From Eubacteriaceae bacterium (lineage in GTDB: Bacteria > Bacillota > Clostridia > Peptostreptococcales > Anaerovoracaceae): a stretch of 64,000 nucleotides of DNA. The stretch covers positions 496,001 to 560,000 of the forward strand of contig CABIXY010000004.1 in the NCBI GenBank assembly GCA_902362805.1, given 5' to 3'. Position 1 is the first letter of the stretch; each line of letters opens with the position of its first letter. The notes under the pieces are model-generated. The model saw only the letters and a program-made list of their open reading frames with translations, had not been told where the DNA came from and ran no database searches. Below are positions 1-64,000 of the stretch, piece by piece. Both the position numbers and the translations under genes were made by a program.

Positions 1-1968
1 AGAGATCAGTTTCTTTTCCTGCTCTTCTATCACCCGCTCAAAGTCGATTTTTCCGTCTCGACGAAATTTGCCTTTGGCGTCCAAAATATTGTCCTCGTAA
101 ATATTCTGGTTGAGCAGGGATTCGATGTCTAAGCCTGTGATTAAGTTTTCCATGCTGCTGACGACCATTCGATGGACGGTGTTCTCCAACTCTCTTACGT
201 TACCCGGCCAGTCATAACTCTGCAGGGCAGCGTATCCGTTCTCGTCGATCTCTTTCAATACGCCATACTTTTTATTATATCTGGACAAAAACTCTTTTGT
301 CAGTACGTAGATATCCTCTTTACGATCTCGCAGCGGCGGCACATTGATTTTGCAGATGTTGAGCCGGTAATAGAGGTCCTCTCGAAAGCGGTTTGTTTCG
401 ACCAGCTTCATCAAAGGAATGTTGTTAGCGCAGATCACCCGCACATTGACGTTGATCTGTTTGGTTCCGCCCACTCTGTAAAATTGATTTTCCTGCAGGA
501 CACGCAGCAGCTTTGACTGCATGGAAAGAGACAGCGTGCCTATCTCATCCAAGAATAAGATGCCATTGTTGGCAAGCTCAAAATATCCTTTTTTGCCACT
601 GGACTGGGCACCCGTAAAGGCACCCGCCTCATATCCGAAGAATTCCGATTCTGCCAGGTTTTCCTGTATGGTCGCACAGTTTACTTTGATACACGGTTTG
701 TCATTGCGCGCACTATTCTTGTGAATCAGCTGCATGACCTTTTCTTTGCCGACGCCGGTCTCACCTTGAATGATGACATTACAGTCGTACTTTGAGATAT
801 TGATGATTTCTTCCAGCATGGCTTTCGTCACATGACTGGCGTAGATGAAATCATCCACCTGGCTGGTTTCAAATTGCGAAAAGACGCCTGCCATGCGCGC
901 ACTGTGATCTTGTCTGAAGGAATACTTGCTGTATAGCTGGTCCACCAAATCCAGTTCTCTTCTGACCTTTTTCAGAATGGAAATGGTAAAAGAAATCTCA
1001 TCGGCCGAATACTGGTCCAAATCCACCGCATGAATCTTTTTGCGGATGCTCTCCGCCACAAGGATGCCTTTGATATATCCGTTGGCAAGTCCGGTGAAAT
1101 AAACCGTCCCCCTGTTCTTGCACATGAAGATGCTCAGAGTCTCTGCGCCCAGTTTGTCGATGCAGTTAATCGCCAAATCCATCTGCCCAATGGTCTTGAC
1201 GACTTCGATATAACTGTCCACCGGACTGCGGACGTCCACAAAGACCACCTCATCGGCATATTCCATCAGCACCTGCCTCACCTCTTCCTCAGGAATGCAG
1301 CCGTAAGCCTCGTTGTCCATCACCATCAGCAAATGGCAGCGGCTCCCCAGCTTATCACGAATAGCACCGCTGTACAGCATGGCCGTCAAAAGGTCTTTCC
1401 CTAAGATCGCGATGCTCATATCCTGCTCTACGCGGCGTGAGATCCCGTAAAAAGCGCCGCCTTCTTGCAAAGCAGTCAATATATAGCGAAGGTCTTCATC
1501 AAAGTGGCTGTCAAAATACATGGTGTCCTCAAAGACGATGGCATGACCTTTGACGATCAGTTGTCCATAGTTAAAATCTACCTTTTCGATAGACTCTATA
1601 TAGAGAGGCAACGCAGTCAGCGTTACCAGGCAGAGATATTCGTCGCCCACCTGATAGTCGCATGCCTGCGCCAGACGGCTGCCGATTTCTTCCACGCGGC
1701 CGTACAGCATTCCACCGCTGTCGGTGAAAGGATTGTGCAATTTTCCCCGCTTATCGATGATGTCCAAAATCCGTTGAATCACTTTCGATTCATCATATTC
1801 GCACTGACTGCAGATTTGTTGAAAGCTATCCAGTTCAATGTGAATTCTCTCCACCCTGATTCTCGCTTCGTCAGGCGAAATTTTCCTGCTATTGTCTACT
1901 CTCCAGGCTGTCACAGGCACGGCTCCCCGCGGCTGCAGGACTCTTTGTACTCCAAAAGTATCTCTCAT
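1..1968 (-). CDS. Sigma-54-dependent activator with a dehydrogenase-like (KDD-like) sensor domain, partial
   Basis: Transcription activator for sigma-54 RNA polymerase; the C-terminus runs off the left edge (656 residues seen). Residues 1 to about 330 resemble L-erythro-3,5-diaminohexanoate dehydrogenase of lysine fermentation (FGVQRVLQPRGAVP near the start, then KLHNPFTDSGGMLYGRVEEIG). The Rossmann glycine motif of the enzyme is replaced by AILGKDLLTA, so I infer a non-catalytic ligand sensor. Residues about 370-600 form the AAA+ domain, with Walker A GETGVGKE near residue 401, the sigma-54 contact loop GAFTGA near 448, Walker B ILFLDEIG and an R-finger region YDWPGNVRELEN. The DNA-binding HTH is expected in the missing part. 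Start chosen at 1968 behind GGAGGA. It is divergent from a sigma-54 promoter, its likely target. The domain match is from memory of the family, not a search. Confidence 0.85.
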   Translation of the reverse strand, partial: MRDTFGVQRVLQPRGAVPVTAWRVDNSRKISPDEARIRVERIHIELDSFQQICSQCEYDESKVIQRILDIIDKRGKLHNPFTDSGGMLYGRVEEIGSRLAQACDYQVGDEYLCLVTLTALPLYIESIEKVDFNYGQLIVKGHAIVFEDTMYFDSHFDEDLRYILTALQEGGAFYGISRRVEQDMSIAILGKDLLTAMLYSGAIRDKLGSRCHLLMVMDNEAYGCIPEEEVRQVLMEYADEVVFVDVRSPVDSYIEVVKTIGQMDLAINCIDKLGAETLSIFMCKNRGTVYFTGLANGYIKGILVAESIRKKIHAVDLDQYSADEISFTISILKKVRRELDLVDQLYSKYSFRQDHSARMAGVFSQFETSQVDDFIYASHVTKAMLEEIINISKYDCNVIIQGETGVGKEKVMQLIHKNSARNDKPCIKVNCATIQENLAESEFFGYEAGAFTGAQSSGKKGYFELANNGILFLDEIGTLSLSMQSKLLRVLQENQFYRVGGTKQINVNVRVICANNIPLMKLVETNRFREDLYYRLNICKINVPPLRDRKEDIYVLTKEFLSRYNKKYGVLKEIDENGYAALQSYDWPGNVRELENTVHRMVVSSMENLITGLDIESLLNQNIYEDNILDAKGKFRRDGKIDFERVIEEQEKKLIS

Positions 1969-2118
1969 GGTCTATCCTCCATGTACTGATTCCGCTGCAT
2001 TTATTTATCATATTCATTGTATCATCGTCTCGATTCGATTTCAATTCATTTCTGCAGAATTTGATGCGGTTTCGTTTCAGCTTTCCTCAAAAAACGTTGA
2101 AATTCCGTCTTTTTCATG

Positions 2119-2135
2119 TTGGCACGACTTTTGCT
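2119..2135 (+). promoter_or_regulatory. Sigma-54 (-24/-12) promoter
   Basis: TTGGCACGACTTTTGCT matches the sigma-54 consensus TGGCAC-N5-TTGCW; the GG (2121-2122) and GC (2133-2134) are 12 bases apart, as required. Transcription should start near 2146. A perfect 10-bp palindrome, TTCTGCAGAA at 2050-2059, lies about 70 bp upstream and is a possible activator site. The divergent sigma-54 activator is the natural regulator. Confidence 0.87.
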
Positions 2136-2200
2136 CTATATATAAGCAAAGAAAAACAAATAGTAAAACTCATATAGATGAAAAGCGAGGAGGTGGCATC

Positions 2201-2434
2201 ATGAAGACCTTGACAGAAAAAGAAATCAGAATCTTAGCCAGAAGGTTAAATCAGATTTACGATTTGCAGATTGCAAAAAGGCTCTCTCGGAAAGAGCAGG
2301 TCGAAATGTACCAAGAACTGCTGTTAGCTTACAGCAATTATTTCGGACTGCATCTGGATTCCCATGATATTTCCTGCTTCTTAGCTGAAAACCTGCCAAG
2401 GATTGACAAGTTCTCAGCAGACCCGGCTGCATAG
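2201..2434 (+). CDS. 77-residue protein of unknown function under a sigma-54 promoter
   Basis: I do not recognise this protein. The ATG at 2201 follows GCGAGGAGGTGG, a strong ribosome site; an upstream in-frame extension to 1892 is rejected because it would cross the promoter. It is soluble, charged and helical-looking, beginning MKTLTEKEIRILARRLNQ, with no cysteine cluster or membrane segment and one Cys (SCFLAEN). It sits alone between the sigma-54 promoter at 2119 and a strong terminator at 2493, so it is a monocistronic target of the divergent activator. Its size and isolation suggest a small regulatory or adaptor protein, but no function can be read from the sequence. Confidence 0.8.
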   Translation: MKTLTEKEIRILARRLNQIYDLQIAKRLSRKEQVEMYQELLLAYSNYFGLHLDSHDISCFLAENLPRIDKFSADPAA

Positions 2435-2492
2435 CAGCAAACTATTAAATAGCCATATTACTTATTCACAATTAAGTCATTTCTAAGGCAGA

Positions 2493-2530
2493 CGAGGCAT
2501 ACCGAAAAAGGTATGCCTCGCCTGTTTTTT
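2493..2530 (+). terminator. Rho-independent terminator of the 77-residue gene
   Basis: Perfect 11-bp stem CGAGGCATACC / GGTATGCCTCG (2493-2503 with 2510-2520), loop GAAAAA, followed by CCTGTTTTTT. It separates the sigma-54 transcript from azlC. Confidence 0.92.
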
Positions 2531-2542
2531 GTCCCATTTTTA

Positions 2543-2571
2543 TTGACATTTTGCAAAATCTTCTTTATTGT
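2543..2571 (+). promoter_or_regulatory. SigA-type promoter of azlCD
   Basis: TTGACA at 2543-2548 and TATTGT at 2566-2571 with a 17-bp spacer, 34 bp before azlC, just after the preceding terminator. Confidence 0.7.
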
Positions 2572-2604
2572 ATAGGTTAGATATTTTTGTAAGGGAGATC
2601 ACGC

Positions 2605-3336
2605 ATGAAAGAACTGAATTTTGCATTTAAACGAACCATCCCTATTTTGCTGGGTTATATCACCCTGGGCATCGCCTTCGGCATTCTGCTGCAGCAAGCC
2701 GGTTTCGGCTGGCCCTGGGCGCTCTTGATCAGCACTGTCGTCTACGCCGGTTCCATGCAGTTCGTCATGGTCACTTTTTTAGGCGGCGGCATTTCTCTGC
2801 TGTCCGTAATCCTGATGACCTTGTCTGTGAACAGCCGGCACATGTTCTATGGTATTTCATTTATTGAACGATTTAAAACCATGGGCAAAGCCCGCCCCTA
2901 TATGATTTTTTCACTGACAGATGAGACCTACTCGCTGTTCTGCGGCACGAAATTCCCATCTTCATTTAATGAGAACAAGGCGATGATCCTCATGTCCGCC
3001 ATGAATCAGTGTTACTGGATTATCGGCAGCGTTCTCGGAAATCTGATCGGCAACGTCATTCCCTTCGATACGACTGGCATCGACTTTGCCATGACGGCCC
3101 TCTTCGTTGTCATCTTTACAGAACAATGGTTAGCCGCTGACTCTCACATTCCAACCTTTATCGGTCTTTTCTCCGGCATCATCTGTCTGGTGATCTTCGG
3201 GCCGGATAGCTTCGTCCTGCCGTCTCTGATCCTGGCGGTAGCCCTGCTGGCAGGCTGGACAGTAAAGACGGAGAAGTCTGAGTCTGAGGAAACAGAAACG
3301 CGTGAAAAGGAGGCGGAGGAAGAATGTCAGAAATAA
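2605..3336 (+). CDS. azlC: AzlC family branched-chain amino acid exporter, large subunit
   Basis: Integral membrane protein (243 residues) that with AzlD forms a two-component exporter of branched-chain amino acids. The family signature is clear: an N-terminal LGYITLGIAFG segment, VVYAGSMQFV and SVNSRHMFYG, followed by several hydrophobic helices. The C-terminal tail after about residue 215 is strongly acidic and charged (EKSESEETETREKEAEEE), longer than typical and probably cytoplasmic. Start at 2605 follows AAGGGAGATC. The end overlaps azlD by 13 bases, indicating translational coupling. Confidence 0.92.
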   Translation: MKELNFAFKRTIPILLGYITLGIAFGILLQQAGFGWPWALLISTVVYAGSMQFVMVTFLGGGISLLSVILMTLSVNSRHMFYGISFIERFKTMGKARPYMIFSLTDETYSLFCGTKFPSSFNENKAMILMSAMNQCYWIIGSVLGNLIGNVIPFDTTGIDFAMTALFVVIFTEQWLAADSHIPTFIGLFSGIICLVIFGPDSFVLPSLILAVALLAGWTVKTEKSESEETETREKEAEEECQK

Positions 3337-3656
3337 CCTATACTTTGGTCATCGTCTTATTGGTGGCTTTGTTTACCTTCATTACCAGACTGTTTCCATT
3401 TGTCGTTTTCGGACGGAAAGGCGAACCTTCTAAAATGGTCCGACGACTGGGCGACCTTCTGCCTTTATCCGTCATCGCCATCTTGGTCATCTACTGTTTG
3501 AAGACTACGACCTTTGACGCACTGAGCGGCTTCGCGCCCCAGTTCATCGCTATAACAGTGGTGGCATTGCTCCACGTGTGGCGCAGGAACAATTTGCTCA
3601 GCATTTTGGGAGGCACTGCCTGCTATATGGTGCTGGTGCAGTACGTGTTTGTATGA
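3324..3656 (+). CDS. azlD: AzlD family branched-chain amino acid exporter, small subunit
   Basis: Small membrane partner of AzlC (110 residues) with about four hydrophobic helices. The family hallmark FITRLFPFVVFGR is present near residue 20, followed by the LGDLLPLSVIAILVIYCL segment. It overlaps the end of azlC and is read from the ribosome site GGAGGCGGAGGAAG inside azlC. Both subunits are needed for export in characterised members. The operon ends at the hairpin at 3666. Confidence 0.9.
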   Translation: MSEITYTLVIVLLVALFTFITRLFPFVVFGRKGEPSKMVRRLGDLLPLSVIAILVIYCLKTTTFDALSGFAPQFIAITVVALLHVWRRNNLLSILGGTACYMVLVQYVFV

Positions 3657-3665
3657 TCAAAAAAA

Positions 3666-3685
3666 GTCCCACTGGGGACCTTTTT
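3666..3685 (+). terminator. Terminator after azlCD
   Basis: Stem GTCCC/GGGAC with loop ACTG followed by CTTTTTAT; short but perfectly placed 10 bases after the azlD stop. Confidence 0.72.
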
Positions 3686-3690
3686 ATTTG

Positions 3691-4325
3691 CTATAACATA
3701 GGAGCATCATGAATGATGATTTTCGTCTGACCAAGAATCCTGTTAATCTGAGAATTAATAAACGCTTCATATTTATTCAGTCTCGCATCAGACCAATTTA
3801 CCACCCCTGAACGCTTGAAAGTGAAGCCTCGTAGATTTTTCAACTCTGCCCGGATTTCATCAGTCAATACGGATTTCGCATTTGGCACAAATCCACCGTC
3901 CGTGTAAGGCCGCGCAAATAAATTGTCCATGTCCTCACGTTGAAAGCGGGCATTTTGTCGCTATTTTATCATGGTATACGACTAGGTCATAAGAAACTGC
4001 CTGTGAAAGTATTTTGCTCACAATCTGAGAACTGTAAAATTCAGCGAATACTTCCCCTTCATCAAAGAAGGGAGGCCGCATTACACACCTTGATATAGCC
4101 GCCGATATTGTCAGCATTCAATTGGTGCAGCAACTTAGCAATGTGCTTTCTGTGTTTGGGAGCCCTACGCTTTTCGATATAGTTCTTTACGTTTCCATCA
4201 AACCCCAGGGGAAGTAAAGATTCATCAATGACGCGTTCATTCTTGATGAGGGTAATTCCGGATTCTTCTGTATTCGTCTCAAAGGACAGCACCTCTCGAT
4301 TCTTATTCATTAAGGTATATCTCAA
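3691..4325 (-). pseudogene. Remnant of a HipA-like kinase domain protein
   Basis: Three reading-frame pieces in order look like one degraded gene. 4325-4062 encodes the N-terminus (MRYTLMNKNREVLSFETN, then EKRRAPKHRKHIAKLL) typical of the Firmicutes HipA-like kinase family. A shifted frame in 4060-3935 continues with EFYSSQIVSKILSQAVSYDL. 3930-3691 carries a C-terminal-like piece (LRGFTFKRSG, then INSQINRIL). The central kinase part with the catalytic and metal-binding motifs is absent, so the gene has lost coding capacity by deletion and frameshift. Family assignment is from recall of the N- and C-terminal signatures and is moderately certain. Confidence 0.65.
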
Positions 4326-4355
4326 AACTAACTCCTTTCGAAAATCATGAAGGGT

Positions 4356-5546
4356 TTATTCTTCTTCGCCAGTCATGACACTCTCTTCAAATACAGCCTT
4401 CTCCTCCCATTTTTCTCTCGGCACGCCCTTTTTCCTGAGCCTGTCTTTGACAAAAAGTCTGAACAGCGCATAGAGTATGGAGCAAATCGGAATAAAGATG
4501 ATCATGCCGACAACGCCCATCAGATTTCCACCGATGGTAATGGCAACCAGTACCCAGATGGACGGCAGACCCACTGAATTTCCAACCACGTGTGGATATA
4601 CCAGATTGCCTTCCAGCTGCTGCAATACTAAGAATACGATGATGAACATAAGCGCTTTGAACGGGCTGACCATCAAAATCAGCAGAGCGCCGATGGCACA
4701 TCCGATGAAGGCGCCCACCATAGGAATCAGCGCCGTAAAAGCAATCAGTACAGAAATCAGCATGGCATACGGCATCCGGAAGATACTCATGACGATAAAG
4801 AACATCATGCCCAAAATGCAGGCTTCCAGGCACTGGCCAGATATAAACTTCGAAAAAGTCCTGCTGGAAAGAGTGCAGACATAAAGAATCTTCTCCGCCG
4901 TGTCCTCTTTAAAAATAGCGAAGAGGATCTGCTTGCCCTGTCCCGCCAGCTTCTCTTTTGCCATGAGCAGATAAACGGCAAAGACAAAACCGATGAAGAA
5001 ACTGACGATGGCACCGATGATGTTGGTCACTGCGCCAATGCCGCTGTTGACCATACTGGTCGCCGCATGCTGCATGAAGGCAGATAATTTTCGAGCAATG
5101 TCAGTCCAGTCCACGGAAAGCTGTTCTGCCAAATTCTGCAGCGCTTTCCAATAGCTCATCTTGGAAAAAATCCAGTCCTGCGCCGTATTGATGGCACCTG
5201 GCAGTTCTCTGGCAATGCTCATCATGGTTTCTGCAATCTGTGGAACAATGATGTACATGGCGATGATAATGACGCCGACGACTGCTGCCAGTGTAATCAA
5301 GAAAGAAAGCGGCCGCCGTCCTGACTTCAGTCTGTTCGTTCTGTGAAATATCCAGTATTCGATTCTGGTCATGGGCACGTTGATGACAAAAGCGATGCCG
5401 GCTCCCAAAATAAAGGGGAACATCAGCCCCAGCACCCCGCCAATCGCCTCGACGACCAGGCCGATGTTTTTGATGCCCAGATAAAACAGAATGCAGGCAA
5501 ATGCGGTCAATATAAAAGTCTTGATATTTTTCTTGTTAAACTCCAA
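4356..5546 (-). CDS. AI-2E family transporter (YdiK/TqsA-like membrane protein)
   Basis: Polytopic membrane protein of 396 residues of the AI-2E/UPF0118 family: two N-terminal helices, a short amphipathic middle part (about residues 115-160), then a block of five or six helices containing GFVFAVYLLMAKEKL, the LIPMVGAFIGCAIGALL segment and the QQLEGNLVYPHVVGNSVGLP signature. The C-terminal tail is charged. Members export small molecules or act as Na+/H+ antiporters, so the substrate is open. Translation probably starts with TTG at 5546 behind AGAGGGGAG. Single gene, no operon partner. Confidence 0.85.
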   Translation of the reverse strand: MEFNKKNIKTFILTAFACILFYLGIKNIGLVVEAIGGVLGLMFPFILGAGIAFVINVPMTRIEYWIFHRTNRLKSGRRPLSFLITLAAVVGVIIIAMYIIVPQIAETMMSIARELPGAINTAQDWIFSKMSYWKALQNLAEQLSVDWTDIARKLSAFMQHAATSMVNSGIGAVTNIIGAIVSFFIGFVFAVYLLMAKEKLAGQGKQILFAIFKEDTAEKILYVCTLSSRTFSKFISGQCLEACILGMMFFIVMSIFRMPYAMLISVLIAFTALIPMVGAFIGCAIGALLILMVSPFKALMFIIVFLVLQQLEGNLVYPHVVGNSVGLPSIWVLVAITIGGNLMGVVGMIIFIPICSILYALFRLFVKDRLRKKGVPREKWEEKAVFEESVMTGEEE

Positions 5547-5689
5547 TGTGTTCTCCCCTCTTATCTCAAATGTAATTATGGAGTTATTCTACCATAGGTA
5601 TGAGGGTTTGACAAATAAAAAGTCTTCTGCTAGCCTTACAACCAAAACGCCTGATGCTGATTTAATGCGGGATCAGTCAACTCTCGCCA

Positions 5690-5985
5690 AGTATACCCCG
5701 TCCCAGTATATTCTTGTAAAAATGCAAAAAAATACCTGAATTGTCCAATTTAAGACCTGATTCAGGCACTTTTTTGTTTTATAGGAGCCTCTTTGGCGCA
5801 AAATGTTTTTCAAGGCGTCTGATCCACAGCAACTCGCCAAATAAAATTGGAATTATATAGTTGGATTCGTTATATTTTCTTCCTTTTCAGCCATTCTCTT
5901 GCTCTATACCCCCGTCAATTTACGAAATCTGCCTGAATGTCCCTGTTTTTTGTCCTTTTCGGGCAGATGAGCATCTAGCTATTTT
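5690..5985. repeat. Diverged intergenic repeat, copy 1 (partner at 10435)
   Basis: AT-rich intergenic segment sharing the same order of blocks with 10435-10740: a TATACCCC box, a hairpin around CCTGAATTGTCCAATTT and GATTCAGGCA, the pair CTTTGGCGCAAAATG and CTCGCCAAA, a second ATACCCCC box, and a second hairpin AAATCTGCC / GGGCAGAT. Identity with the other copy is roughly two thirds by eye. No coding sense. It fills the gap between the AI-2E transporter and the small membrane protein, slightly overlapping the latter's 3' end. Confidence 0.65.
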
Positions 5986-6286
5986 GGGCATTATTGGAAA
6001 GCAGAGAATGCGAACACCTCATCATTTCAATTCCTTTTTCAACATACACCCAAAATCCAATGTAATCTATTATCAGTATTACAACTGTAAGGGAATATAA
6101 AAACAACCTTCGTTTCCCCTCTGCCGCCAGATCTGCGTTACGTCTGGCCGCTGTAGGGCAAAGCCTGAGAATCTGGATAATCTGCAAAATGCCGATTGCG
6201 GCTCCTCTGGTCAAAATGCCCAGAACAAAGTAATCTATGTTCATGTGTTCCATCTTTAATACGTCCTCTTCGGCAGTGTCAACCAC
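5975..6286 (-). CDS. Small two-helix membrane protein, unknown
   Basis: 103 residues with two hydrophobic segments, YFVLGILTRGAAIGILQIIQ and LFLYSLTVVILIIDYIGFWV, separated by a basic loop (CPTAARRNADLAAEGKRRL). I do not recognise the family. It follows the 125-residue secreted protein by 2 bases, so the two are probably co-transcribed and may act together at the membrane. The 3' end runs into the intergenic repeat, so the last ten residues may be acquired. Confidence 0.5.
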   Translation of the reverse strand: MVDTAEEDVLKMEHMNIDYFVLGILTRGAAIGILQIIQILRLCPTAARRNADLAAEGKRRLFLYSLTVVILIIDYIGFWVYVEKGIEMMRCSHSLLSNNAQNS

Positions 6287-6288
6287 GC

Positions 6289-6666
6289 TTATTTTGACCA
6301 GCCATAGAGAAGCCTGTCTTCAGATAAACAAATATCTCCTCTTGCTTCTGCTTCTGTTATTTCTCTGTGAACAGACTTAATCGGCTGATTGTTCTCGTCA
6401 TAATAGGTTCGGGTCTCTACAATGATTTCACTTTTGTCCTCCAAAACCAGATGAGTGTTATCTTTGATATCATCCATCTCCCCTGGTACAAAATTACTTA
6501 TTTCTTCCGTAGTAAATACCCTTCTTAGATTATCAAACTGCGCTTTCGTAAACTCGGCACCATAGGGTGTTGTAAAAAAGACATCTTGTGAAAAAGAATA
6601 GGCGAAGGTTATCCCGGCGGATACGAAAAGTACTGCCATATATACTATTATTACTTTCTTTTTCAT
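6289..6666 (-). CDS. Small secreted or anchored protein, paralogue of the neighbouring 6.8-7.7 kb gene
   Basis: 125 residues. The N-terminus MKKKVIIVYMAVLFVSAGITF is a signal peptide or anchor. The mature part matches the first 110 mature residues of the protein at 6822-7711: FFTTPYGAEFTKAQFDNLRR versus VYLTTKSGAELTKTQYDNLKK, LVLEDKSEIIVETRTYYDENN versus LVLEDRDEVCVITRTRYDENN, and EITEAEA versus EVTEAEA. It ends shortly after that shared module, so it is a truncated or single-module version. ATG at 6666 is preferred over the upstream TTG. Function unknown. Confidence 0.7.
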   Translation of the reverse strand: MKKKVIIVYMAVLFVSAGITFAYSFSQDVFFTTPYGAEFTKAQFDNLRRVFTTEEISNFVPGEMDDIKDNTHLVLEDKSEIIVETRTYYDENNQPIKSVHREITEAEARGDICLSEDRLLYGWSK

Positions 6667-6821
6667 TTTCGCCCCCAAATTAACCTTGCATTATCTTCTC
6701 AACTGAATATATCATGATTAAACCTACAATCAAAGGAAAACATCATAGAATCTTATTTTCTATAATGTTTTCCAGTCTGATCAAATGCTTCGGGAAATAG
6801 GTCAATACTAGTAAACTTTTA

Positions 6822-7711
6822 TTACTCAAAAGACCATTTAGCTTCTGCGCTGACACCCTGCATTCCATCATATTTGCTTGCAACGCTGCTTGAAAACTTC
6901 AGAACATTGCCTAATCCGCCCGCTGCAATGTCATAGTCTTTAGATTGTGCTAAAGTAACTTTAGATGTGGCATGTTGATATGTTCCATATACCTTTGTTT
7001 TGTCATTACGATTCAATATGGTTATTGCCATAGTATTAGATAAGGAAGAAGAAACGCTATCTACAATATTCATAGACACGCCAATGCCTCGATACGAAAG
7101 AAAGCTTCCTGGTTGTCTAATGTTATCTCCATACTGACTATAATTAATCTCTTTGCCATCATATCGTTGAATAGCACTAAATCCAGGTCTAAAGTCGTTG
7201 CTAGTATCTGTTAACCTAAGCGCCATCACATCATAAGAGCGTACTTTTGGTAGCTTTAACCATGTATTAGTTAATCTTACTTTCTTTGTGCTTCCATCAA
7301 CCTGAATTACCTCAATCACAAGTTTCTTTGAACTGGTTTGCCAGCTAGAACCCCTTGTTTCTGGCATTGCAGCCACTCTCTTTGCTTCGGCTTCTGTCAC
7401 CTCAGTATTAATGGTTTCGACAGGCTGGTTATTCTCATCGTAACGAGTCCTTGTGATAACACATACTTCATCTCTGTCCTCTAATACTAAATCTGGTTCG
7501 TTTTTAATCTCCTCTATAAAGTCTGAAGGTAACACTGCTAAGTCCTCCTCAGTATAGATTTTTTTAAGATTGTCATATTGTGTTTTTGTTAACTCTGCAC
7601 CACTTTTTGTCGTTAAATATACGCCATTATCTGCCGCATATGTGGGAACTGCTAGCACAGTCGATAAATTAACGACAGAATGACAAGATTTGTAAGTAAT
7701 TTTCTTTTCAT
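6822..7711 (-). pseudogene. Secreted protein of unknown function with a frameshift inside its signal peptide
   Basis: The long frame encodes about 280 residues after PTYAADNGVYL: an N-terminal module shared with the gene at 6289-6666, then a longer, beta-rich region with no Cys and no known signature. The natural start, ATG at 7711 behind GAAAGGATT, reads MKRKLLTNLVILSLI and then shifts to a stop codon. Removing two bases near 7650 would join it to STVLAVPTYA|ADNG, a perfect signal peptide with an AxA-type cleavage site. As the sequence stands the signal peptide is out of frame, so the gene is either broken, phase-variable, or affected by a sequencing error. Confidence 0.7.
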
Positions 7712-7743
7712 GTTTAATCCTTTCATAATTAAACATTACCCAT

Positions 7744-7794
7744 TTAAAACGGCCACCATTTTTTAATCCAATCCAAAATTCCAACTTCAAACAT
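7744..7794 (-). CDS. Possible 16-residue Trp-rich peptide (MFEVGILDWIKKWWPF)
   Basis: ATG at 7794 lies 9 bases after AGAGGAG, one of the better ribosome sites in this stretch. The ORF reads MFEVGILDWIKKWWPF and stops at 7744, 33 bases before the start of the secreted-protein gene. It is the first ORF downstream of a direct-repeat operator (7858-7889) expected for a LytTR regulator. A short aromatic amphipathic peptide in that place could be a signal, a toxin-like peptide or a translated leader. It could also be chance, since it is only 16 codons. Confidence 0.4.
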   Translation of the reverse strand: MFEVGILDWIKKWWPF

Positions 7795-7857
7795 GTTTAC
7801 ACGCTCCTCTCTTTTTTCTCAATCTTAACGCAATATTCTGTTATATCCCACACATTT

Positions 7858-7889
7858 TGCACCAAATGCATTTTTCCTGCACGAAATGC
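7858..7889 (-). promoter_or_regulatory. Direct-repeat operator, probable LytTR regulator site
   Basis: On the minus strand GCATTTCGTGCA and GCATTTGGTGCA (11 of 12 identical) start 20 bp apart, about two helical turns. Paired direct repeats with this spacing are typical of sites bound by LytTR response regulators. It precedes the Trp-rich ORF and the secreted-protein gene and lies downstream of a LytTR regulator gene. Confidence 0.6.
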
Positions 7890-7890
7890 A

Positions 7891-7918
7891 AAAGGACCGA
7901 CGCCCTCGTCGATCCTTT
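7891..7918 (-). terminator. Terminator after the GHKL kinase gene
   Basis: Stem AAAGGATCGACG / CGTCGGTCCTTT (one mismatch) with loop AGGG and a short T run on the minus strand, 13 bases after the kinase stop. Confidence 0.75.
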
Positions 7919-7930
7919 CTTTCTCCGTAT

Positions 7931-9108
7931 TCAGTTCATCAGCAGCACTTTTGCCGTAAACGTCCCGTCTTCCACAGTTAACTCCAACATTCCGTTGTAC
8001 TTCTCTGCTACTCGTTTTACATTCATCAAGCCGTAACCATGGAGTTCAGGATGTTTCTTGCTTGATTTTCTGATCTGGACCTCCTTATCACTTTTAATCG
8101 GATTCGCAACCCGTATTACGATGCTGTTTTGATCCTGAAATACGCTAAACTCTATCTTCTTAAAACCATTCTGACTGACATACTCAATGGCATTGTCCAA
8201 AAGATTGGAGACGACGATGGTCAAGTCATAATCACTCACGCTGCTCTCGCAATGTAACACACCCTCAAACTGAATCGTAATATCGAGGTCCTCTGCCATT
8301 TTTTTCTTATCCGCCAATATTGCATTGAATAAGCGATTCTCCGTATACTGCGCATCTTCATAGTTTTCGGATAATTCAAGCCCTATGGACTTGAGATAAT
8401 TTTTTATGCCGTCAATATCATTTTCCTCTGCAAAATAGTTAAGCGCATGCAAGTGTCGTTTCAGATCGTGATGAATCTTTCGAATTTCCTCATGACCTGC
8501 TTCCAGCTGCTCTATATATGATAGATATTGTTTCGCTCTTTCTGCGTTTATGCGCTGCTTTCTGCGTGATGAGTCGATAATCAAAATCCAGATACCAATC
8601 AAGACAACGACATCCGCACAGATTGACAAGAGCAGCGAGCTGACATAATCAATTCGGTTTTTCCCGTCTGTGATCCATATCAAAGTAAAGAGAAAAGAAA
8701 AGGTAATGACAGACAGTAAAAGTTTGCTCGTATTCGATATATATATTTCTGCTTTTATCTTACTCCTGATATAAACTGTCAAGACGACTAAAAGCAAAGA
8801 TAAAAATCTTCCAATTGTTCCGTAACTTATCTCCAATGGACCCTCAAAAGGTTCCACCCCGACAGTGTATTTGTATACCACTTCTCCTTCAAAAGCAATA
8901 CTGCCATCGCAATCTGTGTCAGTGTTCCCAATATGTACAGCTGCCCTTCCATGCCAAGGCACACCAGGACAGCAAATATTGCGGCGTATGCCCCCGCAAT
9001 CAGGATCAGTCTCTTTCTATTCCACTCCAATTTCTCAGCAAAGAGCACATAGAGCAGCAGAAAAAATCGCAGCGTATCCATCAGTTCGTTCAAAATCTCT
9101 ATCATCAC
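7931..9108 (-). pseudogene. GHKL sensor histidine kinase, frameshifted
   Basis: Peptide-receptor type kinase of the AgrC/ComD/PlnB kind, split by a frameshift. The N-terminal frame (9108-8827, MMIEILNELMDTLRFFLLLY onward) carries three membrane helices up to LLLKEKWYTN. The rest lies in another frame from about 8900 to 7931, with two more helices, the H-box EIRKIHHDLKRHLHALNYF, the N-box VVSNLLDNAIEY and a G-box HGYGLMNVKRVAEKYNG. The switch falls near 8830-8880; a small deletion may also be present because the membrane part is short. It overlaps the upstream regulator gene by 4 bases. Unless a sequencing error, the receptor is inactive. Confidence 0.75.
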
Positions 9109-9656
9109 TTCTCTCCAAACAAATCAGAAATCTGCCTCTCTTTATAGGACGCGTAGGCACTTTTAACAGCCTGCTTCCTCTCCTTTGACCGGGATATAGA
9201 AATGGCTGTCCCGTCTTTCATGATAAACTGATCAAAATTACCGATCACTTTGTCCACATATTCAAGATTCACAATATACGACCTCTGGCACCTGACAAAA
9301 TTCTTCTTTTCTCTGCACTTCTCTTCTGCCATATCAATGCCGCAGGCGATGACTTCTTCTATTCCGTCTGCGCTTACAATGCAGATTTGATGTCTTCTTG
9401 CTTCGATGTACGCCAGCTTGACTTCTGGATTTAGTCGCTCTATACATCGCTGAAAGATAGAAATCAGTCTCTGCGTTTCGTCCCCACTGCCTTTTGTGAC
9501 GAAGCCCATAACCCCTGCCGCCTCCCCCGAATCATATGTTCGCAGCTCGTACAGAATATCCATCTGCTGGCAAATCAGCTTGACTGCACGGGATATCCTA
9601 TTCCGATACCATTCATCATCGTCACAGACGCCGATCAAATATTTTCTACTCTCCAT
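9105..9656 (-). CDS. LytTR response regulator with most of the receiver domain deleted
   Basis: 183 residues. The N-terminus YLIGVCDDDEWYRNRI is the start of a receiver domain with its acidic pocket, but after YDSGEAAG the protein jumps to VMGFVTKGSG, the region of the receiver's conserved lysine. About 50-55 residues holding the phospho-acceptor Asp and Thr/Ser are missing, in frame. The C-terminal LytTR DNA-binding domain is intact (KNFVRCQRSYIVNLEYVDKV, DGTAISISRSK). It could bind DNA constitutively or be non-functional. Start at ATG 9656, 13 bases after the methyltransferase stop, so probably the same operon; the upstream extension to 9704 would overlap that gene. Confidence 0.8.
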   Translation of the reverse strand: MESRKYLIGVCDDDEWYRNRISRAVKLICQQMDILYELRTYDSGEAAGVMGFVTKGSGDETQRLISIFQRCIERLNPEVKLAYIEARRHQICIVSADGIEEVIACGIDMAEEKCREKKNFVRCQRSYIVNLEYVDKVIGNFDQFIMKDGTAISISRSKERKQAVKSAYASYKERQISDLFGEK

Positions 9657-9669
9657 CCTTACCAAAACC

Positions 9670-10341
9670 TCACTTCTCCACAACCAGGAAGAGGCTGGAC
9701 TCATCCACTTCTGTCACCTGGTACCTATATCCGGAAGCCCTGCCAATCTTGTCCATATCTTCCGGCGAGCAGGTGGTTGCTCGAAAGCCGTCTTTGCAGA
9801 CGATCACGCCGTCTTTTGTTTTTTCCATATCGAGTTCCCCCAGCAGTCCCTTTTCCGCCTGCTCCGCAAACCAGGCGAGCCGATGCTCCCAGAAGTTAGG
9901 ACTGTAACTGCTGAAAAAGGCTTTCCCACCTGGCCGCAGCAGTTCCAACACCTCTTTGATGTAGCTCATCGGCTCAATCTTCATGGCAGAAAGACCGTTT
10001 TGCAGACATAAAATCACATCAAAAGGCTCTTCAAAGGAAAGGCGGTGTGCATCCATGACGAGCAGCTGTGCGTTCTCCATCTCCTTTAAATATTCCCTGC
10101 CGAATTCCACATTCTCACGAGAGATGTCGATGCCGACAATGGACCCGCAAAACGGAGCCAGTTCTTTCATAATGCGTCCGTATCCAGCACCTAATTCCAA
10201 AATCCGCTCCGTCCCTTGCAGATGGTTTTTTACATAGGAGATTTCCGCTGCCAAATACTGCGCTACTCTCGGATACTTGCTTTGATAGACTCGATAGAGC
10301 TTTTGTGCGTTCAAACTTTGATCATAATAGTTATCTTTCAT
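9670..10341 (-). CDS. Class I SAM-dependent methyltransferase
   Basis: Cytoplasmic methyltransferase of 223 residues. Motif I RILELGAGYGRIM (about residues 46-58), motif II IVGIDISRENVEF, and motif IV FDVILCLQNGLS define a class I SAM fold; the substrate is not apparent. PGGKAFFSSYS gives the usual post-IV loop. It lies at the head of the regulator-kinase group and is separated from the LytTR gene by 13 bases. The upstream 460 bp holds a copy of the diverged intergenic repeat. Small-molecule methylation is the most general reading. Confidence 0.85.
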   Translation of the reverse strand: MKDNYYDQSLNAQKLYRVYQSKYPRVAQYLAAEISYVKNHLQGTERILELGAGYGRIMKELAPFCGSIVGIDISRENVEFGREYLKEMENAQLLVMDAHRLSFEEPFDVILCLQNGLSAMKIEPMSYIKEVLELLRPGGKAFFSSYSPNFWEHRLAWFAEQAEKGLLGELDMEKTKDGVIVCKDGFRATTCSPEDMDKIGRASGYRYQVTEVDESSLFLVVEK

Positions 10342-10434
10342 GGCAGACCTCCTGCTATCTAGTTAATAATATTTTATCTTGCCTTCATAACTTTGTCAAT
10401 TTTGGTGAATCAAATCTGTCGTCAATGAAAATCA

Positions 10435-10740
10435 ATATACCCCTGCCCGGTACACGCCTGTCAGAAAAACAAAATCTGCCTGATTTGTCCAATTTCAACC
10501 CTGATTCTGGCAGATTTCTCTGTTTTTCATGAATTTCTTTGGCACAAGATGCTTTTAGAAGCGCTAATCCATGGTATTTCGCCAAAAATCGAGCTAAAGA
10601 TTATATTTAATATACAAATTACATCGTATTATTAATTATTCTCCCCTGTTTTTTACCTTGTCTTTTACCAAGATACCCCCCTTCAAATTTTAATATCTGC
10701 CATAATTCCTTGTTTTTTTGGCTTTTCTGGCAGACCGCCC
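10435..10740. repeat. Diverged intergenic repeat, copy 2 (partner at 5690)
   Basis: Same block order as 5690-5985: ATACCCC, a hairpin with perfect 9-bp arms AAATCTGCC (10472-) and GGCAGATTT enclosing TGATTTGTCCAATTT, then CTTTGGCACAAGATG and TTCGCCAAA, ATACCCCCC, and ATCTGCC / GGCAGA as the second hairpin. This fills the 466-bp gap between copA and the methyltransferase; no gene is visible there. Confidence 0.65.
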
Positions 10741-10775
10741 TGCTCCCACATGCCCCCCTTTGCATATCACAAAAA

Positions 10776-10800
10776 AGCCCCCTGCAATCTGCAAGGGGCT
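10776..10800 (-). terminator. Terminator after copA
   Basis: Stem AGCCCC/GGGGCT extended by an inner TGCA pair, followed on the minus strand by TTTTTTG, directly after the copA stop. Confidence 0.85.
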
Positions 10801-10807
10801 GATTTAA

Positions 10808-13351
10808 CTATTTCACCAGTGTATAACCGGCGTCTTCGATGACGCTGGCAAAAGCGTCCATGGAAATTTCCCGCTCTGCGGTAACCGCCGCTATGCCAGA
10901 ATCCAAATTTACCTCTACTGCACTCACACCCTCCATAGCGCTCAGCGCATCGCCAACGTGTTTCTGGCAGTGGCCGCACATCATTCCCTGAATCATCAAT
11001 TCATACTTCATTTCTTCATTCCTCCTCGGTTCCTCGGCGCTTTCGCTTGTAACAATCATCTGCTCACGAGCCGCTTCCTGCGCCGGACTTCTCTTTACTT
11101 TAAATCTCTTTAAGCGCAGCGCGTTGAGCACTACGCATACACTTGACAAACTCATGGCCGCCGCACCAAACATCGGTGACAGCTTCAACTCGAACATCGG
11201 ATAGAGTACCCCTGCAGCCAGAGGAATCCCGATGGTATTATAAAAGAACGCCCAAAACAGGTTTTCTTTGATGTTCTTGATTACCGACTTTGACAGTCTC
11301 ACCGCAGTCACCGCGTCCAACAGATCATTTCTCATCAAAACTGCATCGGCGCTTTCGATGGCTACATCCGTACCCGCACCGATGGCGATGCCCACGTCGG
11401 CCTTAGCCAGAGCCGGCGCGTCGTTGATGCCGTCCCCGATCATGGCTACCTTGTGACCTTCCGCCTGCAAAGCGGCGATGTGCTTTTCCTTATCAGAAGG
11501 CAGCACTTCTGCGATGACCTTTGGAATGTGCAGACGCTTTCGAAGAGCCTCGGCAGTCCGCTTGTTGTCTCCTGTCAGCATGACCACGTCAATCTTCATA
11601 TCCGCAAAGGCCTCGATGGCTTCTCTGCTGCTGGCCTTTTCAACATCTGCCACAGCGATCACGCCGATGACCTTGTTTCCTTCAGCAAAGATTAAAGGCG
11701 TCTTCCCTTGATCCGCCAAGTCGTCCAAAGTCTTCTGAACAGAACCTGTGTCAATCCCGGCTTCGCCCATCAGAGCAGCGTTACCTGCCAAATATGCCTT
11801 GCCGCCGATAGAAGCCTTGATGCCTCGGCCAAAGACGGCCTCAAAGTTCTCCGCTTCTGCCGGACGTATGCCGTTGGTGCCCGCATGCTCCATAATGGCC
11901 TCAGCCAGAGGATGCTCGCTGCCGGATTCCAGTCCTGCGGCGATCTCAATCAGCTTTTTCTGGCCTATATCAAAATTGATCACGTCGGTTACTTTCGGTT
12001 TGCCTTCGGTGATGGTCCCTGTCTTATCCATGACCACCGTATCCACGCTATGAGCCGTTTCCAAGGCTTCGCCGGATTTGATCAAAATGCCGTTCTCGGC
12101 GCCTTTGCCGGTGCCTACCATGATGGCGACCGGTGTTGCAAGACCCAGGGCGCAAGGGCAGGAAATGACCAGTACAGAAATACCGATAGAGAGGGCGAAC
12201 TCGAATCCCGCGCCTGCGATGATCCAAATCACTGCTGCGACGATTGCGATACCGATGACAACAGGAACGAAAATCCCTGCAATCTTATCTGCCATCCTGG
12301 CGATAGGGGCTTTGCTGGCGCTGGCCTCATCTACCAGTCTGATAATCTGGCTGATGGTGGTATCTTCCCCCACCTTTTCGCACCTGACTTTGATGAAGCC
12401 GGTCTTGTTGATGGTGGCAGAAACCGCCTTATCTCCCGGTTGTTTTTCCACCGGAATGCTCTCGCCCGTGATTGCCGATTCGTCGATGCTGGTGGTACCG
12501 CTGATAATTTCTCCGTCGGCGGCGATGCTCTCGCCCGGCCTGACGACCAACACATCGCCTATCGTCAATTCGCCGGATGGTATTTCCATCTCGACGCCAT
12601 TTCGCTCCACATGAGCGGTTTTCGGTGCTAGATTCATCAGCTTCTCAATGGCCTGGCTGGTTTTCCCCTTAGACCGAGTCTCCAAATATTTGCCAACTGT
12701 AATCAGGGTCAGAATCATGGCGGCCGATTCAAAATAGATATCGCCTGCGTACCTATGCACCAGATCCATATTGCCAGTCTCATATCCTGTAGTCATTCTG
12801 AATATAGCAAAGACGCCGTAGACAATTGCCGCCGCAGATCCCATAGCAATCAGGGAATCCATATTGGGACTTCCGCGGAATAGGCTTGGAAAACCTTTCA
12901 GGAAGTATTTTTTGTTCAGCACTACGATGGGAATCAGAAAAACCACCTGCAGCAAAACCATGGTAAGAGGCTGATCCGGCATATGTTTACCAGTCAGCAT
13001 GTGTCCCATGGACACGTACATCAGAGGAACCAGGAGAACCACAGACCAAATCAGTCTGCGCTTCATCTGCTTCGCTTCGTCAAAAGCAGCCTTAGATGCT
13101 TCTTCAGATGCGTCATTTGATTTCTTTGCCGCAGCTTCCCCGCTATCTACAGAAGCCCCATACCCGGCTTTCTCTACAGCCTGTATAATTCTACCATCAT
13201 CTATTAAATTGTCGTCATATGTGACCTGCATCGTACCTGTGAGCAGATTTACACTGACCTCGTCCGTTCCTTCCAGCTTCGAAACTGTCTTTTCCACCCT
13301 GGAGGAGCAGGCCGAACAGGTCATTCCAGTCACCTTAAATTTTTCTTTCAT
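10808..13351 (-). CDS. copA: Copper-exporting P1B-type ATPase with an extra C-terminal metal-binding domain
   Basis: Membrane Cu(I) export pump, 847 residues. N-terminal HMA domain with MTCSACSSRVE; eight helices; the metal-binding SCPCALGLATP near residue 400; phosphorylation motif DKTGTITEG near 440; HP motif SEHPLAEAI; GDGINDAPAL hinge. After the last helices comes a linker and, from about residue 780, a second HMA domain (MIQGMMCGHCQKHV) that looks like a fused CopZ chaperone. Its own MKYELMIQGMM start is preceded by GAGGAATGAAG, so it might also be translated separately. It lies 2 bases after csoR in one operon, under CsoR control by copper. Ordinary in function; the C-terminal fusion is less common. 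Confidence 0.95.
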   Translation of the reverse strand: MKEKFKVTGMTCSACSSRVEKTVSKLEGTDEVSVNLLTGTMQVTYDDNLIDDGRIIQAVEKAGYGASVDSGEAAAKKSNDASEEASKAAFDEAKQMKRRLIWSVVLLVPLMYVSMGHMLTGKHMPDQPLTMVLLQVVFLIPIVVLNKKYFLKGFPSLFRGSPNMDSLIAMGSAAAIVYGVFAIFRMTTGYETGNMDLVHRYAGDIYFESAAMILTLITVGKYLETRSKGKTSQAIEKLMNLAPKTAHVERNGVEMEIPSGELTIGDVLVVRPGESIAADGEIISGTTSIDESAITGESIPVEKQPGDKAVSATINKTGFIKVRCEKVGEDTTISQIIRLVDEASASKAPIARMADKIAGIFVPVVIGIAIVAAVIWIIAGAGFEFALSIGISVLVISCPCALGLATPVAIMVGTGKGAENGILIKSGEALETAHSVDTVVMDKTGTITEGKPKVTDVINFDIGQKKLIEIAAGLESGSEHPLAEAIMEHAGTNGIRPAEAENFEAVFGRGIKASIGGKAYLAGNAALMGEAGIDTGSVQKTLDDLADQGKTPLIFAEGNKVIGVIAVADVEKASSREAIEAFADMKIDVVMLTGDNKRTAEALRKRLHIPKVIAEVLPSDKEKHIAALQAEGHKVAMIGDGINDAPALAKADVGIAIGAGTDVAIESADAVLMRNDLLDAVTAVRLSKSVIKNIKENLFWAFFYNTIGIPLAAGVLYPMFELKLSPMFGAAAMSLSSVCVVLNALRLKRFKVKRSPAQEAAREQMIVTSESAEEPRRNEEMKYELMIQGMMCGHCQKHVGDALSAMEGVSAVEVNLDSGIAAVTAEREISMDAFASVIEDAGYTLVK

Positions 13352-13353
13352 TT

Positions 13354-13662
13354 TTACCTCATTAACTTGTGCAGCGTACTACAAAGCTCGTCGACCATCT
13401 GGTCATTGCCGGCTTTGATATCATCAACTACACATGATTTAATATGCTCAGAAAGCAGCAGTTTATTAAAAGAATTTATGGCCGCGCTGATTGCAGACAC
13501 CTGATTGATGATGTCAATACAATATCGGTCTTCTTCTACCATCTTCTTTACGCCGCGTACCTGACCTTCGATCTTGTTCAATCTCGAAACCAAATCCTTA
13601 TATTCTTTTCCTTCTCTATGAGTCGTCTTTTCTGCACAAGCAGCACACTTTTCTTCTGCCAT
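13354..13662 (-). CDS. csoR: CsoR family copper-sensing repressor
   Basis: Small helical DNA-binding repressor of 102 residues. The Cu(I) ligands of the family are present: Cys in DRYCIDIINQV, and His and Cys in SEHIKSCVV. The fold signature LVSRLNKIEGQVRGVKKMVEED is intact. A short N-terminal extension carries two extra cysteines (CAACAEKTTH). It is the first gene of the csoR-copA operon; Cu(I) binding releases it from the operator in its own promoter. Confidence 0.95.
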   Translation of the reverse strand: MAEEKCAACAEKTTHREGKEYKDLVSRLNKIEGQVRGVKKMVEEDRYCIDIINQVSAISAAINSFNKLLLSEHIKSCVVDDIKAGNDQMVDELCSTLHKLMR

Positions 13663-13691
13663 ATGATCATCTCCTTTTCCTTAATGACTAT

Positions 13692-13720
13692 AGTATACCC
13701 CTGTTAGGTATATTTGTCAA
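13692..13720 (-). promoter_or_regulatory. csoR-copA promoter with embedded CsoR operator
   Basis: TTGACA (13715-13720) and TATACT (13692-13697) with a 17-bp spacer. The spacer region holds the imperfect palindrome TATACCTAACAGGGGTATA (13694-13712), matching the G-rich pseudo-palindrome of CsoR operators. Binding would block both promoter elements. Confidence 0.82.
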
Positions 13721-14000
13721 GGGTTAGATGCTTTTTTTATAATTTGATCTTCATGCGTCTGCTATGGTCATGTTTTACCCGTCATTTCATCAAAAAAGGG
13801 TAAAAACGCCTAAATATTTTGCTGCATAAAGAGCCGCAACGGCATTTGAGCAAAAAAGGCGACGAAGTTTCAACGGTTACAGCCTGTACAGCAGCGACAC
13901 TCCCTTTGCAGTCCTCAGATTTTTTAGGTGTTATCGCGCTTTTTTGTACCAATAGGGGTTAAAAGCGGTTTGCAGGTCGTTAGTTATATCATTGCAAATA
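13721..14000. other. Intergenic region without a recognisable gene
   Basis: AT-rich DNA between csoR and the thioesterase terminator. It contains a perfect 8-bp hairpin TTTTACCC / GGGTAAAA (13773-13780 with 13798-13805) and a short GCCG/CGGC hairpin, but no ORF with a ribosome site and no promoter I would defend. Confidence 0.5.
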
Positions 14001-14041
14001 AAAAACAGAGCCGAGTACCAGTGATTCTTAGTACGCGGCTC
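14001..14041 (-). terminator. Terminator after the first thioesterase gene
   Basis: Stem GAGCCG-C-GTAC / GTAC-T-CGGCTC (14031-14041 with 14008-14017) followed on the minus strand by TGTTTTTTATTT. Confidence 0.88.
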
Positions 14042-14102
14042 CTCTTGTTCTGCGTTATCTGCCGATTCTGTAAATCGTTTACTCCATTTCGTGTAGACTT
14101 TC

Positions 14103-14858
14103 TTATCGTTCTAACCTTTTCACGCCAATCTGGGCCTCGACGTTGATTTCACCTTCTACCTTTGATGCAAAACACCAGGTTTCTTCTGCCTCAGAATCCT
14201 CTGCCAGAGGCGCCTCCATTTTGCCCATATAAATCTCTACCTTGCCTCCCAGCGGCGCTTCCTTCATGAATCTGAGATTGACAGATGTCACCTCTTTGCT
14301 CCTGACATCGGGGATAAAGTTCCAGAGCATGTCCGGATAATGGGTGTTATTCATATGCAGATTCATGTCCACATCGCTGTAGAACACTTCTTTCTCTCCC
14401 GCTTTGACATAGTCAATTGTCTTTGGCAGGCGGAAACGATTTGGCAGGGAAAGGGACAGCGGCTCATCCGTATCATAATTTGAGATATCTACTTCAGAGG
14501 CTTTGCAGAGCTTGCCGGTCTGGTGATTGGTTACAGCCCAGACGCTGTAGGCTCTGGCGCAAACGCGGTTATCGCAAGTGATCTCGTAACAGCGGATAAA
14601 GGTAGCCCCCTTTTCCGGGCAGCGCCAAGTTGCCACTTCGATCTCGTCATACTGATGGATTTGTTCGTAAACCTCAATGGTGATTCTGGTGATGATAAAA
14701 GATTTGCCGGCAAAAAACAACTCGTAGTAGGACGGCTTCCGATCCCTCATCTGGTGGTTGGCCGTTTCCTGCATGTATCTGAGGACGAGAGACGGCTTCA
14801 TATTATTATTGACATCAACATCGTGACTGGTCACTTTGTACTTTTCTGTGTATCTCAT
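14103..14858 (-). CDS. Acyl-ACP thioesterase (FatA/FatB-like), first of two
   Basis: Cytoplasmic double-hotdog thioesterase (251 residues) that releases fatty acids from acyl-ACP. The first hotdog starts YTEKYKVTSHDVDVNNNMKP and continues to ATWRCPEKGATFIRCYEI; the second holds the catalytic region DVDMNLHMNNTHYPDML with the family's Asn-His pair. Start at ATG 14858 behind AAGAAGGG; an upstream MKKRKKGK extension lacks a ribosome site. Single-gene unit with its own terminator. Bacterial members are thought to adjust membrane fatty acid composition. A second, diverged copy is at 38625-39362. Confidence 0.88.
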   Translation of the reverse strand: MRYTEKYKVTSHDVDVNNNMKPSLVLRYMQETANHQMRDRKPSYYELFFAGKSFIITRITIEVYEQIHQYDEIEVATWRCPEKGATFIRCYEITCDNRVCARAYSVWAVTNHQTGKLCKASEVDISNYDTDEPLSLSLPNRFRLPKTIDYVKAGEKEVFYSDVDMNLHMNNTHYPDMLWNFIPDVRSKEVTSVNLRFMKEAPLGGKVEIYMGKMEAPLAEDSEAEETWCFASKVEGEINVEAQIGVKRLER

Positions 14859-14940
14859 CTTACCCTTCTTTCTTTTTTTCATTTCATATGATAATATTGT
14901 AACATAAATCTAAAAAATTTTGAATAAATATCATTGGGGT

Positions 14941-15906
14941 ATGAAAATGAAAAAGAAAAAAATAATCATCATTTCTGCCATCATTTTGGCATTTTTACTC
15001 GTTGCCTTTGGCTCCATGTCCTGGTTCATCGGCGAGCAGGTCTTTACTTCGTCCACCCAGCTGGTGACCAACCAAGAGACATCCGGCGTCAAGGAGAGTT
15101 TCTGGAAAACTTTCGGCATCGATTACGAAAAGTTCAAATCCACATACAAAATAGAAGGCATTTCGGTTCCATCTTCTGAAGGCGATCACGATATTCCCGG
15201 CGACTATATCTACGCCAAAGGCGCGGATACCAAAGACCGTGATACCGTCATCCTGATTCACGGACTGGGAGGCAACAGATACAGCAACTACCCAGTAGCC
15301 GCCTACTTCCTGGAGAAAGGCTATAATGTCATCACCTACGATCAGCGCAGTTCCGGGGAAAACAAGGCGAAATACACGACCTTCGGTTATCTGGAAAGCG
15401 ACGACGCAAAAGATCTGGTATATTACGCTTCCAACCTGACGACCGACAAAGCCATCGGTCTTTGGGGAACCTCCTTTGGCGGCGCAACAGCGGGCCATGC
15501 CATTTCTGACAAAGATATCGCGGCAAAGGTGAAATTTGCTGTCCTCGACTGCCCAGTCAGCAGCATGAAAGACATGGTGGCAGCGGAAATCGACAAGATG
15601 GATATTCCGCTTCCTACGGAATACATGACCTGGTGCGGCAGTGTGGTCAACAAATTCAAACTGGGGTTCTCTTATGGAGACGCTGACGTACCGTCCGCCG
15701 TAGCCGACACCGACGTACCGGTTCTCGTCATCAACAGCAAAGCGGACCAGCTGACGCCCTATTACATGGGGCGGGACATCTACAAAGCCATCGATTCAAA
15801 GGATAAAAAGATTCTCTCCGTAAAAGACAGCGACCACGCACAGGTCTGGCTGAACCATAGGGAGCTCTATCGCAAAACCATGGACGAATTTATCAGCCAA
15901 TATTGA
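14941..15906 (+). CDS. Membrane-anchored alpha/beta hydrolase
   Basis: 321 residues. An N-terminal helix (IIIISAIILAFLLVAFGSM) anchors it, with the hydrolase domain probably outside. The catalytic set is complete: oxyanion region VILIHGLGGNR, nucleophile elbow WGTSFGG with Ser, Asp in NSKADQLTPY and His in DSDHAQVW. The fold resembles the BAAT/YfhR-like 'secreted hydrolase' group, with unknown substrate. ATG 14941 starts MKMKKKKIII; the TTG at 14920 is an in-frame alternative with a poor ribosome site. Single gene, followed by a strong terminator. Confidence 0.85.
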   Translation: MKMKKKKIIIISAIILAFLLVAFGSMSWFIGEQVFTSSTQLVTNQETSGVKESFWKTFGIDYEKFKSTYKIEGISVPSSEGDHDIPGDYIYAKGADTKDRDTVILIHGLGGNRYSNYPVAAYFLEKGYNVITYDQRSSGENKAKYTTFGYLESDDAKDLVYYASNLTTDKAIGLWGTSFGGATAGHAISDKDIAAKVKFAVLDCPVSSMKDMVAAEIDKMDIPLPTEYMTWCGSVVNKFKLGFSYGDADVPSAVADTDVPVLVINSKADQLTPYYMGRDIYKAIDSKDKKILSVKDSDHAQVWLNHRELYRKTMDEFISQY

Positions 15907-15916
15907 CTCTTGACCG

Positions 15917-15961
15917 GACAAAGAACGTACCTTACGAAGCGTCGCCCCTTGCGGGCGACAT
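15917..15961 (+). repeat. 45-bp hairpin repeat (inverted copy at 29620)
   Basis: CAAAGAACGTACCTTACGAAG followed by GTCGCCCCTTGCGGGCGACAT. The second half is a GTCGCCC / GGGCGAC hairpin. The reverse complement recurs at 29620-29664 with a few changes. It lies just after the hydrolase stop. Confidence 0.75.
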
Positions 15962-16001
15962 GAGTGCATAGGAGCGACGCTCTGTTATGCACTCGTTTTT
16001 T
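15962..16001 (+). terminator. Terminator after the hydrolase gene
   Basis: Perfect 9-bp stem GAGTGCATA / TATGCACTC (15962-15970 with 15986-15994) followed by GTTTTTTAT. Confidence 0.9.
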
Positions 16002-16007
16002 ATAACA

Positions 16008-16268
16008 TTATTTTTGATAATGGTACCTGCAGGAGAGGATAATGATGGATCCGTCATCAATTTTATAAACCAATCGGTTTTGTTCATCGATGCGCCGGCT
16101 CCAAAATCCACTCAGATTTCCTGTGAGAGGTTCTGGTTTGCCAATTCCTCTGTTTCCATTGCGAGAAACGTCCTCAAATAATTGATTTATTTTTTTCAGA
16201 GTTTTTCGATCCTCTGTTTGCCAGTAAACATAGTCCAGCCAGGCATTGTCTGTAAATAATTTATTCAT
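16008..16268 (-). CDS. yoeB: YoeB-type mRNA endonuclease toxin
   Basis: 86-residue RelE-superfamily toxin that cuts mRNA on the ribosome. The family core is intact: WLDYVYWQTEDRKTLKKIN at the N-terminus, GNGNRGIGKPEPLTGNL loop, FWSRRIDEQNRLVYKI with the conserved Arg and Glu, and the C-terminal SCRYHY with the catalytic His. It overlaps the antitoxin gene by 8 bases, as usual for this pair. Length is normal, so the toxin is predicted active. Confidence 0.93.
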   Translation of the reverse strand: MNKLFTDNAWLDYVYWQTEDRKTLKKINQLFEDVSRNGNRGIGKPEPLTGNLSGFWSRRIDEQNRLVYKIDDGSIIILSCRYHYQK

Positions 16269-16524
16269 CTTTTGTCTCTAAAATTTCATGAAGTTTTACA
16301 TTGCCATTTTCGAACTGACGCTTAGATTCCATAAGCCAGTCATAATTAGCCTTGTTTCCCATCAAATGCATGTTTTCAAGCATATTATTATAGGCTTCCT
16401 CTGATATCATGACAACATTTTTGTTATTCTTACGTGTAATAATAACCGGTTCATAATCCTCTGTCACTTTATCCATGTAACATTTCAAATTATCACGAAC
16501 CTGTGAATAATTCGTTGCAATCAT
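16261..16524 (-). CDS. yefM: YefM-type antitoxin
   Basis: 87-residue Phd/YefM antitoxin. MIATNYSQVRDNLKCYMDKV and EPVIITRKNNKNVVMISEEAYNN-type residues form the DNA-binding N-terminal domain; the C-terminal tail (ESKRQFENGNVKLHEI) wraps the toxin. ATG at 16524 follows AAAGGAGGAG, so the longer frame to 16599 is rejected. It represses its own operon with YoeB as corepressor. Confidence 0.93.
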   Translation of the reverse strand: MIATNYSQVRDNLKCYMDKVTEDYEPVIITRKNNKNVVMISEEAYNNMLENMHLMGNKANYDWLMESKRQFENGNVKLHEILETKDE

Positions 16525-16556
16525 AATAGACTCCTCCTTTATTATATTCATTATAT

Positions 16557-16574
16557 CGTACAATATTTTGTACG
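16557..16574 (-). promoter_or_regulatory. Likely YefM operator
   Basis: Inverted repeat CGTAC-N8-GTACG lies 33 bp upstream of yefM. Its GTAC cores fit the TGTAC-type boxes bound by YefM family repressors. Confidence 0.6.
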
Positions 16575-16660
16575 TCAAGTTCAAGATAGTCAAATTCAAA
16601 AGCGGCAGCTAAATCCTTCTCCTGGATTTTTAGCCGCCGCAATTTATTTTCTTTTCAGTC

Positions 16661-18658
16661 CTATCCCACAATCTTATAGTATTCTCTCGCTGTCACCGCA
16701 TAGACGATGGCGTAGATGACAGCAAAGACCACAAAGGTTCCTGCCGTGCAGAGCGCAAACAGCGGCACGTTATTCATGGCAAAGACCATCAGCAGACGCG
16801 TAATCATCTTAAACGCCGCCAGTATATGGATGCCTGCCATGATCAGCGGTATGAAGAATACCATCAGAACCTGTTTTCTTATGGTTTTCTTGACCTCGCT
16901 CTTGCTCATGCCTACCTTTTGCATGATTTCAAATTTGTCTTTGTCATAATAACCTTCCGAAATCTGCTTGTAGTAGATGATCAGAGCTGCCGCAAAGGTA
17001 AAGACGATGCCTAGGAAGATGCCCAAGAATAAGAATCCGCCCACTAGTCCCATAAAGTCTTTGCTGCCTTCCTGCTTACCTTCAATTCTCATCGATTCAT
17101 ATGGAAATTTCAAATCGTATACGGCATCCTGCATCTTCTTATAGCAGGCCGTCTTTTCATCGTCTGTGCCGTCCAAGTTCAGCACAAACTCCGTATTAAT
17201 CTGGCTGGCTCCATCGCCATAGGCCTTTGTCTGCATGTCGTTGATATCCATGAGCACCTGCCCATCGGCGACCACCAGATAGTTGGAGTCCGTCATATAG
17301 ACGGACAGATTCTCTAAAGTAAAGGAATCCAGCCGCTCTTTTACATGGAACTGCATGTCATTGATGGAAAAATCATCTGCTAATCCATTACCGTAAGAAT
17401 ATACGGCAACCTGATCTTTTTCTAAGTTCAGTTTTTTGCCTGAGATTTTCTCATATTCATCAGCAGTCACAATCGCGAGGGTTGCCACCCCTTCAGGTGA
17501 ACCGATCTTCTCGATGTCGCTGTGCGCACGGAAGTTGCTCCCATCTTTCAGGACAGAAAAAATCAGTGCCTCATAATCGTAATATCCTTCGATCTTACGG
17601 CCTTCTTCCTGGCAGACATTCTTCATGGTGTCCCCTACCAGCTTGCGATTCTCCGGGGTAATACGCTCCCCTTGACGCGGTGCCAGGGCAACGGTGATAT
17701 CTCCTTCATAACGGCTGTCGAGGACGTCGTTCATACCGGCATAGAGACTGACCGTACCGGATACCATGACTAGAACCATGGTGGACAGGATGCAGATGTT
17801 GGCAAGACCTACCGCATTCTGCTTCATTCGGTAGATCAGGCCGGATACTGCCGTAAAGTTTCCTGGTTTATAATAAAACTTGCGGTTTTTCTTCAGCGCT
17901 TTTAAAATTGCCACGCTGCCTGCCGTGAACAAGCAGTAAGTTCCGATGATGACCAAAACCACCGCCACGAAAAACAGCATGATCGCCGTCAGTGGTGATT
18001 CCGTCGTGATAGCAATATAGTAACCGACGCCCAGACAGATGACACCGATGATGGCCAGAAGCCATTTGGTCTTCGGTTCTTTTTCCCCCACATTGCCGCC
18101 ATAGAGAAGTTCAATCGGTTTTGCCAGATGAATGCTCATCAGATTGGTAATCATGGTCAGCAAAAACAGTACGCCGAAGAGCGCCAGGGAAATCACCACG
18201 GCGAGCCATGAGATTTCGATGCCGAATGGCGGCTCTGTCCCAAAGACCCAGCTGAGGAACAGGTGAACCAGCTTGCTAAATAAAATACCGCAGAGCAATC
18301 CCATGATTATAGATGAGACGGATATCATGATATTCTCAATGGCCAATATCTTACCAATGTGTTTTTTCTCCATACCCAGTATGTTGTAGAGACCGATTTC
18401 TTTTTTCCGTCTCTTCAGCAGAAAGCTGTTGGTATAAAACAGGAAGATAAAGGCGAAGATTCCCATGACGAAGACGCCGACCCCCATAATCATGGCCAGT
18501 GCATCGGACATCGTCCGAATGCCCTCACTGATGGATAGGAATGCGATAATGTAAAACATTCCTATAATACCGACGGAAGCTAAAAAATATGGCAGATAGA
18601 ACTTCCGATTATTTTTGATGTTATTGACTGCCAGCTTTAGTGAAAATGATTTACCCAC
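16661..18658 (-). CDS. BceB-like ABC transporter permease
   Basis: Membrane part of a Bce-type antimicrobial-peptide detoxification and sensing transporter, about 665 residues. It has the typical ten-helix layout: an N-terminal FYLPYFLASVGIIGMFYIIAF segment, FtsX-like helices, a large extracellular domain of about 230 residues (residues 285-520) and four C-terminal helices. The first lines read KSFSLKLAVNNIKNNRKF, standard for the family. I favour the GTG at 18658, which follows AGGTGG, over the GTG at 18670. It overlaps the ATPase gene by 8 bases and partners with the kinase and regulator upstream. Confidence 0.9.
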   Translation of the reverse strand: MGKSFSLKLAVNNIKNNRKFYLPYFLASVGIIGMFYIIAFLSISEGIRTMSDALAMIMGVGVFVMGIFAFIFLFYTNSFLLKRRKKEIGLYNILGMEKKHIGKILAIENIMISVSSIIMGLLCGILFSKLVHLFLSWVFGTEPPFGIEISWLAVVISLALFGVLFLLTMITNLMSIHLAKPIELLYGGNVGEKEPKTKWLLAIIGVICLGVGYYIAITTESPLTAIMLFFVAVVLVIIGTYCLFTAGSVAILKALKKNRKFYYKPGNFTAVSGLIYRMKQNAVGLANICILSTMVLVMVSGTVSLYAGMNDVLDSRYEGDITVALAPRQGERITPENRKLVGDTMKNVCQEEGRKIEGYYDYEALIFSVLKDGSNFRAHSDIEKIGSPEGVATLAIVTADEYEKISGKKLNLEKDQVAVYSYGNGLADDFSINDMQFHVKERLDSFTLENLSVYMTDSNYLVVADGQVLMDINDMQTKAYGDGASQINTEFVLNLDGTDDEKTACYKKMQDAVYDLKFPYESMRIEGKQEGSKDFMGLVGGFLFLGIFLGIVFTFAAALIIYYKQISEGYYDKDKFEIMQKVGMSKSEVKKTIRKQVLMVFFIPLIMAGIHILAAFKMITRLLMVFAMNNVPLFALCTAGTFVVFAVIYAIVYAVTAREYYKIVG

Positions 18659-19418
18659 GATTGCCACCACCTGTCTGCAAAACAGTCAGCGTGTCAGAAA
18701 TCTTGGCGAACATCTCCTCACCCGACATGTTGGCTTTGTAGATCTGATGGAATACCTCCCCGTCTTTGATAAACAACACCCGCTTTGCGTGGCTGGCAGC
18801 CTTTGTGCTGTGGGTAACCATCAGAATGGTCTGACCTTCCTCGTTGATCTCACCGAAGAGCCGCAGCAGGCCGTCCGCCGCGTTAGAATCCAGCGCCCCT
18901 GTCGGCTCGTCGGCCAGAATCAGCTGCGGGCTTGTAATCAGCGCCCGCGCCACTGCCGTTCTCTGTTTTTGTCCCCCTGATATCTCATAAGGATATTTTT
19001 TTAAAATGTCCCCAATACCCAGTTTTGCGGCAATAGGCTTCAGCCGTTTCGCCATCTCTTTGTACTGCTTTCCAGCCAGGACGAGAGGAAGGAAAATGTT
19101 GTCCTGAATGGAAAACGTGTCCAGAAGATTAAAGTCCTGGAACACAAATCCCAGATTATCACGTCTGAACGCGGAGATTTCTTTTTCTCTGATCTGGACG
19201 ATATTCTGTCCATTGAGAAATACCTCCCCACTGGTCGGCTTATCCAGCGCGGCCAAGATGTTGAGCAGCGTCGTCTTACCAGAGCCGGACTCACCCATGA
19301 TGGCCACGTACTCACCTTCTTCTACAGAAAAGCTGACGTTTGACAGCGCCTGTACTTGATTTCCCCCGAAGCGAGTGGTGTAAATTTTCTTTAAGTTTTT
19401 TACATCTAAGATTGTCAT
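18651..19418 (-). CDS. BceA-like ABC transporter ATPase
   Basis: 255-residue ATPase of the MacB/LolD type paired with BceB-like permeases. Walker A GESGSGKTTLL near residue 40, Q-loop FQDFNLLDTF, signature SGGQKQRTAVARAL, Walker [13 protein letters not shown]. It powers removal of the peptide antibiotic from its lipid target, and flux through the transporter drives the sensor kinase. It is preceded by two inverted repeats suited to its response regulator. Confidence 0.93.
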   Translation of the reverse strand: MTILDVKNLKKIYTTRFGGNQVQALSNVSFSVEEGEYVAIMGESGSGKTTLLNILAALDKPTSGEVFLNGQNIVQIREKEISAFRRDNLGFVFQDFNLLDTFSIQDNIFLPLVLAGKQYKEMAKRLKPIAAKLGIGDILKKYPYEISGGQKQRTAVARALITSPQLILADEPTGALDSNAADGLLRLFGEINEEGQTILMVTHSTKAASHAKRVLFIKDGEVFHQIYKANMSGEEMFAKISDTLTVLQTGGGNRG

Positions 19419-19467
19419 TTATTTGAACCCCTTTCTTTACCTTATGTGCTTATTCTAACAAAAAAGA

Positions 19468-19526
19468 GAATGTAAATCCTATACATTCCCTTACAATCTG
19501 CTGTTCAAATCTTACATTTTCGTAAG
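19468..19526 (-). promoter_or_regulatory. Two inverted repeats upstream of the BceAB-like operon
   Basis: GAATGTA-N7-TACATTC (19468-19488) and CTTAC-N6-GTAAG (19511-19526) sit between the kinase stop and the ATPase start. Paired TTAC/GTAA-type inverted repeats at this place are typical BceR targets; this suggests antibiotic-induced transcription of the transporter. Confidence 0.6.
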
Positions 19527-19528
19527 AC

Positions 19529-20524
19529 TTATTCGTAAACGCTCATCTCGCAATAATCCAATCCTAATTTTACCTTTGTTCCTTTTCCTACCTCTGATTC
19601 GATGGACATCGTATGTCCCAGCTTGTTCATCACTTGCCTGCACAGGTAGAGGCCGATTCCCGTGGACTTCTTGTCTTTGCGGCCGTTATATCCCGTATAT
19701 CCCTTGTCAAAGACTCTCGGCAGGTCCTCACTCTGAATGCCGATTCCCGTGTCCTCGATGATCAAAGTGTTGGGCAGATCCTCATCCATATAGATAGAAA
19801 TCTTTCCCGCATACGTATATTTCAGGGCATTGGAGAGAATCTGTTCGATGACGAAACTGAGCCACTTTTCGTCGGAGATGACCACGGCGTCCGTCTGCCG
19901 ATACTCCAGCGAGATTTTTTTCTTAATAAACGTGGTGGAATACTTTTTGACAGCCTCCCTGACGATATCGTCGAGAGGTTGTTTTCTGATGACGAAATCC
20001 GTGCTGTCGCTGCCCAGACGCAGATATTGCAGCACCATCTCCACATATTGTTCGATTTTGAACAGTTCCATAGCCAATTCATCCTTGGAGCGGCCGCCGC
20101 TTTCACTTTGCAGCAGAAGCCGCATAGCGGCAATAGGCGTTTTGATCTGATGTGCCCAAAGGGTGTAATAATCGATCATGTCCGTCATATTCCTGTCGTT
20201 TTTGGAAATAGCCTCCGCCGTCTTTTTATAGAGCTGCTGAATGATTTCCTGATACTGCTCCTCAATTCCGTTGGCAGCCTTGGGCATCTGCTCCGGTCCA
20301 TATTCGATTCGCGCTTTGATATCCATCAGATATTCCGCCTGCTGCTTGTACCTAAAATAGCTGTAGGTCATGAAGATGATGGCAAAGAAGATGCACAGCA
20401 GCATGGCGTACAGGCAGGCATCTATGGGCATATCGTACAGATAGGCAATCAGACAGAAGATTCCTAAATACAGAAGGAACAGCAGTATATACTTATTCTT
20501 GCTCTTGATATATTTTCCCAGCAT
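19529..20524 (-). CDS. BceS-like intramembrane-sensing histidine kinase
   Basis: 331 residues. Two N-terminal helices with almost no extracellular loop (KYILLFLLYLGIFCLIAYLYD, CLYAMLLCIFFAIIFMTYSYF) are the hallmark of BceS kinases, which sense through the transporter. H-box YTLWAHQIKTPIAAMRL, N-box QILSNALKYT, G1 DTGIGIQ and G2 STGIGLYLC are intact. It follows the regulator gene by one base, and phosphorylates it when the BceAB-like transporter engages its peptide. Confidence 0.93.
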   Translation of the reverse strand: MLGKYIKSKNKYILLFLLYLGIFCLIAYLYDMPIDACLYAMLLCIFFAIIFMTYSYFRYKQQAEYLMDIKARIEYGPEQMPKAANGIEEQYQEIIQQLYKKTAEAISKNDRNMTDMIDYYTLWAHQIKTPIAAMRLLLQSESGGRSKDELAMELFKIEQYVEMVLQYLRLGSDSTDFVIRKQPLDDIVREAVKKYSTTFIKKKISLEYRQTDAVVISDEKWLSFVIEQILSNALKYTYAGKISIYMDEDLPNTLIIEDTGIGIQSEDLPRVFDKGYTGYNGRKDKKSTGIGLYLCRQVMNKLGHTMSIESEVGKGTKVKLGLDYCEMSVYE

Positions 20525-20525
20525 A

Positions 20526-21197
20526 TCACTCCACCAGATATCCCATGCCTTTCTTCGTCTTGATAAAGTCCGATAATCCGCTTGCCTCCAGCTTTTTCCG
20601 CAATCTGGCCACGTTAACCGTCAAAGTATTCTCATCTACAAAGCTGTCTGTCTCCCACAGCTTGACCATGATATCGTCCCTGCTGACCACCTGTCCCTTA
20701 TTTTCCAGCAGCAGCTGAAGGATTTTAAATTCGTTCTTAGTCAGATCGATTTTTTCTCCCTCATAGGTCAGTGTCGCATCGCCGGTGTTCAGCATCGCGC
20801 CTCTGTGTTCCAGCACGTTGCCGCTGGTTCCAAAGTCATAAGTCCTGCGCAGCATGGCCTGGACCTTTGCCGTCAATACCGTCAGATCAAAAGGTTTTGC
20901 GATAAAATCATCTCCGCCCATATTCATAGCCATGACTATGTTCATATTATCTGAGGCCGATGAAATAAAGATAATCGGCACCTTTGACACAGATCTAATC
21001 TGCGTGCACCAGTGATAACCGTTAAAAAACGGCAGTCCGATGTCCAGCAATACCAGATCTGGCGAAAACTGGGCAAACTCCGCCATGACCTCTTTGAAGT
21101 CCTCTACACAGCGGGCTTCACAATTCCAGGTCTCTATGTGGTTTTTTATGGCATTTGCAATGACCATGTCATCCTCTACAATCAAAATCTTATGCAT
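20526..21197 (-). CDS. BceR-like OmpR-family response regulator
   Basis: 223 residues: receiver with DD pair (VEDDMVIA), phospho-acceptor in LVLLDIGLPFFNG and conserved Lys in FIAKPFD; winged-helix C-terminal domain (LTKNEFKILQLLLENKGQVV, VDENTLTVNVARLRKKL). First gene of the kinase-regulator pair; expected to activate the transporter operon through the inverted repeats at 19468-19526. Confidence 0.93.
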   Translation of the reverse strand: MHKILIVEDDMVIANAIKNHIETWNCEARCVEDFKEVMAEFAQFSPDLVLLDIGLPFFNGYHWCTQIRSVSKVPIIFISSASDNMNIVMAMNMGGDDFIAKPFDLTVLTAKVQAMLRRTYDFGTSGNVLEHRGAMLNTGDATLTYEGEKIDLTKNEFKILQLLLENKGQVVSRDDIMVKLWETDSFVDENTLTVNVARLRKKLEASGLSDFIKTKKGMGYLVE

Positions 21198-21212
21198 CTC
21201 TCTGACCCCTCT

Positions 21213-22142
21213 TCAGTTCTTCTCATATGCAGCTTCAATTTCTTTGATTCTTCGGTTCAGTTCCCTGTTGACTGGCACGTCGATACCGTGTTTTGCCGCC
21301 TTTGCCAAAACTGTGCCAGAAAACAGATCCACCTCAGAGTACCGCTTTGCCAGTCCGTCCTGCCTCATAGAAGGCATCCCATCTGGGTCCAGGGTATCTG
21401 CAAGTGTCATATATCCTTCCAGATCTTCCTCTCCTAAATGCACGCCTTCGGCGCGGGCGACGGCAATCACTTCCCGCATGGCGGCTTTCGCCATCTCCCT
21501 GCCGGAACCCTCCTCCTGTATCGTTCTATAGGTGCCCTCATTGACCATGATGACCTGGTTACACCCCACATTGAGCATCCACTTGCTCCACATTCTCTTC
21601 TTGATGTCTTCTTCCTCCGTGTATGGCAGGGACATCCGATCAAAAAAAGCCTCCACCCTGCGCAGATTTTCTAATTTCCGAGGGTCTGCATCAGGCACGC
21701 CGATGCGCAGCTCCCCCAAATTGGAGAATTTCAGCTTGTTGCCGATTTTGGTGGCATCCATGCCCTGGGCTACTGTATAGATCAGATGTTCCGGTCCGAA
21801 AATCTCCGCTAAAATTTCCTCACTGGAAATGCCGTTGAGCAGGGACAGAATCACCGTGTCTTCTGCCACAGACTTTTCTGCCAGTCTGGCTGATTCTCGC
21901 AGGGCATTCCCCTTGACTGCGAAGATCAGCAGATCAGCAGCTGCCTGCTTTCCGCCTTCTACCATGGTGAAGGAACACTTTTCTCCGTTGCAATATACCC
22001 CTTCCTTTGCAAAGCGCGCAGTTCTTTCTTCGTCTGCAACAAAGGTCACGCGATCTCGCCCCATCTTCTTTACAAAAAAATCTCCGTACAATATGCCAAG
22101 AGCGCCCATGCCTACAATCGTTACATTTTCAATCTGCTTCAT
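21213..22142 (-). CDS. panE: Ketopantoate reductase family protein (PanE/ApbA)
   Basis: 309-residue NADPH-dependent 2-dehydropantoate 2-reductase-like protein. Rossmann motif VGMGALGILYG near the start, LLIFAVKGNAL, LLNGI and the helical C-terminal domain with KRMWSKWMLNVGCNQ carrying the catalytic Lys and Asn. Pantoate is made for coenzyme A; paralogues with other 2-oxo acid substrates exist, and no other CoA gene is nearby, so the substrate is likely but not proven. It ends 15 bases before the BceR-like gene. Confidence 0.82.
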   Translation of the reverse strand: MKQIENVTIVGMGALGILYGDFFVKKMGRDRVTFVADEERTARFAKEGVYCNGEKCSFTMVEGGKQAAADLLIFAVKGNALRESARLAEKSVAEDTVILSLLNGISSEEILAEIFGPEHLIYTVAQGMDATKIGNKLKFSNLGELRIGVPDADPRKLENLRRVEAFFDRMSLPYTEEEDIKKRMWSKWMLNVGCNQVIMVNEGTYRTIQEEGSGREMAKAAMREVIAVARAEGVHLGEEDLEGYMTLADTLDPDGMPSMRQDGLAKRYSEVDLFSGTVLAKAAKHGIDVPVNRELNRRIKEIEAAYEKN

Positions 22143-22244
22143 ATCCTAAGTCCCTTTCTCTAGATGATAACATTATCATAATGGCATTTTTTATCCCTGT
22201 CAAGGCGTGGATGGTACAAAACCAACGCCACCAGGTGCACTATC

Positions 22245-22271
22245 AAAAAAGAGGGCCTAAGCCCTCTTCCA
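22245..22271 (-). terminator. Terminator after the 261-residue membrane-anchored protein
   Basis: Stem AGAGGGC / GCCCTCT overlapping the stop codon, followed on the minus strand by TTTTTTGATAG. Confidence 0.85.
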
Positions 22272-23057
22272 TCACTCTTCCATATCTCTGACCCGCGCTT
22301 CTGTAAAAATCATGACCGCAGAGATATTGCCGTATTGATTGAACCAGATATATGCGTTGTCTGCATATTCCAGGTTGTCCTTTATCTTCTGATACGTCGT
22401 CTTGGCAAATTGAATATTCTTGTTGACCTCTTTGTTTTCACTGTCCACAGTGATCTTCACTGTTTCACTATAGAATTTTACATCCCTGGCGAACTGATAA
22501 TTCTTGATAAAGCCCTCGAACTTCTCAGGCTCCTTTTCGTTGTAATTGATCGGCGCCAGCTTCATGCCGTTCTTGTTCATGGACAGAATCGTATTGGAGG
22601 ATGTGAAGCTGGACGGCTCCAAACCATCCAGGCTGGACAGGCTGGCATTATTATTATCGTAGCTCTGTTCCAAAACCATGATGCGCTGTACCTTCCCGGT
22701 GGTCGTCAGCCACATGCGGATGGATACCTCTCCTGCTTCGGTCTTTTTCTTCAAATCCTCTATAGAGGAATTCTTATAGCTGACCTTTGTCGTCTCATCG
22801 CCCTTTTCGTCAACCGTCGTGTCTATCTTCTGCAGGAAAACATCCACATCGTCCAGATATAGGTATGTATCGTTACCTGCGTTGCAGATTAAATTGTGGT
22901 CTTCGACACCTGCGCAAGTTGCTTCCACATCATAGCTGTCAGGGTCCAGTCCGCCAAGCAAATCCTCGCCTGAGCTGTTCTGGCTCCACAAATAAATCCC
23001 CCCTGCGACGACGACTAAAATCATCAAATAAACAATCGTTCTCACATTCTTCTTCAT
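22272..23057 (-). CDS. Membrane-anchored extracytoplasmic protein, unknown
   Basis: 261 residues. One N-terminal helix (TIVYLMILVVVAGGIYLW) without a lipobox Cys, then a soluble domain rich in Asp, Ser and Asn. There are two Cys (EATCAGVEDHNLICNAG), which could form a disulfide outside the cell. I recognise no family. It stands alone between its own terminator and the phosphoesterase operon, so no context helps. Start at 23057 follows AAGAGGTTAAGC. Confidence 0.6.
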   Translation of the reverse strand: MKKNVRTIVYLMILVVVAGGIYLWSQNSSGEDLLGGLDPDSYDVEATCAGVEDHNLICNAGNDTYLYLDDVDVFLQKIDTTVDEKGDETTKVSYKNSSIEDLKKKTEAGEVSIRMWLTTTGKVQRIMVLEQSYDNNNASLSSLDGLEPSSFTSSNTILSMNKNGMKLAPINYNEKEPEKFEGFIKNYQFARDVKFYSETVKITVDSENKEVNKNIQFAKTTYQKIKDNLEYADNAYIWFNQYGNISAVMIFTEARVRDMEE

Positions 23058-23167
23058 AGCTTAACCTCTTCCCGTTTTTAGTAATACACCTCTTTTATCT
23101 TTCTATTTCTTATATAATACTATCCTTATATCCCCTATTGCAACCCCCAAATTGACCTTTTTCGACT

Positions 23168-23995
23168 TTATTCGCCGGTAAGGTGAATGACTGCAACCTC
23201 CGGCCGATTGAGAAATCGAATAGGCACGGGAAAATTGCCCAATCCGCTGGAAACAAAGAGGTTCTTGTCTCCCATTTCGTACAATCCTTTGACGTATTTT
23301 TCCTTTCCATCCTTTAATTCAGGAAACCAGACACCGCCATTGTTAAATCCGCCCACAAAAGGCAGACGCACCTGGCCGCCGTGGCTGTCCCCACACAGGG
23401 AGAGATCGATGCCGAAATCTGCGAAGGCTGAAAAATTAGGGATATGCGCTGCCAGAATGTTGAAAATATCTTTGTTCAGGGTGAATTCGTTAGCCAGGTC
23501 AAAGGTGCTGCTGTAATACACATTGCTAATCCCATATAAGCGGACTTGCGTCTGCCCGACGGTGATATCTCTGCTCTCGTAATCTAATACATCCACGCCG
23601 GCAGCAGTCAGCTGTTCATCATAAGTTTCATTGTTGTCGTGCTCTCCATTGACAAAATACACAGGGCTGAATTTTGCTAAATCCGCCATCAAATCCACCG
23701 CAGTCTGCCTTCCCTCGTCGTCTCCAGAGGAGTACATGTCACCCGTTATGACGATAAAGTCAGGTCTGGCATCCTTTACCCGCTGAAGCAGCCGGCTGTT
23801 TCCCTGGCCAAAGACGGCACCGTGCAGATCCGTCAACTGTACAATGGTCACATCATCTTTGATCTCACTGCTTTCGATGGTCACCTCTGTGGTTTTTAAA
23901 GTGAATGTCCCTATATACCATATTGCCGCCAGAATCAGACAGTATATAAAAAAATTACGGATTCCGTGATGTCGCTTTTCTCTTCTCTTGCTCAT
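23168..23995 (-). CDS. Membrane-anchored metallophosphoesterase (YkuE/YaeI-like)
   Basis: 275 residues: basic start, one helix (FFIYCLILAAIWYIGTFTL), then a calcineurin-like phosphoesterase domain. Metal motifs: QLTDLHGAVFG, ITGDMYSSGDD, GEHDN, LAAHIPNF, and GDSHGGQVRLP. Relative to the usual GNHD and GHTHGGQ, this protein has GEHD and GDSHGGQ, so two metal-region positions are changed and activity may differ. Relatives act on UDP-diacylglucosamine or other membrane phospho-compounds; the substrate here is unknown. It overlaps the AlkD-like gene by 4 bases (translationally coupled). Confidence 0.85.
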   Translation of the reverse strand: MSKRREKRHHGIRNFFIYCLILAAIWYIGTFTLKTTEVTIESSEIKDDVTIVQLTDLHGAVFGQGNSRLLQRVKDARPDFIVITGDMYSSGDDEGRQTAVDLMADLAKFSPVYFVNGEHDNNETYDEQLTAAGVDVLDYESRDITVGQTQVRLYGISNVYYSSTFDLANEFTLNKDIFNILAAHIPNFSAFADFGIDLSLCGDSHGGQVRLPFVGGFNNGGVWFPELKDGKEKYVKGLYEMGDKNLFVSSGLGNFPVPIRFLNRPEVAVIHLTGE

Positions 23996-24675
23996 TTTAT
24001 TTTCAGACTGCGCAGATAGTCCTTCGTCTCCTTGTCAATTCTATAACTCTCTATGGCCTTTTGCAGGGATTTATTGTGCACCCACTTGTCCAGACGTTGT
24101 TCCTCAAAGAGCGGAATTGTGGATTGATATTGTTTGATCAGCGCAAAACTATAATACCACGCGATGGCCATATTTATGTAATACTCCTCGGTGTGAATCT
24201 CTGCCATAATATCCAGCATTTCTGCCCTGAAAGCATCCTCCAGAAAATACTGCAGCTGGGTCACGATGCCGTATCGCACCGTATAAACGTGCGTACTGTT
24301 CATCCACTCCAGCGTTTTGTCATACAGCGCATCCAGATCTTTTTTGAAGGCTTTCGGCGAAAAGGTGTCGCAGGTCGCCCAATTATTTATATAGGGAAGA
24401 AATTCCTCTGTCAGTCTCACAGCGTCGTCAAAAGTCTTAGCGATGTTTTCTATCAAATAGGCATGCAAATTGTTTTCCTCATAATATTTATGCGGCAGTT
24501 CTTTGAGAAATTCCTCACAAAAGGGTTCCTTTGCCAGTTCTTTTGCCAGCTTACGTAAAACCGGCGTGCGGACCCCGATGACCAATTCCTTATCGTGGTC
24601 GGGCATCAGTTTAGAATGGAAGTCTCTGTACTGCACATCCTGTAAAGCGAATAATCGCTCTTCTATGGTTTTCAT
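23992..24675 (-). CDS. DNA alkylation repair protein, AlkD-like
   Basis: 227-residue all-helical HEAT-like repeat protein of the AlkD family, DNA glycosylases for N3- and N7-alkylpurines. Family features: GVRTPVLRKLAKEL near residue 33, FLPYINNWATCDTF with conserved Trp and Asp, and a C-terminal helix-rich region. Length is normal. It is in a three-gene operon, overlapping by 4 bases with both the hybrid kinase upstream and the phosphoesterase downstream, an unexplained grouping. Confidence 0.85.
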   Translation of the reverse strand: MKTIEERLFALQDVQYRDFHSKLMPDHDKELVIGVRTPVLRKLAKELAKEPFCEEFLKELPHKYYEENNLHAYLIENIAKTFDDAVRLTEEFLPYINNWATCDTFSPKAFKKDLDALYDKTLEWMNSTHVYTVRYGIVTQLQYFLEDAFRAEMLDIMAEIHTEEYYINMAIAWYYSFALIKQYQSTIPLFEEQRLDKWVHNKSLQKAIESYRIDKETKDYLRSLKIK

Positions 24676-27590
24676 GGCTGCTGTTTCCCTTCTGTCGGTA
24701 AAAATTTTCTTAACTCCTCAAGCAAAGTGGTGATATCCAGCGGTTTCACCAAATACCCTGTCATCTCAGCCTCGTAAGCTTTTTTCTTATCTTCCTCAAA
24801 GGCATTCGCTGTCATGGCCAAAATCGGAATCCGCTTACTGTCCTCTCTGTCCATGGATCGAATCGCTTTTGTCGCCTCAATTCCGTCCATGACAGGCATG
24901 CGAATATCCATCAAAACAGCGAGGTAGGTGTTAGGGCTTTGCGATTCAAAGCGTTCTGCCGCTTCTCTGCCATTATCGACCACATCTACGACGGCTCCAT
25001 TCATCTCCAATAACGTTTTAGCGATTTCCTGATTGAGTTTATTATCTTCAGCCAATAAAATGCGCTGACCTTCCAAAGTTGGTTCTTCATCGCCTCTATC
25101 TGTATCTGCGTCCCCGTGAATTCTTTTCTGATCCAGTTCCGCGAAAGTGTCGTAGATAGACGATTTCAGCAGAGGTTTAGCGATAAAATAGTCCACCCCT
25201 GCATTTCTGGCATCCTCTTCGATGCTGGTCCAATCATAAGCGGTAATCATGATAATCATCGTCTCAGGTCCTACCAGACGGCGAATCCGTCTAGCCGTCT
25301 CAATACCATCGATGCCTGGCATTTTCCAGTCAATCATGGCAATATCGAACATGGAGCTTTCTCCCATTCGCTGCTCTACTTTCTCGACGGCTCCATAGCC
25401 AGAATCCGTCCAGACAGTCTCGGCGCCGATACTGTCGAGAATCACCGCTGTCTGTTCTCCAATGAAGGGGTCATCATCTGCTACCAGCACTTTAAAGTCC
25501 TTCAGCAGGTTCTGCCGTTTTCTTTCCCACTCTCTTTCTTCATCGTCAGAGACCAACTGCAGGGGAATGGTCACCGTAAACTTGCTTCCCCGGTTTTTCG
25601 CACTTTCCACACAGATATTCCCGCCCATGAGCTGAATCAGATTATAAACGATGGAGAGGCCAAGGCCGCTGCCCACGTTATTCCGCGCGCTGCCTGGATT
25701 TTCCTGTTCAAAAGGCTGGAAAATTCTTTCCATAAATTCCTCTGACATACCTATCCCTGTATCCCATACGACAAACTCCAGCAGTCCGTAGCCGTTGGTT
25801 CGTTCTTTCTCCCTGATTTCTACACAGATGGTTCCGCCTGACGAAGTGAATTTCAGAGAGTTGGACAACAAATTCATCAAAACCTGTTTCATCCGCAGAG
25901 CGTCTCCCATATAATAAGCCTCCAATGGCTCTTGATGACGCATCTCGTAGTTGATTTCCTTTTCCGCAGTCTGTGAATAGATGATCTGATTGATCTCGTC
26001 CAAGAAAGACTTAAATTCGAAGAGCTCGCAATTCACTTCCATCTTATCGGTTTCGATTCTGGACATATCCAGCACATCATTGATCAAGGACAGCAGATAC
26101 TTTGACGATGTATCTATTTTTTGGAAACAGTCACCGACAACTTTCTTATCTTCGATTTTCAGTTGCCCTATGGTACTCATGCCGACGATGGCATTCATAG
26201 GCGTTCTGATATCGTGACTCATCCGTGAGAGAAAATCTGATTTTGCCTGATTAGCCGCCCGCGCTGAAGCCAGGGCGTCTCGCAGCAATTGTTCCTGTTT
26301 AGCTTTCTCCTGCCTCTGGCTATCCAGAATTTTAATCAGGTTGATAGCCAGCACGTCGTCGTTGAAAGGATTATCCACGTAAATGGAATGAACAGCAATC
26401 CAGTGGTACTCACCATCGATTCCTTTCGACTGTACTTCCATGTAAGCTTCTCTTTCACCTTTTTCAAAACGCTGCAGCAGTGCTCCTCTGTTGAAGGTTG
26501 CGGCAAAGTCTTCCTGATAAGAGGCGTAGGTACATCTCGTACTTTCCTCCACCATGGCAGAGTAGCAGCCTTCCTTTGTAAAATGATAATTGGACTGTCC
26601 GTCCACAAAGCAGTTATAGGTATCTCTCGTAAGGTTGACACTGATGATCAGCGGGTATGCCGTACAGATCGCAGCCCGAAGAGAACGATTCTCCAAAACG
26701 CGCTCCATCTCCTGGGTCTTTTCCATCTGCACTTCTTCTGTAATATCCGTGAATACTGCCTGAATGACCTCTTCACCGTTGCTGTTGACAATTCTGCCCA
26801 TGACCACATTGATCCAGGCTTCTTCGCCGTTCTTTTTTCTGCACTGACGACGGTAAGATGTCGTCTCCCCGTTGAGTGCCAGTCCTTCAATCGTCGCTGT
26901 AATCCAGGCGCGGTCTTCTTCGTTGACGATTTGCAGAGCGCCCCTCACTTCACTTCTAAATGCATCTTCGTTGGAATAGCCATAGAATTTCCAAGTCATA
27001 GGATTGACGGAAATCAGTTTGTGTAGAGAGTCGATAGAAAACTGAAGGATTCCGCAGGGAACGGTATTGTAAAGCTGCTCTAAAAAACGAGCCTGGTGTT
27101 CATATTCCAGATTTTTTTCAATCAGCGCCGATTTTAGCCGTTGATACGCAGCACGACTCGATTCAATCGGAAACAGTTCGTCATCCTTGATTTCTGCAAA
27201 GGGCACGGAATTGTGGATATGTACGGTTTCCAGGCCGTCACCTTTTTCCCTGAATACAAAGGTTACTCTCTGCTGCATATTCAAATAGGTTTCAGACTCC
27301 GGTCTGCTCTGTAGTCTGCTGACGCCTTCGCAGAGGTAACAGCCGCCTCCTAAATCAACGGAATGATAAACCTCTTCTGACATGTCACAGGCAATCATTT
27401 CATCCTTTCCGGCTCGAAAAGCTGCCGCCACAGCTTCTTTTCCCTCCGCTTTCTGCATTTCACCACCGCCTAGCCAAATGATATCGTCTGCGAAGGTCGA
27501 AATCATAAATTCCATTTCAGAATCACAAAAATAAGTGGATACGATCTTGTGTGCCAGCTGCTCTACTTCTGTTAAAGTTTTATTTCCCAA
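24672..27590 (-). CDS. Hybrid sensor histidine kinase with SnoaL-like, PAS and two receiver domains
   Basis: 972 residues, no membrane segment. Residues about 1-130 resemble a SnoaL/NTF2-like ligand-binding fold (IVSTYFCDSEMEFMISTFAD, HNSVPFAEIK). PAS domains follow at about 165-290 and 310-430. The H-box SRMSHDIRTPMNAIVG is near residue 458, then the ATPase domain (LMNLLSNSLKFT, VWDTGIGMS, SGLGLSIVYNL), then two receivers: ADDDPFIG with IDWKMPG near 700-825, and AEDNKLNQ with LMDIRMPVMDG near 845-965. There is no output domain, so phosphate goes to another protein. TTG start at 27590 behind AGGAGG. First gene of the operon with the AlkD-like and phosphoesterase genes. Confidence 0.9.
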   Translation of the reverse strand: MGNKTLTEVEQLAHKIVSTYFCDSEMEFMISTFADDIIWLGGGEMQKAEGKEAVAAAFRAGKDEMIACDMSEEVYHSVDLGGGCYLCEGVSRLQSRPESETYLNMQQRVTFVFREKGDGLETVHIHNSVPFAEIKDDELFPIESSRAAYQRLKSALIEKNLEYEHQARFLEQLYNTVPCGILQFSIDSLHKLISVNPMTWKFYGYSNEDAFRSEVRGALQIVNEEDRAWITATIEGLALNGETTSYRRQCRKKNGEEAWINVVMGRIVNSNGEEVIQAVFTDITEEVQMEKTQEMERVLENRSLRAAICTAYPLIISVNLTRDTYNCFVDGQSNYHFTKEGCYSAMVEESTRCTYASYQEDFAATFNRGALLQRFEKGEREAYMEVQSKGIDGEYHWIAVHSIYVDNPFNDDVLAINLIKILDSQRQEKAKQEQLLRDALASARAANQAKSDFLSRMSHDIRTPMNAIVGMSTIGQLKIEDKKVVGDCFQKIDTSSKYLLSLINDVLDMSRIETDKMEVNCELFEFKSFLDEINQIIYSQTAEKEINYEMRHQEPLEAYYMGDALRMKQVLMNLLSNSLKFTSSGGTICVEIREKERTNGYGLLEFVVWDTGIGMSEEFMERIFQPFEQENPGSARNNVGSGLGLSIVYNLIQLMGGNICVESAKNRGSKFTVTIPLQLVSDDEEREWERKRQNLLKDFKVLVADDDPFIGEQTAVILDSIGAETVWTDSGYGAVEKVEQRMGESSMFDIAMIDWKMPGIDGIETARRIRRLVGPETMIIMITAYDWTSIEEDARNAGVDYFIAKPLLKSSIYDTFAELDQKRIHGDADTDRGDEEPTLEGQRILLAEDNKLNQEIAKTLLEMNGAVVDVVDNGREAAERFESQSPNTYLAVLMDIRMPVMDGIEATKAIRSMDREDSKRIPILAMTANAFEEDKKKAYEAEMTGYLVKPLDITTLLEELRKFLPTEGKQQP

Positions 27591-27685
27591 AATAAACGCC
27601 TCCTCTGCTGCGTAAAAAACACATTATTCTTTATCATAGCACATATGACAATCTGATAAAAGAAATTCTTTTGTCAAAATACTGC

Positions 27686-27714
27686 TTGACACACAATACT
27701 ATGTGTTGTATAGT
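27686..27714 (+). promoter_or_regulatory. padR promoter with palindromic operator
   Basis: TTGACA (27686-27691), 17-bp spacer, TATAGT (27709-27714). The spacer contains ACACA-N6-TGTGT (27691-27706), a palindrome of the kind bound by PadR regulators, so autorepression is likely. Confidence 0.75.
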
Positions 27715-27738
27715 ATAACGTGAAAGGGGGTATATCAA

Positions 27739-28059
27739 ATGATAAATCCACAGATGAAGAAAGGCCTTCTGGAAGTATGTATTTTATCCGTACTGCAGCG
27801 AGGGGACTCCTACGGTTACAAGATCATCAAAGACCTTTCTAACTACATCAAACTATCCGAATCTACCCTGTATCCCATTCTGCGGAGATTAGAGGCATCC
27901 GGCTATCTGATGGTATATACTGTCGAACACAATAGCCGCCTTCGTAAAATGTACAAAATTACAGCTATGGGTACACAGCAGATTAAAGAATTCCTCATTG
28001 GCTGGGAAGAAATAGAAGCCATTTACCAATATATTAAGGAGGGCATCCGGGATGAATAG
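27739..28059 (+). CDS. PadR family transcriptional regulator
   Basis: 106-residue winged-helix repressor: KKGLLEVCILSVLQRGDSYGYKI followed by SESTLYPILRRLEASGYL, the family's DNA-binding core, and a short dimerisation helix. Start at 27739 behind GAAAGGGGG. It overlaps the DUF1700 gene by 8 bases; PadR-DUF1700-DUF4097 is a recurrent Firmicutes operon linked to envelope stress. It probably represses itself and the two membrane partners. Confidence 0.93.
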   Translation: MINPQMKKGLLEVCILSVLQRGDSYGYKIIKDLSNYIKLSESTLYPILRRLEASGYLMVYTVEHNSRLRKMYKITAMGTQQIKEFLIGWEEIEAIYQYIKEGIRDE

Positions 28060-28648
28060 AGAAATATTTTTACATCAATTGCGCATCCGGCTTTCACAGC
28101 TGCCGGAACCGGAAATCGAAAAAAGGCTGGAATATTATAGTGAACTCATTGAAGACATGGTCGAAGACGGCATGAGCGAGGAAGCTGCCGTAGCCAGTTT
28201 TGGCGACGTCAACCAGATCGCACAGGGCATCATGGAGACGACAGCACTCTCCACTTTGGTCAAAACCACTGTAAAGCCGAAAAACGGCTGGTCCACAGCG
28301 GCAATCGTCTTTGCCATCGTAGGATCACCCATCTGGGTTCCGCTGTTGCTGGCATTTATGGCCGTCATCGCCTCGGTATACCTGGTCATCTGGGCTTTGA
28401 TCATATCCATCTTTGCCGTCGTGTTGTCCCTAGGGCTCCTCGGCATCTATCTGTTCTTCAAATCCTTCTGGCTGCTCGGCGCAGGCTTCCCTACGGTGAT
28501 TTATACCATCGGATGCGGTCTCGGGCTTGCAGGACTCTGCCTGCTGGCATTTCTGGGGGCGAAAGTTGCCATTCTCGGTCTCATCCATCTGACTGGCTGG
28601 ATCTTCATTCAGATCAAAAGCCTGTTTATCAAAAAGGAGGCGAAATAA
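28052..28648 (+). CDS. DUF1700 (HAAS-domain) membrane protein
   Basis: 198 residues. The N-terminal HAAS signature (FLHQLRIRLSQLPEPEIEKRLEYY, MVEDGMSEEAAVASFG) is followed by four to five hydrophobic helices. HAAS domains are thought to transmit signals between PadR-like regulators and membrane or DUF4097 proteins. Overlap with padR and immediate junction with the DUF4097 gene show one operon. Confidence 0.9.
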   Translation: MNREIFLHQLRIRLSQLPEPEIEKRLEYYSELIEDMVEDGMSEEAAVASFGDVNQIAQGIMETTALSTLVKTTVKPKNGWSTAAIVFAIVGSPIWVPLLLAFMAVIASVYLVIWALIISIFAVVLSLGLLGIYLFFKSFWLLGAGFPTVIYTIGCGLGLAGLCLLAFLGAKVAILGLIHLTGWIFIQIKSLFIKKEAK

Positions 28649-29491
28649 ATGAAAAAGAGCACTAAAATCATATTGATGGTTTCCATCTGCCTCATTTCTG
28701 TAGGTATCGTCTTCTCCACAATTGGAATCATCGCAGGTGCGTCTCCCAGCCATATTATTTTTAACGGGCTTTGGAACGCTGCCTTTCACTACGGGGACAA
28801 CTTTGATAATGACTTTGAAGAAAGTAATACTTACCGTGTATCTGATGCGTCCATAGACTCCATCGACATCGACTGGATCAGCGGCAGGGTGACGGTCATT
28901 CCTTACGATGGCGATGACATCGTCATCAGAGAAAAATCCAAGGGCAAAATCGATGAGGAGAACTGCCTGCGTTACCGGATAAGCGGAAGTACCTTGGAAA
29001 TCAACTATTTACGCCAGACAGCAGAAATCAACTTTTCAGGTTCTGTAAACTACAGTAAACAGCTGGAAATCAAAATTCCGCGGACACTGGCAAAAAGCCT
29101 GGACGAATTGAATTTTGATGCGGTCTCTGCAGACCTCAATATCAAAGACCTGTACGTCAACTCCTTCGATATCGATACGACTTCAGGAAATCTGTTAGGT
29201 AAAAACATCGAGGCCAAATACGTGAATATGAACACCGTATCCGGCGATATGAAGGTGACCTATAGGAACTGTCCGAAGGAACTGAATATGGACTCTACTT
29301 CCGGGGATTGTATCATCTCCCTGCCGAAGAGCAGCGATGTAACAGCAGAACTTGACAGTGTTTCAGGTGATTTTTCCTCCGAGTTCAACACTCGCTACGA
29401 AGACGAGGATATTTATATCATAGGCAGTGGGAGGTATGAATTCAGCGTTGCTACTGTCAGCGGAGACTTTGTCATCAACAAAGCAGAATAG
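28649..29491 (+). CDS. DUF4097 family anchored beta-helix protein
   Basis: 280 residues: one N-terminal helix (ILMVSICLISVGIVFSTIGII), then the DUF4097 repeats of about 20 residues with S-x-D-G/T-x-S-G-D spacing (TTSGNLLGKNI, TVSGDMKVTY, STSGDCIISL, SVSGDFSSEF, TVSGDFVINK), forming an extracytoplasmic beta-solenoid. It starts directly after the DUF1700 stop with GGAGGCG as ribosome site. Likely an envelope-stress effector or sensor; biochemical role unknown. Confidence 0.9.
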   Translation: MKKSTKIILMVSICLISVGIVFSTIGIIAGASPSHIIFNGLWNAAFHYGDNFDNDFEESNTYRVSDASIDSIDIDWISGRVTVIPYDGDDIVIREKSKGKIDEENCLRYRISGSTLEINYLRQTAEINFSGSVNYSKQLEIKIPRTLAKSLDELNFDAVSADLNIKDLYVNSFDIDTTSGNLLGKNIEAKYVNMNTVSGDMKVTYRNCPKELNMDSTSGDCIISLPKSSDVTAELDSVSGDFSSEFNTRYEDEDIYIIGSGRYEFSVATVSGDFVINKAE

Positions 29492-29496
29492 CAAAC

Positions 29497-29619
29497 GTGG
29501 AAATGACGGAATCAAGCGGTCAAGTCTGCCAAATCGAGATTTGGGGACTTTTCGCATAAGACCTGCCAACGATTTACTTAACGTAAATCGGGCTAGGGCT
29601 TCAAGATTCCTATTTCCAC
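29497..29619 (+). mobile_element. 123-bp tRNA(Leu)-like repeat element, copy A
   Basis: Begins GTGGAAATGACGGAATC and ends GATTCCTATTTCCAC, giving imperfect terminal inverted repeats. Internal features mimic a class II tRNA: 7-bp acceptor stem GTGGAAA/TTTCCAC, 3-bp GAC/GTC D-stem, CCAAA/TTTGG anticodon stem with loop TCGAGAT, a long variable arm and a T-loop TTCAAGA. An extra hairpin CGATTTAC/GTAAATCG is inserted before the T-arm, and the base before the anticodon is C, not U. Copy B at 42908 has the same length and differs at three positions. It begins 5 bases after the DUF4097 stop. Confidence 0.75.
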
Positions 29620-29664
29620 ATGTCGCCCGCAAGGGGGGCGACTCTTCGCAAGGTACGTTCTTTG
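29620..29664 (-). repeat. 45-bp hairpin repeat (inverted copy of 15917)
   Basis: ATGTCGCCCGCAAGGGGGGCG and ACTCTTCGCAAGGTACGTTC: reverse complement of 15917-15961 with a few changes. It directly abuts the tRNA-like element. Confidence 0.75.
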
Positions 29665-29753
29665 ATATTCCTATTGTTATAAAATCTATCCGCGGCAAGA
29701 AAACGTGTAATTCTCGCCGCAGTTTCATTGATGGTCAGGGAGGGATAATTCTC

Positions 29754-30500
29754 ATGGAGTTAAATCAAAAAGACAAATTGTTAAACAAAGACATCATCAA
29801 ATACATGGCGATGTTCACTATGCTGCTTAATCATATCGCAAATATATTCTTGCCTAACGGCATTTTGTACGAGATATGCCTCAACTTGGGTTACTTTACA
29901 GCAGTCATTATGTGCTATTTTCTGGTAGAAGGTTATCAATACACTCATTCTAAGAAGAGGTATTTGCAGAGACTGCTTTTATTCACCCTCATCTCCCAGA
30001 TTCCGTATAGTCTGGCATTTACAACAGAAGCCTATATCGAGTTTCACGGCTTCAGCATGATGGCAACATTGACATTGTGTTTTTTCATCTTACTCACGGT
30101 GGAAAAAGTGAAGAGCCGTTTATCAAAAGCTATCGTCATCCTCCTTTTGATCCTGTTGAGTTCATTCTGCGACTGGTCGTTGCTGGCGCCAATCTTCACC
30201 CTCTTGTTCATCTGGGCACAGAATTCCACCGCCAGGCTGAAAGCCGCATTCTTTATCTCCGCCCTTCTCTTTGGCCTCTTTAATTTTACAGGAGGCATTG
30301 GCACGTTTTCCTTGGGCGCAAATCTTTTCTACTCTGTCAGCGCAATGGCCGGCGTCGGATTAGGTGGTCTTTGTATACTTTATCTTTATAACGGAAAACG
30401 CATGCAAAGAGGACAAAATTTTTCTAAGTGGTTTTTTTACTTCTTTTATCCAGTTCATCTGTTAATCCTGGGAATCATTCGCATCGCAGCGGGCTTGTAA
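29754..30500 (+). CDS. TraX family membrane protein
   Basis: 248-residue polytopic membrane protein, about eight helices. TraX signature: LLNKDIIKYMAMFTMLLNHIA near the N-terminus, VIMCYFLVEGYQYTHSKKRY, and a C-terminal FYFFYPVHLLILGIIR. F-plasmid TraX acetylates pilin; chromosomal Firmicutes members probably modify or acylate surface molecules, but the substrate is unknown. ATG 29754 follows AGGGAGGGA; longer upstream frames run through repeats. No operon partner. Confidence 0.85.
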   Translation: MELNQKDKLLNKDIIKYMAMFTMLLNHIANIFLPNGILYEICLNLGYFTAVIMCYFLVEGYQYTHSKKRYLQRLLLFTLISQIPYSLAFTTEAYIEFHGFSMMATLTLCFFILLTVEKVKSRLSKAIVILLLILLSSFCDWSLLAPIFTLLFIWAQNSTARLKAAFFISALLFGLFNFTGGIGTFSLGANLFYSVSAMAGVGLGGLCILYLYNGKRMQRGQNFSKWFFYFFYPVHLLILGIIRIAAGL

Positions 30501-30516
30501 AGCCCGCTTTTATAAT
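30484..30516 (+). terminator. Terminator at the end of the TraX gene
   Basis: Stem GCGGGCTTT/AAAGCCCGC-like arms overlap the stop codon and are followed by TTTTATAAT. Confidence 0.8.
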
Positions 30517-30637
30517 CTTTACGGCTGCGTGATGTGACCTCATGCATTCATTTTTAATTTTTGTAATTTGTCTGAACACTTTGATTTCCCCTGTGTAATA
30601 TGCTAAAATTAGTTATCAATAATGAAGGAGGCCTGCT

Positions 30638-31342
30638 ATGAGTGCTTATGTAGAGTTTCAACAGGTAAAAAAGGTATACAACATGGGCGAAGTTTCCATT
30701 GAAGCCCTGAGTGATGCAACCTTTGAGATAGAAAAAGGGGAAATCTGCGTCATTGTCGGCGCATCCGGTGCCGGCAAGACCACACTGCTCAACATATTGG
30801 GCGGCATGGATACCCTGACGACGGGCGCCGTGCTTCTGGATGGCAAAGAAATATCCAAATACAACAAAAAAGAATTGACTGCCTACAGGCGTTATGACAT
30901 CGGTTTTGTATTCCAGTTCTATAACTTGGTACAGAATCTGACCGCTCTGGAAAACGTCTCTCTCGCTACTCAGATCTGCAAAGAACCTCTGGATGCGGAA
31001 CTGGTCTTAGAAGAAGTGGGACTTTCTCATAGGATGAACAACTTTCCGGCTCAGCTTTCCGGCGGCGAGCAGCAGCGTGTTGCCATTGCCCGCGCCCTGG
31101 CCAAAAATCCCAAGCTGCTTCTCTGTGACGAACCGACAGGCGCCCTGGACTATAACACCGGGAAGGCTATTCTCAAATTACTGCAGGATACCAGCCGCAA
31201 AAACAGCATGACCGTGGTCATCATCACCCATAACCAGGCCCTTACAGCCATGGCAGACAGAATTATCCACATCAAAAATGGCTCAGTTTACTCCGTTGTG
31301 AAAAATGAGAACATTGTCCCTGTGGAAAATATCGAATGGTAA
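30638..31342 (+). CDS. ABC transporter ATPase (MacB/LolD type)
   Basis: 234 residues. Walker [12 protein letters not shown] near residue 42, Q-loop [12 protein letters not shown], signature [16 protein letters not shown], Walker [14 protein letters not shown]-loop VVIITHN. Start at 30638 behind AAGGAGGCC. It is 11 bases upstream of a large FtsX-type permease and forms a two-gene exporter with it. Substrate unknown. Confidence 0.93.
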
Positions 31343-31353
31343 GAGGTCAGCAA

Positions 31354-34305
31354 ATGTTAAAAAAATCAACATTACGGGAAATAAAAAACAGCCTGGGACG
31401 CTATATCGCAATTCTGGCTATCGTCGCCCTGGGCGTAGGTTTCTTTTCGGGCATCAAAGTGACCCGAGAAGCTATGATTGAAACAGCTGACGATTACTTA
31501 TCTGATCACAAGTTTTTCGATTATAAAGTAGCATCTACTTTAGGATTTGAAGAAAAAGACGTGAAAGCACTTTCAAAAGAATCTTACATCGGCAGCGCCG
31601 AAGGTTCCATCAGTACGGACGTGTTGTACAGCATCGACGGCGAAGCGGACAAAGTCCTGATGGTTCATTCCATAACTGCCGACATAAACAACCTCGGTCT
31701 GGAAAACGGCAGAATGCCTGAGGCTGACAACGAATGTGTCGTCGATTACAGACTGGTGGACGACGACGCCATCGGCAAAACCATCCGCATCTCTGCGGAG
31801 AACGAAAAAGATACGCAAGATATGTTCAAGTACAAAGAGTATACCATCACGGGAACCGTCCTTTCCCCTTCCTATCTCAACTTTGAAAGAGGCTCTACGT
31901 CTCTGGGAAACGGTTCCGTGGCAGGATTCGCTTACATGAACGAAGGCGGCTTTGATACCGACTACTTTACAGAAATCTATCTCAACCTGAAGGAACGTCA
32001 TCCCATTTACTCTGATGATTATAACAATTTGATCGACAGCACCGAAGACAAAGTCAAGGCGGCAGCCGAAACGCGGTCGGATATCCGCTATCAGAAAATC
32101 ATCAAGGATGCCAAAAACGAGCTGGCCGACGGGCAGAAGGAATACGATGAGAATTACGATAAATATCTGTCAGAAAAAGCCGATGCTGAGAAGCAGCTGG
32201 CTGACAGCTATCAGAAAATCATCGACGGAAAGAATACTCTGGCCCAGGAGAAGCAGAATCTGGATGCCAAAGAAAAGGAACTGAAAGCCTCAAAGACGAA
32301 AGTCCAGTCCGGTCTCTCTCAAGTGGCTGCACAGCGCAAAGAGTTTGAGGCGAACAAACAGTATATGACGCCAGAGCAAATCGCGCAGACAGAAGCAAAG
32401 CTTTCTGCCACAGAAAAGCAGTTAAATGGAAATTTAAGCGAAATCAACGCCGGCCTTTCACAAATCGACACTGGACGCAGGAAAATAAAGCAGGCAGAGG
32501 CTGAGATACCGGCAAACCTGCGCAAGTACAACGAAGCAAAGGCGGAGGCAGATGAACAGTTCGCCGAAGCGAAAGCAAAACTTGACGATGCAAAGAAGGA
32601 TCTCGACAAAGCCAAAAAAGAGATTGCGGATATCAAAGCACCTGACACCTATGTGTTAGACAGGAATACCAACATCGGTTACGCCTGCTTTGAAAGTGAC
32701 TCTAATATCGTAGATGGTATCGCCAAAGTGTTTCCGATCTTTTTCTTCCTGGTGGCCGCTTTGGTATGCATGACCACTATGACGAGAATGGTCGATGAGC
32801 AGAGAACGCAGATTGGCGTCCTCAAAGCTTTGGGATACAGCAACGGCGCCGTCATCGGTAAGTACCTGTTCTACTCTGGCAGCGCCTCCTTTATCGGATG
32901 TGTGGGCGGATTTCTCTTCGGCTGCTGGCTGTTCCCGTTGGTCATCTGGAAGGCCTACGGCATGATGTACGATTTCAGTTCCAATCTGTACTACATCATC
33001 AACGGACCTCTGGCTGTCACTTCCCTGTTGGTGTCCCTGCTCTGTTCCATGGGTGCCACCATCATTTCCTGTTATGCAGAATTCAGAGAAGTGCCGGCAC
33101 AATTGATCAGGCCAAAAGCGCCCAAAGACGGCAAACGCATTTTGCTGGAAAGAGTGACCTTCCTTTGGAAGAGAATCAGCTTTTTATACAAAGTTTCCTT
33201 CCGAAACATCTTTCGTTATAAGAAGCGTTTCTTTATGATGGTGCTGGGCATCAGCGGTTGTACGGCCCTCCTGCTCACAGGACTGGGGGTGAGAGATTCC
33301 ATCAAAAATGTGGTCGATTTCCAATACGATGAAATTCAGGTCTACGACTACAGCGTCGTCTTCGACAAGGAGATGGGGACCTGGCGGCAGGACCAGTTTC
33401 AAAAAGAGGCAGCAGCCTACGTAGACGATATGATTTTCGTTCACGAGGGCAGCGCCGATCTGCTCACGGGCAAGACCGTAAAGTCTGTCAATCTGGTCGT
33501 CTCAGACAACGATCACTTTGACCAGTATATCAAACTCCATCAGCCCGATGGAAAGAAGTTGGATTATCCAAAGGACGGGCAGACGGTCATCTGCCGCAAG
33601 CTGGCCGATGAATACGACCTCGCTCCAGGTGATAAAATCACTCTGAGAGATGAAAACATGAAAGAAATGGAACTGGAAATCAGCGGTGTCTGCCAGAATT
33701 TCGTTTACAATTATGTCTACGTTTCTCCTAAGACCTGCCAGGAGCAGTGGGGTTATACGCCAGAAATCAAGTCCGCTCTGGTCAATGTAAAGGACGGCAC
33801 GGATGTCTACGCTTCTTCCTCCAAGGTGCTCAATATGGATCACGTGGCCACGGTATCGGTCAATAACGATCTCCGTGAGCGTGTCTCCAACATGATGAAG
33901 AGCCTGGACTACGTCATCCTCCTGGTCTGCCTGTCAGCCGGAGCCTTGGCTTTTATCGTTCTGTACAATCTGACCAACATCAACATTACAGAGCGAATAC
34001 GGGAGATTGCTACCATCAAAGTGCTGGGATTCTATCCAAAGGAGACCTCGGCCTACGTTTTCAGGGAAAATTTCTTCCTGACCGGTATCAGCGCCGTGGT
34101 AGGGTTATTTCTCGGCAAGTGGCTGCACGCCTTTGTCATGGAACAGATCAAGGTCGATATGTTATCCTTTGACGTGAGAATCTCCGCTGTCAGCTACGTG
34201 CTGGCCGTGGTACTGACCTTCGTCTTTGCAGCCGTGGTCAATCTGGCCATGTACTACAAGCTGGAAAAGATCAGTATGACTGAATCACTGAAGTCCATAG
34301 AATAA
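31354..34305 (+). CDS. Large FtsX-type ABC permease with central coiled coil
   Basis: 983 residues. An N-terminal helix (RYIAILAIVALGVGFFSGI), an extracytoplasmic region, a long Lys/Glu/Ala-rich coiled coil at about residues 245-430, a first three-helix FtsX domain (about 455-570), a second helix and extracytoplasmic domain (about 630-830) and a second FtsX domain to the end. This resembles DUF214-type permeases of Firmicutes that export or extract lipids or peptides. ATG 31354 follows AAGAGGT; the ATG at 31336 overlaps the ATPase stop and is less likely. Confidence 0.88.
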   Translation: MLKKSTLREIKNSLGRYIAILAIVALGVGFFSGIKVTREAMIETADDYLSDHKFFDYKVASTLGFEEKDVKALSKESYIGSAEGSISTDVLYSIDGEADKVLMVHSITADINNLGLENGRMPEADNECVVDYRLVDDDAIGKTIRISAENEKDTQDMFKYKEYTITGTVLSPSYLNFERGSTSLGNGSVAGFAYMNEGGFDTDYFTEIYLNLKERHPIYSDDYNNLIDSTEDKVKAAAETRSDIRYQKIIKDAKNELADGQKEYDENYDKYLSEKADAEKQLADSYQKIIDGKNTLAQEKQNLDAKEKELKASKTKVQSGLSQVAAQRKEFEANKQYMTPEQIAQTEAKLSATEKQLNGNLSEINAGLSQIDTGRRKIKQAEAEIPANLRKYNEAKAEADEQFAEAKAKLDDAKKDLDKAKKEIADIKAPDTYVLDRNTNIGYACFESDSNIVDGIAKVFPIFFFLVAALVCMTTMTRMVDEQRTQIGVLKALGYSNGAVIGKYLFYSGSASFIGCVGGFLFGCWLFPLVIWKAYGMMYDFSSNLYYIINGPLAVTSLLVSLLCSMGATIISCYAEFREVPAQLIRPKAPKDGKRILLERVTFLWKRISFLYKVSFRNIFRYKKRFFMMVLGISGCTALLLTGLGVRDSIKNVVDFQYDEIQVYDYSVVFDKEMGTWRQDQFQKEAAAYVDDMIFVHEGSADLLTGKTVKSVNLVVSDNDHFDQYIKLHQPDGKKLDYPKDGQTVICRKLADEYDLAPGDKITLRDENMKEMELEISGVCQNFVYNYVYVSPKTCQEQWGYTPEIKSALVNVKDGTDVYASSSKVLNMDHVATVSVNNDLRERVSNMMKSLDYVILLVCLSAGALAFIVLYNLTNINITERIREIATIKVLGFYPKETSAYVFRENFFLTGISAVVGLFLGKWLHAFVMEQIKVDMLSFDVRISAVSYVLAVVLTFVFAAVVNLAMYYKLEKISMTESLKSIE

Positions 34306-34314
34306 TCGTATTAA

Positions 34315-34352
34315 AAAAGCGGCTTCTCCATTTACTGGATCAGCCGCTTTTT
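34315..34352. terminator. Bidirectional terminator
   Basis: AAAAAAGCGGCT ... AGCCGCTTTTTT between the convergent exporter and M20 genes; the A and T runs allow use in both directions. Confidence 0.88.
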
Positions 34353-34364
34353 TCATGCTTTGAT

Positions 34365-35531
34365 TTACTGTTCCGCCGATTCAAATTCCGCTTTCATCTT
34401 GGCAAAGAGCTGTGGATTGGTCATGACTTCCACCGCCGTCATAGCAAGACCTGCGGCAGTATTTCTCATCTGTTCCTTGGCATAGTCTGTCAACGTGGCG
34501 TCGCGGAAACCTTCCGTGTGCGCTGCGAACTTCTCTTCTGGACAGATGCCGAACATCGGATGCATAAACGGGCAGATCTTGCTGAGAAGGCCTGCGTCGT
34601 TGGAACCGGTCTGCTCCGATGGTTCTCCCACTTCGATGTCAAACAGTTCCTTCATTTTATCACAAAATATCTGTTCCATGGTTCTGTTGGAAATCATGTT
34701 ATCCAGATAGATATCCGGATCTGTAAATTCCACCTCTGTACCGGTCTGTAACGCCGCACCACGGGCACAGTTTCTCACTCTTTCGCGCAGTTCTTCATTA
34801 TACGTCTTTGTCAGCGATCTGACCACGAACTGAGCCGATGCATAGTCTGGAATCACATTTGTCGCCTCACCGCCCTTGACCACGATACCGTGGACTCTTG
34901 AGGAACTTTTCATCTGCTGGCGAAGAGCGTTAATACCGCACATGGCCAGAATCAACGCATCCAGGGCGTTTCTTCCCTCTTCCGGCGCCGCAGAAGCGTG
35001 AGAAGGTTTTCCGTGGAATGCAAAGGATACAGGACCTAACGCCAACATCGGGCTGCATTTGTTATATGTAGCGTTCGGGTGTGCCATCATGCCGAAGTCC
35101 AGTTCATCAAAAGCGCCTTTTCTGGCGTATGCCATCTTGGCGCCGTTGTTTTCTTCCGCCGGCGTTCCATAAACGATGACCTTTCCGCCAATCTCGTCGA
35201 TAACACTTTTCAGAGCAATGCCTGTGCCGCTGCCTGTGGCACCCAATATATTGTGGCCGCAGCCGTGACCGATGCCTGGCAGCGCATCGTATTCAGCCAT
35301 GATTCCTACTGTAAGTCCTGGTTTTCCGCTGTCATATTCGGCCTTGAACCCTGTCTCTATACCACATAAATTTTTCTCTATCTGAAATCCGTACTTCTCC
35401 AAAAGTTCCACATGCAATTTACAGGCTGTAACTTCTTCATAAGCAGTTTCTGGTTTTTCGTAAATTTTCCGGCTCAGTTCATCCAGTTCCGGTCCAATTT
35501 GTTCTATGGTCTTTAAAATGTTCTCTTTCAT
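34365..35531 (-). CDS. M20 family amidohydrolase / peptidase
   Basis: 388-residue cytoplasmic metallohydrolase of the M20 family (amidohydrolase, AbgB/HipO-like). Metal and catalytic motifs: MAEYDALPGIGHGCGHN with the bridging Asp and His, PAEENNGAKMAYARKGAFDE with the general base Glu, and MMAHPN; the lid/dimerisation domain starts SFAFHGKPSHASAAPEEGRNA. It follows the MFS gene by 16 bases, so imported acyl- or peptidyl-amino acids are a plausible substrate; specificity cannot be read. Confidence 0.9.
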   Translation of the reverse strand: MKENILKTIEQIGPELDELSRKIYEKPETAYEEVTACKLHVELLEKYGFQIEKNLCGIETGFKAEYDSGKPGLTVGIMAEYDALPGIGHGCGHNILGATGSGTGIALKSVIDEIGGKVIVYGTPAEENNGAKMAYARKGAFDELDFGMMAHPNATYNKCSPMLALGPVSFAFHGKPSHASAAPEEGRNALDALILAMCGINALRQQMKSSSRVHGIVVKGGEATNVIPDYASAQFVVRSLTKTYNEELRERVRNCARGAALQTGTEVEFTDPDIYLDNMISNRTMEQIFCDKMKELFDIEVGEPSEQTGSNDAGLLSKICPFMHPMFGICPEEKFAAHTEGFRDATLTDYAKEQMRNTAAGLAMTAVEVMTNPQLFAKMKAEFESAEQ

Positions 35532-35547
35532 CTAATTTTTCCTCCCA

Positions 35548-36792
35548 TTATGAGTTCAATTCTCTTCTATTATATACATATTCCCGCCTCAGTTCTTCCT
35601 TGACAACTTTTGCTCTATCACTAACCTGTCTGCGATACACTCCATGATACAAGAACACGCACAACAGGGCCAAAATTGCCATGGAGAGATACATACCGCG
35701 ATAGCCTGTGAAGCCGAGAAGATTGCCCAGCAGCAGCGGTCCAACACCTACTGCCAGATCTAGACAGATATAGAAAGTAGAATTGACTAAGGCCAAATGT
35801 TTTCCCTTTGCCGCTTCCACGGCCGATGCCAAGCCCGCCGATTGCGTAACCCCTACGCCAAATCCCAGGAACGCTGCTGCAGTGAGCAGCAACATTGCTG
35901 AGTCCGCACGGCATAAAATGACCATACCCGCGGCAAAACCCAACATGCCAGGCACCAAAGCGAACCACTGTCCTTTTTTATCAAATATTTTCCCAGTAAA
36001 CGGTCTGGTGATCAGCATGGCCAATGCATAAACTGAAAAGAAATACTGGGCCGCAGTTTCTTGACGAATTTCTGCTGAGAAAGACATGAGGAACGATAAA
36101 ATGCTGGAATAGCCAAAATAAATCAGCGCACATATGATACTGATCGGCAGAGCCTCTTTTGCAAAGAATCTGCCGGCTGCAGACTCCTCTTTTCCATCGT
36201 TCTCACAGACAGGGGCAGTCTTTTCGTACGCCTTGAAATTGAGAAGAAATACGCTGGTCAAAGCGATTACCGCTGCAAAAGTACATACGAAAAAAATCAC
36301 GTCGTAACCGCCGTGCTGGTGAAAGAACACTGCACAGAAAGGTCCGACGGCAGCACCGAGTGTATTGCTCAACATATAATAACCGATGCCCTCTCCCCGC
36401 TTGCTCTCCGGTACGGTCTCTGTCACTACTGTTCCCAAAGCAGTAGCCAAAAGCCCATATGCCGCACCATGTATGAGACGAATGACTAGAAGAATTGCAA
36501 TTTGTTCTACAATCAGATATACGCTGGACATGGCAAAAACCAGGACCGCACCTGTCAACACTAACCGCTTGTGACCGATCTGCTCCAGACGGCTGCCGGC
36601 AAAAAGGCGGGCAGCCAAAGTGCCGATGACGAAAATGCTGGCGGTCAGTCCTGCAATACCCGATCCCGCTCCATAGGTTTCTATGGCGTACTGGGTCATT
36701 ACCGTAATCAGCAGATAGTAATTCAACATCAATAAAAAATTCACAAACGTACATAGCATAAAGTTTTTGGTCCATAATTTCGCTGGCTCCAT
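35548..36792 (-). CDS. MFS transporter
   Basis: 414 residues, 12 predicted helices. Signature A-like loop AGSRLEQIGHKRL between helices 2 and 3, the corresponding FTGKIFDKKGQ loop in the second half, and a conserved ETVPESKRGEGIGYYMLSN. Drug- or metabolite-efflux-like subgroup. Operon with the M20 hydrolase and divergent from a LysR regulator, which probably controls both. Confidence 0.9.
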   Translation of the reverse strand: MEPAKLWTKNFMLCTFVNFLLMLNYYLLITVMTQYAIETYGAGSGIAGLTASIFVIGTLAARLFAGSRLEQIGHKRLVLTGAVLVFAMSSVYLIVEQIAILLVIRLIHGAAYGLLATALGTVVTETVPESKRGEGIGYYMLSNTLGAAVGPFCAVFFHQHGGYDVIFFVCTFAAVIALTSVFLLNFKAYEKTAPVCENDGKEESAAGRFFAKEALPISIICALIYFGYSSILSFLMSFSAEIRQETAAQYFFSVYALAMLITRPFTGKIFDKKGQWFALVPGMLGFAAGMVILCRADSAMLLLTAAAFLGFGVGVTQSAGLASAVEAAKGKHLALVNSTFYICLDLAVGVGPLLLGNLLGFTGYRGMYLSMAILALLCVFLYHGVYRRQVSDRAKVVKEELRREYVYNRRELNS

Positions 36793-36914
36793 AAATTTTC
36801 ATCCTCCTCATCTCTTTCTAGTATACATTATACCATTGACAGAATCATAAAAAAAATATATAATTCGTCATAGATTCATGCCTTACAAGGTATAGATATA
36901 GGAGAATATATACC

Positions 36915-37793
36915 ATGGAATTATTACAACTGCAATATTTTCAAACTGTGGCCCGCACAGGTAACATCACGCAAGCCGCAAAGGAACTTTACATCTCCCA
37001 GCCCTGCCTCAGCCGCTCCATCTCCCGCCTGGAACAGAGTCTGGGGGTTTCCCTCTTTGATCGCAAGGGACGCAATATCGTGCTCAATCAATACGGAAAA
37101 GTTTATTTAAAGCGCGTCGACGCCGCCCTAAAGGAACTTGCCGACGGGCAGCAATCCCTTTCCGACATGAGTGAACGATTCAGTAAAACCGTATCAGTCG
37201 GTGCTGTCACTTTGCGATTTCTTCCCCGCCTCTTTAACCAATTTCTGCACCAAAACGAACAGGTCAAATTCCGTTTGATTAACGTAAAACCTCACGGTGA
37301 GGTCGAAAGAGATCTGCAGGAAGGCGTCATTGATATCGCTTTCACCTTTGCACCAATTGCTGGCGACAACGTCACCTGTAAGCTGCTCACCGAAGAAGAA
37401 ATTCTTTTGGCAGTGCCGGAAAATCATCCTCTGGCAGCAAAAAATCAGATCGATCTGTCTGCCACCGCCGACGAACCCTACATCAATCTCAGCGGCGATT
37501 ACGATCTCGCCCTTCTGAGCAGGTCACTATTTATACAGGCCGGCTTTACCCCTAATGTTCGCTTTGAGAGCCCTACGGCAGATTTCATCGCCAGCCTGGT
37601 GTCGGAGGGATTTGGCTGCGCTCTTTTCCCCGAAAGCTGGAAAAGCACCGTAAAGCTGACCGGCATTCGCTTTGTCCATCTCCTTTCTCCCCACTGTCGC
37701 CGGTCTATCTATCTGTCCAGTCGTGAATCCAATCATCAGTCCCCCGCCTCCGTTCAATTCATCGACTTCGTCTCAACTTATTTCAGAGCATAA
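36915..37793 (+). CDS. LysR family transcriptional regulator
   Basis: 292 residues: N-terminal winged helix (LLQLQYFQTVARTGNITQAAK, LYISQPCLSRSISRLEQSLG) and a periplasmic-binding-like co-inducer domain. Divergent from the MFS-M20 operon across a 122-bp AT-rich region, the classic arrangement for a regulator of that operon. Start at 36915 behind AGGAGA. Confidence 0.92.
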   Translation: MELLQLQYFQTVARTGNITQAAKELYISQPCLSRSISRLEQSLGVSLFDRKGRNIVLNQYGKVYLKRVDAALKELADGQQSLSDMSERFSKTVSVGAVTLRFLPRLFNQFLHQNEQVKFRLINVKPHGEVERDLQEGVIDIAFTFAPIAGDNVTCKLLTEEEILLAVPENHPLAAKNQIDLSATADEPYINLSGDYDLALLSRSLFIQAGFTPNVRFESPTADFIASLVSEGFGCALFPESWKSTVKLTGIRFVHLLSPHCRRSIYLSSRESNHQSPASVQFIDFVSTYFRA

Positions 37794-37816
37794 AAACCGC
37801 CTTTGAGCGGTCGTTT
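37794..37816 (+). terminator. Terminator after the LysR gene
   Basis: Stem ACCGC / GCGGT with loop CTTTGA just after the stop, followed by CGTTTCT. Weak T run, so moderate confidence. Confidence 0.6.
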
Positions 37817-38051
37817 CTACATAATAAGAGAAGTCTGCCGCACCGCGTCTATTCTTGTCAGTCCGCAGATTAGCATGCCAGAAAAAATGTGCGGGACTTT
37901 TCTTTCATATATATGCCTTTGCGGACTGCGGAGGCATGCCGCCCCATTTCCCACATAAAATATATTGCAATTTATCTCGGAAATGTTAAAATAAAAGACG
38001 AGAAGTTTGTCGAAAAAGAAAGAAAAAGGGAGAAAAGGGGAAAATAGAATC

Positions 38052-38639
38052 ATGAAGAAAACAAAGAAATTAGCAATCTTTGCTGCTGCTGTAGTCATCG
38101 TCTGTCTAGCGTGTTTCTTCGTCGGAAAATCCATCGGCAATTCAGATGGAATTGAAAAAATGTCCGCCATAGTTTTGGAAAACAGATTGACAGAAATTAA
38201 TGAGCTGGCAAGCGTTACATACTCTTATACCAACATGGCGGAATTCGAAAATAGCAAAGATTTTTACGGAATGAAGGTTCCTTTTACCACGAAAAGCTTT
38301 ATTCTCACGTACGACGGAGAGATCAAAGCAGGTGTCGATTTGTCTGATGCAGAGGTTTCTGTCAGGGGAAAAACAGTGACCATTACACTGCCGGAAGCCA
38401 AGATTTTGTCCCACGAGATGGACGAAGACAGCATCGAAGTCTTTGACGAAAGCACCAGCATTTTCAATTCGTTCAAAGTGGAAGACTATCAGAGTTTCTG
38501 CAAGGACCAGAAGGTCGAAATGGAAAAGAAGGCAAAAGAAAAAGGCCTGCTCACAGAGGCAAGAAAAAAAGCCGCCAAGAGTATCCAGGGCATCTTTGCC
38601 CAAGTGCTCGACGACGACTATACGCTAAAAGTGAAGTAA
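38052..38639 (+). CDS. DUF4230 domain protein, membrane-anchored
   Basis: 195 residues. One N-terminal helix (LAIFAAAVVIVCLACFFVGK) and an extracytoplasmic domain of the DUF4230 type (ENRLTEINELASVTYSYTNM, then VRGKTVTITLPEAKILSHEMD). Function unknown in the family. ATG 38052 is chosen over the TTG at 38007, which precedes the GGGAGAAAAGGGG ribosome region. Its last 15 bases overlap the 3' end of the convergent thioesterase gene. Confidence 0.82.
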   Translation: MKKTKKLAIFAAAVVIVCLACFFVGKSIGNSDGIEKMSAIVLENRLTEINELASVTYSYTNMAEFENSKDFYGMKVPFTTKSFILTYDGEIKAGVDLSDAEVSVRGKTVTITLPEAKILSHEMDEDSIEVFDESTSIFNSFKVEDYQSFCKDQKVEMEKKAKEKGLLTEARKKAAKSIQGIFAQVLDDDYTLKVK

Positions 38640-39362
38640 CTGCTTCAGCAATACAATGGCATGGATATGACGTCCGCCTTCGTCCCGAAAGGCAAAAAGC
38701 GTCTCACCATCGTTTTCATAAACCTGGCACTTTAGGATTTCTCCTAAGGTGCTTTCTTTTTTGTACATAATTTCAAAATAGTCAAAGACCCCTGCCAGGT
38801 AACGCTCTGGATCCATTGAATCGGCAGCAGCATCCAGATAATAGAGATTATTCATATGTCCGTTTAAATCAATCGCACCGCAGGGAACTTTGTATTCAGC
38901 TCCATAAGAAGCCTCACACTCTGGTTCTTTCAGCTTCTCAATCTGATACGCATCAAAGACGGTTTTCTCATAAATACCGTAACCGTCCACAATCCACTGT
39001 GGAATTTTGATGGCTCCTGACTGCAGATTCGTCAGCACCCATTTGCTGTTCCCGATGGCGATGGTCTGCCCTTCATGATCTACAACCTGATATTGCCGGA
39101 ACATGTAGAGTTTCTTCATACCCGCTACCCATGTCTTAATGGTAATCTTCTCTCCATATGCCGGGCGCCTGATGACTTTTATCTTCCAGTGCATAATTAC
39201 CCAGGAAAGTCCTGTTTCTCTGATGTTGCCGACGCCGCAGCCGATGGTGTCCGAATGGGCAGAACTGACATCCTCAAACATACCCAGCAGCGCCCGGTTT
39301 GTCAGCCGCAGATGAGAATCAATATCTCTGACGCCTATTTTAAAACTCTGTTCAAAAATCAT
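38625..39362 (-). CDS. Acyl-ACP thioesterase (FatA/FatB-like), second of two
   Basis: 245-residue double-hotdog thioesterase. FKIGVRDIDSHLRLTNRALL and GLSWVIMHWKIKVIRRP form the first hotdog; AIDLNGHMNNLYYLDAA carries the catalytic Asn-His pair of the second. It is clearly diverged from the copy at 14103-14858, so the two may prefer different chain lengths. Single gene, convergent with the DUF4230 gene. Confidence 0.88.
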   Translation of the reverse strand: MIFEQSFKIGVRDIDSHLRLTNRALLGMFEDVSSAHSDTIGCGVGNIRETGLSWVIMHWKIKVIRRPAYGEKITIKTWVAGMKKLYMFRQYQVVDHEGQTIAIGNSKWVLTNLQSGAIKIPQWIVDGYGIYEKTVFDAYQIEKLKEPECEASYGAEYKVPCGAIDLNGHMNNLYYLDAAADSMDPERYLAGVFDYFEIMYKKESTLGEILKCQVYENDGETLFAFRDEGGRHIHAIVLLKQLLHF

Positions 39363-39482
39363 CTTTCTTTTCCCCCAACCCTATTTTATCATTTCTTAGT
39401 GTACTCCAGAGGCACCATGTCTTCAATATACATTTTAGTCAAAGTGTCTAGAAAATATCCCTTCCTGCCTGTCCATAAAAGA

Positions 39483-39515
39483 AAACAGCGGAAGGCATTT
39501 CTGTCTCCCGCTGCT
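39483..39515 (-). terminator. Terminator after the first OpuF-type operon
   Basis: CAGCGG ... CCGCTG arms followed on the minus strand by TTTTCTTTTA, just after the opuFB-like stop. Confidence 0.75.
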
Positions 39516-39522
39516 TGTATAC

Positions 39523-41100
39523 TTAAATTAATCCAATGGATTTGAGGAAGTCTCTTGCTACATCCTCAGGCTCTTTTCCCTCTTCATCGACCTGGTAGTT
39601 CAGCTCCTGCATGATTTCATCAGACAAGTAACTGCTCAGCTTGTTAATGCTGACTTCCAGTTCAGGGTATTTCTTCAGAGTGTCTTCTCTGATCATCGGC
39701 ACCGCATAATACGGCGGGAAGTACCCTTCGTCATCGGTCAAGGTGACCAGATTGTATTTCTTCAAAAGTCCGTCGGTTGCAAAAGCGTTTACAATGTCAA
39801 CCTCTCCGTTTTCAAGGGCGGTAAACCTCGGTGAACCATCGAGTCCTACTGATTCTTTAAACTTAATGCCATACTTTTTCTCAAGACCTGGCAGCCCGTC
39901 ATCCGGTCTGTTGAGGAACTCCAGCGTAGCTCCGATCTTCAGTTGAGAATCACATTTTTTAAAGTCCTTGATGCTCTTAAGTCCGTACTTCTTCGCTGTT
40001 TCCTTGCTGACAGCCAGGGTGTAAGTGTTATTGAAGCCTGCCTGCTCTAGGAAGAGAATGTTATAATCCTTTTCCAGCTCGTCCTTACATTCGTTATACA
40101 CAGCCTCCATATCCGGTTTTGCTACGTGCTGCAACAGACTGACGTAGACGGTGCCTGTGTAATCCACGTACATGTCGATTTCACCCTTTTTCATCGCTTC
40201 AAAGCAAACTTGACTGCCGCCTAAGTTCAACTGTCTCACCACATTGATATCCGTGTCGTGTTCAATGATATCCGCATACATATTGCAGAGAATCAGCTGC
40301 TCTGTGAAATCTTTGCTGCCTACTGTAATGGTCTTCTCCTCTTGCTTCATGTTGCCGATCACAGTGTTGCCCACCAAAACGACAATCAAAACACCGGCAA
40401 CTGCGAGAACGACTTTTTGTCTTCTTCTCTTCCTCTTCAGTTCTTCCTTTGATTTGCCAAAAGCTTTCTGCAGACTGATCGGTGTTACCAGCTTTTCTAC
40501 CAGACCCATGAGGAAGTCTACAAGCAAGGCCAGAAGACACGCTGGAATAGCGCCGGCCAAAATCTGCAGATTGTTGACGGTTCTGATGCCGGAAAAGACC
40601 AGGTATCCCAGACCGCCTGCACCGATAAAGGCCGCCATGGTCATCAAACCTACCGCAGTAACTGCAGAAATACGCACCCCAGCCATGATGACAGGCAGTG
40701 CCATAGGCAGTTTCACTTTCTGAAGCACCTGCCACTTTGTCAGTCCGATACCTTTTGCCGCTTCCACCATTTCCGGGTCGATACTGGCAATTCCTGTATA
40801 GGTATTTTTGATAATCGGCAGTAAGGAATAGATAATTACCATGACCACTGCCGGCAGGGTTCCAATGCCCAGCAGCGGAATAGCAAGTCCCAGCAAGGCC
40901 ATACTCGGTATCGCCTGTACTACGTTAGCAGCGCCGATAATCGGTTTGTCCAGCTTCTTTACATAGCTGATCAGAATCCCGAGAGGTACGCCGATTACGA
41001 TGGCGAAGCCGACAGAGATTGCGGTCATTTCGATGTGTTCAAAGAGAAGGCTGATAATCTGTGAAATATGTGCCGCCATATATTTTATTAATGCAATCAT
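39523..41100 (-). CDS. opuFB: OpuF-type osmolyte ABC importer, permease fused to binding domain, copy 1
   Basis: 525 residues. Residues 1 to about 215 are a six-helix permease with the EAA loop AKGIGLTKWQVLQKVKLPMA; an additional helix near 235 (VVLAVAGVLIVVLVGNTVIG) leads to an extracellular substrate-binding domain (ITVGSKDFTEQLILCNMYAD, GGSQVCFEAMKKGEIDMYVDYTGT) of the OpuAC/OsmX group. It imports glycine betaine, choline, carnitine or similar quaternary amines. It overlaps the ATPase gene by 4 bases. A near-identical operon lies at 58791-61510; the stronger differences are in the binding domain, hinting at different ligands. Confidence 0.93.
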   Translation of the reverse strand: MIALIKYMAAHISQIISLLFEHIEMTAISVGFAIVIGVPLGILISYVKKLDKPIIGAANVVQAIPSMALLGLAIPLLGIGTLPAVVMVIIYSLLPIIKNTYTGIASIDPEMVEAAKGIGLTKWQVLQKVKLPMALPVIMAGVRISAVTAVGLMTMAAFIGAGGLGYLVFSGIRTVNNLQILAGAIPACLLALLVDFLMGLVEKLVTPISLQKAFGKSKEELKRKRRRQKVVLAVAGVLIVVLVGNTVIGNMKQEEKTITVGSKDFTEQLILCNMYADIIEHDTDINVVRQLNLGGSQVCFEAMKKGEIDMYVDYTGTVYVSLLQHVAKPDMEAVYNECKDELEKDYNILFLEQAGFNNTYTLAVSKETAKKYGLKSIKDFKKCDSQLKIGATLEFLNRPDDGLPGLEKKYGIKFKESVGLDGSPRFTALENGEVDIVNAFATDGLLKKYNLVTLTDDEGYFPPYYAVPMIREDTLKKYPELEVSINKLSSYLSDEIMQELNYQVDEEGKEPEDVARDFLKSIGLI

Positions 41101-42248
41101 TTTTCAATCACCACCCCTTCTGTATTATCATCGGTCAAGAACTGTTTGCTCAATGTGGATACCAGATTGCTGTTAGTCAAGAGACCGACGAGTCTTTCCT
41201 CCCGATCAAGAACCGGGATGTTGTTGACTTCACTTTCCTCGACCATTTTAAGTACGTTGACGATACTGTCGCCTACGTGGGCCACATAAGCCACCTCGTG
41301 CATGATGTCCTCTGCCGGCATCAAAGGTCTGGTCGCCTTGAACAGGTCTTTTCTGCCTACGATGCCTCTGAGCTTATTTTCCTCATCGACTACAAGCAGG
41401 GTGTCGATGTGGTGGTCTCTCATTCGCTTGATGCAGCGGTTTCTGATCATATCACCCTTACAGGTAATCGGATGAGAAATCATGAAGTCTTCCACGCGGA
41501 TGTATTCTGGAGAATCCCAGATCCGGTTTGTTCCAACAAAGTTAGATACAAATTCGTCCACCGGCTTTTTCAAAATCATCTCCGGCGTGTCGTACTGCAA
41601 GATATGGCCGTCTTTCATGATACAGATCCTGTCTGCGATTTTGATAGCCTCGTCCATATCGTGGGTTACAAAGACCATAGTCTTTCCTACCTTTGCCTGC
41701 AGCTCTATGAGTTCATCCTGCAGACTGCTTCTGGTCACTGGGTCCAAAGCAGAAAACGGCTCGTCCAGAAGCACGATATCCGGATCGTTAGCCAATGCTC
41801 TGATCACACCGATTCTCTGACGCTGTCCGCCGGACAGCTCAGTCGGATAGCGGTCTAGGAATTCTTCTGGATTCAGATCTACCATCTTCATCAGCCTGAC
41901 GGTGTTGTCGACAATAGCTTGGGGGTCTTTTTTCTCTAGACGTTCAATAATCTCAATGTTCTGCCTCACGGTCATGTGGGGAAACAGTCCTCCTTGCTGG
42001 ATGACATAGCCCATATTTCTGCGCAACTGCACCTTGTCCATTTCTTCGATGTTTTTTCCATCAATAAAAATATCCCCTTTACTAGGCGGGATCAGTCGGT
42101 TTATCATCTTCAATGTCGTTGTCTTTCCGCAGCCGCTGGGGCCGATTAAGACGGTCAGTTCTTTATCTTTGATTTCCATTGAAATGTCTGACAACACGAC
42201 GTTTCCTTTAAAATCCTTCGTCACGTCACGGAACTGGATCATGTTCAT
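41097..42248 (-). CDS. opuFA: OpuF-type osmolyte ABC importer ATPase with CBS domains, copy 1
   Basis: 383 residues. Walker A GPSGCGKTTTLK, Q-loop VIQQGGLFPHMTV, signature ELSGGQRQRIGVIRALA, Walker B IVLLDEPFSALD, followed from about residue 250 by a tandem CBS module (DTLLVVDEENKLRGIV, VNNIPVLDREERLVGLL) that in relatives senses ionic strength or c-di-AMP. First gene of its operon, behind a promoter set in tandem hairpin repeats. The c-di-AMP link is family knowledge only. Confidence 0.93.
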   Translation of the reverse strand: MNMIQFRDVTKDFKGNVVLSDISMEIKDKELTVLIGPSGCGKTTTLKMINRLIPPSKGDIFIDGKNIEEMDKVQLRRNMGYVIQQGGLFPHMTVRQNIEIIERLEKKDPQAIVDNTVRLMKMVDLNPEEFLDRYPTELSGGQRQRIGVIRALANDPDIVLLDEPFSALDPVTRSSLQDELIELQAKVGKTMVFVTHDMDEAIKIADRICIMKDGHILQYDTPEMILKKPVDEFVSNFVGTNRIWDSPEYIRVEDFMISHPITCKGDMIRNRCIKRMRDHHIDTLLVVDEENKLRGIVGRKDLFKATRPLMPAEDIMHEVAYVAHVGDSIVNVLKMVEESEVNNIPVLDREERLVGLLTNSNLVSTLSKQFLTDDNTEGVVIEK

Positions 42249-42277
42249 ACCTCCGTTCTTTCAATAATTTATTTTAG

Positions 42278-42465
42278 ATTATACCATGACGATGCCTTCA
42301 GAAATAGAATCGAACGTCATGATTCAATGGTTCTTCCCTTGCGACAACGTCGTAAGATTGTAGAACCATTATACCATGTGCATTCCTTTGATAATAGAAT
42401 CGAGCCACATGATTCAATGGTTCTTCCCTTGCGACAACGTCGTAAGATTGTAGAACCATTATACC
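42278..42465. repeat. Two tandem 90-bp hairpin units upstream of the first OpuF operon
   Basis: Units 42278-42367 and 42368-42457, plus the start of a third. Each holds two palindromes. The first, AATGGTTCT / AGAACCATT with inner TTGCGAC/GTCGTAA, is identical in both. The second has arms CATGACG/CGTCATG in one unit and CATGTG/CACATG in the other: two paired positions changed together while the rest stayed fixed, evidence that pairing is conserved. The minus-strand TATAAT of the operon promoter is part of the unit boundary. Confidence 0.85.
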
Positions 42466-42487
42466 AAAAAATTTAGAATCTTGTCAA
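42458..42487 (-). promoter_or_regulatory. SigA-type promoter of the first OpuF operon
   Basis: Minus strand TTGACA (42482-42487), 18-bp spacer, TATAAT (42458-42463). Both hexamers are perfect. The transcript would begin at about 42451, so it carries about 200 nt of leader containing the tandem hairpin repeats. Confidence 0.8.
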
Positions 42488-42509
42488 ATCTTGCAGAAGC
42501 TTGCGTTTA

Positions 42510-42831
42510 TTAGTCCCAGTTTTCCAACAAAAAATCGATGATGTTGAAATGCCTGATTCCATCTTGATTCATTGGTATTTCGTCCATGGATATGATACAT
42601 TTAGGATGGTAATCACCTGTTTTCTGAAGGGGAGCCAGTAATATAGATATCCACGTTTACTCTGATATAAAATGAGTCCACTACCCTTTGAAAGTCAGTG
42701 ACCGCCTGTATTTCATCAAGAAAAATATAAGTCATTTTTCCGGGTACAACCCGCTCTGGTATATAGCTGTGCAAAGCCCTATAGTCCAACAGATGTTCAC
42801 AGTTTACATCTTCAAAGTTAACTGATATCAT
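42510..42831 (-). pseudogene. Remnant of an AAA+ / DUF4143 family ATPase
   Basis: The frame 42831-42613 matches the Walker B region of the DUF4143 AAA family (SVNFEDVNCEHLLDYRALHS, KMTYIFLDEIQAVTDF, VDIYITGS). A second piece in another frame, ending at 42510, carries the family's usual C-terminus (PKCIISMDEIPMNQDGIRHF, then NIIDFLLENWD). The N-terminal P-loop and about 200 residues between the pieces are missing. A dead fragment beside the tRNA-like repeat. Confidence 0.75.
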
Positions 42832-42907
42832 CTGGTGTTTGTATCACCTTTTTATAGTATACCATAAAAACTTTCTTATAAAAATTTTTTTATAATTCAC
42901 TAAAAAA

Positions 42908-43030
42908 GTGGAAATGACGGAATCAAGCGGTCAAGTCTGCCAAATCAAGATTTGGGGGCTTTTCGCATGAGACCTGCCAACGATTTACTTAACGTAAATC
43001 GGGCTAGGGCTTCAAGATTCCTATTTCCAC
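42908..43030 (+). mobile_element. 123-bp tRNA(Leu)-like repeat element, copy B
   Basis: Same length and ends as copy A at 29497, with three substitutions; two lie at or near the anticodon-like loop and variable arm (loop TCAAGAT instead of TCGAGAT). Flanks differ completely from those of copy A, so the boundaries are well defined, as expected for a mobile or retro-inserted unit. Confidence 0.75.
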
Positions 43031-43385
43031 ATTCATTCCGTAACACACTGATTTTGTACTTTTTGCCATTTTTCATTTCTCCTGCACAAAAGTTCAACGC
43101 AGTATGGGCAGGTTCAACGTTGACAGGCGTATATAATTAAGAAAGAGAGACTGTAAAAGCATTCTAAGTTACTTTTAGGGTCGTCATAAAGAGTTATCCT
43201 AGCATAAAAATCATCAAAAAATAACCAGCGGCAAAAAAACGCCCTCCAAATCTCCGCTTATTCTCTTTTTATGATCTTCTGCAAAGGGTAAATTGTGCAA
43301 ATCAAGAAAGTTTGCTCAAAAAGTACAAAATGACCGTGGAGAGCAGCACCGCCCGATCGGAGTATGTCCCGTGAGGGGATTCCGA
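43031..43385. other. Intergenic region without a recognisable gene
   Basis: AT-rich DNA between the tRNA-like element and the diguanylate cyclase stop. A weak ATCGGA/TCCGAT stem near 43355-43385 could end the upstream operon on the minus strand. No ORF with a ribosome site was found. Confidence 0.45.
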
Positions 43386-44273
43386 TTATTTTACACCTTT
43401 CATTACTTTTTTATTCTCATACATGCGTCGATCCGCTTCTGTAACCAGGGATCCTAAGTCCCTGCCTGATGGACTCCAAGCGCTGCCCACCGCTACACTG
43501 CAGGGAATCAGTTCTCCTTTATCCAGTTCCTTTAAGGTGTTGAGAATTCGTTTCCGACACCGCTCAAGCTCCTCTTTCGTACAATTCGGGGCGATTAGGA
43601 TAAATTCATCACCGCCGATTCGGTAGCATCTTCTGCCTCTGCCCGCCGATGTAAAAATCGCCTCCGCCAGACGGCACAGCAGCCGATCACCCTCCGAGTG
43701 AAAGTAACTGTCATTAACCTCTTTCAAATTATTTAAGTCAAAAAAGAGGATTCCCGCGCATTCCAAATCTTGAAATGCCCCTTCCAGGTCGGCAATATAT
43801 TGATTTCGGTTGTATACACCAGTCAGCTTATCATGGGAGCTTTCAAATTCCAGTATTTTGCCGATTTTATCCCGGTCACAGGCCAGATGCTGCATAGCTG
43901 CCATCTCTCTGATAGCGTCCCGACCGAGTTCCATCATATCTCCAACTAGGTTGACATTACCCAGACGGTATAAACATCCATCGATATCGACAAGACGATT
44001 TTTAATTTTATACCACTGTTTCGATCTTCTATCATAAAAATCCCAGGCGTAAACTTCACCCTGCTGCCAAGCCGCTTCGTGCAGACAGGGGCAGAAATCA
44101 CAAGGTCCCTCTCTGCCAGCCATAGCTTGATAGCAATAGCGGCCGACGATGGATTCTTGTAAAGGATTTATAAATGCATTAGCATAACAGATTACTTTTG
44201 TTTTTTCCTCTATAATATAAAGACCTTCTATACACGGAAGGAATGCCTCCCACAACTTCTCGTTCAGTTCCAT
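43386..44273 (-). CDS. Diguanylate cyclase with Cys-containing PAS-like sensor
   Basis: 295 residues. N-terminal PAS-like domain (ENEKLW-type start, then a GPCDFCPCLHEAAW segment with three clustered Cys that could bind metal or sense redox), then a GGDEF domain with HDKLTGVYNRNQY, ILFFDLNNLKEVND and the intact active site RIGGDEFIL. No RxxD inhibitory site is visible at the usual place. It makes c-di-GMP. ATG 44273 follows GGAGGAGG. Last gene of the seven-gene operon that starts at the ECF-type promoter at 49169, so its synthesis may be tied to the peptide system. Confidence 0.9.
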   Translation of the reverse strand: MELNEKLWEAFLPCIEGLYIIEEKTKVICYANAFINPLQESIVGRYCYQAMAGREGPCDFCPCLHEAAWQQGEVYAWDFYDRRSKQWYKIKNRLVDIDGCLYRLGNVNLVGDMMELGRDAIREMAAMQHLACDRDKIGKILEFESSHDKLTGVYNRNQYIADLEGAFQDLECAGILFFDLNNLKEVNDSYFHSEGDRLLCRLAEAIFTSAGRGRRCYRIGGDEFILIAPNCTKEELERCRKRILNTLKELDKGELIPCSVAVGSAWSPSGRDLGSLVTEADRRMYENKKVMKGVK

Positions 44274-44301
44274 GCCGGCCTCCTCCTTCCCTGTACAGCA
44301 T

Positions 44302-44598
44302 TTATTCAATGGTCAAAATATCGATAAAGCCTGTCACTTCAAATACTTCCATAACCATATCGTTGACATTTCTGACTATCATTTTTCCTTGTTTGTTCAT
44401 CTGCTTCTGTGCCGCCAAAATAACGCGCAAACCAGCTGACGAGAGGTAAGCCAGCGTATCCATATCCATGATCAAGGTTTCGACACCGTCCAGGCTGGCT
44501 TTCAGTTCAATCTCAAGATCTGGTGCGGTGTTCGTGTCCAACCTGCCATCCAAGGCCAAAGTCAATACTGTCTCTTCTTTGCTTTTCGTGATTTTCAT
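44302..44598 (-). CDS. STAS anti-anti-sigma factor (SpoIIAA/RsbV-like)
   Basis: 98 residues. STAS fold with LALDGRLDTNTAPDLE and the phosphorylation loop DMDTLAYLSSAGLRVILA. When dephosphorylated by a SpoIIE-type phosphatase it binds the RsbW-like kinase. It lies 9 bases after that kinase's stop and in the same operon as the phosphatase, so the partner-switching set is complete except for a target. Confidence 0.92.
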   Translation of the reverse strand: MKITKSKEETVLTLALDGRLDTNTAPDLEIELKASLDGVETLIMDMDTLAYLSSAGLRVILAAQKQMNKQGKMIVRNVNDMVMEVFEVTGFIDILTIE

Positions 44599-44607
44599 GA
44601 TATCCTC

Positions 44608-45021
44608 CTAGTTTTCAGCTCTCTTTTTCAACGTTAATATATTTTTTCCGTCTTGATATTCATAGTAAATTTCATCCATGCTCTGTTTCACCATATAGAT
44701 GCCCAGACCCCCGATTTCTCGCTCTTCAGCCGAGAGGGTAACGTCAGGATCTTCCTTTTGCAATGGATTATAGGGCCTTCCTCGGTCAATGAATCGAATC
44801 GTTGCCTGTGAGGGTGCGGTCTCTGTCTCCACCCTTATGGTCACTTCCCCTACATAGGGTCTGTAAGCATAGCGGGCGATGTTGACAAACAATTCTTCAA
44901 TCGCTATATTGATCTGCACCTGTACTTTTGCAGGAAATTGACTGCGCTCTAAATTCGCGTCTATAAATTCCAGAACTCGGTCCAAACTCTCTGGAACAGC
45001 CTCCAACGTCATTTGTGCCAT
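44608..45021 (-). CDS. RsbW/SpoIIAB-like anti-sigma kinase
   Basis: 137-residue HATPase protein: VQVQINIAIEELFVNIARYAY carries the N-box, IRFIDRGRPYNPL the G1 region, and GGLGIYMVKQSMDEIYY the G2 region. It would phosphorylate the STAS protein and sequester a sigma factor or other target, none of which is obvious; the nearby ECF factor is not of the SigB class. ATG at 45021 is behind AGGAGGTG, which lies directly beside a hairpin repeat. Confidence 0.9.
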   Translation of the reverse strand: MAQMTLEAVPESLDRVLEFIDANLERSQFPAKVQVQINIAIEELFVNIARYAYRPYVGEVTIRVETETAPSQATIRFIDRGRPYNPLQKEDPDVTLSAEEREIGGLGIYMVKQSMDEIYYEYQDGKNILTLKKRAEN

Positions 45022-45037
45022 TTTCTCACCTCCTAAT

Positions 45038-45143
45038 GGTTCTGCCCCAAAACTTGATTTTGGCTAGGCAGACCTTATGCTTTAAATCCCCAAGAGAGGG
45101 GCATCCTCTATGCCACTCGATTGGCTGGATTTTGTCGTATAAT
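45038..45143. repeat. Structured hairpin repeat between phosphatase and kinase genes (106 bp)
   Basis: Related to the tandem repeats at 52565. A first hairpin GGTTCTGCCCCAAAA / TTTTGG..GGCAGACC and a second AAATCC / GGATTT; a second truncated GGTTCTGCCCC unit follows. Compared with 52565 the stems differ by paired changes (AGCGCC/GGCGCT there). It ends at the AGGAGG ribosome site of the next gene and supplies the last codons and stop of the phosphatase gene. Confidence 0.8.
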
Positions 45144-47067
45144 GGTTCTGCCCCAAAACTTTCAGGGCCAGCATCGTGATGTCGTCAAATTGAGGAGCTT
45201 CGCCCGCAAAGGCGTCTACATCCTCCTTCACGCTTTTGATCAGTTCCGCCGGAGCCGCCTGCTTGTTTTCGTCGAGAATGTTTTTCAGCCGTTCCTCACC
45301 GTAAAGTTCCTCCTTCAAATCCGTCGCTTCGGTCACTCCATCTGTATAGAGATAGAGTGTATCTCCTGGCTGAAAATCAAAGGTTCCTGTGCGGTAATGC
45401 ATTCCTTCCATGCCCGCCAGTACAAAACCGGGCCTCATCTTCAGATATGTAAATTCACCTTCACTGGTACAGATGGCCGGTGGATTATGTCCGGCATTGG
45501 CAAATTCCATATGACCCGTGGAAATTTCCAAAATCCCCAGCCAGGCAGTGACGAACAGACCCTCATCGTTACTTTCACAAAGCTGCTCATTGACTTCGTC
45601 AAATACTTCTGCTGCCGATTTCCCTGTCTGCGCCTGATCCTTAATAAGTGTTTTTGCGATGACCATAAACAGAGCCGCCGGGACACCTTTGCCAGATACA
45701 TCGGCGATGACTACAGCCAGATGATCTTCATCCACCAGAAAGAAATCGTAAAAGTCCCCGCCTACCTCCTTGGCCGATCTCATGGAAGCGGAAAGGTCAA
45801 ATTCTGTTCTCTCGGGGAATGGCGGAAAGATACAGGGGAGCATGCTGGCCTGTATATGCGTCGCTACATCTAGCTCTGCCCCAATCCGCTCCTTCTCTGC
45901 TGTCACCTGCGTCAGATTATCCATATAGGTTTCCAGGTCCGCTGCCATCTTCACAAAGGATCGTGCCAGATTTCCCACCTCCGTTTTTTTCTTGCACAGA
46001 GGTTCACAGACTTCGATGATCTTTTCGTGGTCGATTGCCTGCGACCTGTCTTCTGCGTAATATCGCGTTACAGCCGATAGACGCTCCAGCGGTACAGTGA
46101 TATTGGTTTCCATATACCAGAGAAACACCAGAGAAATCAGGAAAAACAGGTTCAGGGAAATCGCCACGTAGCTGTACACCCTGTTCCACAAATCCACAGA
46201 TGCTGCTTCCTGAGTCAAAAAACCATGATAAGCGGCATTACCGGCAATGGCTCCCGCAATAATTCCCAGTATCAGAAATATAAGAATGATTTTTTCGTTC
46301 ATGGACAACGGGTGCCTGCCCTTTCGTTCTTTCAGTACCTGACCTGTTGGCTGCCAGACCGCAGCAGCAAAGAATAATAGAAAGGCCGCCGCTGCAAAAG
46401 GCCAAACGGACAGAAGTCCAGGTCTCAGCGCTTCTGTCAGGGTAAAAGCACAGAGCAGGAAAAGTCCACCCCAGACTGACAGAAGTCCTCTTTGCGACTG
46501 CACTTTCCCTTTCTGGACATCAACAGAAATCCCTGTCACGGATACGAGAATAAGCACAGGCATGCCCAGAAGAATGCAGAAATCAAAGTTGTTCAACAGC
46601 AGCACAAAAGTAGTCGTTGAAAGGAACTGCGAGATGCCGAAACCTTCCATCAGAAATCCCAGCAGACCTGCCATCATCAGAGAATCAATGGCAACGATAA
46701 ATAGATATTTGACCACATGTCTGGCCGTATCCAGTTTGGGAAAGTCCTGCTCAGCGCCGCGAGACCCAAAAGCGTGCCACAGTTTAAAGGGTATGTAACC
46801 GTATAGGAACTGGGCGGCAAACCCTGTCAGACATAAACCCAGGGAGTAACCCGATAAGATGTCAGCCATCAGATTTCCCAATGCAGTACCCAGTGCTCCC
46901 CAAAACCCAAAGAGAAGGCCGAAAGCTGGCGGCAGGGCACTGGCAGGACGCACTTCCGTGACTGGCATCAGAGAGAATAATTCTCGAAATGGCACGGTCA
47001 CCGCGAAAAAAATAAGACCACACAGAAATGTTCTGATTAAATTTCTATATATTGTTTTTCTTTCCAT
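45082..47067 (-). CDS. SpoIIE-type PP2C phosphatase with an ECF-S-like membrane sensor
   Basis: 661 residues. Residues 1 to about 200 are a membrane domain like QueT-type substrate-binding (ECF-S) proteins (TEVRPASALPPAFGLLFGFWG, NLMADILSGYSLG), then more helices, a HAMP-like linker (about 330-385) and a PP2C domain from about 410 (GGDFYDFFLVDEDHLAVVIAD, VSGKGVPAALFMV, YLYTDGVTEA). It would dephosphorylate the STAS partner on a signal sensed in the membrane. The last 20 or so residues (HYTTKSSQSSGIEDAPLLG) derive from the inserted hairpin repeat. Confidence 0.9.
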   Translation of the reverse strand: MERKTIYRNLIRTFLCGLIFFAVTVPFRELFSLMPVTEVRPASALPPAFGLLFGFWGALGTALGNLMADILSGYSLGLCLTGFAAQFLYGYIPFKLWHAFGSRGAEQDFPKLDTARHVVKYLFIVAIDSLMMAGLLGFLMEGFGISQFLSTTTFVLLLNNFDFCILLGMPVLILVSVTGISVDVQKGKVQSQRGLLSVWGGLFLLCAFTLTEALRPGLLSVWPFAAAAFLLFFAAAVWQPTGQVLKERKGRHPLSMNEKIILIFLILGIIAGAIAGNAAYHGFLTQEAASVDLWNRVYSYVAISLNLFFLISLVFLWYMETNITVPLERLSAVTRYYAEDRSQAIDHEKIIEVCEPLCKKKTEVGNLARSFVKMAADLETYMDNLTQVTAEKERIGAELDVATHIQASMLPCIFPPFPERTEFDLSASMRSAKEVGGDFYDFFLVDEDHLAVVIADVSGKGVPAALFMVIAKTLIKDQAQTGKSAAEVFDEVNEQLCESNDEGLFVTAWLGILEISTGHMEFANAGHNPPAICTSEGEFTYLKMRPGFVLAGMEGMHYRTGTFDFQPGDTLYLYTDGVTEATDLKEELYGEERLKNILDENKQAAPAELIKSVKEDVDAFAGEAPQFDDITMLALKVLGQNHYTTKSSQSSGIEDAPLLGI

Positions 47068-47078
47068 AAGTCCTTCCT

Positions 47079-47783
47079 CTATAAAAGCAGATAAAGCAAC
47101 AGCAGCAGAGAGATTGCATTCAGAAATCCCGCCGCAGCTTGGTTTCCTGGCAGCCAGCCTGTGAAAACACCGGCAGCGATGACAACCATCAATAGAGTAT
47201 AAGCGTTCAGTACAGGCTTTTTCATACTTTTCAGCCAGTTATATTTGCTTTTCTTTGCCTCTGCACAGACCAGATTGACTGAGTCAGAAGTCAGTACGAT
47301 GAACAGTGGCAGCCCCAAAGCTACAGAAAAGCCAAAATTGTTGAAAAGCACATAAGTAAAAATCGTCTCGATCCACGAATCAAAGAAATAGTAGAGGCCA
47401 AAACCGAGCATACAGGCAGCAGTCAGTGCTGATAAGGCTGATAAGAACACATAAAGGCTGATGTTCTTCCAGGTATGTACATTCGGTTCCTCTTTTTTCA
47501 ACAGATGCCACAGCTTATAAGGCAGATAGGCCGCTATAAAGTTAGCAAAGAATCCCAGAACCGATGTCAGATTGAAGGTTCCGAAGGCGTCGGCAATGAG
47601 GTTTCCGATTCCGCAGCCCAAGGCGCCGATCGAACCAAAGCTGAGCCCCGCCAACATAGGCACCGCATTGACCGGTCTGACCTCTGTAAATCCCTCCACC
47701 AGTACCATGACCTTGAAAGCTGCGCCCAGCACAGCAAAGACCGCTGTACAAATCAGAAATTGTTTCCCCTTTGATAATCTCAT
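47079..47783 (-). CDS. Stand-alone ECF-S-like membrane protein, paralogue of the phosphatase sensor domain
   Basis: 234 residues, about six helices. LVEGFTEVRPVNAVPMLAGLSFG, GIGNLIADAFGTFNLTSVLGF and AAYLPYKLWHLL match the N-terminal region of the SpoIIE-type phosphatase just downstream (11-bp gap). The family resembles QueT/ECF-S substrate-binding components, but no ECF ATPases are nearby. I infer a role as co-sensor or ligand-binding partner for the phosphatase. It overlaps the EamA gene by 4 bases. Confidence 0.78.
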   Translation of the reverse strand: MRLSKGKQFLICTAVFAVLGAAFKVMVLVEGFTEVRPVNAVPMLAGLSFGSIGALGCGIGNLIADAFGTFNLTSVLGFFANFIAAYLPYKLWHLLKKEEPNVHTWKNISLYVFLSALSALTAACMLGFGLYYFFDSWIETIFTYVLFNNFGFSVALGLPLFIVLTSDSVNLVCAEAKKSKYNWLKSMKKPVLNAYTLLMVVIAAGVFTGWLPGNQAAAGFLNAISLLLLLYLLL

Positions 47784-48676
47784 GTCTTCTGCTCCTTTCT
47801 CTTATCGAGGAAGTCCGTTCCCGCTACAACCGCGCCTGCCATGATAAACATGGCTCCCAGCAGAGACTCCAAGTGAAACACTTCTTTGGCGCCGAAGCTG
47901 GCCGGAATCAGTAAAGCTAGAATCAGTGTTACAATAGGCTCGGTGGAGGCGATGATGGTAACACTGACCGGGCTTGTATAGCGCTGAGAATACATCAGCA
48001 TGATGTAGGCGTACGCCTTTGCAAAGAATGCCAAAATAAAGATGGACGACAGCAGCTCTTTCGTATATTCGATGCTGGCGAAAGTCCGAGGCTCTTCTAT
48101 GAACCACAGCAAAAAACCGATGATCGCGGTAAAACACATCTGAACGACACCCAGGAGCAGGGGATCCGTACTCTTGGTAAAATAGTCTGCAGAGATGGTG
48201 TAGACTGCCATAAACAGACAAGCGATAATCATATAAAAAGTGCCCGCGTTGAGGAATCCACTCAGTGCAAATTCACTGGTCAATGCCAGACCAAAGAGAA
48301 TAATGGGAATCCCCAGCATGTTATTTTTCGTCGGATAGCGATGCAGCATCAACAGAAGTAAGGGAACAAATAAAATATTCAAAGAGGAGATAAAGCTGGC
48401 ATTAGAGGAAGGGAGCTGATTGATGCCAGCCTTCTCTGCCAAAAGATTTCCAGCCATGAGCAAGGACAGCAAAAAACCCTGCCCCAATATCCGCAGAGTG
48501 ATTTTTCGCAGCTGCTTTGCAAACACGATAACTAACACCACACTAGCTGTACCTGTGGTCAGTGTCAGATAGGCGTAAGATGATAAATCCGGCGGCAGGC
48601 TTTTGATAAAGACATAAGAAGCTGCCCAACAGAGAGTGATGGAAAATAGTACGATATTATTTTCTTTCCTCGTCAT
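47780..48676 (-). CDS. EamA/DMT family transporter
   Basis: 298 residues, ten helices in two EamA repeats (VLFSITLCWAASYVFIKSLP; YFTKSTDPLLLGVVQMCFTA). Drug/metabolite exporters of this type carry amino acids or other small metabolites; no specificity is visible. It is second in the operon beginning at 49147, 6 bases after the first gene. Confidence 0.9.
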   Translation of the reverse strand: MTRKENNIVLFSITLCWAASYVFIKSLPPDLSSYAYLTLTTGTASVVLVIVFAKQLRKITLRILGQGFLLSLLMAGNLLAEKAGINQLPSSNASFISSLNILFVPLLLLMLHRYPTKNNMLGIPIILFGLALTSEFALSGFLNAGTFYMIIACLFMAVYTISADYFTKSTDPLLLGVVQMCFTAIIGFLLWFIEEPRTFASIEYTKELLSSIFILAFFAKAYAYIMLMYSQRYTSPVSVTIIASTEPIVTLILALLIPASFGAKEVFHLESLLGAMFIMAGAVVAGTDFLDKRKEQKT

Positions 48677-48682
48677 TGCAGA

Positions 48683-49147
48683 TCACTCCTTATCTCCGTA
48701 ATAATAGGTCGATTGACTCTCTGTCATTTCCAGGAGAATGGAGTTCTGATTTAATGCAGTGAGAACTTCGTCCATGACAGCTTTGATTTGATCCTCTGTC
48801 ACATCGTAGAAGGAATAGACCAGTGTGTTTTCCTGTGTCAGGGTGCCAGTTTCATCTACCCAGCCGCCGGTGGCTTTGGAAGACGTATATCCTTCCACAT
48901 ATCTGGTGCAGATTTTGTTGACGATGCTTCTCGCCTTGTCCGTAGAAATCAGCTGGCTGTAAGTCTCTTTGTCGTTGGTGCCGATATAGAGCGTGTATTT
49001 CTCCTTTGTTTCCACATCGTCAAAGGCTGTCTCCCCATGTGTCTGCGCCTCCCCTCCTGTCAACAGGTAGATGGCTATTCCGCCAGTTGCCGTCAGGTTG
49101 ATCAGCAGCAAGATGATAATGATGTTTTTCTTGATCTTCTTTTCCAT
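48683..49147 (-). CDS. Membrane-anchored DUF3574-like protein
   Basis: 154 residues: one N-terminal helix (IIIILLLINLTATGGIAIYLL) and an extracellular domain beginning KYTLYIGTNDKETYSQLIS, with VYSFYDVTEDQIKAVMDEVL later, resembling DUF3574. Function unknown. It is the first gene after the ECF-type promoter at 49169, with AAGGAG as ribosome site, and so probably heads the seven-gene operon down to the diguanylate cyclase. Confidence 0.7.
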   Translation of the reverse strand: MEKKIKKNIIIILLLINLTATGGIAIYLLTGGEAQTHGETAFDDVETKEKYTLYIGTNDKETYSQLISTDKARSIVNKICTRYVEGYTSSKATGGWVDETGTLTQENTLVYSFYDVTEDQIKAVMDEVLTALNQNSILLEMTESQSTYYYGDKE

Positions 49148-49168
49148 GAAACTTCTCCTTTAAGTCTA

Positions 49169-49196
49169 TATACGAATTGCGGCGCAAATCGTCTCA
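49169..49196 (-). promoter_or_regulatory. ECF-type promoter A, for the phosphatase operon
   Basis: Minus strand TGAGAC (49191-49196), 16-bp spacer, CGTATA (49169-49174), 22 bp upstream of the DUF3574-like gene. Exact match in both boxes and spacer to three other promoters in the cluster (50602, 53651, 58685). Confidence 0.87.
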
Positions 49197-49238
49197 AAAA
49201 AAATTACACTTCTATCAAAATAATAAAAGTGTAATCTG

Positions 49239-50558
49239 TTAAAGTTCTTCTAGGATCAATACGATCTGCAGAATAAAGGTCTGCTCTTCTGTGTAGTAGC
49301 GCAGATACCCGTCGTATTTATCGACCACTCGCTGTATGCTTCGCATGCCAAAACCATGCTGTTCCTGCTCCTTGGTGGATTGCAAAAGTCCATTTTTCTC
49401 TCGCAGTATCCCGTCAAAACTGTTGCGGATATCGAAGATCAACTTTTTCTTTTCGTATCGCAGCCTTATATGCAGTTCTCTTTCTTTACAGACTTTTCTG
49501 CAGCCTTCCACTGCATTTTCCAGGGCGTTGCCTAAAAGCACGCTCAAATCCATCTCGTTGCAAAGTATCTTTGCAGGCAGATCCGCCTCGCAGCTGTAAG
49601 TGATATCTTCTGTTTCAGACAGCCAGGCGTAGTAACTCAATATGACATTGGCGGTGCCATTTCTGCAGTACACCTTCACCTCTTCCATCACATTCCTGAA
49701 GTTCAGCTCCTCCAGATAGGCTTCGATTTTTTCGTACTGTCTGCTGCTGCAATACTCTGAAATCATGCGGAAATGATGGGCCAGATCGTGGCGGATAATA
49801 CGGGTCTGCTCTAAAGTGTTCATCATGTTCTTATACTGCTGCTCCATCTGCGCGAGCCTCATACTGTTGATACGCTGTTCATTCTGCCGTTGTGCTTCTG
49901 CCAGACCTTTTTCAATTTCCTGGCTCAGATTTAAAATAGTATAGATGACCAATACTACAGCACAATATATGGTAAGAATTAAAAGGACGGCAAAGCCATA
50001 TTCTTTCGGACGTTCTGTGATGGGTTTTGGATAAGCAAAGAATACTACAAAAGCCAGATAGAATAAACCTGTGACAACTGCCATCAAGCTCCAGCCTTTA
50101 CTGACTGAGGCTAAGGCCTTCGCAAAAGGCTTTTTAACAAACCTCCACATCAGCCAGGCTGCCAGGAGCATCAGCGTACACCTGATAAGGACATGGGCGA
50201 TGGGCCGCCAGCCAAAGCATGTATCTACGACGATAAACCCCAAACCATTTATCGAAGTGATGGATAAAAGAGAAATAAAATAAGTGACGAGATATCTTCC
50301 TCCCTTATACTTTGAAAATACCCAGAACACCACGAAAGTGAGGGGTATCCAAATTGCCAGCATAGAATTGTTTGCCGCCATGATACCTTTGAAATGAGCG
50401 ACCGCAGCCATCATCAGCGCACACACTGACAGAGAAAAGACTGCCGTCATTTTATATCTTCTATTCACTTTTTGGGGAACGTAGACACTGAAAAAGGTGA
50501 TTAAAACGCATGCGATCATCACGATGTTGATGACAGTAAACTGATCTGCATTTAACAT
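49239..50558 (-). CDS. GHKL-family sensor histidine kinase (peptide-receptor type)
   Basis: 439 residues. Six or so N-terminal helices without a large extracellular domain, a coiled linker (EIEKGLAEAQRQNEQRIN), the H-box TRIIRHDLAHHFRMISEY, N-box LLGNALENAVEG and G-box HGFGMRSIQRVVDKYDG. This is the AgrC/PlnB/ComD type, whose ligands are secreted peptides. ATG 50558 follows AAGGAG. It has its own ECF-type promoter although its regulator lies just upstream, so receptor levels may be raised when the system is on. Confidence 0.92.
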   Translation of the reverse strand: MLNADQFTVINIVMIACVLITFFSVYVPQKVNRRYKMTAVFSLSVCALMMAAVAHFKGIMAANNSMLAIWIPLTFVVFWVFSKYKGGRYLVTYFISLLSITSINGLGFIVVDTCFGWRPIAHVLIRCTLMLLAAWLMWRFVKKPFAKALASVSKGWSLMAVVTGLFYLAFVVFFAYPKPITERPKEYGFAVLLILTIYCAVVLVIYTILNLSQEIEKGLAEAQRQNEQRINSMRLAQMEQQYKNMMNTLEQTRIIRHDLAHHFRMISEYCSSRQYEKIEAYLEELNFRNVMEEVKVYCRNGTANVILSYYAWLSETEDITYSCEADLPAKILCNEMDLSVLLGNALENAVEGCRKVCKERELHIRLRYEKKKLIFDIRNSFDGILREKNGLLQSTKEQEQHGFGMRSIQRVVDKYDGYLRYYTEEQTFILQIVLILEEL

Positions 50559-50601
50559 GAACGACTCCTTATCGACTCTTCTAAAGATGATTCTGATAAT
50601 A

Positions 50602-50629
50602 TATACGCATCCTTCGCAGAATTGTCTCA
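50602..50629 (-). promoter_or_regulatory. ECF-type promoter D, for the kinase gene
   Basis: Minus strand TGAGAC (50624-50629), 16-bp spacer, CGTATA (50602-50607), 44 bp upstream of the kinase start and inside the 99-bp gap after the regulator gene. Confidence 0.85.
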
Positions 50630-50657
50630 AAGCAGATCATATCAATGACAGTGTTAT

Positions 50658-51383
50658 TTACAATGTGGTTTTGAGGACATATTGGTAATACGCTTCTTTC
50701 AAAGCCTTCATCTCCTGTCTGCGGATAGGCACCTGCGTTCCGTCCTCCATGTGAAATACTTTATCTACCTTTATTACATTTTCAAAATTTACGATGAAGC
50801 TCTGATGGCAGCGGACGAAGCTTCTGCCCTCCACCTCATCCTCTACATCGACCAGCTTGGCGCTGATGCGGTGTACGTTTCCATCGCGCAAATGAATGTA
50901 AACGTAAGGTGTCTGGCTTTCCATATAGATGATGTCATTATAGGGAATCCGTTCCTGGGTCGTGCCGTTTTTCACTAAAAGACTTTCTTTTCTGTCGGCA
51001 TGAAAAAAGCGCACAAAATTGTCCAAAAGTTCCACCAGAGTTTCTGCCTTGATGGGTTTCAGCAGATAGCTGTATGCGTGAACGCCGTAACCAGCGAGGG
51101 CAAACTCATCGGTGGTGGTGATTAAGATGATGCTCACTTTCTTGTCGTACTGGCGAAGCTGTTCTGCCACCTTCATGCCGTGGGATTTTTTCATAAATAT
51201 ATCCAAAAAAATCGCATCAAAACAGGTGCCGTCTCCATCAGCATAGTCGTCAAGAAGCACGCTACCTTCTTCGTATTCTGTTATTTCAATTTTTTCGTTC
51301 CGTTTATAAAAATAAGCCGTCAAAACCTTTTTTACAAATTTCCGGTCCTCAGCAAAGTCATCACAGATTGCAAACCGTATCAT
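50658..51383 (-). CDS. LytTR-family response regulator
   Basis: 241 residues: intact receiver (ICDDFAEDRKFVKK; phospho-acceptor in AIFLDIFMKKSHGMKVA; Lys in YLLKPIKAE) and LytTR DNA-binding domain (RSFVRCHQSFIVNFENVIKV, DGTQVPIRRQEMKAL). Third gene after the sigma gene and the Cys-rich gene (28-bp gap), so sigma factor and regulator are made together. Partner of the GHKL kinase downstream; candidate binding repeats lie upstream of the sigma gene. Confidence 0.93.
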   Translation of the reverse strand: MIRFAICDDFAEDRKFVKKVLTAYFYKRNEKIEITEYEEGSVLLDDYADGDGTCFDAIFLDIFMKKSHGMKVAEQLRQYDKKVSIILITTTDEFALAGYGVHAYSYLLKPIKAETLVELLDNFVRFFHADRKESLLVKNGTTQERIPYNDIIYMESQTPYVYIHLRDGNVHRISAKLVDVEDEVEGRSFVRCHQSFIVNFENVIKVDKVFHMEDGTQVPIRRQEMKALKEAYYQYVLKTTL

Positions 51384-51411
51384 AAAAACTTCTCCTATAT
51401 AAAATGATTCA

Positions 51412-51636
51412 TTATCTTTTCGGTTTCACGCGGTTCAAGATGTGCCTGCAGACACTGTTCTCCAGCATGATCTCGTTAGACCTTCTGAAATCCGCATACC
51501 GGCAGTACCAACATTCTTTTACGTTATAAGTCATGGCGTCGTCTGGTTCAAAGTATCGACACACGTGGTCCGGCATGATGATCGGATATCCATCATTTGT
51601 AATACCAATTATACCACATACTTTTTTTTCTTCCAT
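51412..51636 (-). CDS. Small Cys-rich protein between sigma factor and response regulator
   Basis: 74 residues; unrecognised. ATG at 51636 behind GAGGAGATAG. Five Cys (C7, C26, the pair CWYC at 42-45, and C63 in VCRHI with a His two residues on) suggest metal or disulfide binding. No membrane segment. It sits 13 bases after the sigma gene, where anti-sigma factors of ECF factors commonly lie, but it has no recognised anti-sigma motif; that role is inference from position. Confidence 0.75.
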   Translation of the reverse strand: MEEKKVCGIIGITNDGYPIIMPDHVCRYFEPDDAMTYNVKECWYCRYADFRRSNEIMLENSVCRHILNRVKPKR

Positions 51637-51649
51637 CCTGCTATCTCCT

Positions 51650-52189
51650 CTATATGATATCTTCATAATGTATCCCTTTTTCCTGAAGATATTTCAGCAT
51701 CTTTTTCAGCGCCCTCTCGTGGAGGGTTCTGATCGTGCTGCTGTTCTTTCCAAGGCGGCTGCCAATCTCCGTAAAACTGAGACCTTCAAAATATCGAAGA
51801 TAGATAACTGGACGTTCCTTTTCGTTGAGTATAGCTATCAAAGCTTCTGTACTTCCTCGATACGCCTGCGTATATTCTCTGTAGGCGTCTTCAAAAGAGA
51901 GGGAATATTTGACTGAATCGACATAATCCTCGATATCGGATTCCAACTTCGCTTTTCTATAGTAGTCGATGACCGTGTTTCTGGCGATGGTGTAAATCCA
52001 AGTAGAAAAAGAGGCTTTCCGCTCATCAAATTTATCTATATTCTCTACTACCTTCATAAAAACGCTGCTGACCAAATCGTCACAGATGGCACTATTATTG
52101 ATCTGATAATATATGTAATTATATATTTTAGGGAAGAATTCTTTGTAAATATCAATCAATATTTCTTCTGTATCCCGTCGTCTCTCCAT
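51650..52189 (-). CDS. ECF-type sigma factor
   Basis: 179 residues. Region 2: ICDDLVSSVFMKVVENIDKF, FSTWIYTIARNTVIDYYRK. Region 4: VIYLRYFEGLSFTEIGSRLG and SSTIRTLHERALKKML. Regions 1.1 and 3 are absent, as in ECF factors. ATG 52189 follows GGAGGCACAG; an upstream frame to 52306 runs through the promoter region and is rejected. Four identical-spacing TGAGAC-N16-CGTATA promoters surround this gene and are its most likely targets; its own promoter lacks this motif and shows an extended -10 (TGCTATCAT) instead, so it is probably controlled by the LytTR regulator. Confidence 0.92.
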   Translation of the reverse strand: MERRRDTEEILIDIYKEFFPKIYNYIYYQINNSAICDDLVSSVFMKVVENIDKFDERKASFSTWIYTIARNTVIDYYRKAKLESDIEDYVDSVKYSLSFEDAYREYTQAYRGSTEALIAILNEKERPVIYLRYFEGLSFTEIGSRLGKNSSTIRTLHERALKKMLKYLQEKGIHYEDII

Positions 52190-52228
52190 TCTGTGCCTCC
52201 ATTCTGTCCCGCTGTGTAACCTACTGCC

Positions 52229-52294
52229 ATGATAGCAAAAAAAATTCCAAAAATAGTAAATCACCGATTTCTGCACTTTTTTCATTGAAATCTG
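52229..52294 (-). promoter_or_regulatory. Possible activator-dependent promoter of the sigma gene
   Basis: Minus strand: extended -10 TGCTATCAT (52229-52237) without a good -35. Upstream are CAGATTTCAATG (52283-52294) and CAGAAATCGGTG (52262-52273), imperfect direct repeats 21 bp apart (8 of 12 alike), the spacing of LytTR sites. A weak match; treat as a candidate. Confidence 0.4.
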
Positions 52295-52313
52295 TCGTTT
52301 CGTCAAAATACGA

Positions 52314-52350
52314 CAAAAGACTTTCTCACATTTTCATGTTCAGAAAGTCT
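52314..52350 (-). terminator. Terminator between the 65-residue gene and the sigma gene
   Basis: Perfect stem AGACTTTCT/AGAAAGTCT (52342-52350 with 52318-52326) followed on the minus strand by TTTTGTCG, right at the stop of the upstream gene. It insulates the sigma gene from the peptide operon. Confidence 0.82.
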
Positions 52351-52548
52351 TCAGCGTTTTTTCTTTTCTTTTAATTGTTCAATCGCTTTCTGCTCCTCTT
52401 TGCTGATTCCGGCAGCCGCGATCTGCTCCTCGTATTCCTCGGGGATCTCCCTTGCCCGCAGCTTCTGATAGCGCAGGAGGTCGAGTAGCAGGCTGTCTTT
52501 GATCCTGCTGTCCTTAGAAAAGTCCTTTCGTACCCATCTCTCATTCAT
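52351..52548 (-). CDS. 65-residue charged protein, last gene of the peptide operon, unknown
   Basis: Unrecognised. Charged and helical, beginning MNERWVRKDFSKDSRIKDSL, ending with basic EQLKEKKKR; no Cys, no GG leader, no membrane segment. AGGAGG precedes the start by 6-9 bases. It lies after the three peptide genes and the tandem repeats and before a terminator, so it may be an accessory or immunity-like product, but without a membrane segment immunity is uncertain. Confidence 0.65.
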   Translation of the reverse strand: MNERWVRKDFSKDSRIKDSLLLDLLRYQKLRAREIPEEYEEQIAAAGISKEEQKAIEQLKEKKKR

Positions 52549-52564
52549 CAACGTTCCTCCTAAT

Positions 52565-52756
52565 GGTCCTGCCCCAAATCTTTGATTTGGCTTGGCAGAC
52601 CTTATGCTTTAGCGCCCCACAAGCGTCAGCGAGTGGCTAGGCGCTAGTCGTATAATAGGTCCTGCCCCAAATCTTTGATTTGGCTTGGCAGACCTTATGC
52701 TTTAGTGCCCCACAAGCGTCAGCGAGTGGCTAGGCGCTAGTCGTATAATAGGTCCT
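52565..52756. repeat. Two tandem 93-bp structured hairpin units
   Basis: Units start at 52565 and 52658, with a third start at 52751; they differ at one base. Each has hairpin 1 (GGTC, TGCC and CCAAATC pairing with GATTTGG, GGCA, GACC) and hairpin 2 (TTAT..AGCGCC pairing with GGCGCT..ATAA). A diverged relative at 45038 keeps the pairing with different bases. The first unit ends at the AGGAGG of the 65-residue gene. Confidence 0.85.
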
Positions 52757-52777
52757 CACCTTCTATAACGGGCGCCA

Positions 52778-52801
52778 GCTATGTACCTTACGCACATAGC
52801 T
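52778..52801 (-). promoter_or_regulatory. Stem-loop after the peptide genes
   Basis: Perfect 8-bp stem AGCTATGT/ACATAGCT with an 8-base loop, 19 bases after the last peptide stop, with no T run. Likely protects the peptide mRNA 3' end or partly limits read-through. Confidence 0.6.
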
Positions 52802-52819
52802 GTCCTACCCATCGTTGTT

Positions 52820-53065
52820 TTAGTCGTTTCTCACGGAGCAGACATGCCAGCTGTCATCTTTCATCAGCTTGGTACATGCGCCGCAGGTATTCTTGAATGC
52901 CAGAAGCTTCAAGTTATAGAAATTTGATCCCGGATCATAGTACGGGCAATTCTTTGCAGAGGTCAAGGCTGTGGTAATCCTGTGTCCGTTATGGACGGCA
53001 GCACCGCCGTCTACACTTTCAAGTTCCATCTCGCTGAGCTCTGTCGGCATCTTCTTTTCTTCCAT
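52820..53065 (-). CDS. Double-glycine-leader four-cysteine peptide 1
   Basis: 81 residues; ATG 53065 behind AAGGAGGATC. Leader of 21 residues ending ELSEMELESVDGG, the class II bacteriocin/peptide-pheromone type cut after GG by C39 peptidases. Predicted mature peptide of 60 residues with Cys at 19, 40, 43 and 55. Shared with its two paralogues: GHxIxT near the start, SAKxCxYY, GxNFYN, TCGAC and WHxC. The four Cys could form two disulfides or bind metal. No known bacteriocin family is recognised; antimicrobial or signalling function is inferred from leader and exporter. Confidence 0.88.
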   Translation of the reverse strand: MEEKKMPTELSEMELESVDGGAAVHNGHRITTALTSAKNCPYYDPGSNFYNLKLLAFKNTCGACTKLMKDDSWHVCSVRND

Positions 53066-53078
53066 GTCCAGATCCTCC

Positions 53079-53324
53079 TTACTCGTTTCTCGCATCGCAC
53101 AGATGCCAACCGAATTCTGAAATCATGTGTACGCAGGCGCCGCAGGTATTGCTGATGCCTATGACCTTTTTGTTGTAGAAGTTGCTGCCTGCCTCATAGA
53201 ACGGGCATCCCTTTGCAGAGCTGACTCCCGTTATAATCCTGTGTCCGTTAAATACACCGGATCCACCGTCTACGCTCTGAATTTCTTCTTCCGTCAATTC
53301 TACTGCTTTCTTTTCCTCTGTCAT
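53079..53324 (-). CDS. Double-glycine-leader four-cysteine peptide 2
   Basis: 81 residues. Leader MTEEKKAVELTEEEIQSVDGG (21 residues, written to its GG) and 60-residue core SGVFNGHRIITGVSSAKGC... with the same four Cys spacing (C-x20-C-x2-C-x11-C). Differs from peptide 1 mainly in the loop before TCGAC and in the last ten residues. Strong ribosome site AAGGAGGAAAG. Middle gene of the three, 20 and 13 bases from its neighbours. Confidence 0.88.
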   Translation of the reverse strand: MTEEKKAVELTEEEIQSVDGGSGVFNGHRIITGVSSAKGCPFYEAGSNFYNKKVIGISNTCGACVHMISEFGWHLCDARNE

Positions 53325-53344
53325 CTTACTTTCCTCCTTTAAAT

Positions 53345-53605
53345 TTACACTTCACAGGTTCTCGCTCTGCACACATGCCAACCATCGTCATTCATCAAAT
53401 GTTTGCACGCGCCGCAGGTTCTGTTAATCGCCAAAATATGTTCGTTATAGAAGTTTCTTCCCGCTTCATAATACTGGCAGGTCTTCGCACTGGTGATTCC
53501 CGTTGTGATCATGTGGCCGTAGTAAAAGCCATTGTCTCCGCCGTCTACAGCCTCAATTTCCTCATCAGTCAGCTCTGTGACCTTTTTTTCTTTTTCTTCA
53601 ACCAT
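53345..53605 (-). CDS. Double-glycine-leader peptide 3, with an extra cysteine
   Basis: 86 residues. Leader of 23 residues ending ELTDEEIEAVDGG; 63-residue core beginning DNGFYYGHMITTG, with the four conserved Cys and a fifth near the C-terminus (RTCEV). The odd Cys could allow dimerisation or attachment. First peptide gene after the ECF-type promoter at 53651; ATG behind AATGGAGGAAAC. Most diverged of the three. Confidence 0.88.
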   Translation of the reverse strand: MVEEKEKKVTELTDEEIEAVDGGDNGFYYGHMITTGITSAKTCQYYEAGRNFYNEHILAINRTCGACKHLMNDDGWHVCRARTCEV

Positions 53606-53650
53606 ATTGTTTCCTCCATTGACATCCTTTGCGATTGCCTTGTATCTATA

Positions 53651-53678
53651 TATACGGCGCAGACGTCAAAGTGTCTCA
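53651..53678 (-). promoter_or_regulatory. ECF-type promoter C, for the peptide operon
   Basis: Minus strand TGAGAC (53673-53678), 16-bp spacer, CGTATA (53651-53656), 46 bp before the first peptide gene and 8 bp after the exporter stop. Confidence 0.87.
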
Positions 53679-53685
53679 AAAGTTT

Positions 53686-55860
53686 TTAGACCATCTGTCT
53701 TTTTACCAATTCTGCAAATTTTCCGTTCAGTTCCACCAACTGGTCAAAGGTGCCGTCCTCGGCGATTTTGCCGTTTTCCAGATAGATGATGCGGTCGCAC
53801 TGCTTGATGGTAGACAGGCGGTGGGCGATGACGATCCTGGTGCTCCTGAGGCCGCTGAGGGATTCTGACACCTGCTTCTGGGTGATGTTGTCAAGGGCGC
53901 TGGTCGCCTCGTCGAACATGATGATCTTCGGCTTCGGCGCAATGGCCCTGGCAATCATGATTCTCTGCTTCTGACCGCCGGAAATGCCGCCGCTGCCCTC
54001 AGAAATGACGGTGTGCATGTTCATGGGCATCCGCTGGATGTCCTCAGCGATACCAGCCATTCTCGCCGCCTCCCAGGCGTCGTCAAGTCCCAGCCATGGA
54101 GCTGAGACTACGATATTGGAATAGATGTCTCCTGCAAAGAGGGAACTGTTCTGCATGACGACCCCGATATTGCGGCGGACCGACTTCACGTCCAGGGAGT
54201 TCAAATCCTTACCGTCAAAGTACACCGATCCCGTCTGCGGTTTTTCAAAGCCCAGCAGGATACGCATCAGCGTAGACTTGCCGCAGCCGGTTTTGCCGAC
54301 GATGGCCACATACTGGTTCGGTCTGATTTTCAAAGAGAGGTTGTCGATGATCTTCGGACCGCCCTGAGAATATTGAAAGGAGATGTTGCTCAGCTCAATG
54401 GAACCGTTCAGCTTGGTCACCGCCTTCTTGTTTTCCTCCACTTCCGGCATGGTTTTCATGATCGGTTCCACCATCTCCATAGCCGGCTTGATATCGGAAA
54501 TCACGTTGGTAATACTGGACAGACCCATGATCGCCGTGCTCACCAGGCCGTAGGACGTGGTGAAGGCCATGTAGTCAGCCGCCGATACGCCAGTCACCGC
54601 CGCAATGTAATAGAGCACCAGCAGATTGCCGAAGGTGAAGACCACCGAAAATACCGGCGCCAGCCTGATGATTATCGGCGGATTGTATTCCAGATCTGCG
54701 CTGGTCCTGTAAGTCTTTGCCCAGCGTCCGAACATCCTCTTCTCAGAGCCTGACAGCTTGATCTTCTGAATGCCGGAAAAGAGGGCGAACACCATGCCGT
54801 TCAGCCTGGCGTTGGCAGCCAGCCGCTTGCGGGAATAACCCAGTTGCAGAATACTGCTGACCATGGTGTAGACCAGGTTCAGCAGCAGGATGGCTACAGC
54901 CGTAACAGCCAGCGCCTTTGAATACCTGGTGATCTGCACCACGTAGACGATGGAAAACACGGCAGTCAGACCCGTATTCATGAGGGTATCCTGCAGCATC
55001 TTCGACAGCGTATCCATGTTCTCCAGCCGTTTAGAAAGCTCTCCGGAGGAATAGGTCTTGAAAAACCCTGCCGGCAGCAGAAGCAGCCTGGCCATGGAGG
55101 CACTTTTCACCGCAATGCTCAATTTTTTCTCTATCTTCGCGTCCAAGATCGTGTTGCAGATGCCGAACAGGTTGTTTGCGACGAGGGAGGTGACCACCAG
55201 AATCGCCATGGGCAGCACGTAGAAGCTGACCCCTGCCGGTATGACACTGGAAAAGATTATCTGCGTCGCATAAGGCGTGATCAGGCCGATCAGGCTTACC
55301 ACCAGGGTCAGCACCGCCACATAGGCATAATCCCAAAAACTCAGGGACTTTGCCATGAAGATGACCAGGTCTTTGATGTTCAGTGATTTCAACGGAAAAG
55401 CGCGGTAGAAGCAGTAGGCGTCCCCTTCAAACTCTTCCGCCACTTTCTTCGTCACCCGCACCCGCCTGTCTTTTTGCTTGTCAAAATAGCTGTATCCACT
55501 GGTATGACTGGGCAGAAGCGCCACCACCGTGCCGTCCTTCTTCGCGGCCAGAATCGGATTGATGGAATCCTTGTACCAGGTATCCGTCAGCTCGATGCGC
55601 CTTCTCATGGCGCCTGTGGGCCGCAGCATGTATTCGATCTGATCGTTCAGGTCTTTGATTTCTTCCGGAACCTCTACGATTTTTACGTGAAGGTATTTCA
55701 AAATCGCTTCTATGGCGCTTTGGGATTCTTCCCTGCTGTTTTCCATCTTCTCTCTGCCTGCTGAGGGCATGACCACAGAGGACAAATCCTGAAAGGCACC
55801 CTCAAAGAGCTCATTATCTTTTGCTTTTCTTTCTTCTAGTTGTTCTCCAAACCAGCTCAT
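53686..55860 (-). CDS. NHLP-type peptide export ABC transporter, permease/ATPase subunit without peptidase
   Basis: 724 residues. The N-terminal 160 residues are a soluble domain (DTWYKDSINPILAAKKDGTVV, then SYFDKQKDRRVRVTKK) like that of the NHLM/NHLP bacteriocin-system permease/ATPase, then six helices (about 175-440) and an ATPase domain: Walker A VGKTGCGKSTLMRI, Q-loop VVMQNSSLF, signature ISGGQKQRIMIARAI, Walker B IIMFDEATSALD. It has no C39 peptidase and pairs with the peptidase-bearing ABC protein encoded 9 bases upstream, likely as a heterodimer. Its substrates are presumably the three peptides just downstream. Confidence 0.88.
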   Translation of the reverse strand: MSWFGEQLEERKAKDNELFEGAFQDLSSVVMPSAGREKMENSREESQSAIEAILKYLHVKIVEVPEEIKDLNDQIEYMLRPTGAMRRRIELTDTWYKDSINPILAAKKDGTVVALLPSHTSGYSYFDKQKDRRVRVTKKVAEEFEGDAYCFYRAFPLKSLNIKDLVIFMAKSLSFWDYAYVAVLTLVVSLIGLITPYATQIIFSSVIPAGVSFYVLPMAILVVTSLVANNLFGICNTILDAKIEKKLSIAVKSASMARLLLLPAGFFKTYSSGELSKRLENMDTLSKMLQDTLMNTGLTAVFSIVYVVQITRYSKALAVTAVAILLLNLVYTMVSSILQLGYSRKRLAANARLNGMVFALFSGIQKIKLSGSEKRMFGRWAKTYRTSADLEYNPPIIIRLAPVFSVVFTFGNLLVLYYIAAVTGVSAADYMAFTTSYGLVSTAIMGLSSITNVISDIKPAMEMVEPIMKTMPEVEENKKAVTKLNGSIELSNISFQYSQGGPKIIDNLSLKIRPNQYVAIVGKTGCGKSTLMRILLGFEKPQTGSVYFDGKDLNSLDVKSVRRNIGVVMQNSSLFAGDIYSNIVVSAPWLGLDDAWEAARMAGIAEDIQRMPMNMHTVISEGSGGISGGQKQRIMIARAIAPKPKIIMFDEATSALDNITQKQVSESLSGLRSTRIVIAHRLSTIKQCDRIIYLENGKIAEDGTFDQLVELNGKFAELVKRQMV

Positions 55861-55869
55861 AGTACCCTC

Positions 55870-58014
55870 CTATTCCGTGGTGATCAGCTGGGTGTAGAGG
55901 TCGCCCTTTGCCATCAGCTCTTCATGGGTGCCTCTTTCCACAACTTCACCGTAATTCATAACGACGATTTCATCACAGTCCCGAATGGTCGAAAGACGAT
56001 GGGCCACGATGATGCAGGTGATCCCGCGGTTCTTGATGGCGTTGATGACCTCGTACTCCGTCTTTGCGTCCAGGGCGCTGGTCGCTTCGTCCATGATGAC
56101 GATGCTGGGATCCTGCGCCAGTACGCGGGCAATCTCCAGTCTCTGCCGCTGTCCGCCAGAGAAGTTCTTTCCGCCCTCGGTCAGCTTGCAGTCGTAGCCT
56201 TCGCGGAGTATGATTTCTTCGTGCATGCTGGCGTCTTTTGCCGCCATAATCATCTCAAAATCTTCGATGGACTGGTCCCACATCTTGATATTGTTCCTGA
56301 TGGAGTCTTCAAACAGGATGATGTCCTGATCCACGACAGCCACAGAGCTGGTGAAGATCATGTGGTTCAGCTCCTCCATAGGTTTCCCGTCAAATTCGAT
56401 GGTGCCGGACCACGGTTTGTACAGTCCCGAAATCAGCTTGGTCATGGTGGATTTGCCGCAGCCGGAGCCGCCCACAAAGGCCACCTTTGATCCTGGCTTG
56501 ATGTCGATGCTGAAGTCTTTGATCAGGGCTGGAGAATTGGTGCTGTAGCCAAAGGTCACATCCTTTAGGCGGATATCGCCGCTCAGCTTTTTTGCCCCTG
56601 CAAGGGATTCGCTCTCGTCTTTGGTATAATCCACATCGGCCGGATATTCCATGACATCCTCCACCCTCTCCATAGACGCCCGCATCTGCTGCACGGTAGT
56701 ACCCACGTTGATCAAGGACAACGCCGGTGAGAGGAATTCTGCAATAAATCCCTGAAAGGCCATGAGCATACCGACGGTAAAATCGCCGTTGATGATCAGC
56801 AATGCGCCGATGAGCAGCACGGAGCTGTTAGCCAGGGAAGTCAGAAACTGGGGTATGCTGTTCATGTAAATATTGGTCTTCAGCACTCTGTTGTTTTCTA
56901 CCGATTCCCTGGCGATGAAGCCGGACCACCGCTCGAAGAAGCCGTTTTCTGCTCCGGCGGCTTTGATGGTCTCAATCATCTCGATGCCAGAGGTGGTGGT
57001 GCTGTCCACCTTGCCCCTTTCACGCATAGCCACACGGCTGATGTTCATAATTTTGTTGGATATGTAACCTGCCGAAAACAGATTGATTGCCACAGTGACC
57101 AGCCCCACGACGGTCAGAACTGCGCTGTATCTGAGCATGATGGTCAGATACAGAATCAGGGTCAGCAGATCCAGCCCCGCCGGCGCCAGCTCACCTACCA
57201 GGGTATTGGTGATAGACTGGTTCAGGCCTTGCCGCCCCACCAGATCTCCGGCATTCCTCTGTGAAAAGAAGTTCATGGGCAAACGGAGAACGTGCCACAT
57301 GAATTCCGAGTTGGCCGTAATGGCAAACTTACCCTGTATCTTACGCAGGTAACTCGCCTGCAGGTAATTGACGACAATGCTGAAGACAAGGACGATTGCC
57401 ATGATTCCAATAAATGGCATCAGCCAGTCCGACTGGCCTTTGGTCAGAATGCTGTCCATAAAGACCTTGGAAAACAGCGGCTGTATAATGCCGACTACAG
57501 TGATGAAAACGGTCGTGATAAAGACGAAGATGACAGCGGATTTCGTTCCCCGCAGCCTCTTCCCGGCAAAATTCATCACGCTGCGTTTCTCTCCGCCGAT
57601 CTCGAAGTCATCGTTCTTCTCAAACATGATTACTACGCCTGTAAAGGCTCTGTCAAATTCCTTCATGGAGACTGTCACCCGCCCTCGAGCCGGGTCGTTG
57701 AGGACAGCGCCCTTTTTTGTAAATCCGCATAGGACAACAAAGTGATTAAAATTCCAATGTATAATTGCTGGGAAAGAGATCTCCTGAACCATATCCAGCT
57801 CGTAGCGGAAGGCTCTCGCCGTCAGACCATAATCAGCCGCCGCTGATTTGATCGCCTTGACGCTGGTCCCGTCTCTGGATACGCCGCAGGCCATGCGTAC
57901 CTTTTCCAGCGGTTCCACCCGCCCGTGGTAGCCTAGGATCATGGCTAAGGATGCAGCCCCGCATTCCAGGGCTTCCATCTGCATGACAACTGGTACTTTG
58001 ATTGGTTTTGCCAT
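55870..58014 (-). CDS. C39 peptidase-containing ABC exporter (NHLP type)
   Basis: 714 residues. An N-terminal C39 domain removes GG leaders: catalytic Cys18 in MEALECGAAS, His91 in WNFNHFVVL and Asp107 in LNDPARG. Six helices follow (about 160-430), then the ATPase: Walker A GGSGCGKSTMTK, signature FSGGQRQRLEIARVLA, Walker B IVIMDEATSALD, H-loop IIVAHRL. All catalytic residues are intact, so leader cleavage after SVDGG/AVDGG is expected during export. Middle gene of the exporter operon; ribosome site AGGAGG. Confidence 0.93.
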   Translation of the reverse strand: MAKPIKVPVVMQMEALECGAASLAMILGYHGRVEPLEKVRMACGVSRDGTSVKAIKSAAADYGLTARAFRYELDMVQEISFPAIIHWNFNHFVVLCGFTKKGAVLNDPARGRVTVSMKEFDRAFTGVVIMFEKNDDFEIGGEKRSVMNFAGKRLRGTKSAVIFVFITTVFITVVGIIQPLFSKVFMDSILTKGQSDWLMPFIGIMAIVLVFSIVVNYLQASYLRKIQGKFAITANSEFMWHVLRLPMNFFSQRNAGDLVGRQGLNQSITNTLVGELAPAGLDLLTLILYLTIMLRYSAVLTVVGLVTVAINLFSAGYISNKIMNISRVAMRERGKVDSTTTSGIEMIETIKAAGAENGFFERWSGFIARESVENNRVLKTNIYMNSIPQFLTSLANSSVLLIGALLIINGDFTVGMLMAFQGFIAEFLSPALSLINVGTTVQQMRASMERVEDVMEYPADVDYTKDESESLAGAKKLSGDIRLKDVTFGYSTNSPALIKDFSIDIKPGSKVAFVGGSGCGKSTMTKLISGLYKPWSGTIEFDGKPMEELNHMIFTSSVAVVDQDIILFEDSIRNNIKMWDQSIEDFEMIMAAKDASMHEEIILREGYDCKLTEGGKNFSGGQRQRLEIARVLAQDPSIVIMDEATSALDAKTEYEVINAIKNRGITCIIVAHRLSTIRDCDEIVVMNYGEVVERGTHEELMAKGDLYTQLITTE

Positions 58015-58024
58015 GATGCGCCTC

Positions 58025-58621
58025 CTACTCTAAAATCAGTTCTATCGGTTTTTGATTCTCGACTACGGCAAGAGCGGTACCGGTAGAACCTTTTTTGACC
58101 GTAACGTCTTTCCCTTTACTGCTGGACCAGGCAATGCCGCTAGCAGTTTCTTTGTCGCTGTCAAAAGAAATAGTCACCAGAATTCCTACAGAATCTGGCA
58201 TCAGATAGCCGGCCAGTTCTTTATTCTTGACCAGGCTGACGATTTCTTCTTCGGATACAGGAAATTCACCAATGCTTTCGACTCTGCCTTTCATGTATCC
58301 ATAGGTCTCGCGGTCAGCCGTACTTGGAGAAACCTGTACTTCCATTCCCGTCTTCAATTCCGCCGCAGTTTCTACAGATACCACTGCGGCCATTTTGTCG
58401 CAGCGTTCCTGTTCCTCGCTGGCATAAAAGGCGCCCGACAGGTTTTCCGTGAGAGGAATGTTTCCTAAAAACCCCCAGGCCAGTCCTCCCAGCAGCAGCA
58501 ATCCTAAAGCCGCCAGCATGATGACGACACTGGGGTTGATGACCTTGATGTAGTCATTCATCTTTTCCGGGGAAGAGATCCGCTCCAGGTTTGATTTTCT
58601 AAATACTTCTTTGTTATCCAT
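58025..58621 (-). CDS. Short HlyD-like secretion protein of the NHLP system
   Basis: 198 residues: cytoplasmic N-terminus, one helix (VVIMLAALGLLLLGGLAWGFLG) and an extracytoplasmic beta-barrel part (LKTGMEVQVSPSTADRETYGY, GRVESIGEFPVSEEE). Much shorter than HlyD/ComB adaptors, with no long coiled-coil hairpin, matching the short 'NHLM bacteriocin system secretion protein' type. First gene of the exporter operon, 11 bases before the C39 exporter gene; its promoter is ECF-type promoter B. Confidence 0.87.
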   Translation of the reverse strand: MDNKEVFRKSNLERISSPEKMNDYIKVINPSVVIMLAALGLLLLGGLAWGFLGNIPLTENLSGAFYASEEQERCDKMAAVVSVETAAELKTGMEVQVSPSTADRETYGYMKGRVESIGEFPVSEEEIVSLVKNKELAGYLMPDSVGILVTISFDSDKETASGIAWSSSKGKDVTVKKGSTGTALAVVENQKPIELILE

Positions 58622-58684
58622 GCCTTCCTCCTATCGTAGTCTGCGACCCTTGGGCAGACTGATTTACTTCACCTATACCTTTTG

Positions 58685-58712
58685 TATACGGCGCGATAGG
58701 CAAAACGTCTCA
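58685..58712 (-). promoter_or_regulatory. ECF-type promoter B, for the exporter operon
   Basis: Minus strand TGAGAC (58707-58712), 16-bp spacer, CGTATA (58685-58690), 64 bp before the secretion-protein gene and just after the terminator of the upstream OpuF operon. Confidence 0.87.
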
Positions 58713-58726
58713 AAAAAGAAAAAAAG

Positions 58727-58750
58727 AGCTGCCACTGCGGCAGCTTTTCA
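58727..58750 (-). terminator. Terminator after the second OpuF-type operon
   Basis: Perfect stem AGCTGCC/GGCAGCT with a 5-base loop, followed on the minus strand by CTTTTTTTC. It separates the OpuF operon from the exporter operon. Confidence 0.9.
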
Positions 58751-58790
58751 GCCGCCGTCAGCAACAACTCTTTCATTTTCATATATAGGA

Positions 58791-60368
58791 TTAAATCAGA
58801 CCCTGCTCCTTGGCAAACTCTCTTGCCACGTCAGCTGGTTCTTTTCCTTTTTCATCTACCTGGTAATTCAGTTCCTGCATGACCTCGTTGGTGAGGATCT
58901 TGCTCAGTTTATTGATGACGTCTTCCAGTTCTGGATACTTTTCAAGCATCTCTTCGTTGATGATTGGAATCGCATAGTACGGAGGGAAGAATCCGTCGCT
59001 GTCTTCCAGGACCTTCAGGTTGTACTTTTTCAAAAGGCCGTCGGTTGCATATGCATCAACGATGTCCGTATTGCCATTTTTCAAAGCCGTAAATCTCGGC
59101 GATCCGTCGATGGCTACAGTCTTTTTAAAGTGAAAACCATATTTTTTCAAAAGACCTGGCAGACCGTCGTCCGGTCTGTTCTGGAATTCCATCGTTGTGC
59201 CCAGTGACAGCTGAGAGTCACACTTGAGCAGATCTTTCATGGTCGAAAGGCCGTATTTCTTTGCTGTCTCCTGAGAGACCGCCAGAGTATAGGTATTGTT
59301 AAAGTTAGCCTGTTCCAAAACTTTGATCTTGTACTTCTCATGCAGCGCTGTTTTGCACTCGTCATAGACTGCCTGCATATCCGACTTGGCCGGTTGATTG
59401 AGGATATTGACATAAATCGTGCCAGTATAGTCCACATACATGTCGATTTCACCTTTTTTCAAGGCCTCAAAGCAGACCTGGCTGCCGCCTAAGTTTTCTT
59501 TTCGAACCACATTGATATCCGTATCGTGTTCAATGACGTCGGCATATAAGTTACAGAGGATCAGCTGCTCGGTGAAGTCCTTGCTGCCTATGGTAATGGT
59601 CTTTTCTTCCTGGTTCATGTTTCCAATCACCGTATTTCCTACTAAGACTACAATCAAAGCCGCGGCGACTGCCAAGACGATTTTCTCTCTTTTTCTCTTC
59701 TTTTTCAGTTCCGCCTTTGCTGTGCCGAAAGCACTCTGCAAACTGATCGGCGTTACTAATTTTTCTACCAGCCCCATGAGGAAGTCTACCAGAAGGGCTA
59801 AGAGACATGCCGGAATGGCTCCGGCCAGAATCTGCAGATTATTGACCGTTCTGATACCTGAGAAAACCAGATATCCCAAACCGCCTGCACCGATAAATGC
59901 CGCCATGGTCATGAGCCCCACTGCGGTTACAGCGGAAATTCGCACACCTGCCATGATGACTGGCAGTGCCATGGGAATTTTGACCTTGGCCAGGACCTGC
60001 CACTTCGTTAACCCAATCCCCTTTGCCGCTTCTACCAGATCCGGATCGATGCTGGCGATACCAGTATAGGTATTTTTAATAATCGGCAGCAGCGAGTAGA
60101 TGATAACCATAACTACCGCCGGTAAGGCTCCGATGCCGAGAAGCGGTATGGCTAGACCGAGAAGCGCCATGCTCGGTATTGCCTGTACCACATTGGCCAC
60201 ACCAATAATGGGCTTATCCAGCTTTTTGACATAACTGATCAAAATGCCGAGCGGCACGCCGATGAGGATGGCAAATCCCACAGCGATGGCTGTCATTTCG
60301 ATATGTTCCATGAGCAGATCTGCAATCTGCCCCAGATGCTGGGTCATGTATTTAAATAGTGCAATCAT
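58791..60368 (-). CDS. opuFB: OpuF-type osmolyte ABC importer, permease fused to binding domain, copy 2
   Basis: 525 residues, same length and architecture as copy 1 at 39523. The permease half is nearly identical (MTAIAVGFAILIGVPLGILI, AKGIGLTKWQVLAKVKIPMA); the binding domain differs more (VVRKENLGGSQVCFEALKKG; QNRPDDGLPGLLKKYGFHFK). Ligand class glycine betaine/choline/carnitine; different specificity from copy 1 is a reasonable guess. The stop and start codons of the two genes overlap by one base. Confidence 0.93.
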   Translation of the reverse strand: MIALFKYMTQHLGQIADLLMEHIEMTAIAVGFAILIGVPLGILISYVKKLDKPIIGVANVVQAIPSMALLGLAIPLLGIGALPAVVMVIIYSLLPIIKNTYTGIASIDPDLVEAAKGIGLTKWQVLAKVKIPMALPVIMAGVRISAVTAVGLMTMAAFIGAGGLGYLVFSGIRTVNNLQILAGAIPACLLALLVDFLMGLVEKLVTPISLQSAFGTAKAELKKKRKREKIVLAVAAALIVVLVGNTVIGNMNQEEKTITIGSKDFTEQLILCNLYADVIEHDTDINVVRKENLGGSQVCFEALKKGEIDMYVDYTGTIYVNILNQPAKSDMQAVYDECKTALHEKYKIKVLEQANFNNTYTLAVSQETAKKYGLSTMKDLLKCDSQLSLGTTMEFQNRPDDGLPGLLKKYGFHFKKTVAIDGSPRFTALKNGNTDIVDAYATDGLLKKYNLKVLEDSDGFFPPYYAIPIINEEMLEKYPELEDVINKLSKILTNEVMQELNYQVDEKGKEPADVAREFAKEQGLI

Positions 60369-61510
60369 TACTGACTCACCGTCCCTTCCGTACTGTCTTC
60401 CGTCAGGAACTGTTTACTCAGTGTAGAGACCAGGTTACTGTTAGTCAAAAGTCCCACTAGTCTTTCCTCTTCGTCGAGAACAGGAATATTGTTGACTTCT
60501 GTCTCTTCTACCATCTTGAGCACATCGACGATATTGTCTCCTACATGAGAAACATAGGCTACTTCGTTCATAATATCCTCTGCCTGCATTAAAGGTCTGC
60601 TGGCTTTAAATAGATTTTTTCTACCGACGATGCCGCGCAGTTTTTTCTCGTCGTCGACCACCAGCAGCGTATCGATATGATGATCTCTCATGCGCTTGAT
60701 ACATCTGTTCCTAATCATGTCGCCTTTACAGGTGATTGGGTTTTTAATCATAAAGTCTTCTACCTTTATGTATTCTGGGGAATCCCATATCCTGTTGGTA
60801 CCGACGAAGTTGGCTACAAATTCGTCAGCCGGCTGTTTTAGGATCGTTTCCGGCGTATCAAACTGAAGGATGTGACCGCCTTTCATAATGCAGATCCTGT
60901 CTGCAATTTTGATAGCCTCGTCCATATCGTGGGTAACAAAGACCATAGTCTTCCCTACCTTGGATTGCAGCTCGATCAGTTCATCCTGCAGACTGCTTCT
61001 AGTTACAGGGTCCAGGGCCGAGAAAGGTTCATCCAATAAAATGATATCAGGGTCGTTGGCAAGGGCCCTGATGACGCCGATTCTCTGTCGCTGTCCGCCT
61101 GAAAGCTCTGTCGGGTATCTGTCAAGAAACTGATCAGGATCCAGATCCACCATCTTCATCAGTTTCTTGGTGTTTTCCACAATCTCTTCAGGACTTTTCT
61201 TTTCCATGCGCTCGATAATCTCGATGTTCTGACGAATGGTCATATGGGGAAACAGGCCGCCCTGCTGGATGACGTAACCCATGTTCCTGCGAAGCTGGAC
61301 TTTGTCCATCTCTTCGATATTCTTTTCATCGATAAAAATCTTGCCTTTACTTGTTGGTATTAATCTGTTGATCATTTTCAGCGTCGTTGTCTTTCCGCAA
61401 CCGCTGGGACCGATGAGGACGGTCAGTTCACCGTCACCTATGTCCATAGAAATGTCTGATAAGACGACGTTACCTTTGAATTCTTTCGTAACGTCTCGAA
61501 ATTGAATCAT
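60368..61510 (-). CDS. opuFA: OpuF-type osmolyte ABC importer ATPase with CBS domains, copy 2
   Basis: 380 residues, closely similar to copy 1 at 41097 along its whole length. Walker A GPSGCGKTTTLK, signature LSGGQRQRIGVIRALA, Walker B IILLDEPFSALD, and C-terminal tandem CBS domains (TLLVVDDEKKLRGIVG, NNIPVLDEEERLVGLL). First gene of the operon, under a plain SigA-type promoter without the tandem repeats seen in front of copy 1. Confidence 0.93.
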   Translation of the reverse strand: MIQFRDVTKEFKGNVVLSDISMDIGDGELTVLIGPSGCGKTTTLKMINRLIPTSKGKIFIDEKNIEEMDKVQLRRNMGYVIQQGGLFPHMTIRQNIEIIERMEKKSPEEIVENTKKLMKMVDLDPDQFLDRYPTELSGGQRQRIGVIRALANDPDIILLDEPFSALDPVTRSSLQDELIELQSKVGKTMVFVTHDMDEAIKIADRICIMKGGHILQFDTPETILKQPADEFVANFVGTNRIWDSPEYIKVEDFMIKNPITCKGDMIRNRCIKRMRDHHIDTLLVVDDEKKLRGIVGRKNLFKASRPLMQAEDIMNEVAYVSHVGDNIVDVLKMVEETEVNNIPVLDEEERLVGLLTNSNLVSTLSKQFLTEDSTEGTVSQ

Positions 61511-61603
61511 TAAAAAAACCCCCTATCTGATTCTCAATTAATCGTGTCTTCTGCAGACCAGAATACACATGTCCGCAAAAGTATAAGTTCCCCAATGTAT
61601 ATA

Positions 61604-61632
61604 ATTATACCGACAATTCTGAACAAAGTCAA
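61604..61632 (-). promoter_or_regulatory. SigA-type promoter of the second OpuF operon
   Basis: Minus strand TTGACT (61627-61632), 17-bp spacer, TATAAT (61604-61609), about 95 bp upstream of the ATPase gene. Confidence 0.78.
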
Positions 61633-61666
61633 ACGACAAAAGTCGATAATTGTTGAAATTGACGCA

Positions 61667-61710
61667 AAAAAAGAGAGCATATTTCCCTTCATGCGGAAAA
61701 ATATACTCTC
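61667..61710 (-). terminator. Terminator after the 150-residue gene
   Basis: GAGAGTATATTT pairs with AAATATGCTCTC (one mismatch) around a 14-base loop, followed on the minus strand by TTTTTTTTG. Confidence 0.85.
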
Positions 61711-61728
61711 AAAATGGTTATTTATGCA

Positions 61729-62181
61729 TTAAGTCAAGAACGGCGAAACGGCAGTGATTTCAGCAATCAGAGTATGCAGCTTCTGCATCTCCTCTTCTAT
61801 TTTTTCCAGGTTTTCCCGATCTACGTTACGTGTCATAAAAAGATTTTCAATTTCTTTGTCAAAAGTGGCTAAACTGCCTGCCACATCGATAAATTTTGTA
61901 AAATTGGAACTGTTATACGCCGACTGAAACTTTCTGAGATCTGTGCCGATAATGTCCACAATCTGCTGCTCATTATAAATCTTTCCGATCATCATCGGAT
62001 AAGGGCTCACTCTCTGCAGATAGATTTCTTCCTCTTTTACTTCGTACATATAAGTAATTTTCAGTTCTTCCCCTAAATCAAATTTAGCAATATTGATATG
62101 GGCCGGTGAAGTTTTGATGGATTTCGCTCCCATCTGCCGCAGCATGATGTTGACCATATCGTCTGAAATTCTGTTTCTCAT
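61729..62181 (-). CDS. 150-residue cytoplasmic protein, unknown
   Basis: Unrecognised. Begins MRNRISDDMVNIMLRQMGAK, no membrane segment, no Cys; a middle beta-rich part (LKITYMYEVKEEEIYLQRV) and a helical C-terminus (ENLEKIEEEMQKLHTLIAEI). It follows the anion transporter gene by 18 bases and shares its terminator, so it may act with or regulate that transporter. ATG behind AGGAGCTGAAC. Confidence 0.7.
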   Translation of the reverse strand: MRNRISDDMVNIMLRQMGAKSIKTSPAHINIAKFDLGEELKITYMYEVKEEEIYLQRVSPYPMMIGKIYNEQQIVDIIGTDLRKFQSAYNSSNFTKFIDVAGSLATFDKEIENLFMTRNVDRENLEKIEEEMQKLHTLIAEITAVSPFLT

Positions 62182-62199
62182 GATTGTTCAGCTCCTTCC

Positions 62200-63465
62200 T
62201 TACACAGCATATCTGATCAAAAGATAGATCATGGCCAGCACGACGGACATGATCATCACTGGGAATCCCACCTTCGTATATTCTTTGAAGGTAATCGGAT
62301 AACCGTGCTTACCGCTGATGCCAGAGAGCACCACGTTAGCCGACGCACCGATCAGGGTACCGTTGCCGCCAAGGCATGCGCCCAGGGAAATTGCCCACCA
62401 CAACGGGGTAATGTTGATTCCGCTTTCGCCCAAAGCCAGTACCAGCGGTATCAATGTAGCTACAAAAGGGATATTGTCCAAGACGGAAGACAAGAGTGCC
62501 GATGCCCAAAGCAATACCATCATCGTCATGATCTCATGACCCTTTGTCATATTGATGACAAGCTGTGCCAGCTGTCCGATCACACCGGTTTCGTCTAAGC
62601 CGCCTACAACGATGAACAGGCCTGCGAAAAAAAGAATGGTCGTCCACTCTACCTCACCAATGATGTAATCCACGTTTTGTCTGCCGATGACCAGCATGAC
62701 GGCTGCCGCTGTCAATGCCACCGTTGCCGACTCAATTCCCAACTGGCTGTGAAACATGAAACCAACTACGACCAAAATCATGACGACGATGCTCTTGTAA
62801 AGCAGCGGTATATCCTCTATGGCTTTGTTTTCATCCAGCTCCATGACGGAAAGAATCGCACCCTCATCAGCTGTCAGCTTTGATTTGTAGACAAACTTCA
62901 TGACTAGTATCAGCGCCACAATTACAACGACGGCCACAACCCCCGTATTGACGATGAAATCGACGAAATCAAGTCCGGCTGCACTGCCGATCATGATATT
63001 CGGCGGGTCACCGATCAAAGTTGCCGTACCGCCGATATTGGACGCCAGTATCTGGGTCATCAGAAAAGGTACCGGATTGACTTTGAGCATCCTGGCGATA
63101 GTGATAGTCATAGGTCCTACCAGCAGGACGGTAGTCACATTGTCCAGGAATGCAGATAATACGGCTGTAATCACCATGAAAGCGACCATGATCTTCCACG
63201 GATTTCCATGGGCAAGCTTGGCCGCTTTGATTGCAATGTATTCGAAAATACCCGAATTTTTGACGACAGAGACAAAGATCATCATACCGATCAATACCCC
63301 GATCGTATTGAAATCTATGTATCCCACAGCCTTGTCCACTGTAAGGATATGGGTCAGCATCAGCACGACTGCTCCTGCCAAAGCCACCGCCGTCCTGTGC
63401 ACCTTCTCCGTCATAATTGCCACAATAACGATTAAAAAAACGATAATTGCTATCACTGCTTCCAC
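62200..63465 (-). CDS. ArsB/NhaD-type ion transporter (SLC13/IT superfamily)
   Basis: 421 residues, about 11 helices. Family features: TEKVHRTAVALAGAVVLMLT, a repeat pair with SAFLDNVTTVLLVGPMTI and SSVLDNIPFVATLIPLVLAL (the LDN-x-T/P hairpin motifs), ASNIGGTATLIGDPPNIMIG and ACLGGNGTLIGASANVV. The two GxxTxIGxxxN loops are the substrate/ion-binding hairpins. It could move Na+/H+, arsenite or dicarboxylates. GTG 63465 behind AAGAGGTG is preferred to longer frames up to 63552. Confidence 0.87.
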   Translation of the reverse strand: MEAVIAIIVFLIVIVAIMTEKVHRTAVALAGAVVLMLTHILTVDKAVGYIDFNTIGVLIGMMIFVSVVKNSGIFEYIAIKAAKLAHGNPWKIMVAFMVITAVLSAFLDNVTTVLLVGPMTITIARMLKVNPVPFLMTQILASNIGGTATLIGDPPNIMIGSAAGLDFVDFIVNTGVVAVVVIVALILVMKFVYKSKLTADEGAILSVMELDENKAIEDIPLLYKSIVVMILVVVGFMFHSQLGIESATVALTAAAVMLVIGRQNVDYIIGEVEWTTILFFAGLFIVVGGLDETGVIGQLAQLVINMTKGHEIMTMMVLLWASALLSSVLDNIPFVATLIPLVLALGESGINITPLWWAISLGACLGGNGTLIGASANVVLSGISGKHGYPITFKEYTKVGFPVMIMSVVLAMIYLLIRYAV

Positions 63466-63644
63466 TTTTTCACCTCTTGCTGTCAGATTCTGCTCCTTGC
63501 ATAACATGGATTGTAGCACTTTTAAATAAAAAAGCAATGGCTTTACTAACATTCAAAAATATCAGAAATTGTCGCAAATGATCGAATCCCGCAGAATATC
63601 AAGGATGCCGCAGGATTCCAACTTTAGTATTATTTTTATTTTCT

Positions 63645-64000
63645 TTAAAAGCCCAGTGCTTCGTTGATGAGAACGACTTCCATCTCCTCGTGGCGCATCT
63701 TTTTGAAGTGAATCATCAGACCGTTGCAGATGCGGTCCGGACTGCTGCAGTCATAACATTTGTCACCGTCATTGTAGGCGCAGGGTGTCTTCAGACCTTT
63801 CCGCAGAGCATTCTTCGGCGCTGCTACATTGCGCACTCTCCAAAGAGCTTTTTCCAGATCCGGCTCTATTTTGTTGGTACCGAAGACCAGATACACTTTT
63901 CTGTGTCCGTACAAGGTTCCCGCCACACGATTTCCAGTTCCATCCAGATTAATCAGTATTCCATCTTCTGTGGCTCCATTGACTGAGGTCACATAGAACT
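63645..64000 (-). CDS. LUD domain protein (LutC/YkgG-like), partial
   Basis: C-terminal part of a lactate-utilisation-domain protein; the N-terminus lies beyond the right edge. TSVNGATEDGILINLDGTGNR, VYLVFGTNKIEPDL and VRNVAAPKNALR are typical, followed by a Cys cluster, CYDCSSPDRICNG, as in the DUF162 subgroup. An ATG at 63992 is in frame but the homologous region continues upstream (FYV precedes it). Role in lactate or other hydroxyacid use is family-level inference. Confidence 0.85.
   Translation of the reverse strand, partial: FYVTSVNGATEDGILINLDGTGNRVAGTLYGHRKVYLVFGTNKIEPDLEKALWRVRNVAAPKNALRKGLKTPCAYNDGDKCYDCSSPDRICNGLMIHFKKMRHEEMEVVLINEALGF

Follow-up and report, generated by a model that had tools for sequence, protein, structure and literature searches.

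Four matching promoter-like sites and an ECF sigma factor as their candidate reader at a clostridial double-glycine peptide export locus

In clostridia, the dedicated sigma factors TcdR, UviA, and BotR switch on secreted proteins or bacteriocins of their own locus, and in Bacillus, sigma-B and sigma-F are the familiar cases of partner switching. The usual three-component signaling set combines a C39 exporter and double-glycine peptides with a GHKL kinase and a LytTR regulator. The streptococcal Com/SigX system unites, as the locus described here would, peptide signaling, a response regulator that governs bacteriocin synthesis, and an alternative sigma factor whose regulon includes the regulator (comE), which according to the account in PMC4497675 is driven directly by SigX. 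On the export side, the locus resembles the NHLP/Nif11 export clusters described by Haft and colleagues in 2010 (PMC2887384), with which it shares the TIGR03796 and TIGR03797 subunits and an HlyD-type protein; the main text of that founding paper contains no word beginning with sigma. Searches of open-licence full text showed no paper that links ECF sigma factors to NHLP exporters in its title or abstract start. Here, we describe such a combination in a 64-kb window (the whole stretch of DNA analyzed), the features of which are collected in Table 1.

Table 1. Features of the peptide export locus and of the neighboring DUF3574-SpoIIE-GGDEF run, in window coordinates. Distances to the ATG are counted from the end of the −10 box.
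Feature	Coordinates	Strand	Basis
Terminator-like hairpin with T tail, just upstream of site 1	58727–58745		Hairpin followed by T run
Promoter-like site 1, before exporter genes	58685–58712	−	Exact match; 63 bases before ATG (HlyD-like)
Short HlyD-like secretion protein, 198 aa	58025–58621	−	TIGR03794, 126.5 bits, below cutoff 156.2
Exporter subunit 1: C39 peptidase, permease, ATPase	55870–58014	−	TIGR03796, 912.8 vs cutoff 853.3; Peptidase_C39
Exporter subunit 2: permease, ATPase	53686–55860	−	TIGR03797, 728.6 vs cutoff 709.4
Promoter-like site 2, before peptide genes	53651–53678	−	Exact match; 45 bases before ATG (peptide A)
Peptide A, double-glycine leader and Cys-rich core	53345–53605	−	ORF; alignment
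Peptide B	53079–53324	−	ORF; 7 database relatives
Peptide C, start at second in-frame ATG (ORF opens at 53095)	52820–53065	−	ORF; alignment
Terminator-like hairpin between peptide unit and sigma gene	52317–52351	−	Inverted repeat; fold z −5.5
ECF sigma factor	51650–52189	−	TIGR02937, 101.9 vs cutoff 42.9; Sigma70_r2 and r4
Small Cys-rich protein (ORF opens at 51666, overlapping sigma)	51412–51636	−	ORF; no family match
LytTR response regulator	50658–51383	−	Response_reg and LytTR
Promoter-like site 3, before kinase	50602–50629	−	Exact match; 43 bases before ATG (kinase)
GHKL sensor kinase, 439 aa, N-terminal half hydrophobic	49239–50558	−	HATPase_c_5; hydropathy
Promoter-like site 4, before DUF3574-SpoIIE run	49169–49196	−	Exact match; 21 bases before ATG (DUF3574)
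DUF3574 protein, hydrophobic N-terminal segment	48683–49147	−	PF12098
EamA-type transporter	47780–48676	−	PF00892
QueT-like membrane protein	47079–47783	−	PF06177
SpoIIE phosphatase with QueT-like membrane part	45082–47067	−	PF07228
RsbW-like HATPase	44608–45021	−	PF13581
STAS protein, anti-anti-sigma type	44302–44598	−	PF01740
GGDEF protein	43386–44309	−	PF00990

An exact two-box element at four places

The earlier note had described TGAGAC-N16-CGTATA in front of the exporter operon, the peptides, the GHKL kinase, and the phosphatase/diguanylate cyclase operon, with no other copy carrying the second box in the window. Our analysis bears this out: the 64-kb window contains exactly four exact copies, each on the minus strand, with ATGs 21–63 bases downstream, and no copy with one mismatch occurs in the window. 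When up to two mismatches are allowed, six matches are obtained (the four exact copies and two with two mismatches, at 25275 and 33502), compared to a mean of 3.0 in shuffled windows, with 9 of 100 shuffles reaching six, such that only the exact matches form an informative class. To guard against a word picked in hindsight, every 6+6 word with a spacer of 13–20 was then enumerated, and at least four copies more than 500 bases apart were required. The only word to pass in the window was TGAGAC-N16-CGTATA, including its shifted and reverse-strand forms, and none of 20 simulated first-order Markov windows held any passing word. A matrix built from the four sites, the common core of which is TTTGAGAC-N16-CGTATA, scores 35.6–39.6 bits at the sites themselves and 15.3 at the next-best window position. 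Across 12 whole genomes of the order, TGAGAC-N15-17-CGTATA gave 4 matches vs 11 for the reversed control; the word is thus unenriched in the order, and four copies in 9.5 kb are far above background.

The flanks are less uniform than had been described. The T run said to precede every site is long at 58712 and 49196, where it is the tail of terminator-like hairpins of the preceding genes, but is reduced to TT or TTT at the other two, and the T or second TATA-like base said to follow CGTATA is a T at three sites and a C at the remaining one. The hairpin just upstream of site 4 is strong (z −6.2 for the fold of 49199–49250), and the presence of hairpins immediately before sites 1 and 4 speaks in favor of promoters there.

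A CGT −10 box is typical of ECF promoters as described in PMC8103513, and CGTATA fits this description; the −35 box TGAGAC has GAC where the usual ECF box has AAC, which counts against an explanation as ECF promoters. Based on the CGT-type −10 box, the four exact copies, the ATGs just downstream, and other genomes in which these gene blocks run co-linearly with the exporter and show linkage to sigma relatives, we consider it well supported that TGAGAC-N16-CGTATA, with its common core, is an ECF-type promoter and that the genes behind the four copies form one co-regulated set.

The shared element could also be the operator of a DNA-binding regulator, located beside housekeeping promoters. LytTR-type regulators can bind near promoters, one such regulator is encoded in the locus, and TATATA-like bases follow CGT at three of the four sites. 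However, the exact two-box spacing, the fact that neither box is repeated, the position right before ATGs, and the CGT second box all fit a promoter, and a sigma-70 promoter scan of the window lists no promoter at the four sites. We consider an operator very improbable.

Both ABC subunits of the exporter score above their NHLP family cutoffs, while the match of the HlyD-like protein covers just the C-terminal part of the TIGR03794 model and scores below its cutoff. Each of the three peptides has a short leader ending in GG, followed by a Cys-rich core. A peptide fold prediction had a mean pLDDT of 44, and we place no weight on it. The best scores of peptides A and C against the class II bacteriocin models (TIGR03949 and PF10439) are 16.3 vs 21.5 and 14.6 vs 27.1, and for peptide B, the relatives P0061 and P0063 were scanned and also lie below these cutoffs. 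The family scans of the window genes showed no modifying enzyme. Double-glycine peptides, C39 exporter, GHKL kinase, and LytTR regulator are thus all found in one locus. Behind site 4, where genes overlap or are separated by gaps of at most about 60 bases, a SpoIIE phosphatase, an RsbW-like kinase, and a STAS gene stand together, the gene set of a putative partner-switching module.

A 93-base tandem duplication (99% identical, 52565–52750) lies in the stretch that leads from the peptides to the sigma gene; each unit contains a hairpin, and the window has no further copy of the repeat. On either side, the region is flanked by a pair of OpuC/CBS-type ABC transporter genes (39523–42248 and 58791–61510), and the two pairs resemble each other.

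The candidate reader and the proposed circuit

The sigma factor encoded among the four sites consists of regions 2 and 4 only (179 aa) and scores above the TIGR02937 family cutoff, as an ECF sigma factor does; it stays below the cutoff of the BldN-type ECF model (TIGR02952, 118.7 vs 206.45). It is likely the reader of the four sites. Directly downstream of it, the small Cys-rich protein displays a cysteine order (C-C..C-C) like that of the peptide cores, and is possibly an intracellular relative of these; one weak match to it was found, in locus L121.

We consider it reasonably probable that the locus encodes a double-glycine peptide circuit, in which the local ECF sigma factor reads the four promoters and switches on the peptides, the exporter, the kinase, and a partner-switching output. 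The C39 exporter would cut the peptides at the double-glycine site, upon which they would leave the cell; the GHKL kinase would sense a peptide and signal via the LytTR regulator, which in turn would control the adjacent sigma gene. The sigma factor would then complete a positive loop by turning on the kinase along with the peptides and the exporter, and would also turn on the SpoIIE/HATPase/STAS partner-switching output together with the GGDEF protein.

PMC8103513 describes a co-encoded anti-sigma factor and autoregulation as hallmarks of ECF sigma factors, and neither is evident here: no anti-sigma family match was obtained among the neighbor genes of the sigma factor, and scanning the 64-kb window gave no motif copy before the sigma gene. 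These two absences count against the circuit that we propose. They also make it likely that this sigma factor would be regulated by its supply, through the kinase/LytTR pair; control of ECF expression by two-component systems has been described (PMC8103513). A search before the sigma gene for a LytTR operator, in the form of a 12-base direct repeat with 9 matches at a spacing of 19–24, gave none, which is a further point against the circuit.

The regulon may be real and the peptides nevertheless be bacteriocins or effectors and not a signal, in which case the kinase would sense something else, such as envelope damage. With their length and many cysteines, the cores of the window peptides do not resemble short pheromones, and these peptides bear a weak likeness, below cutoffs, to class II bacteriocin leaders. 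Weighing against this, the kinase itself lies behind one of the four promoters, and the locus holds the complete set of genes usual for three-component signaling. We thus regard bacteriocins or effectors as a possible but somewhat doubtful alternative to signaling.

Relatives of the locus in other genomes

The window likely comes from a relative of the gut species Emergencia timonensis. A protein named from Emergencia ti... shares 95% identity with exporter subunit 1, and one from Qiania dongpi... shares 74%. The 95% identical Emergencia exporter lies on a 4.4-Mb contig, and no contig in the sigma clusters of at least 60% identity is longer than about 88 kb; the sigma factor may be absent from the genome of that exporter. 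The sigma relative P0007 and the 93% identical exporter relative P0066 are both on contigs of 15,499 bases, and the sigma relative P0011 and the peptide relative P0061 are both on contigs of 76,772 bases. We infer that each pair shares one contig, and the pairings support a linkage between sigma factor, exporter, and peptides. A broad ECF search of genome contigs gave sigma relatives of up to 39% identity among the matches listed. At strict thresholds, close sigma relatives were found in none of 397 genomes of the G001 family, 383 of the G001 order, 297 of the G403 order, and 71 of the G443 family (overlapping sets; with no known positive among them, the empty results carry no weight), and exporter subunit 1 was found in none of the 71 genomes of the G443 family at E 1e-150. 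There were no confirmed sigma or peptide relatives on viral contigs and no peptide matches on plasmids, where 121 records have sigma matches, all below 60% identity.

Both exporter subunits stand beside the sigma gene in 4 of the 80 ECF loci listed (L001, L010, L013, and L021, with sigma factors of 33–38% identity). Approached from the exporter side, the 383 genomes of the G001 order contain subunit 2 (E ≤ 1e-140) in 46 genomes at 52 places, the best 40 of which were examined (L091 and L119–L157). Sigma profile matches occur in 12 of these 40 loci; the sigma gene is co-oriented and within ~1.2 kb of the exporter in 10 (L119, L122, L124, L129, L132, L142, L151, L152, L155, and L156, L151 and L152 being near duplicates) and is farther away or turned in L143 and L154. 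For 20 of the 40 loci, 18.5 kb from another part of the same contig served as control. Beside the exporter, compared to 0/20 controls in every case, we found sigma genes in 7/20 (including L143; p 0.004), SpoIIE in 7/20 (p 0.004), STAS in 10/20 (p 0.0002), and HATPase in 6/20 (p 0.01). The differences are not significant for LytTR (2 vs 0), GHKL (2 vs 1), DUF3574 (1 vs 0), EamA (2 vs 0), and QueT (2 vs 0), again 20 against 20, and the lack of enrichment of GHKL and LytTR counts against our preferred circuit. For the putative c-di-GMP output that had been proposed for the regulon, the basis is one GGDEF gene at the end of the tightly spaced run of the window; GGDEF genes stand beside 4/20 exporters vs 1/20 controls, which is not significant (p 0.17).

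Individual layouts show that genes tied together by the motif in the window are neighbors elsewhere. In L125, a DUF3574-EamA-QueT-SpoIIE-HlyD-ABC1-ABC2 order lies on one strand, followed on that strand by two long-leader peptide genes with GG sites and then by a STAS gene; in L133, the exporter is followed by one other gene and then DUF3574-EamA-QueT; a SpoIIE-STAS-HATPase run leads into the exporter in L126; and L119 joins LytTR, GHKL, exporter, and sigma genes. Genome G1074 was not counted as support: its sigma gene with a good profile match lies ~14 kb before the DUF3574 gene of the exporter block, beside genes that look conjugative, and has no TGAGAC copy.

In L155 and L156, sigma, STAS, and HATPase genes share one gene run, and sigma and STAS genes are together in L010, L151, and L152. 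It is conceivable, although unlikely, that the partner-switching cascade itself controls the ECF sigma factor, such that the state of the peptides and their export would be read by partner switching in a hitherto undescribed system across clostridia. If true, RsbW-type control of an ECF sigma factor would be a new regulatory link in the Firmicutes.

Several small proteins accompany these loci. In nine loci (L010, L013, L021, L119, L122, L151, L152, L155, and L156), the gene for one such protein overlaps the sigma gene or directly precedes it. This protein has L[FM]D[YF]Q[RK] close to its start and AAG behind an acidic stretch, and its end resembles a double-glycine leader; it could be exported as a peptide or act as a sigma partner. 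The window ORF at 52351–52548 is a weak candidate for this type and was not accepted: it ranked 178th when pooled with 5,000 shuffles (5,001 in total) and third among the 311 ORFs of the window. Locus L013 contains a row of long-leader peptides (4869–8207), with cores ending in C..CK....E.GL..CN that resemble the C..C..........C ends of the window peptides, although the leader differs, and beside an exporter in L127, approximately nine successive genes encode Cys-rich double-glycine peptides (1324–4526).

The −10 word recurs in these loci with other −35 words. CGTATA is combined with [CT]TGCC[AG]-N15-17 in L021, L151, and L152 and at two sites each in L155 and L156, and with GTCGC-N17 twice in L142. 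In an alignment of 13 sigma relatives (excluding L132), five have SYG..KLRH in region 4, and these are exactly the five with the [CT]TGCC[AG] form; these patterns were chosen after seeing the sequences, the five loci represent three lineages, and the form is also present in 2 of 30 exporter loci without a near sigma gene (L141 and L145). The correspondence therefore offers support, and not proof, for a −35 word that would follow sigma region 4 across loci. The intergenic density of CGTATA is little higher in loci that have a sigma gene than in those that lack one (0.81 vs 0.50 per kb), which counts against the proposed circuit; CGTATA alone is not diagnostic. Shared −35 five-mers between pairs of CGTATA amount to 24 words in 401 pairs at sigma loci, 17 of them in the window (3 from the tandem repeat), to 13 in 1,165 pairs at other exporter loci, and to 7 in 615 pairs at control loci. 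A large secreted-looking repeat protein stands behind a TTGCC-CGTATA site in L155 (1308–4160, with Flg_new_2 repeats) and in L156 (1323–4094), and may be another target of the sigma factor encoded at each of these loci.

The window form itself has a counterpart in genome G1034, where TGAGAC-N17-CGTATA, one of the four matches in the 12 genomes, precedes SpoIIE in exporter locus L126. This genome gave just general ECF matches, and a site without a close sigma relative counts against reading by the local sigma factor. Another ECF sigma factor, encoded elsewhere, could then read the four sites as ECF promoters, and the local one would have other targets; the missing motif copy before the local sigma gene and the presence of several ECF genes per clostridial genome agree with this. 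However, all four sites fall in a 10-kb stretch that surrounds the local sigma gene, with no further copy in the 64 kb, and relatives of this sigma factor are linked to such exporters. On balance, we find a distant reader quite improbable and retain the local sigma factor as the preferred one.

Comparison with known systems

The four promoters and one candidate sigma factor constitute a testable regulon for a peptide export system in gut clostridia. More broadly, NHLP exporters travel with ECF sigma factors and SpoIIE/STAS/HATPase genes in the G001 order (G001 itself belongs to the Lachnospiraceae) and in a probable Emergencia relative. If −35 boxes are locus-specific and CGTATA is common to them, these loci would supply synthetic circuits with promoters that are naturally distinct from one another.

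With sigma-B and sigma-F, the window shares a SpoIIE phosphatase, an RsbW-like HATPase, and a STAS protein encoded in a row, but no gene of sigma-B or sigma-F type was noted beside them. As with TcdR, UviA, and BotR, a dedicated sigma factor is present at its own locus; those proteins, however, form a separate sigma group, whereas the window sigma factor fits the general ECF model. From the NHLP/Nif11 clusters, the window differs in the short double-glycine leaders of its peptides and in the lack of a modifying enzyme among the scanned window genes. By analogy, the nearest system in logic would be streptococcal Com/SigX, as portrayed in PMC4497675. There, the sigma factor is SigX and not an ECF sigma factor with NHLP exporter genes, and in S. 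mutans it is induced by ComRS (PMC4497675), whereas in the window an ECF sigma gene lies beside LytTR and GHKL genes and a partner-switching run belongs to the putative regulon.
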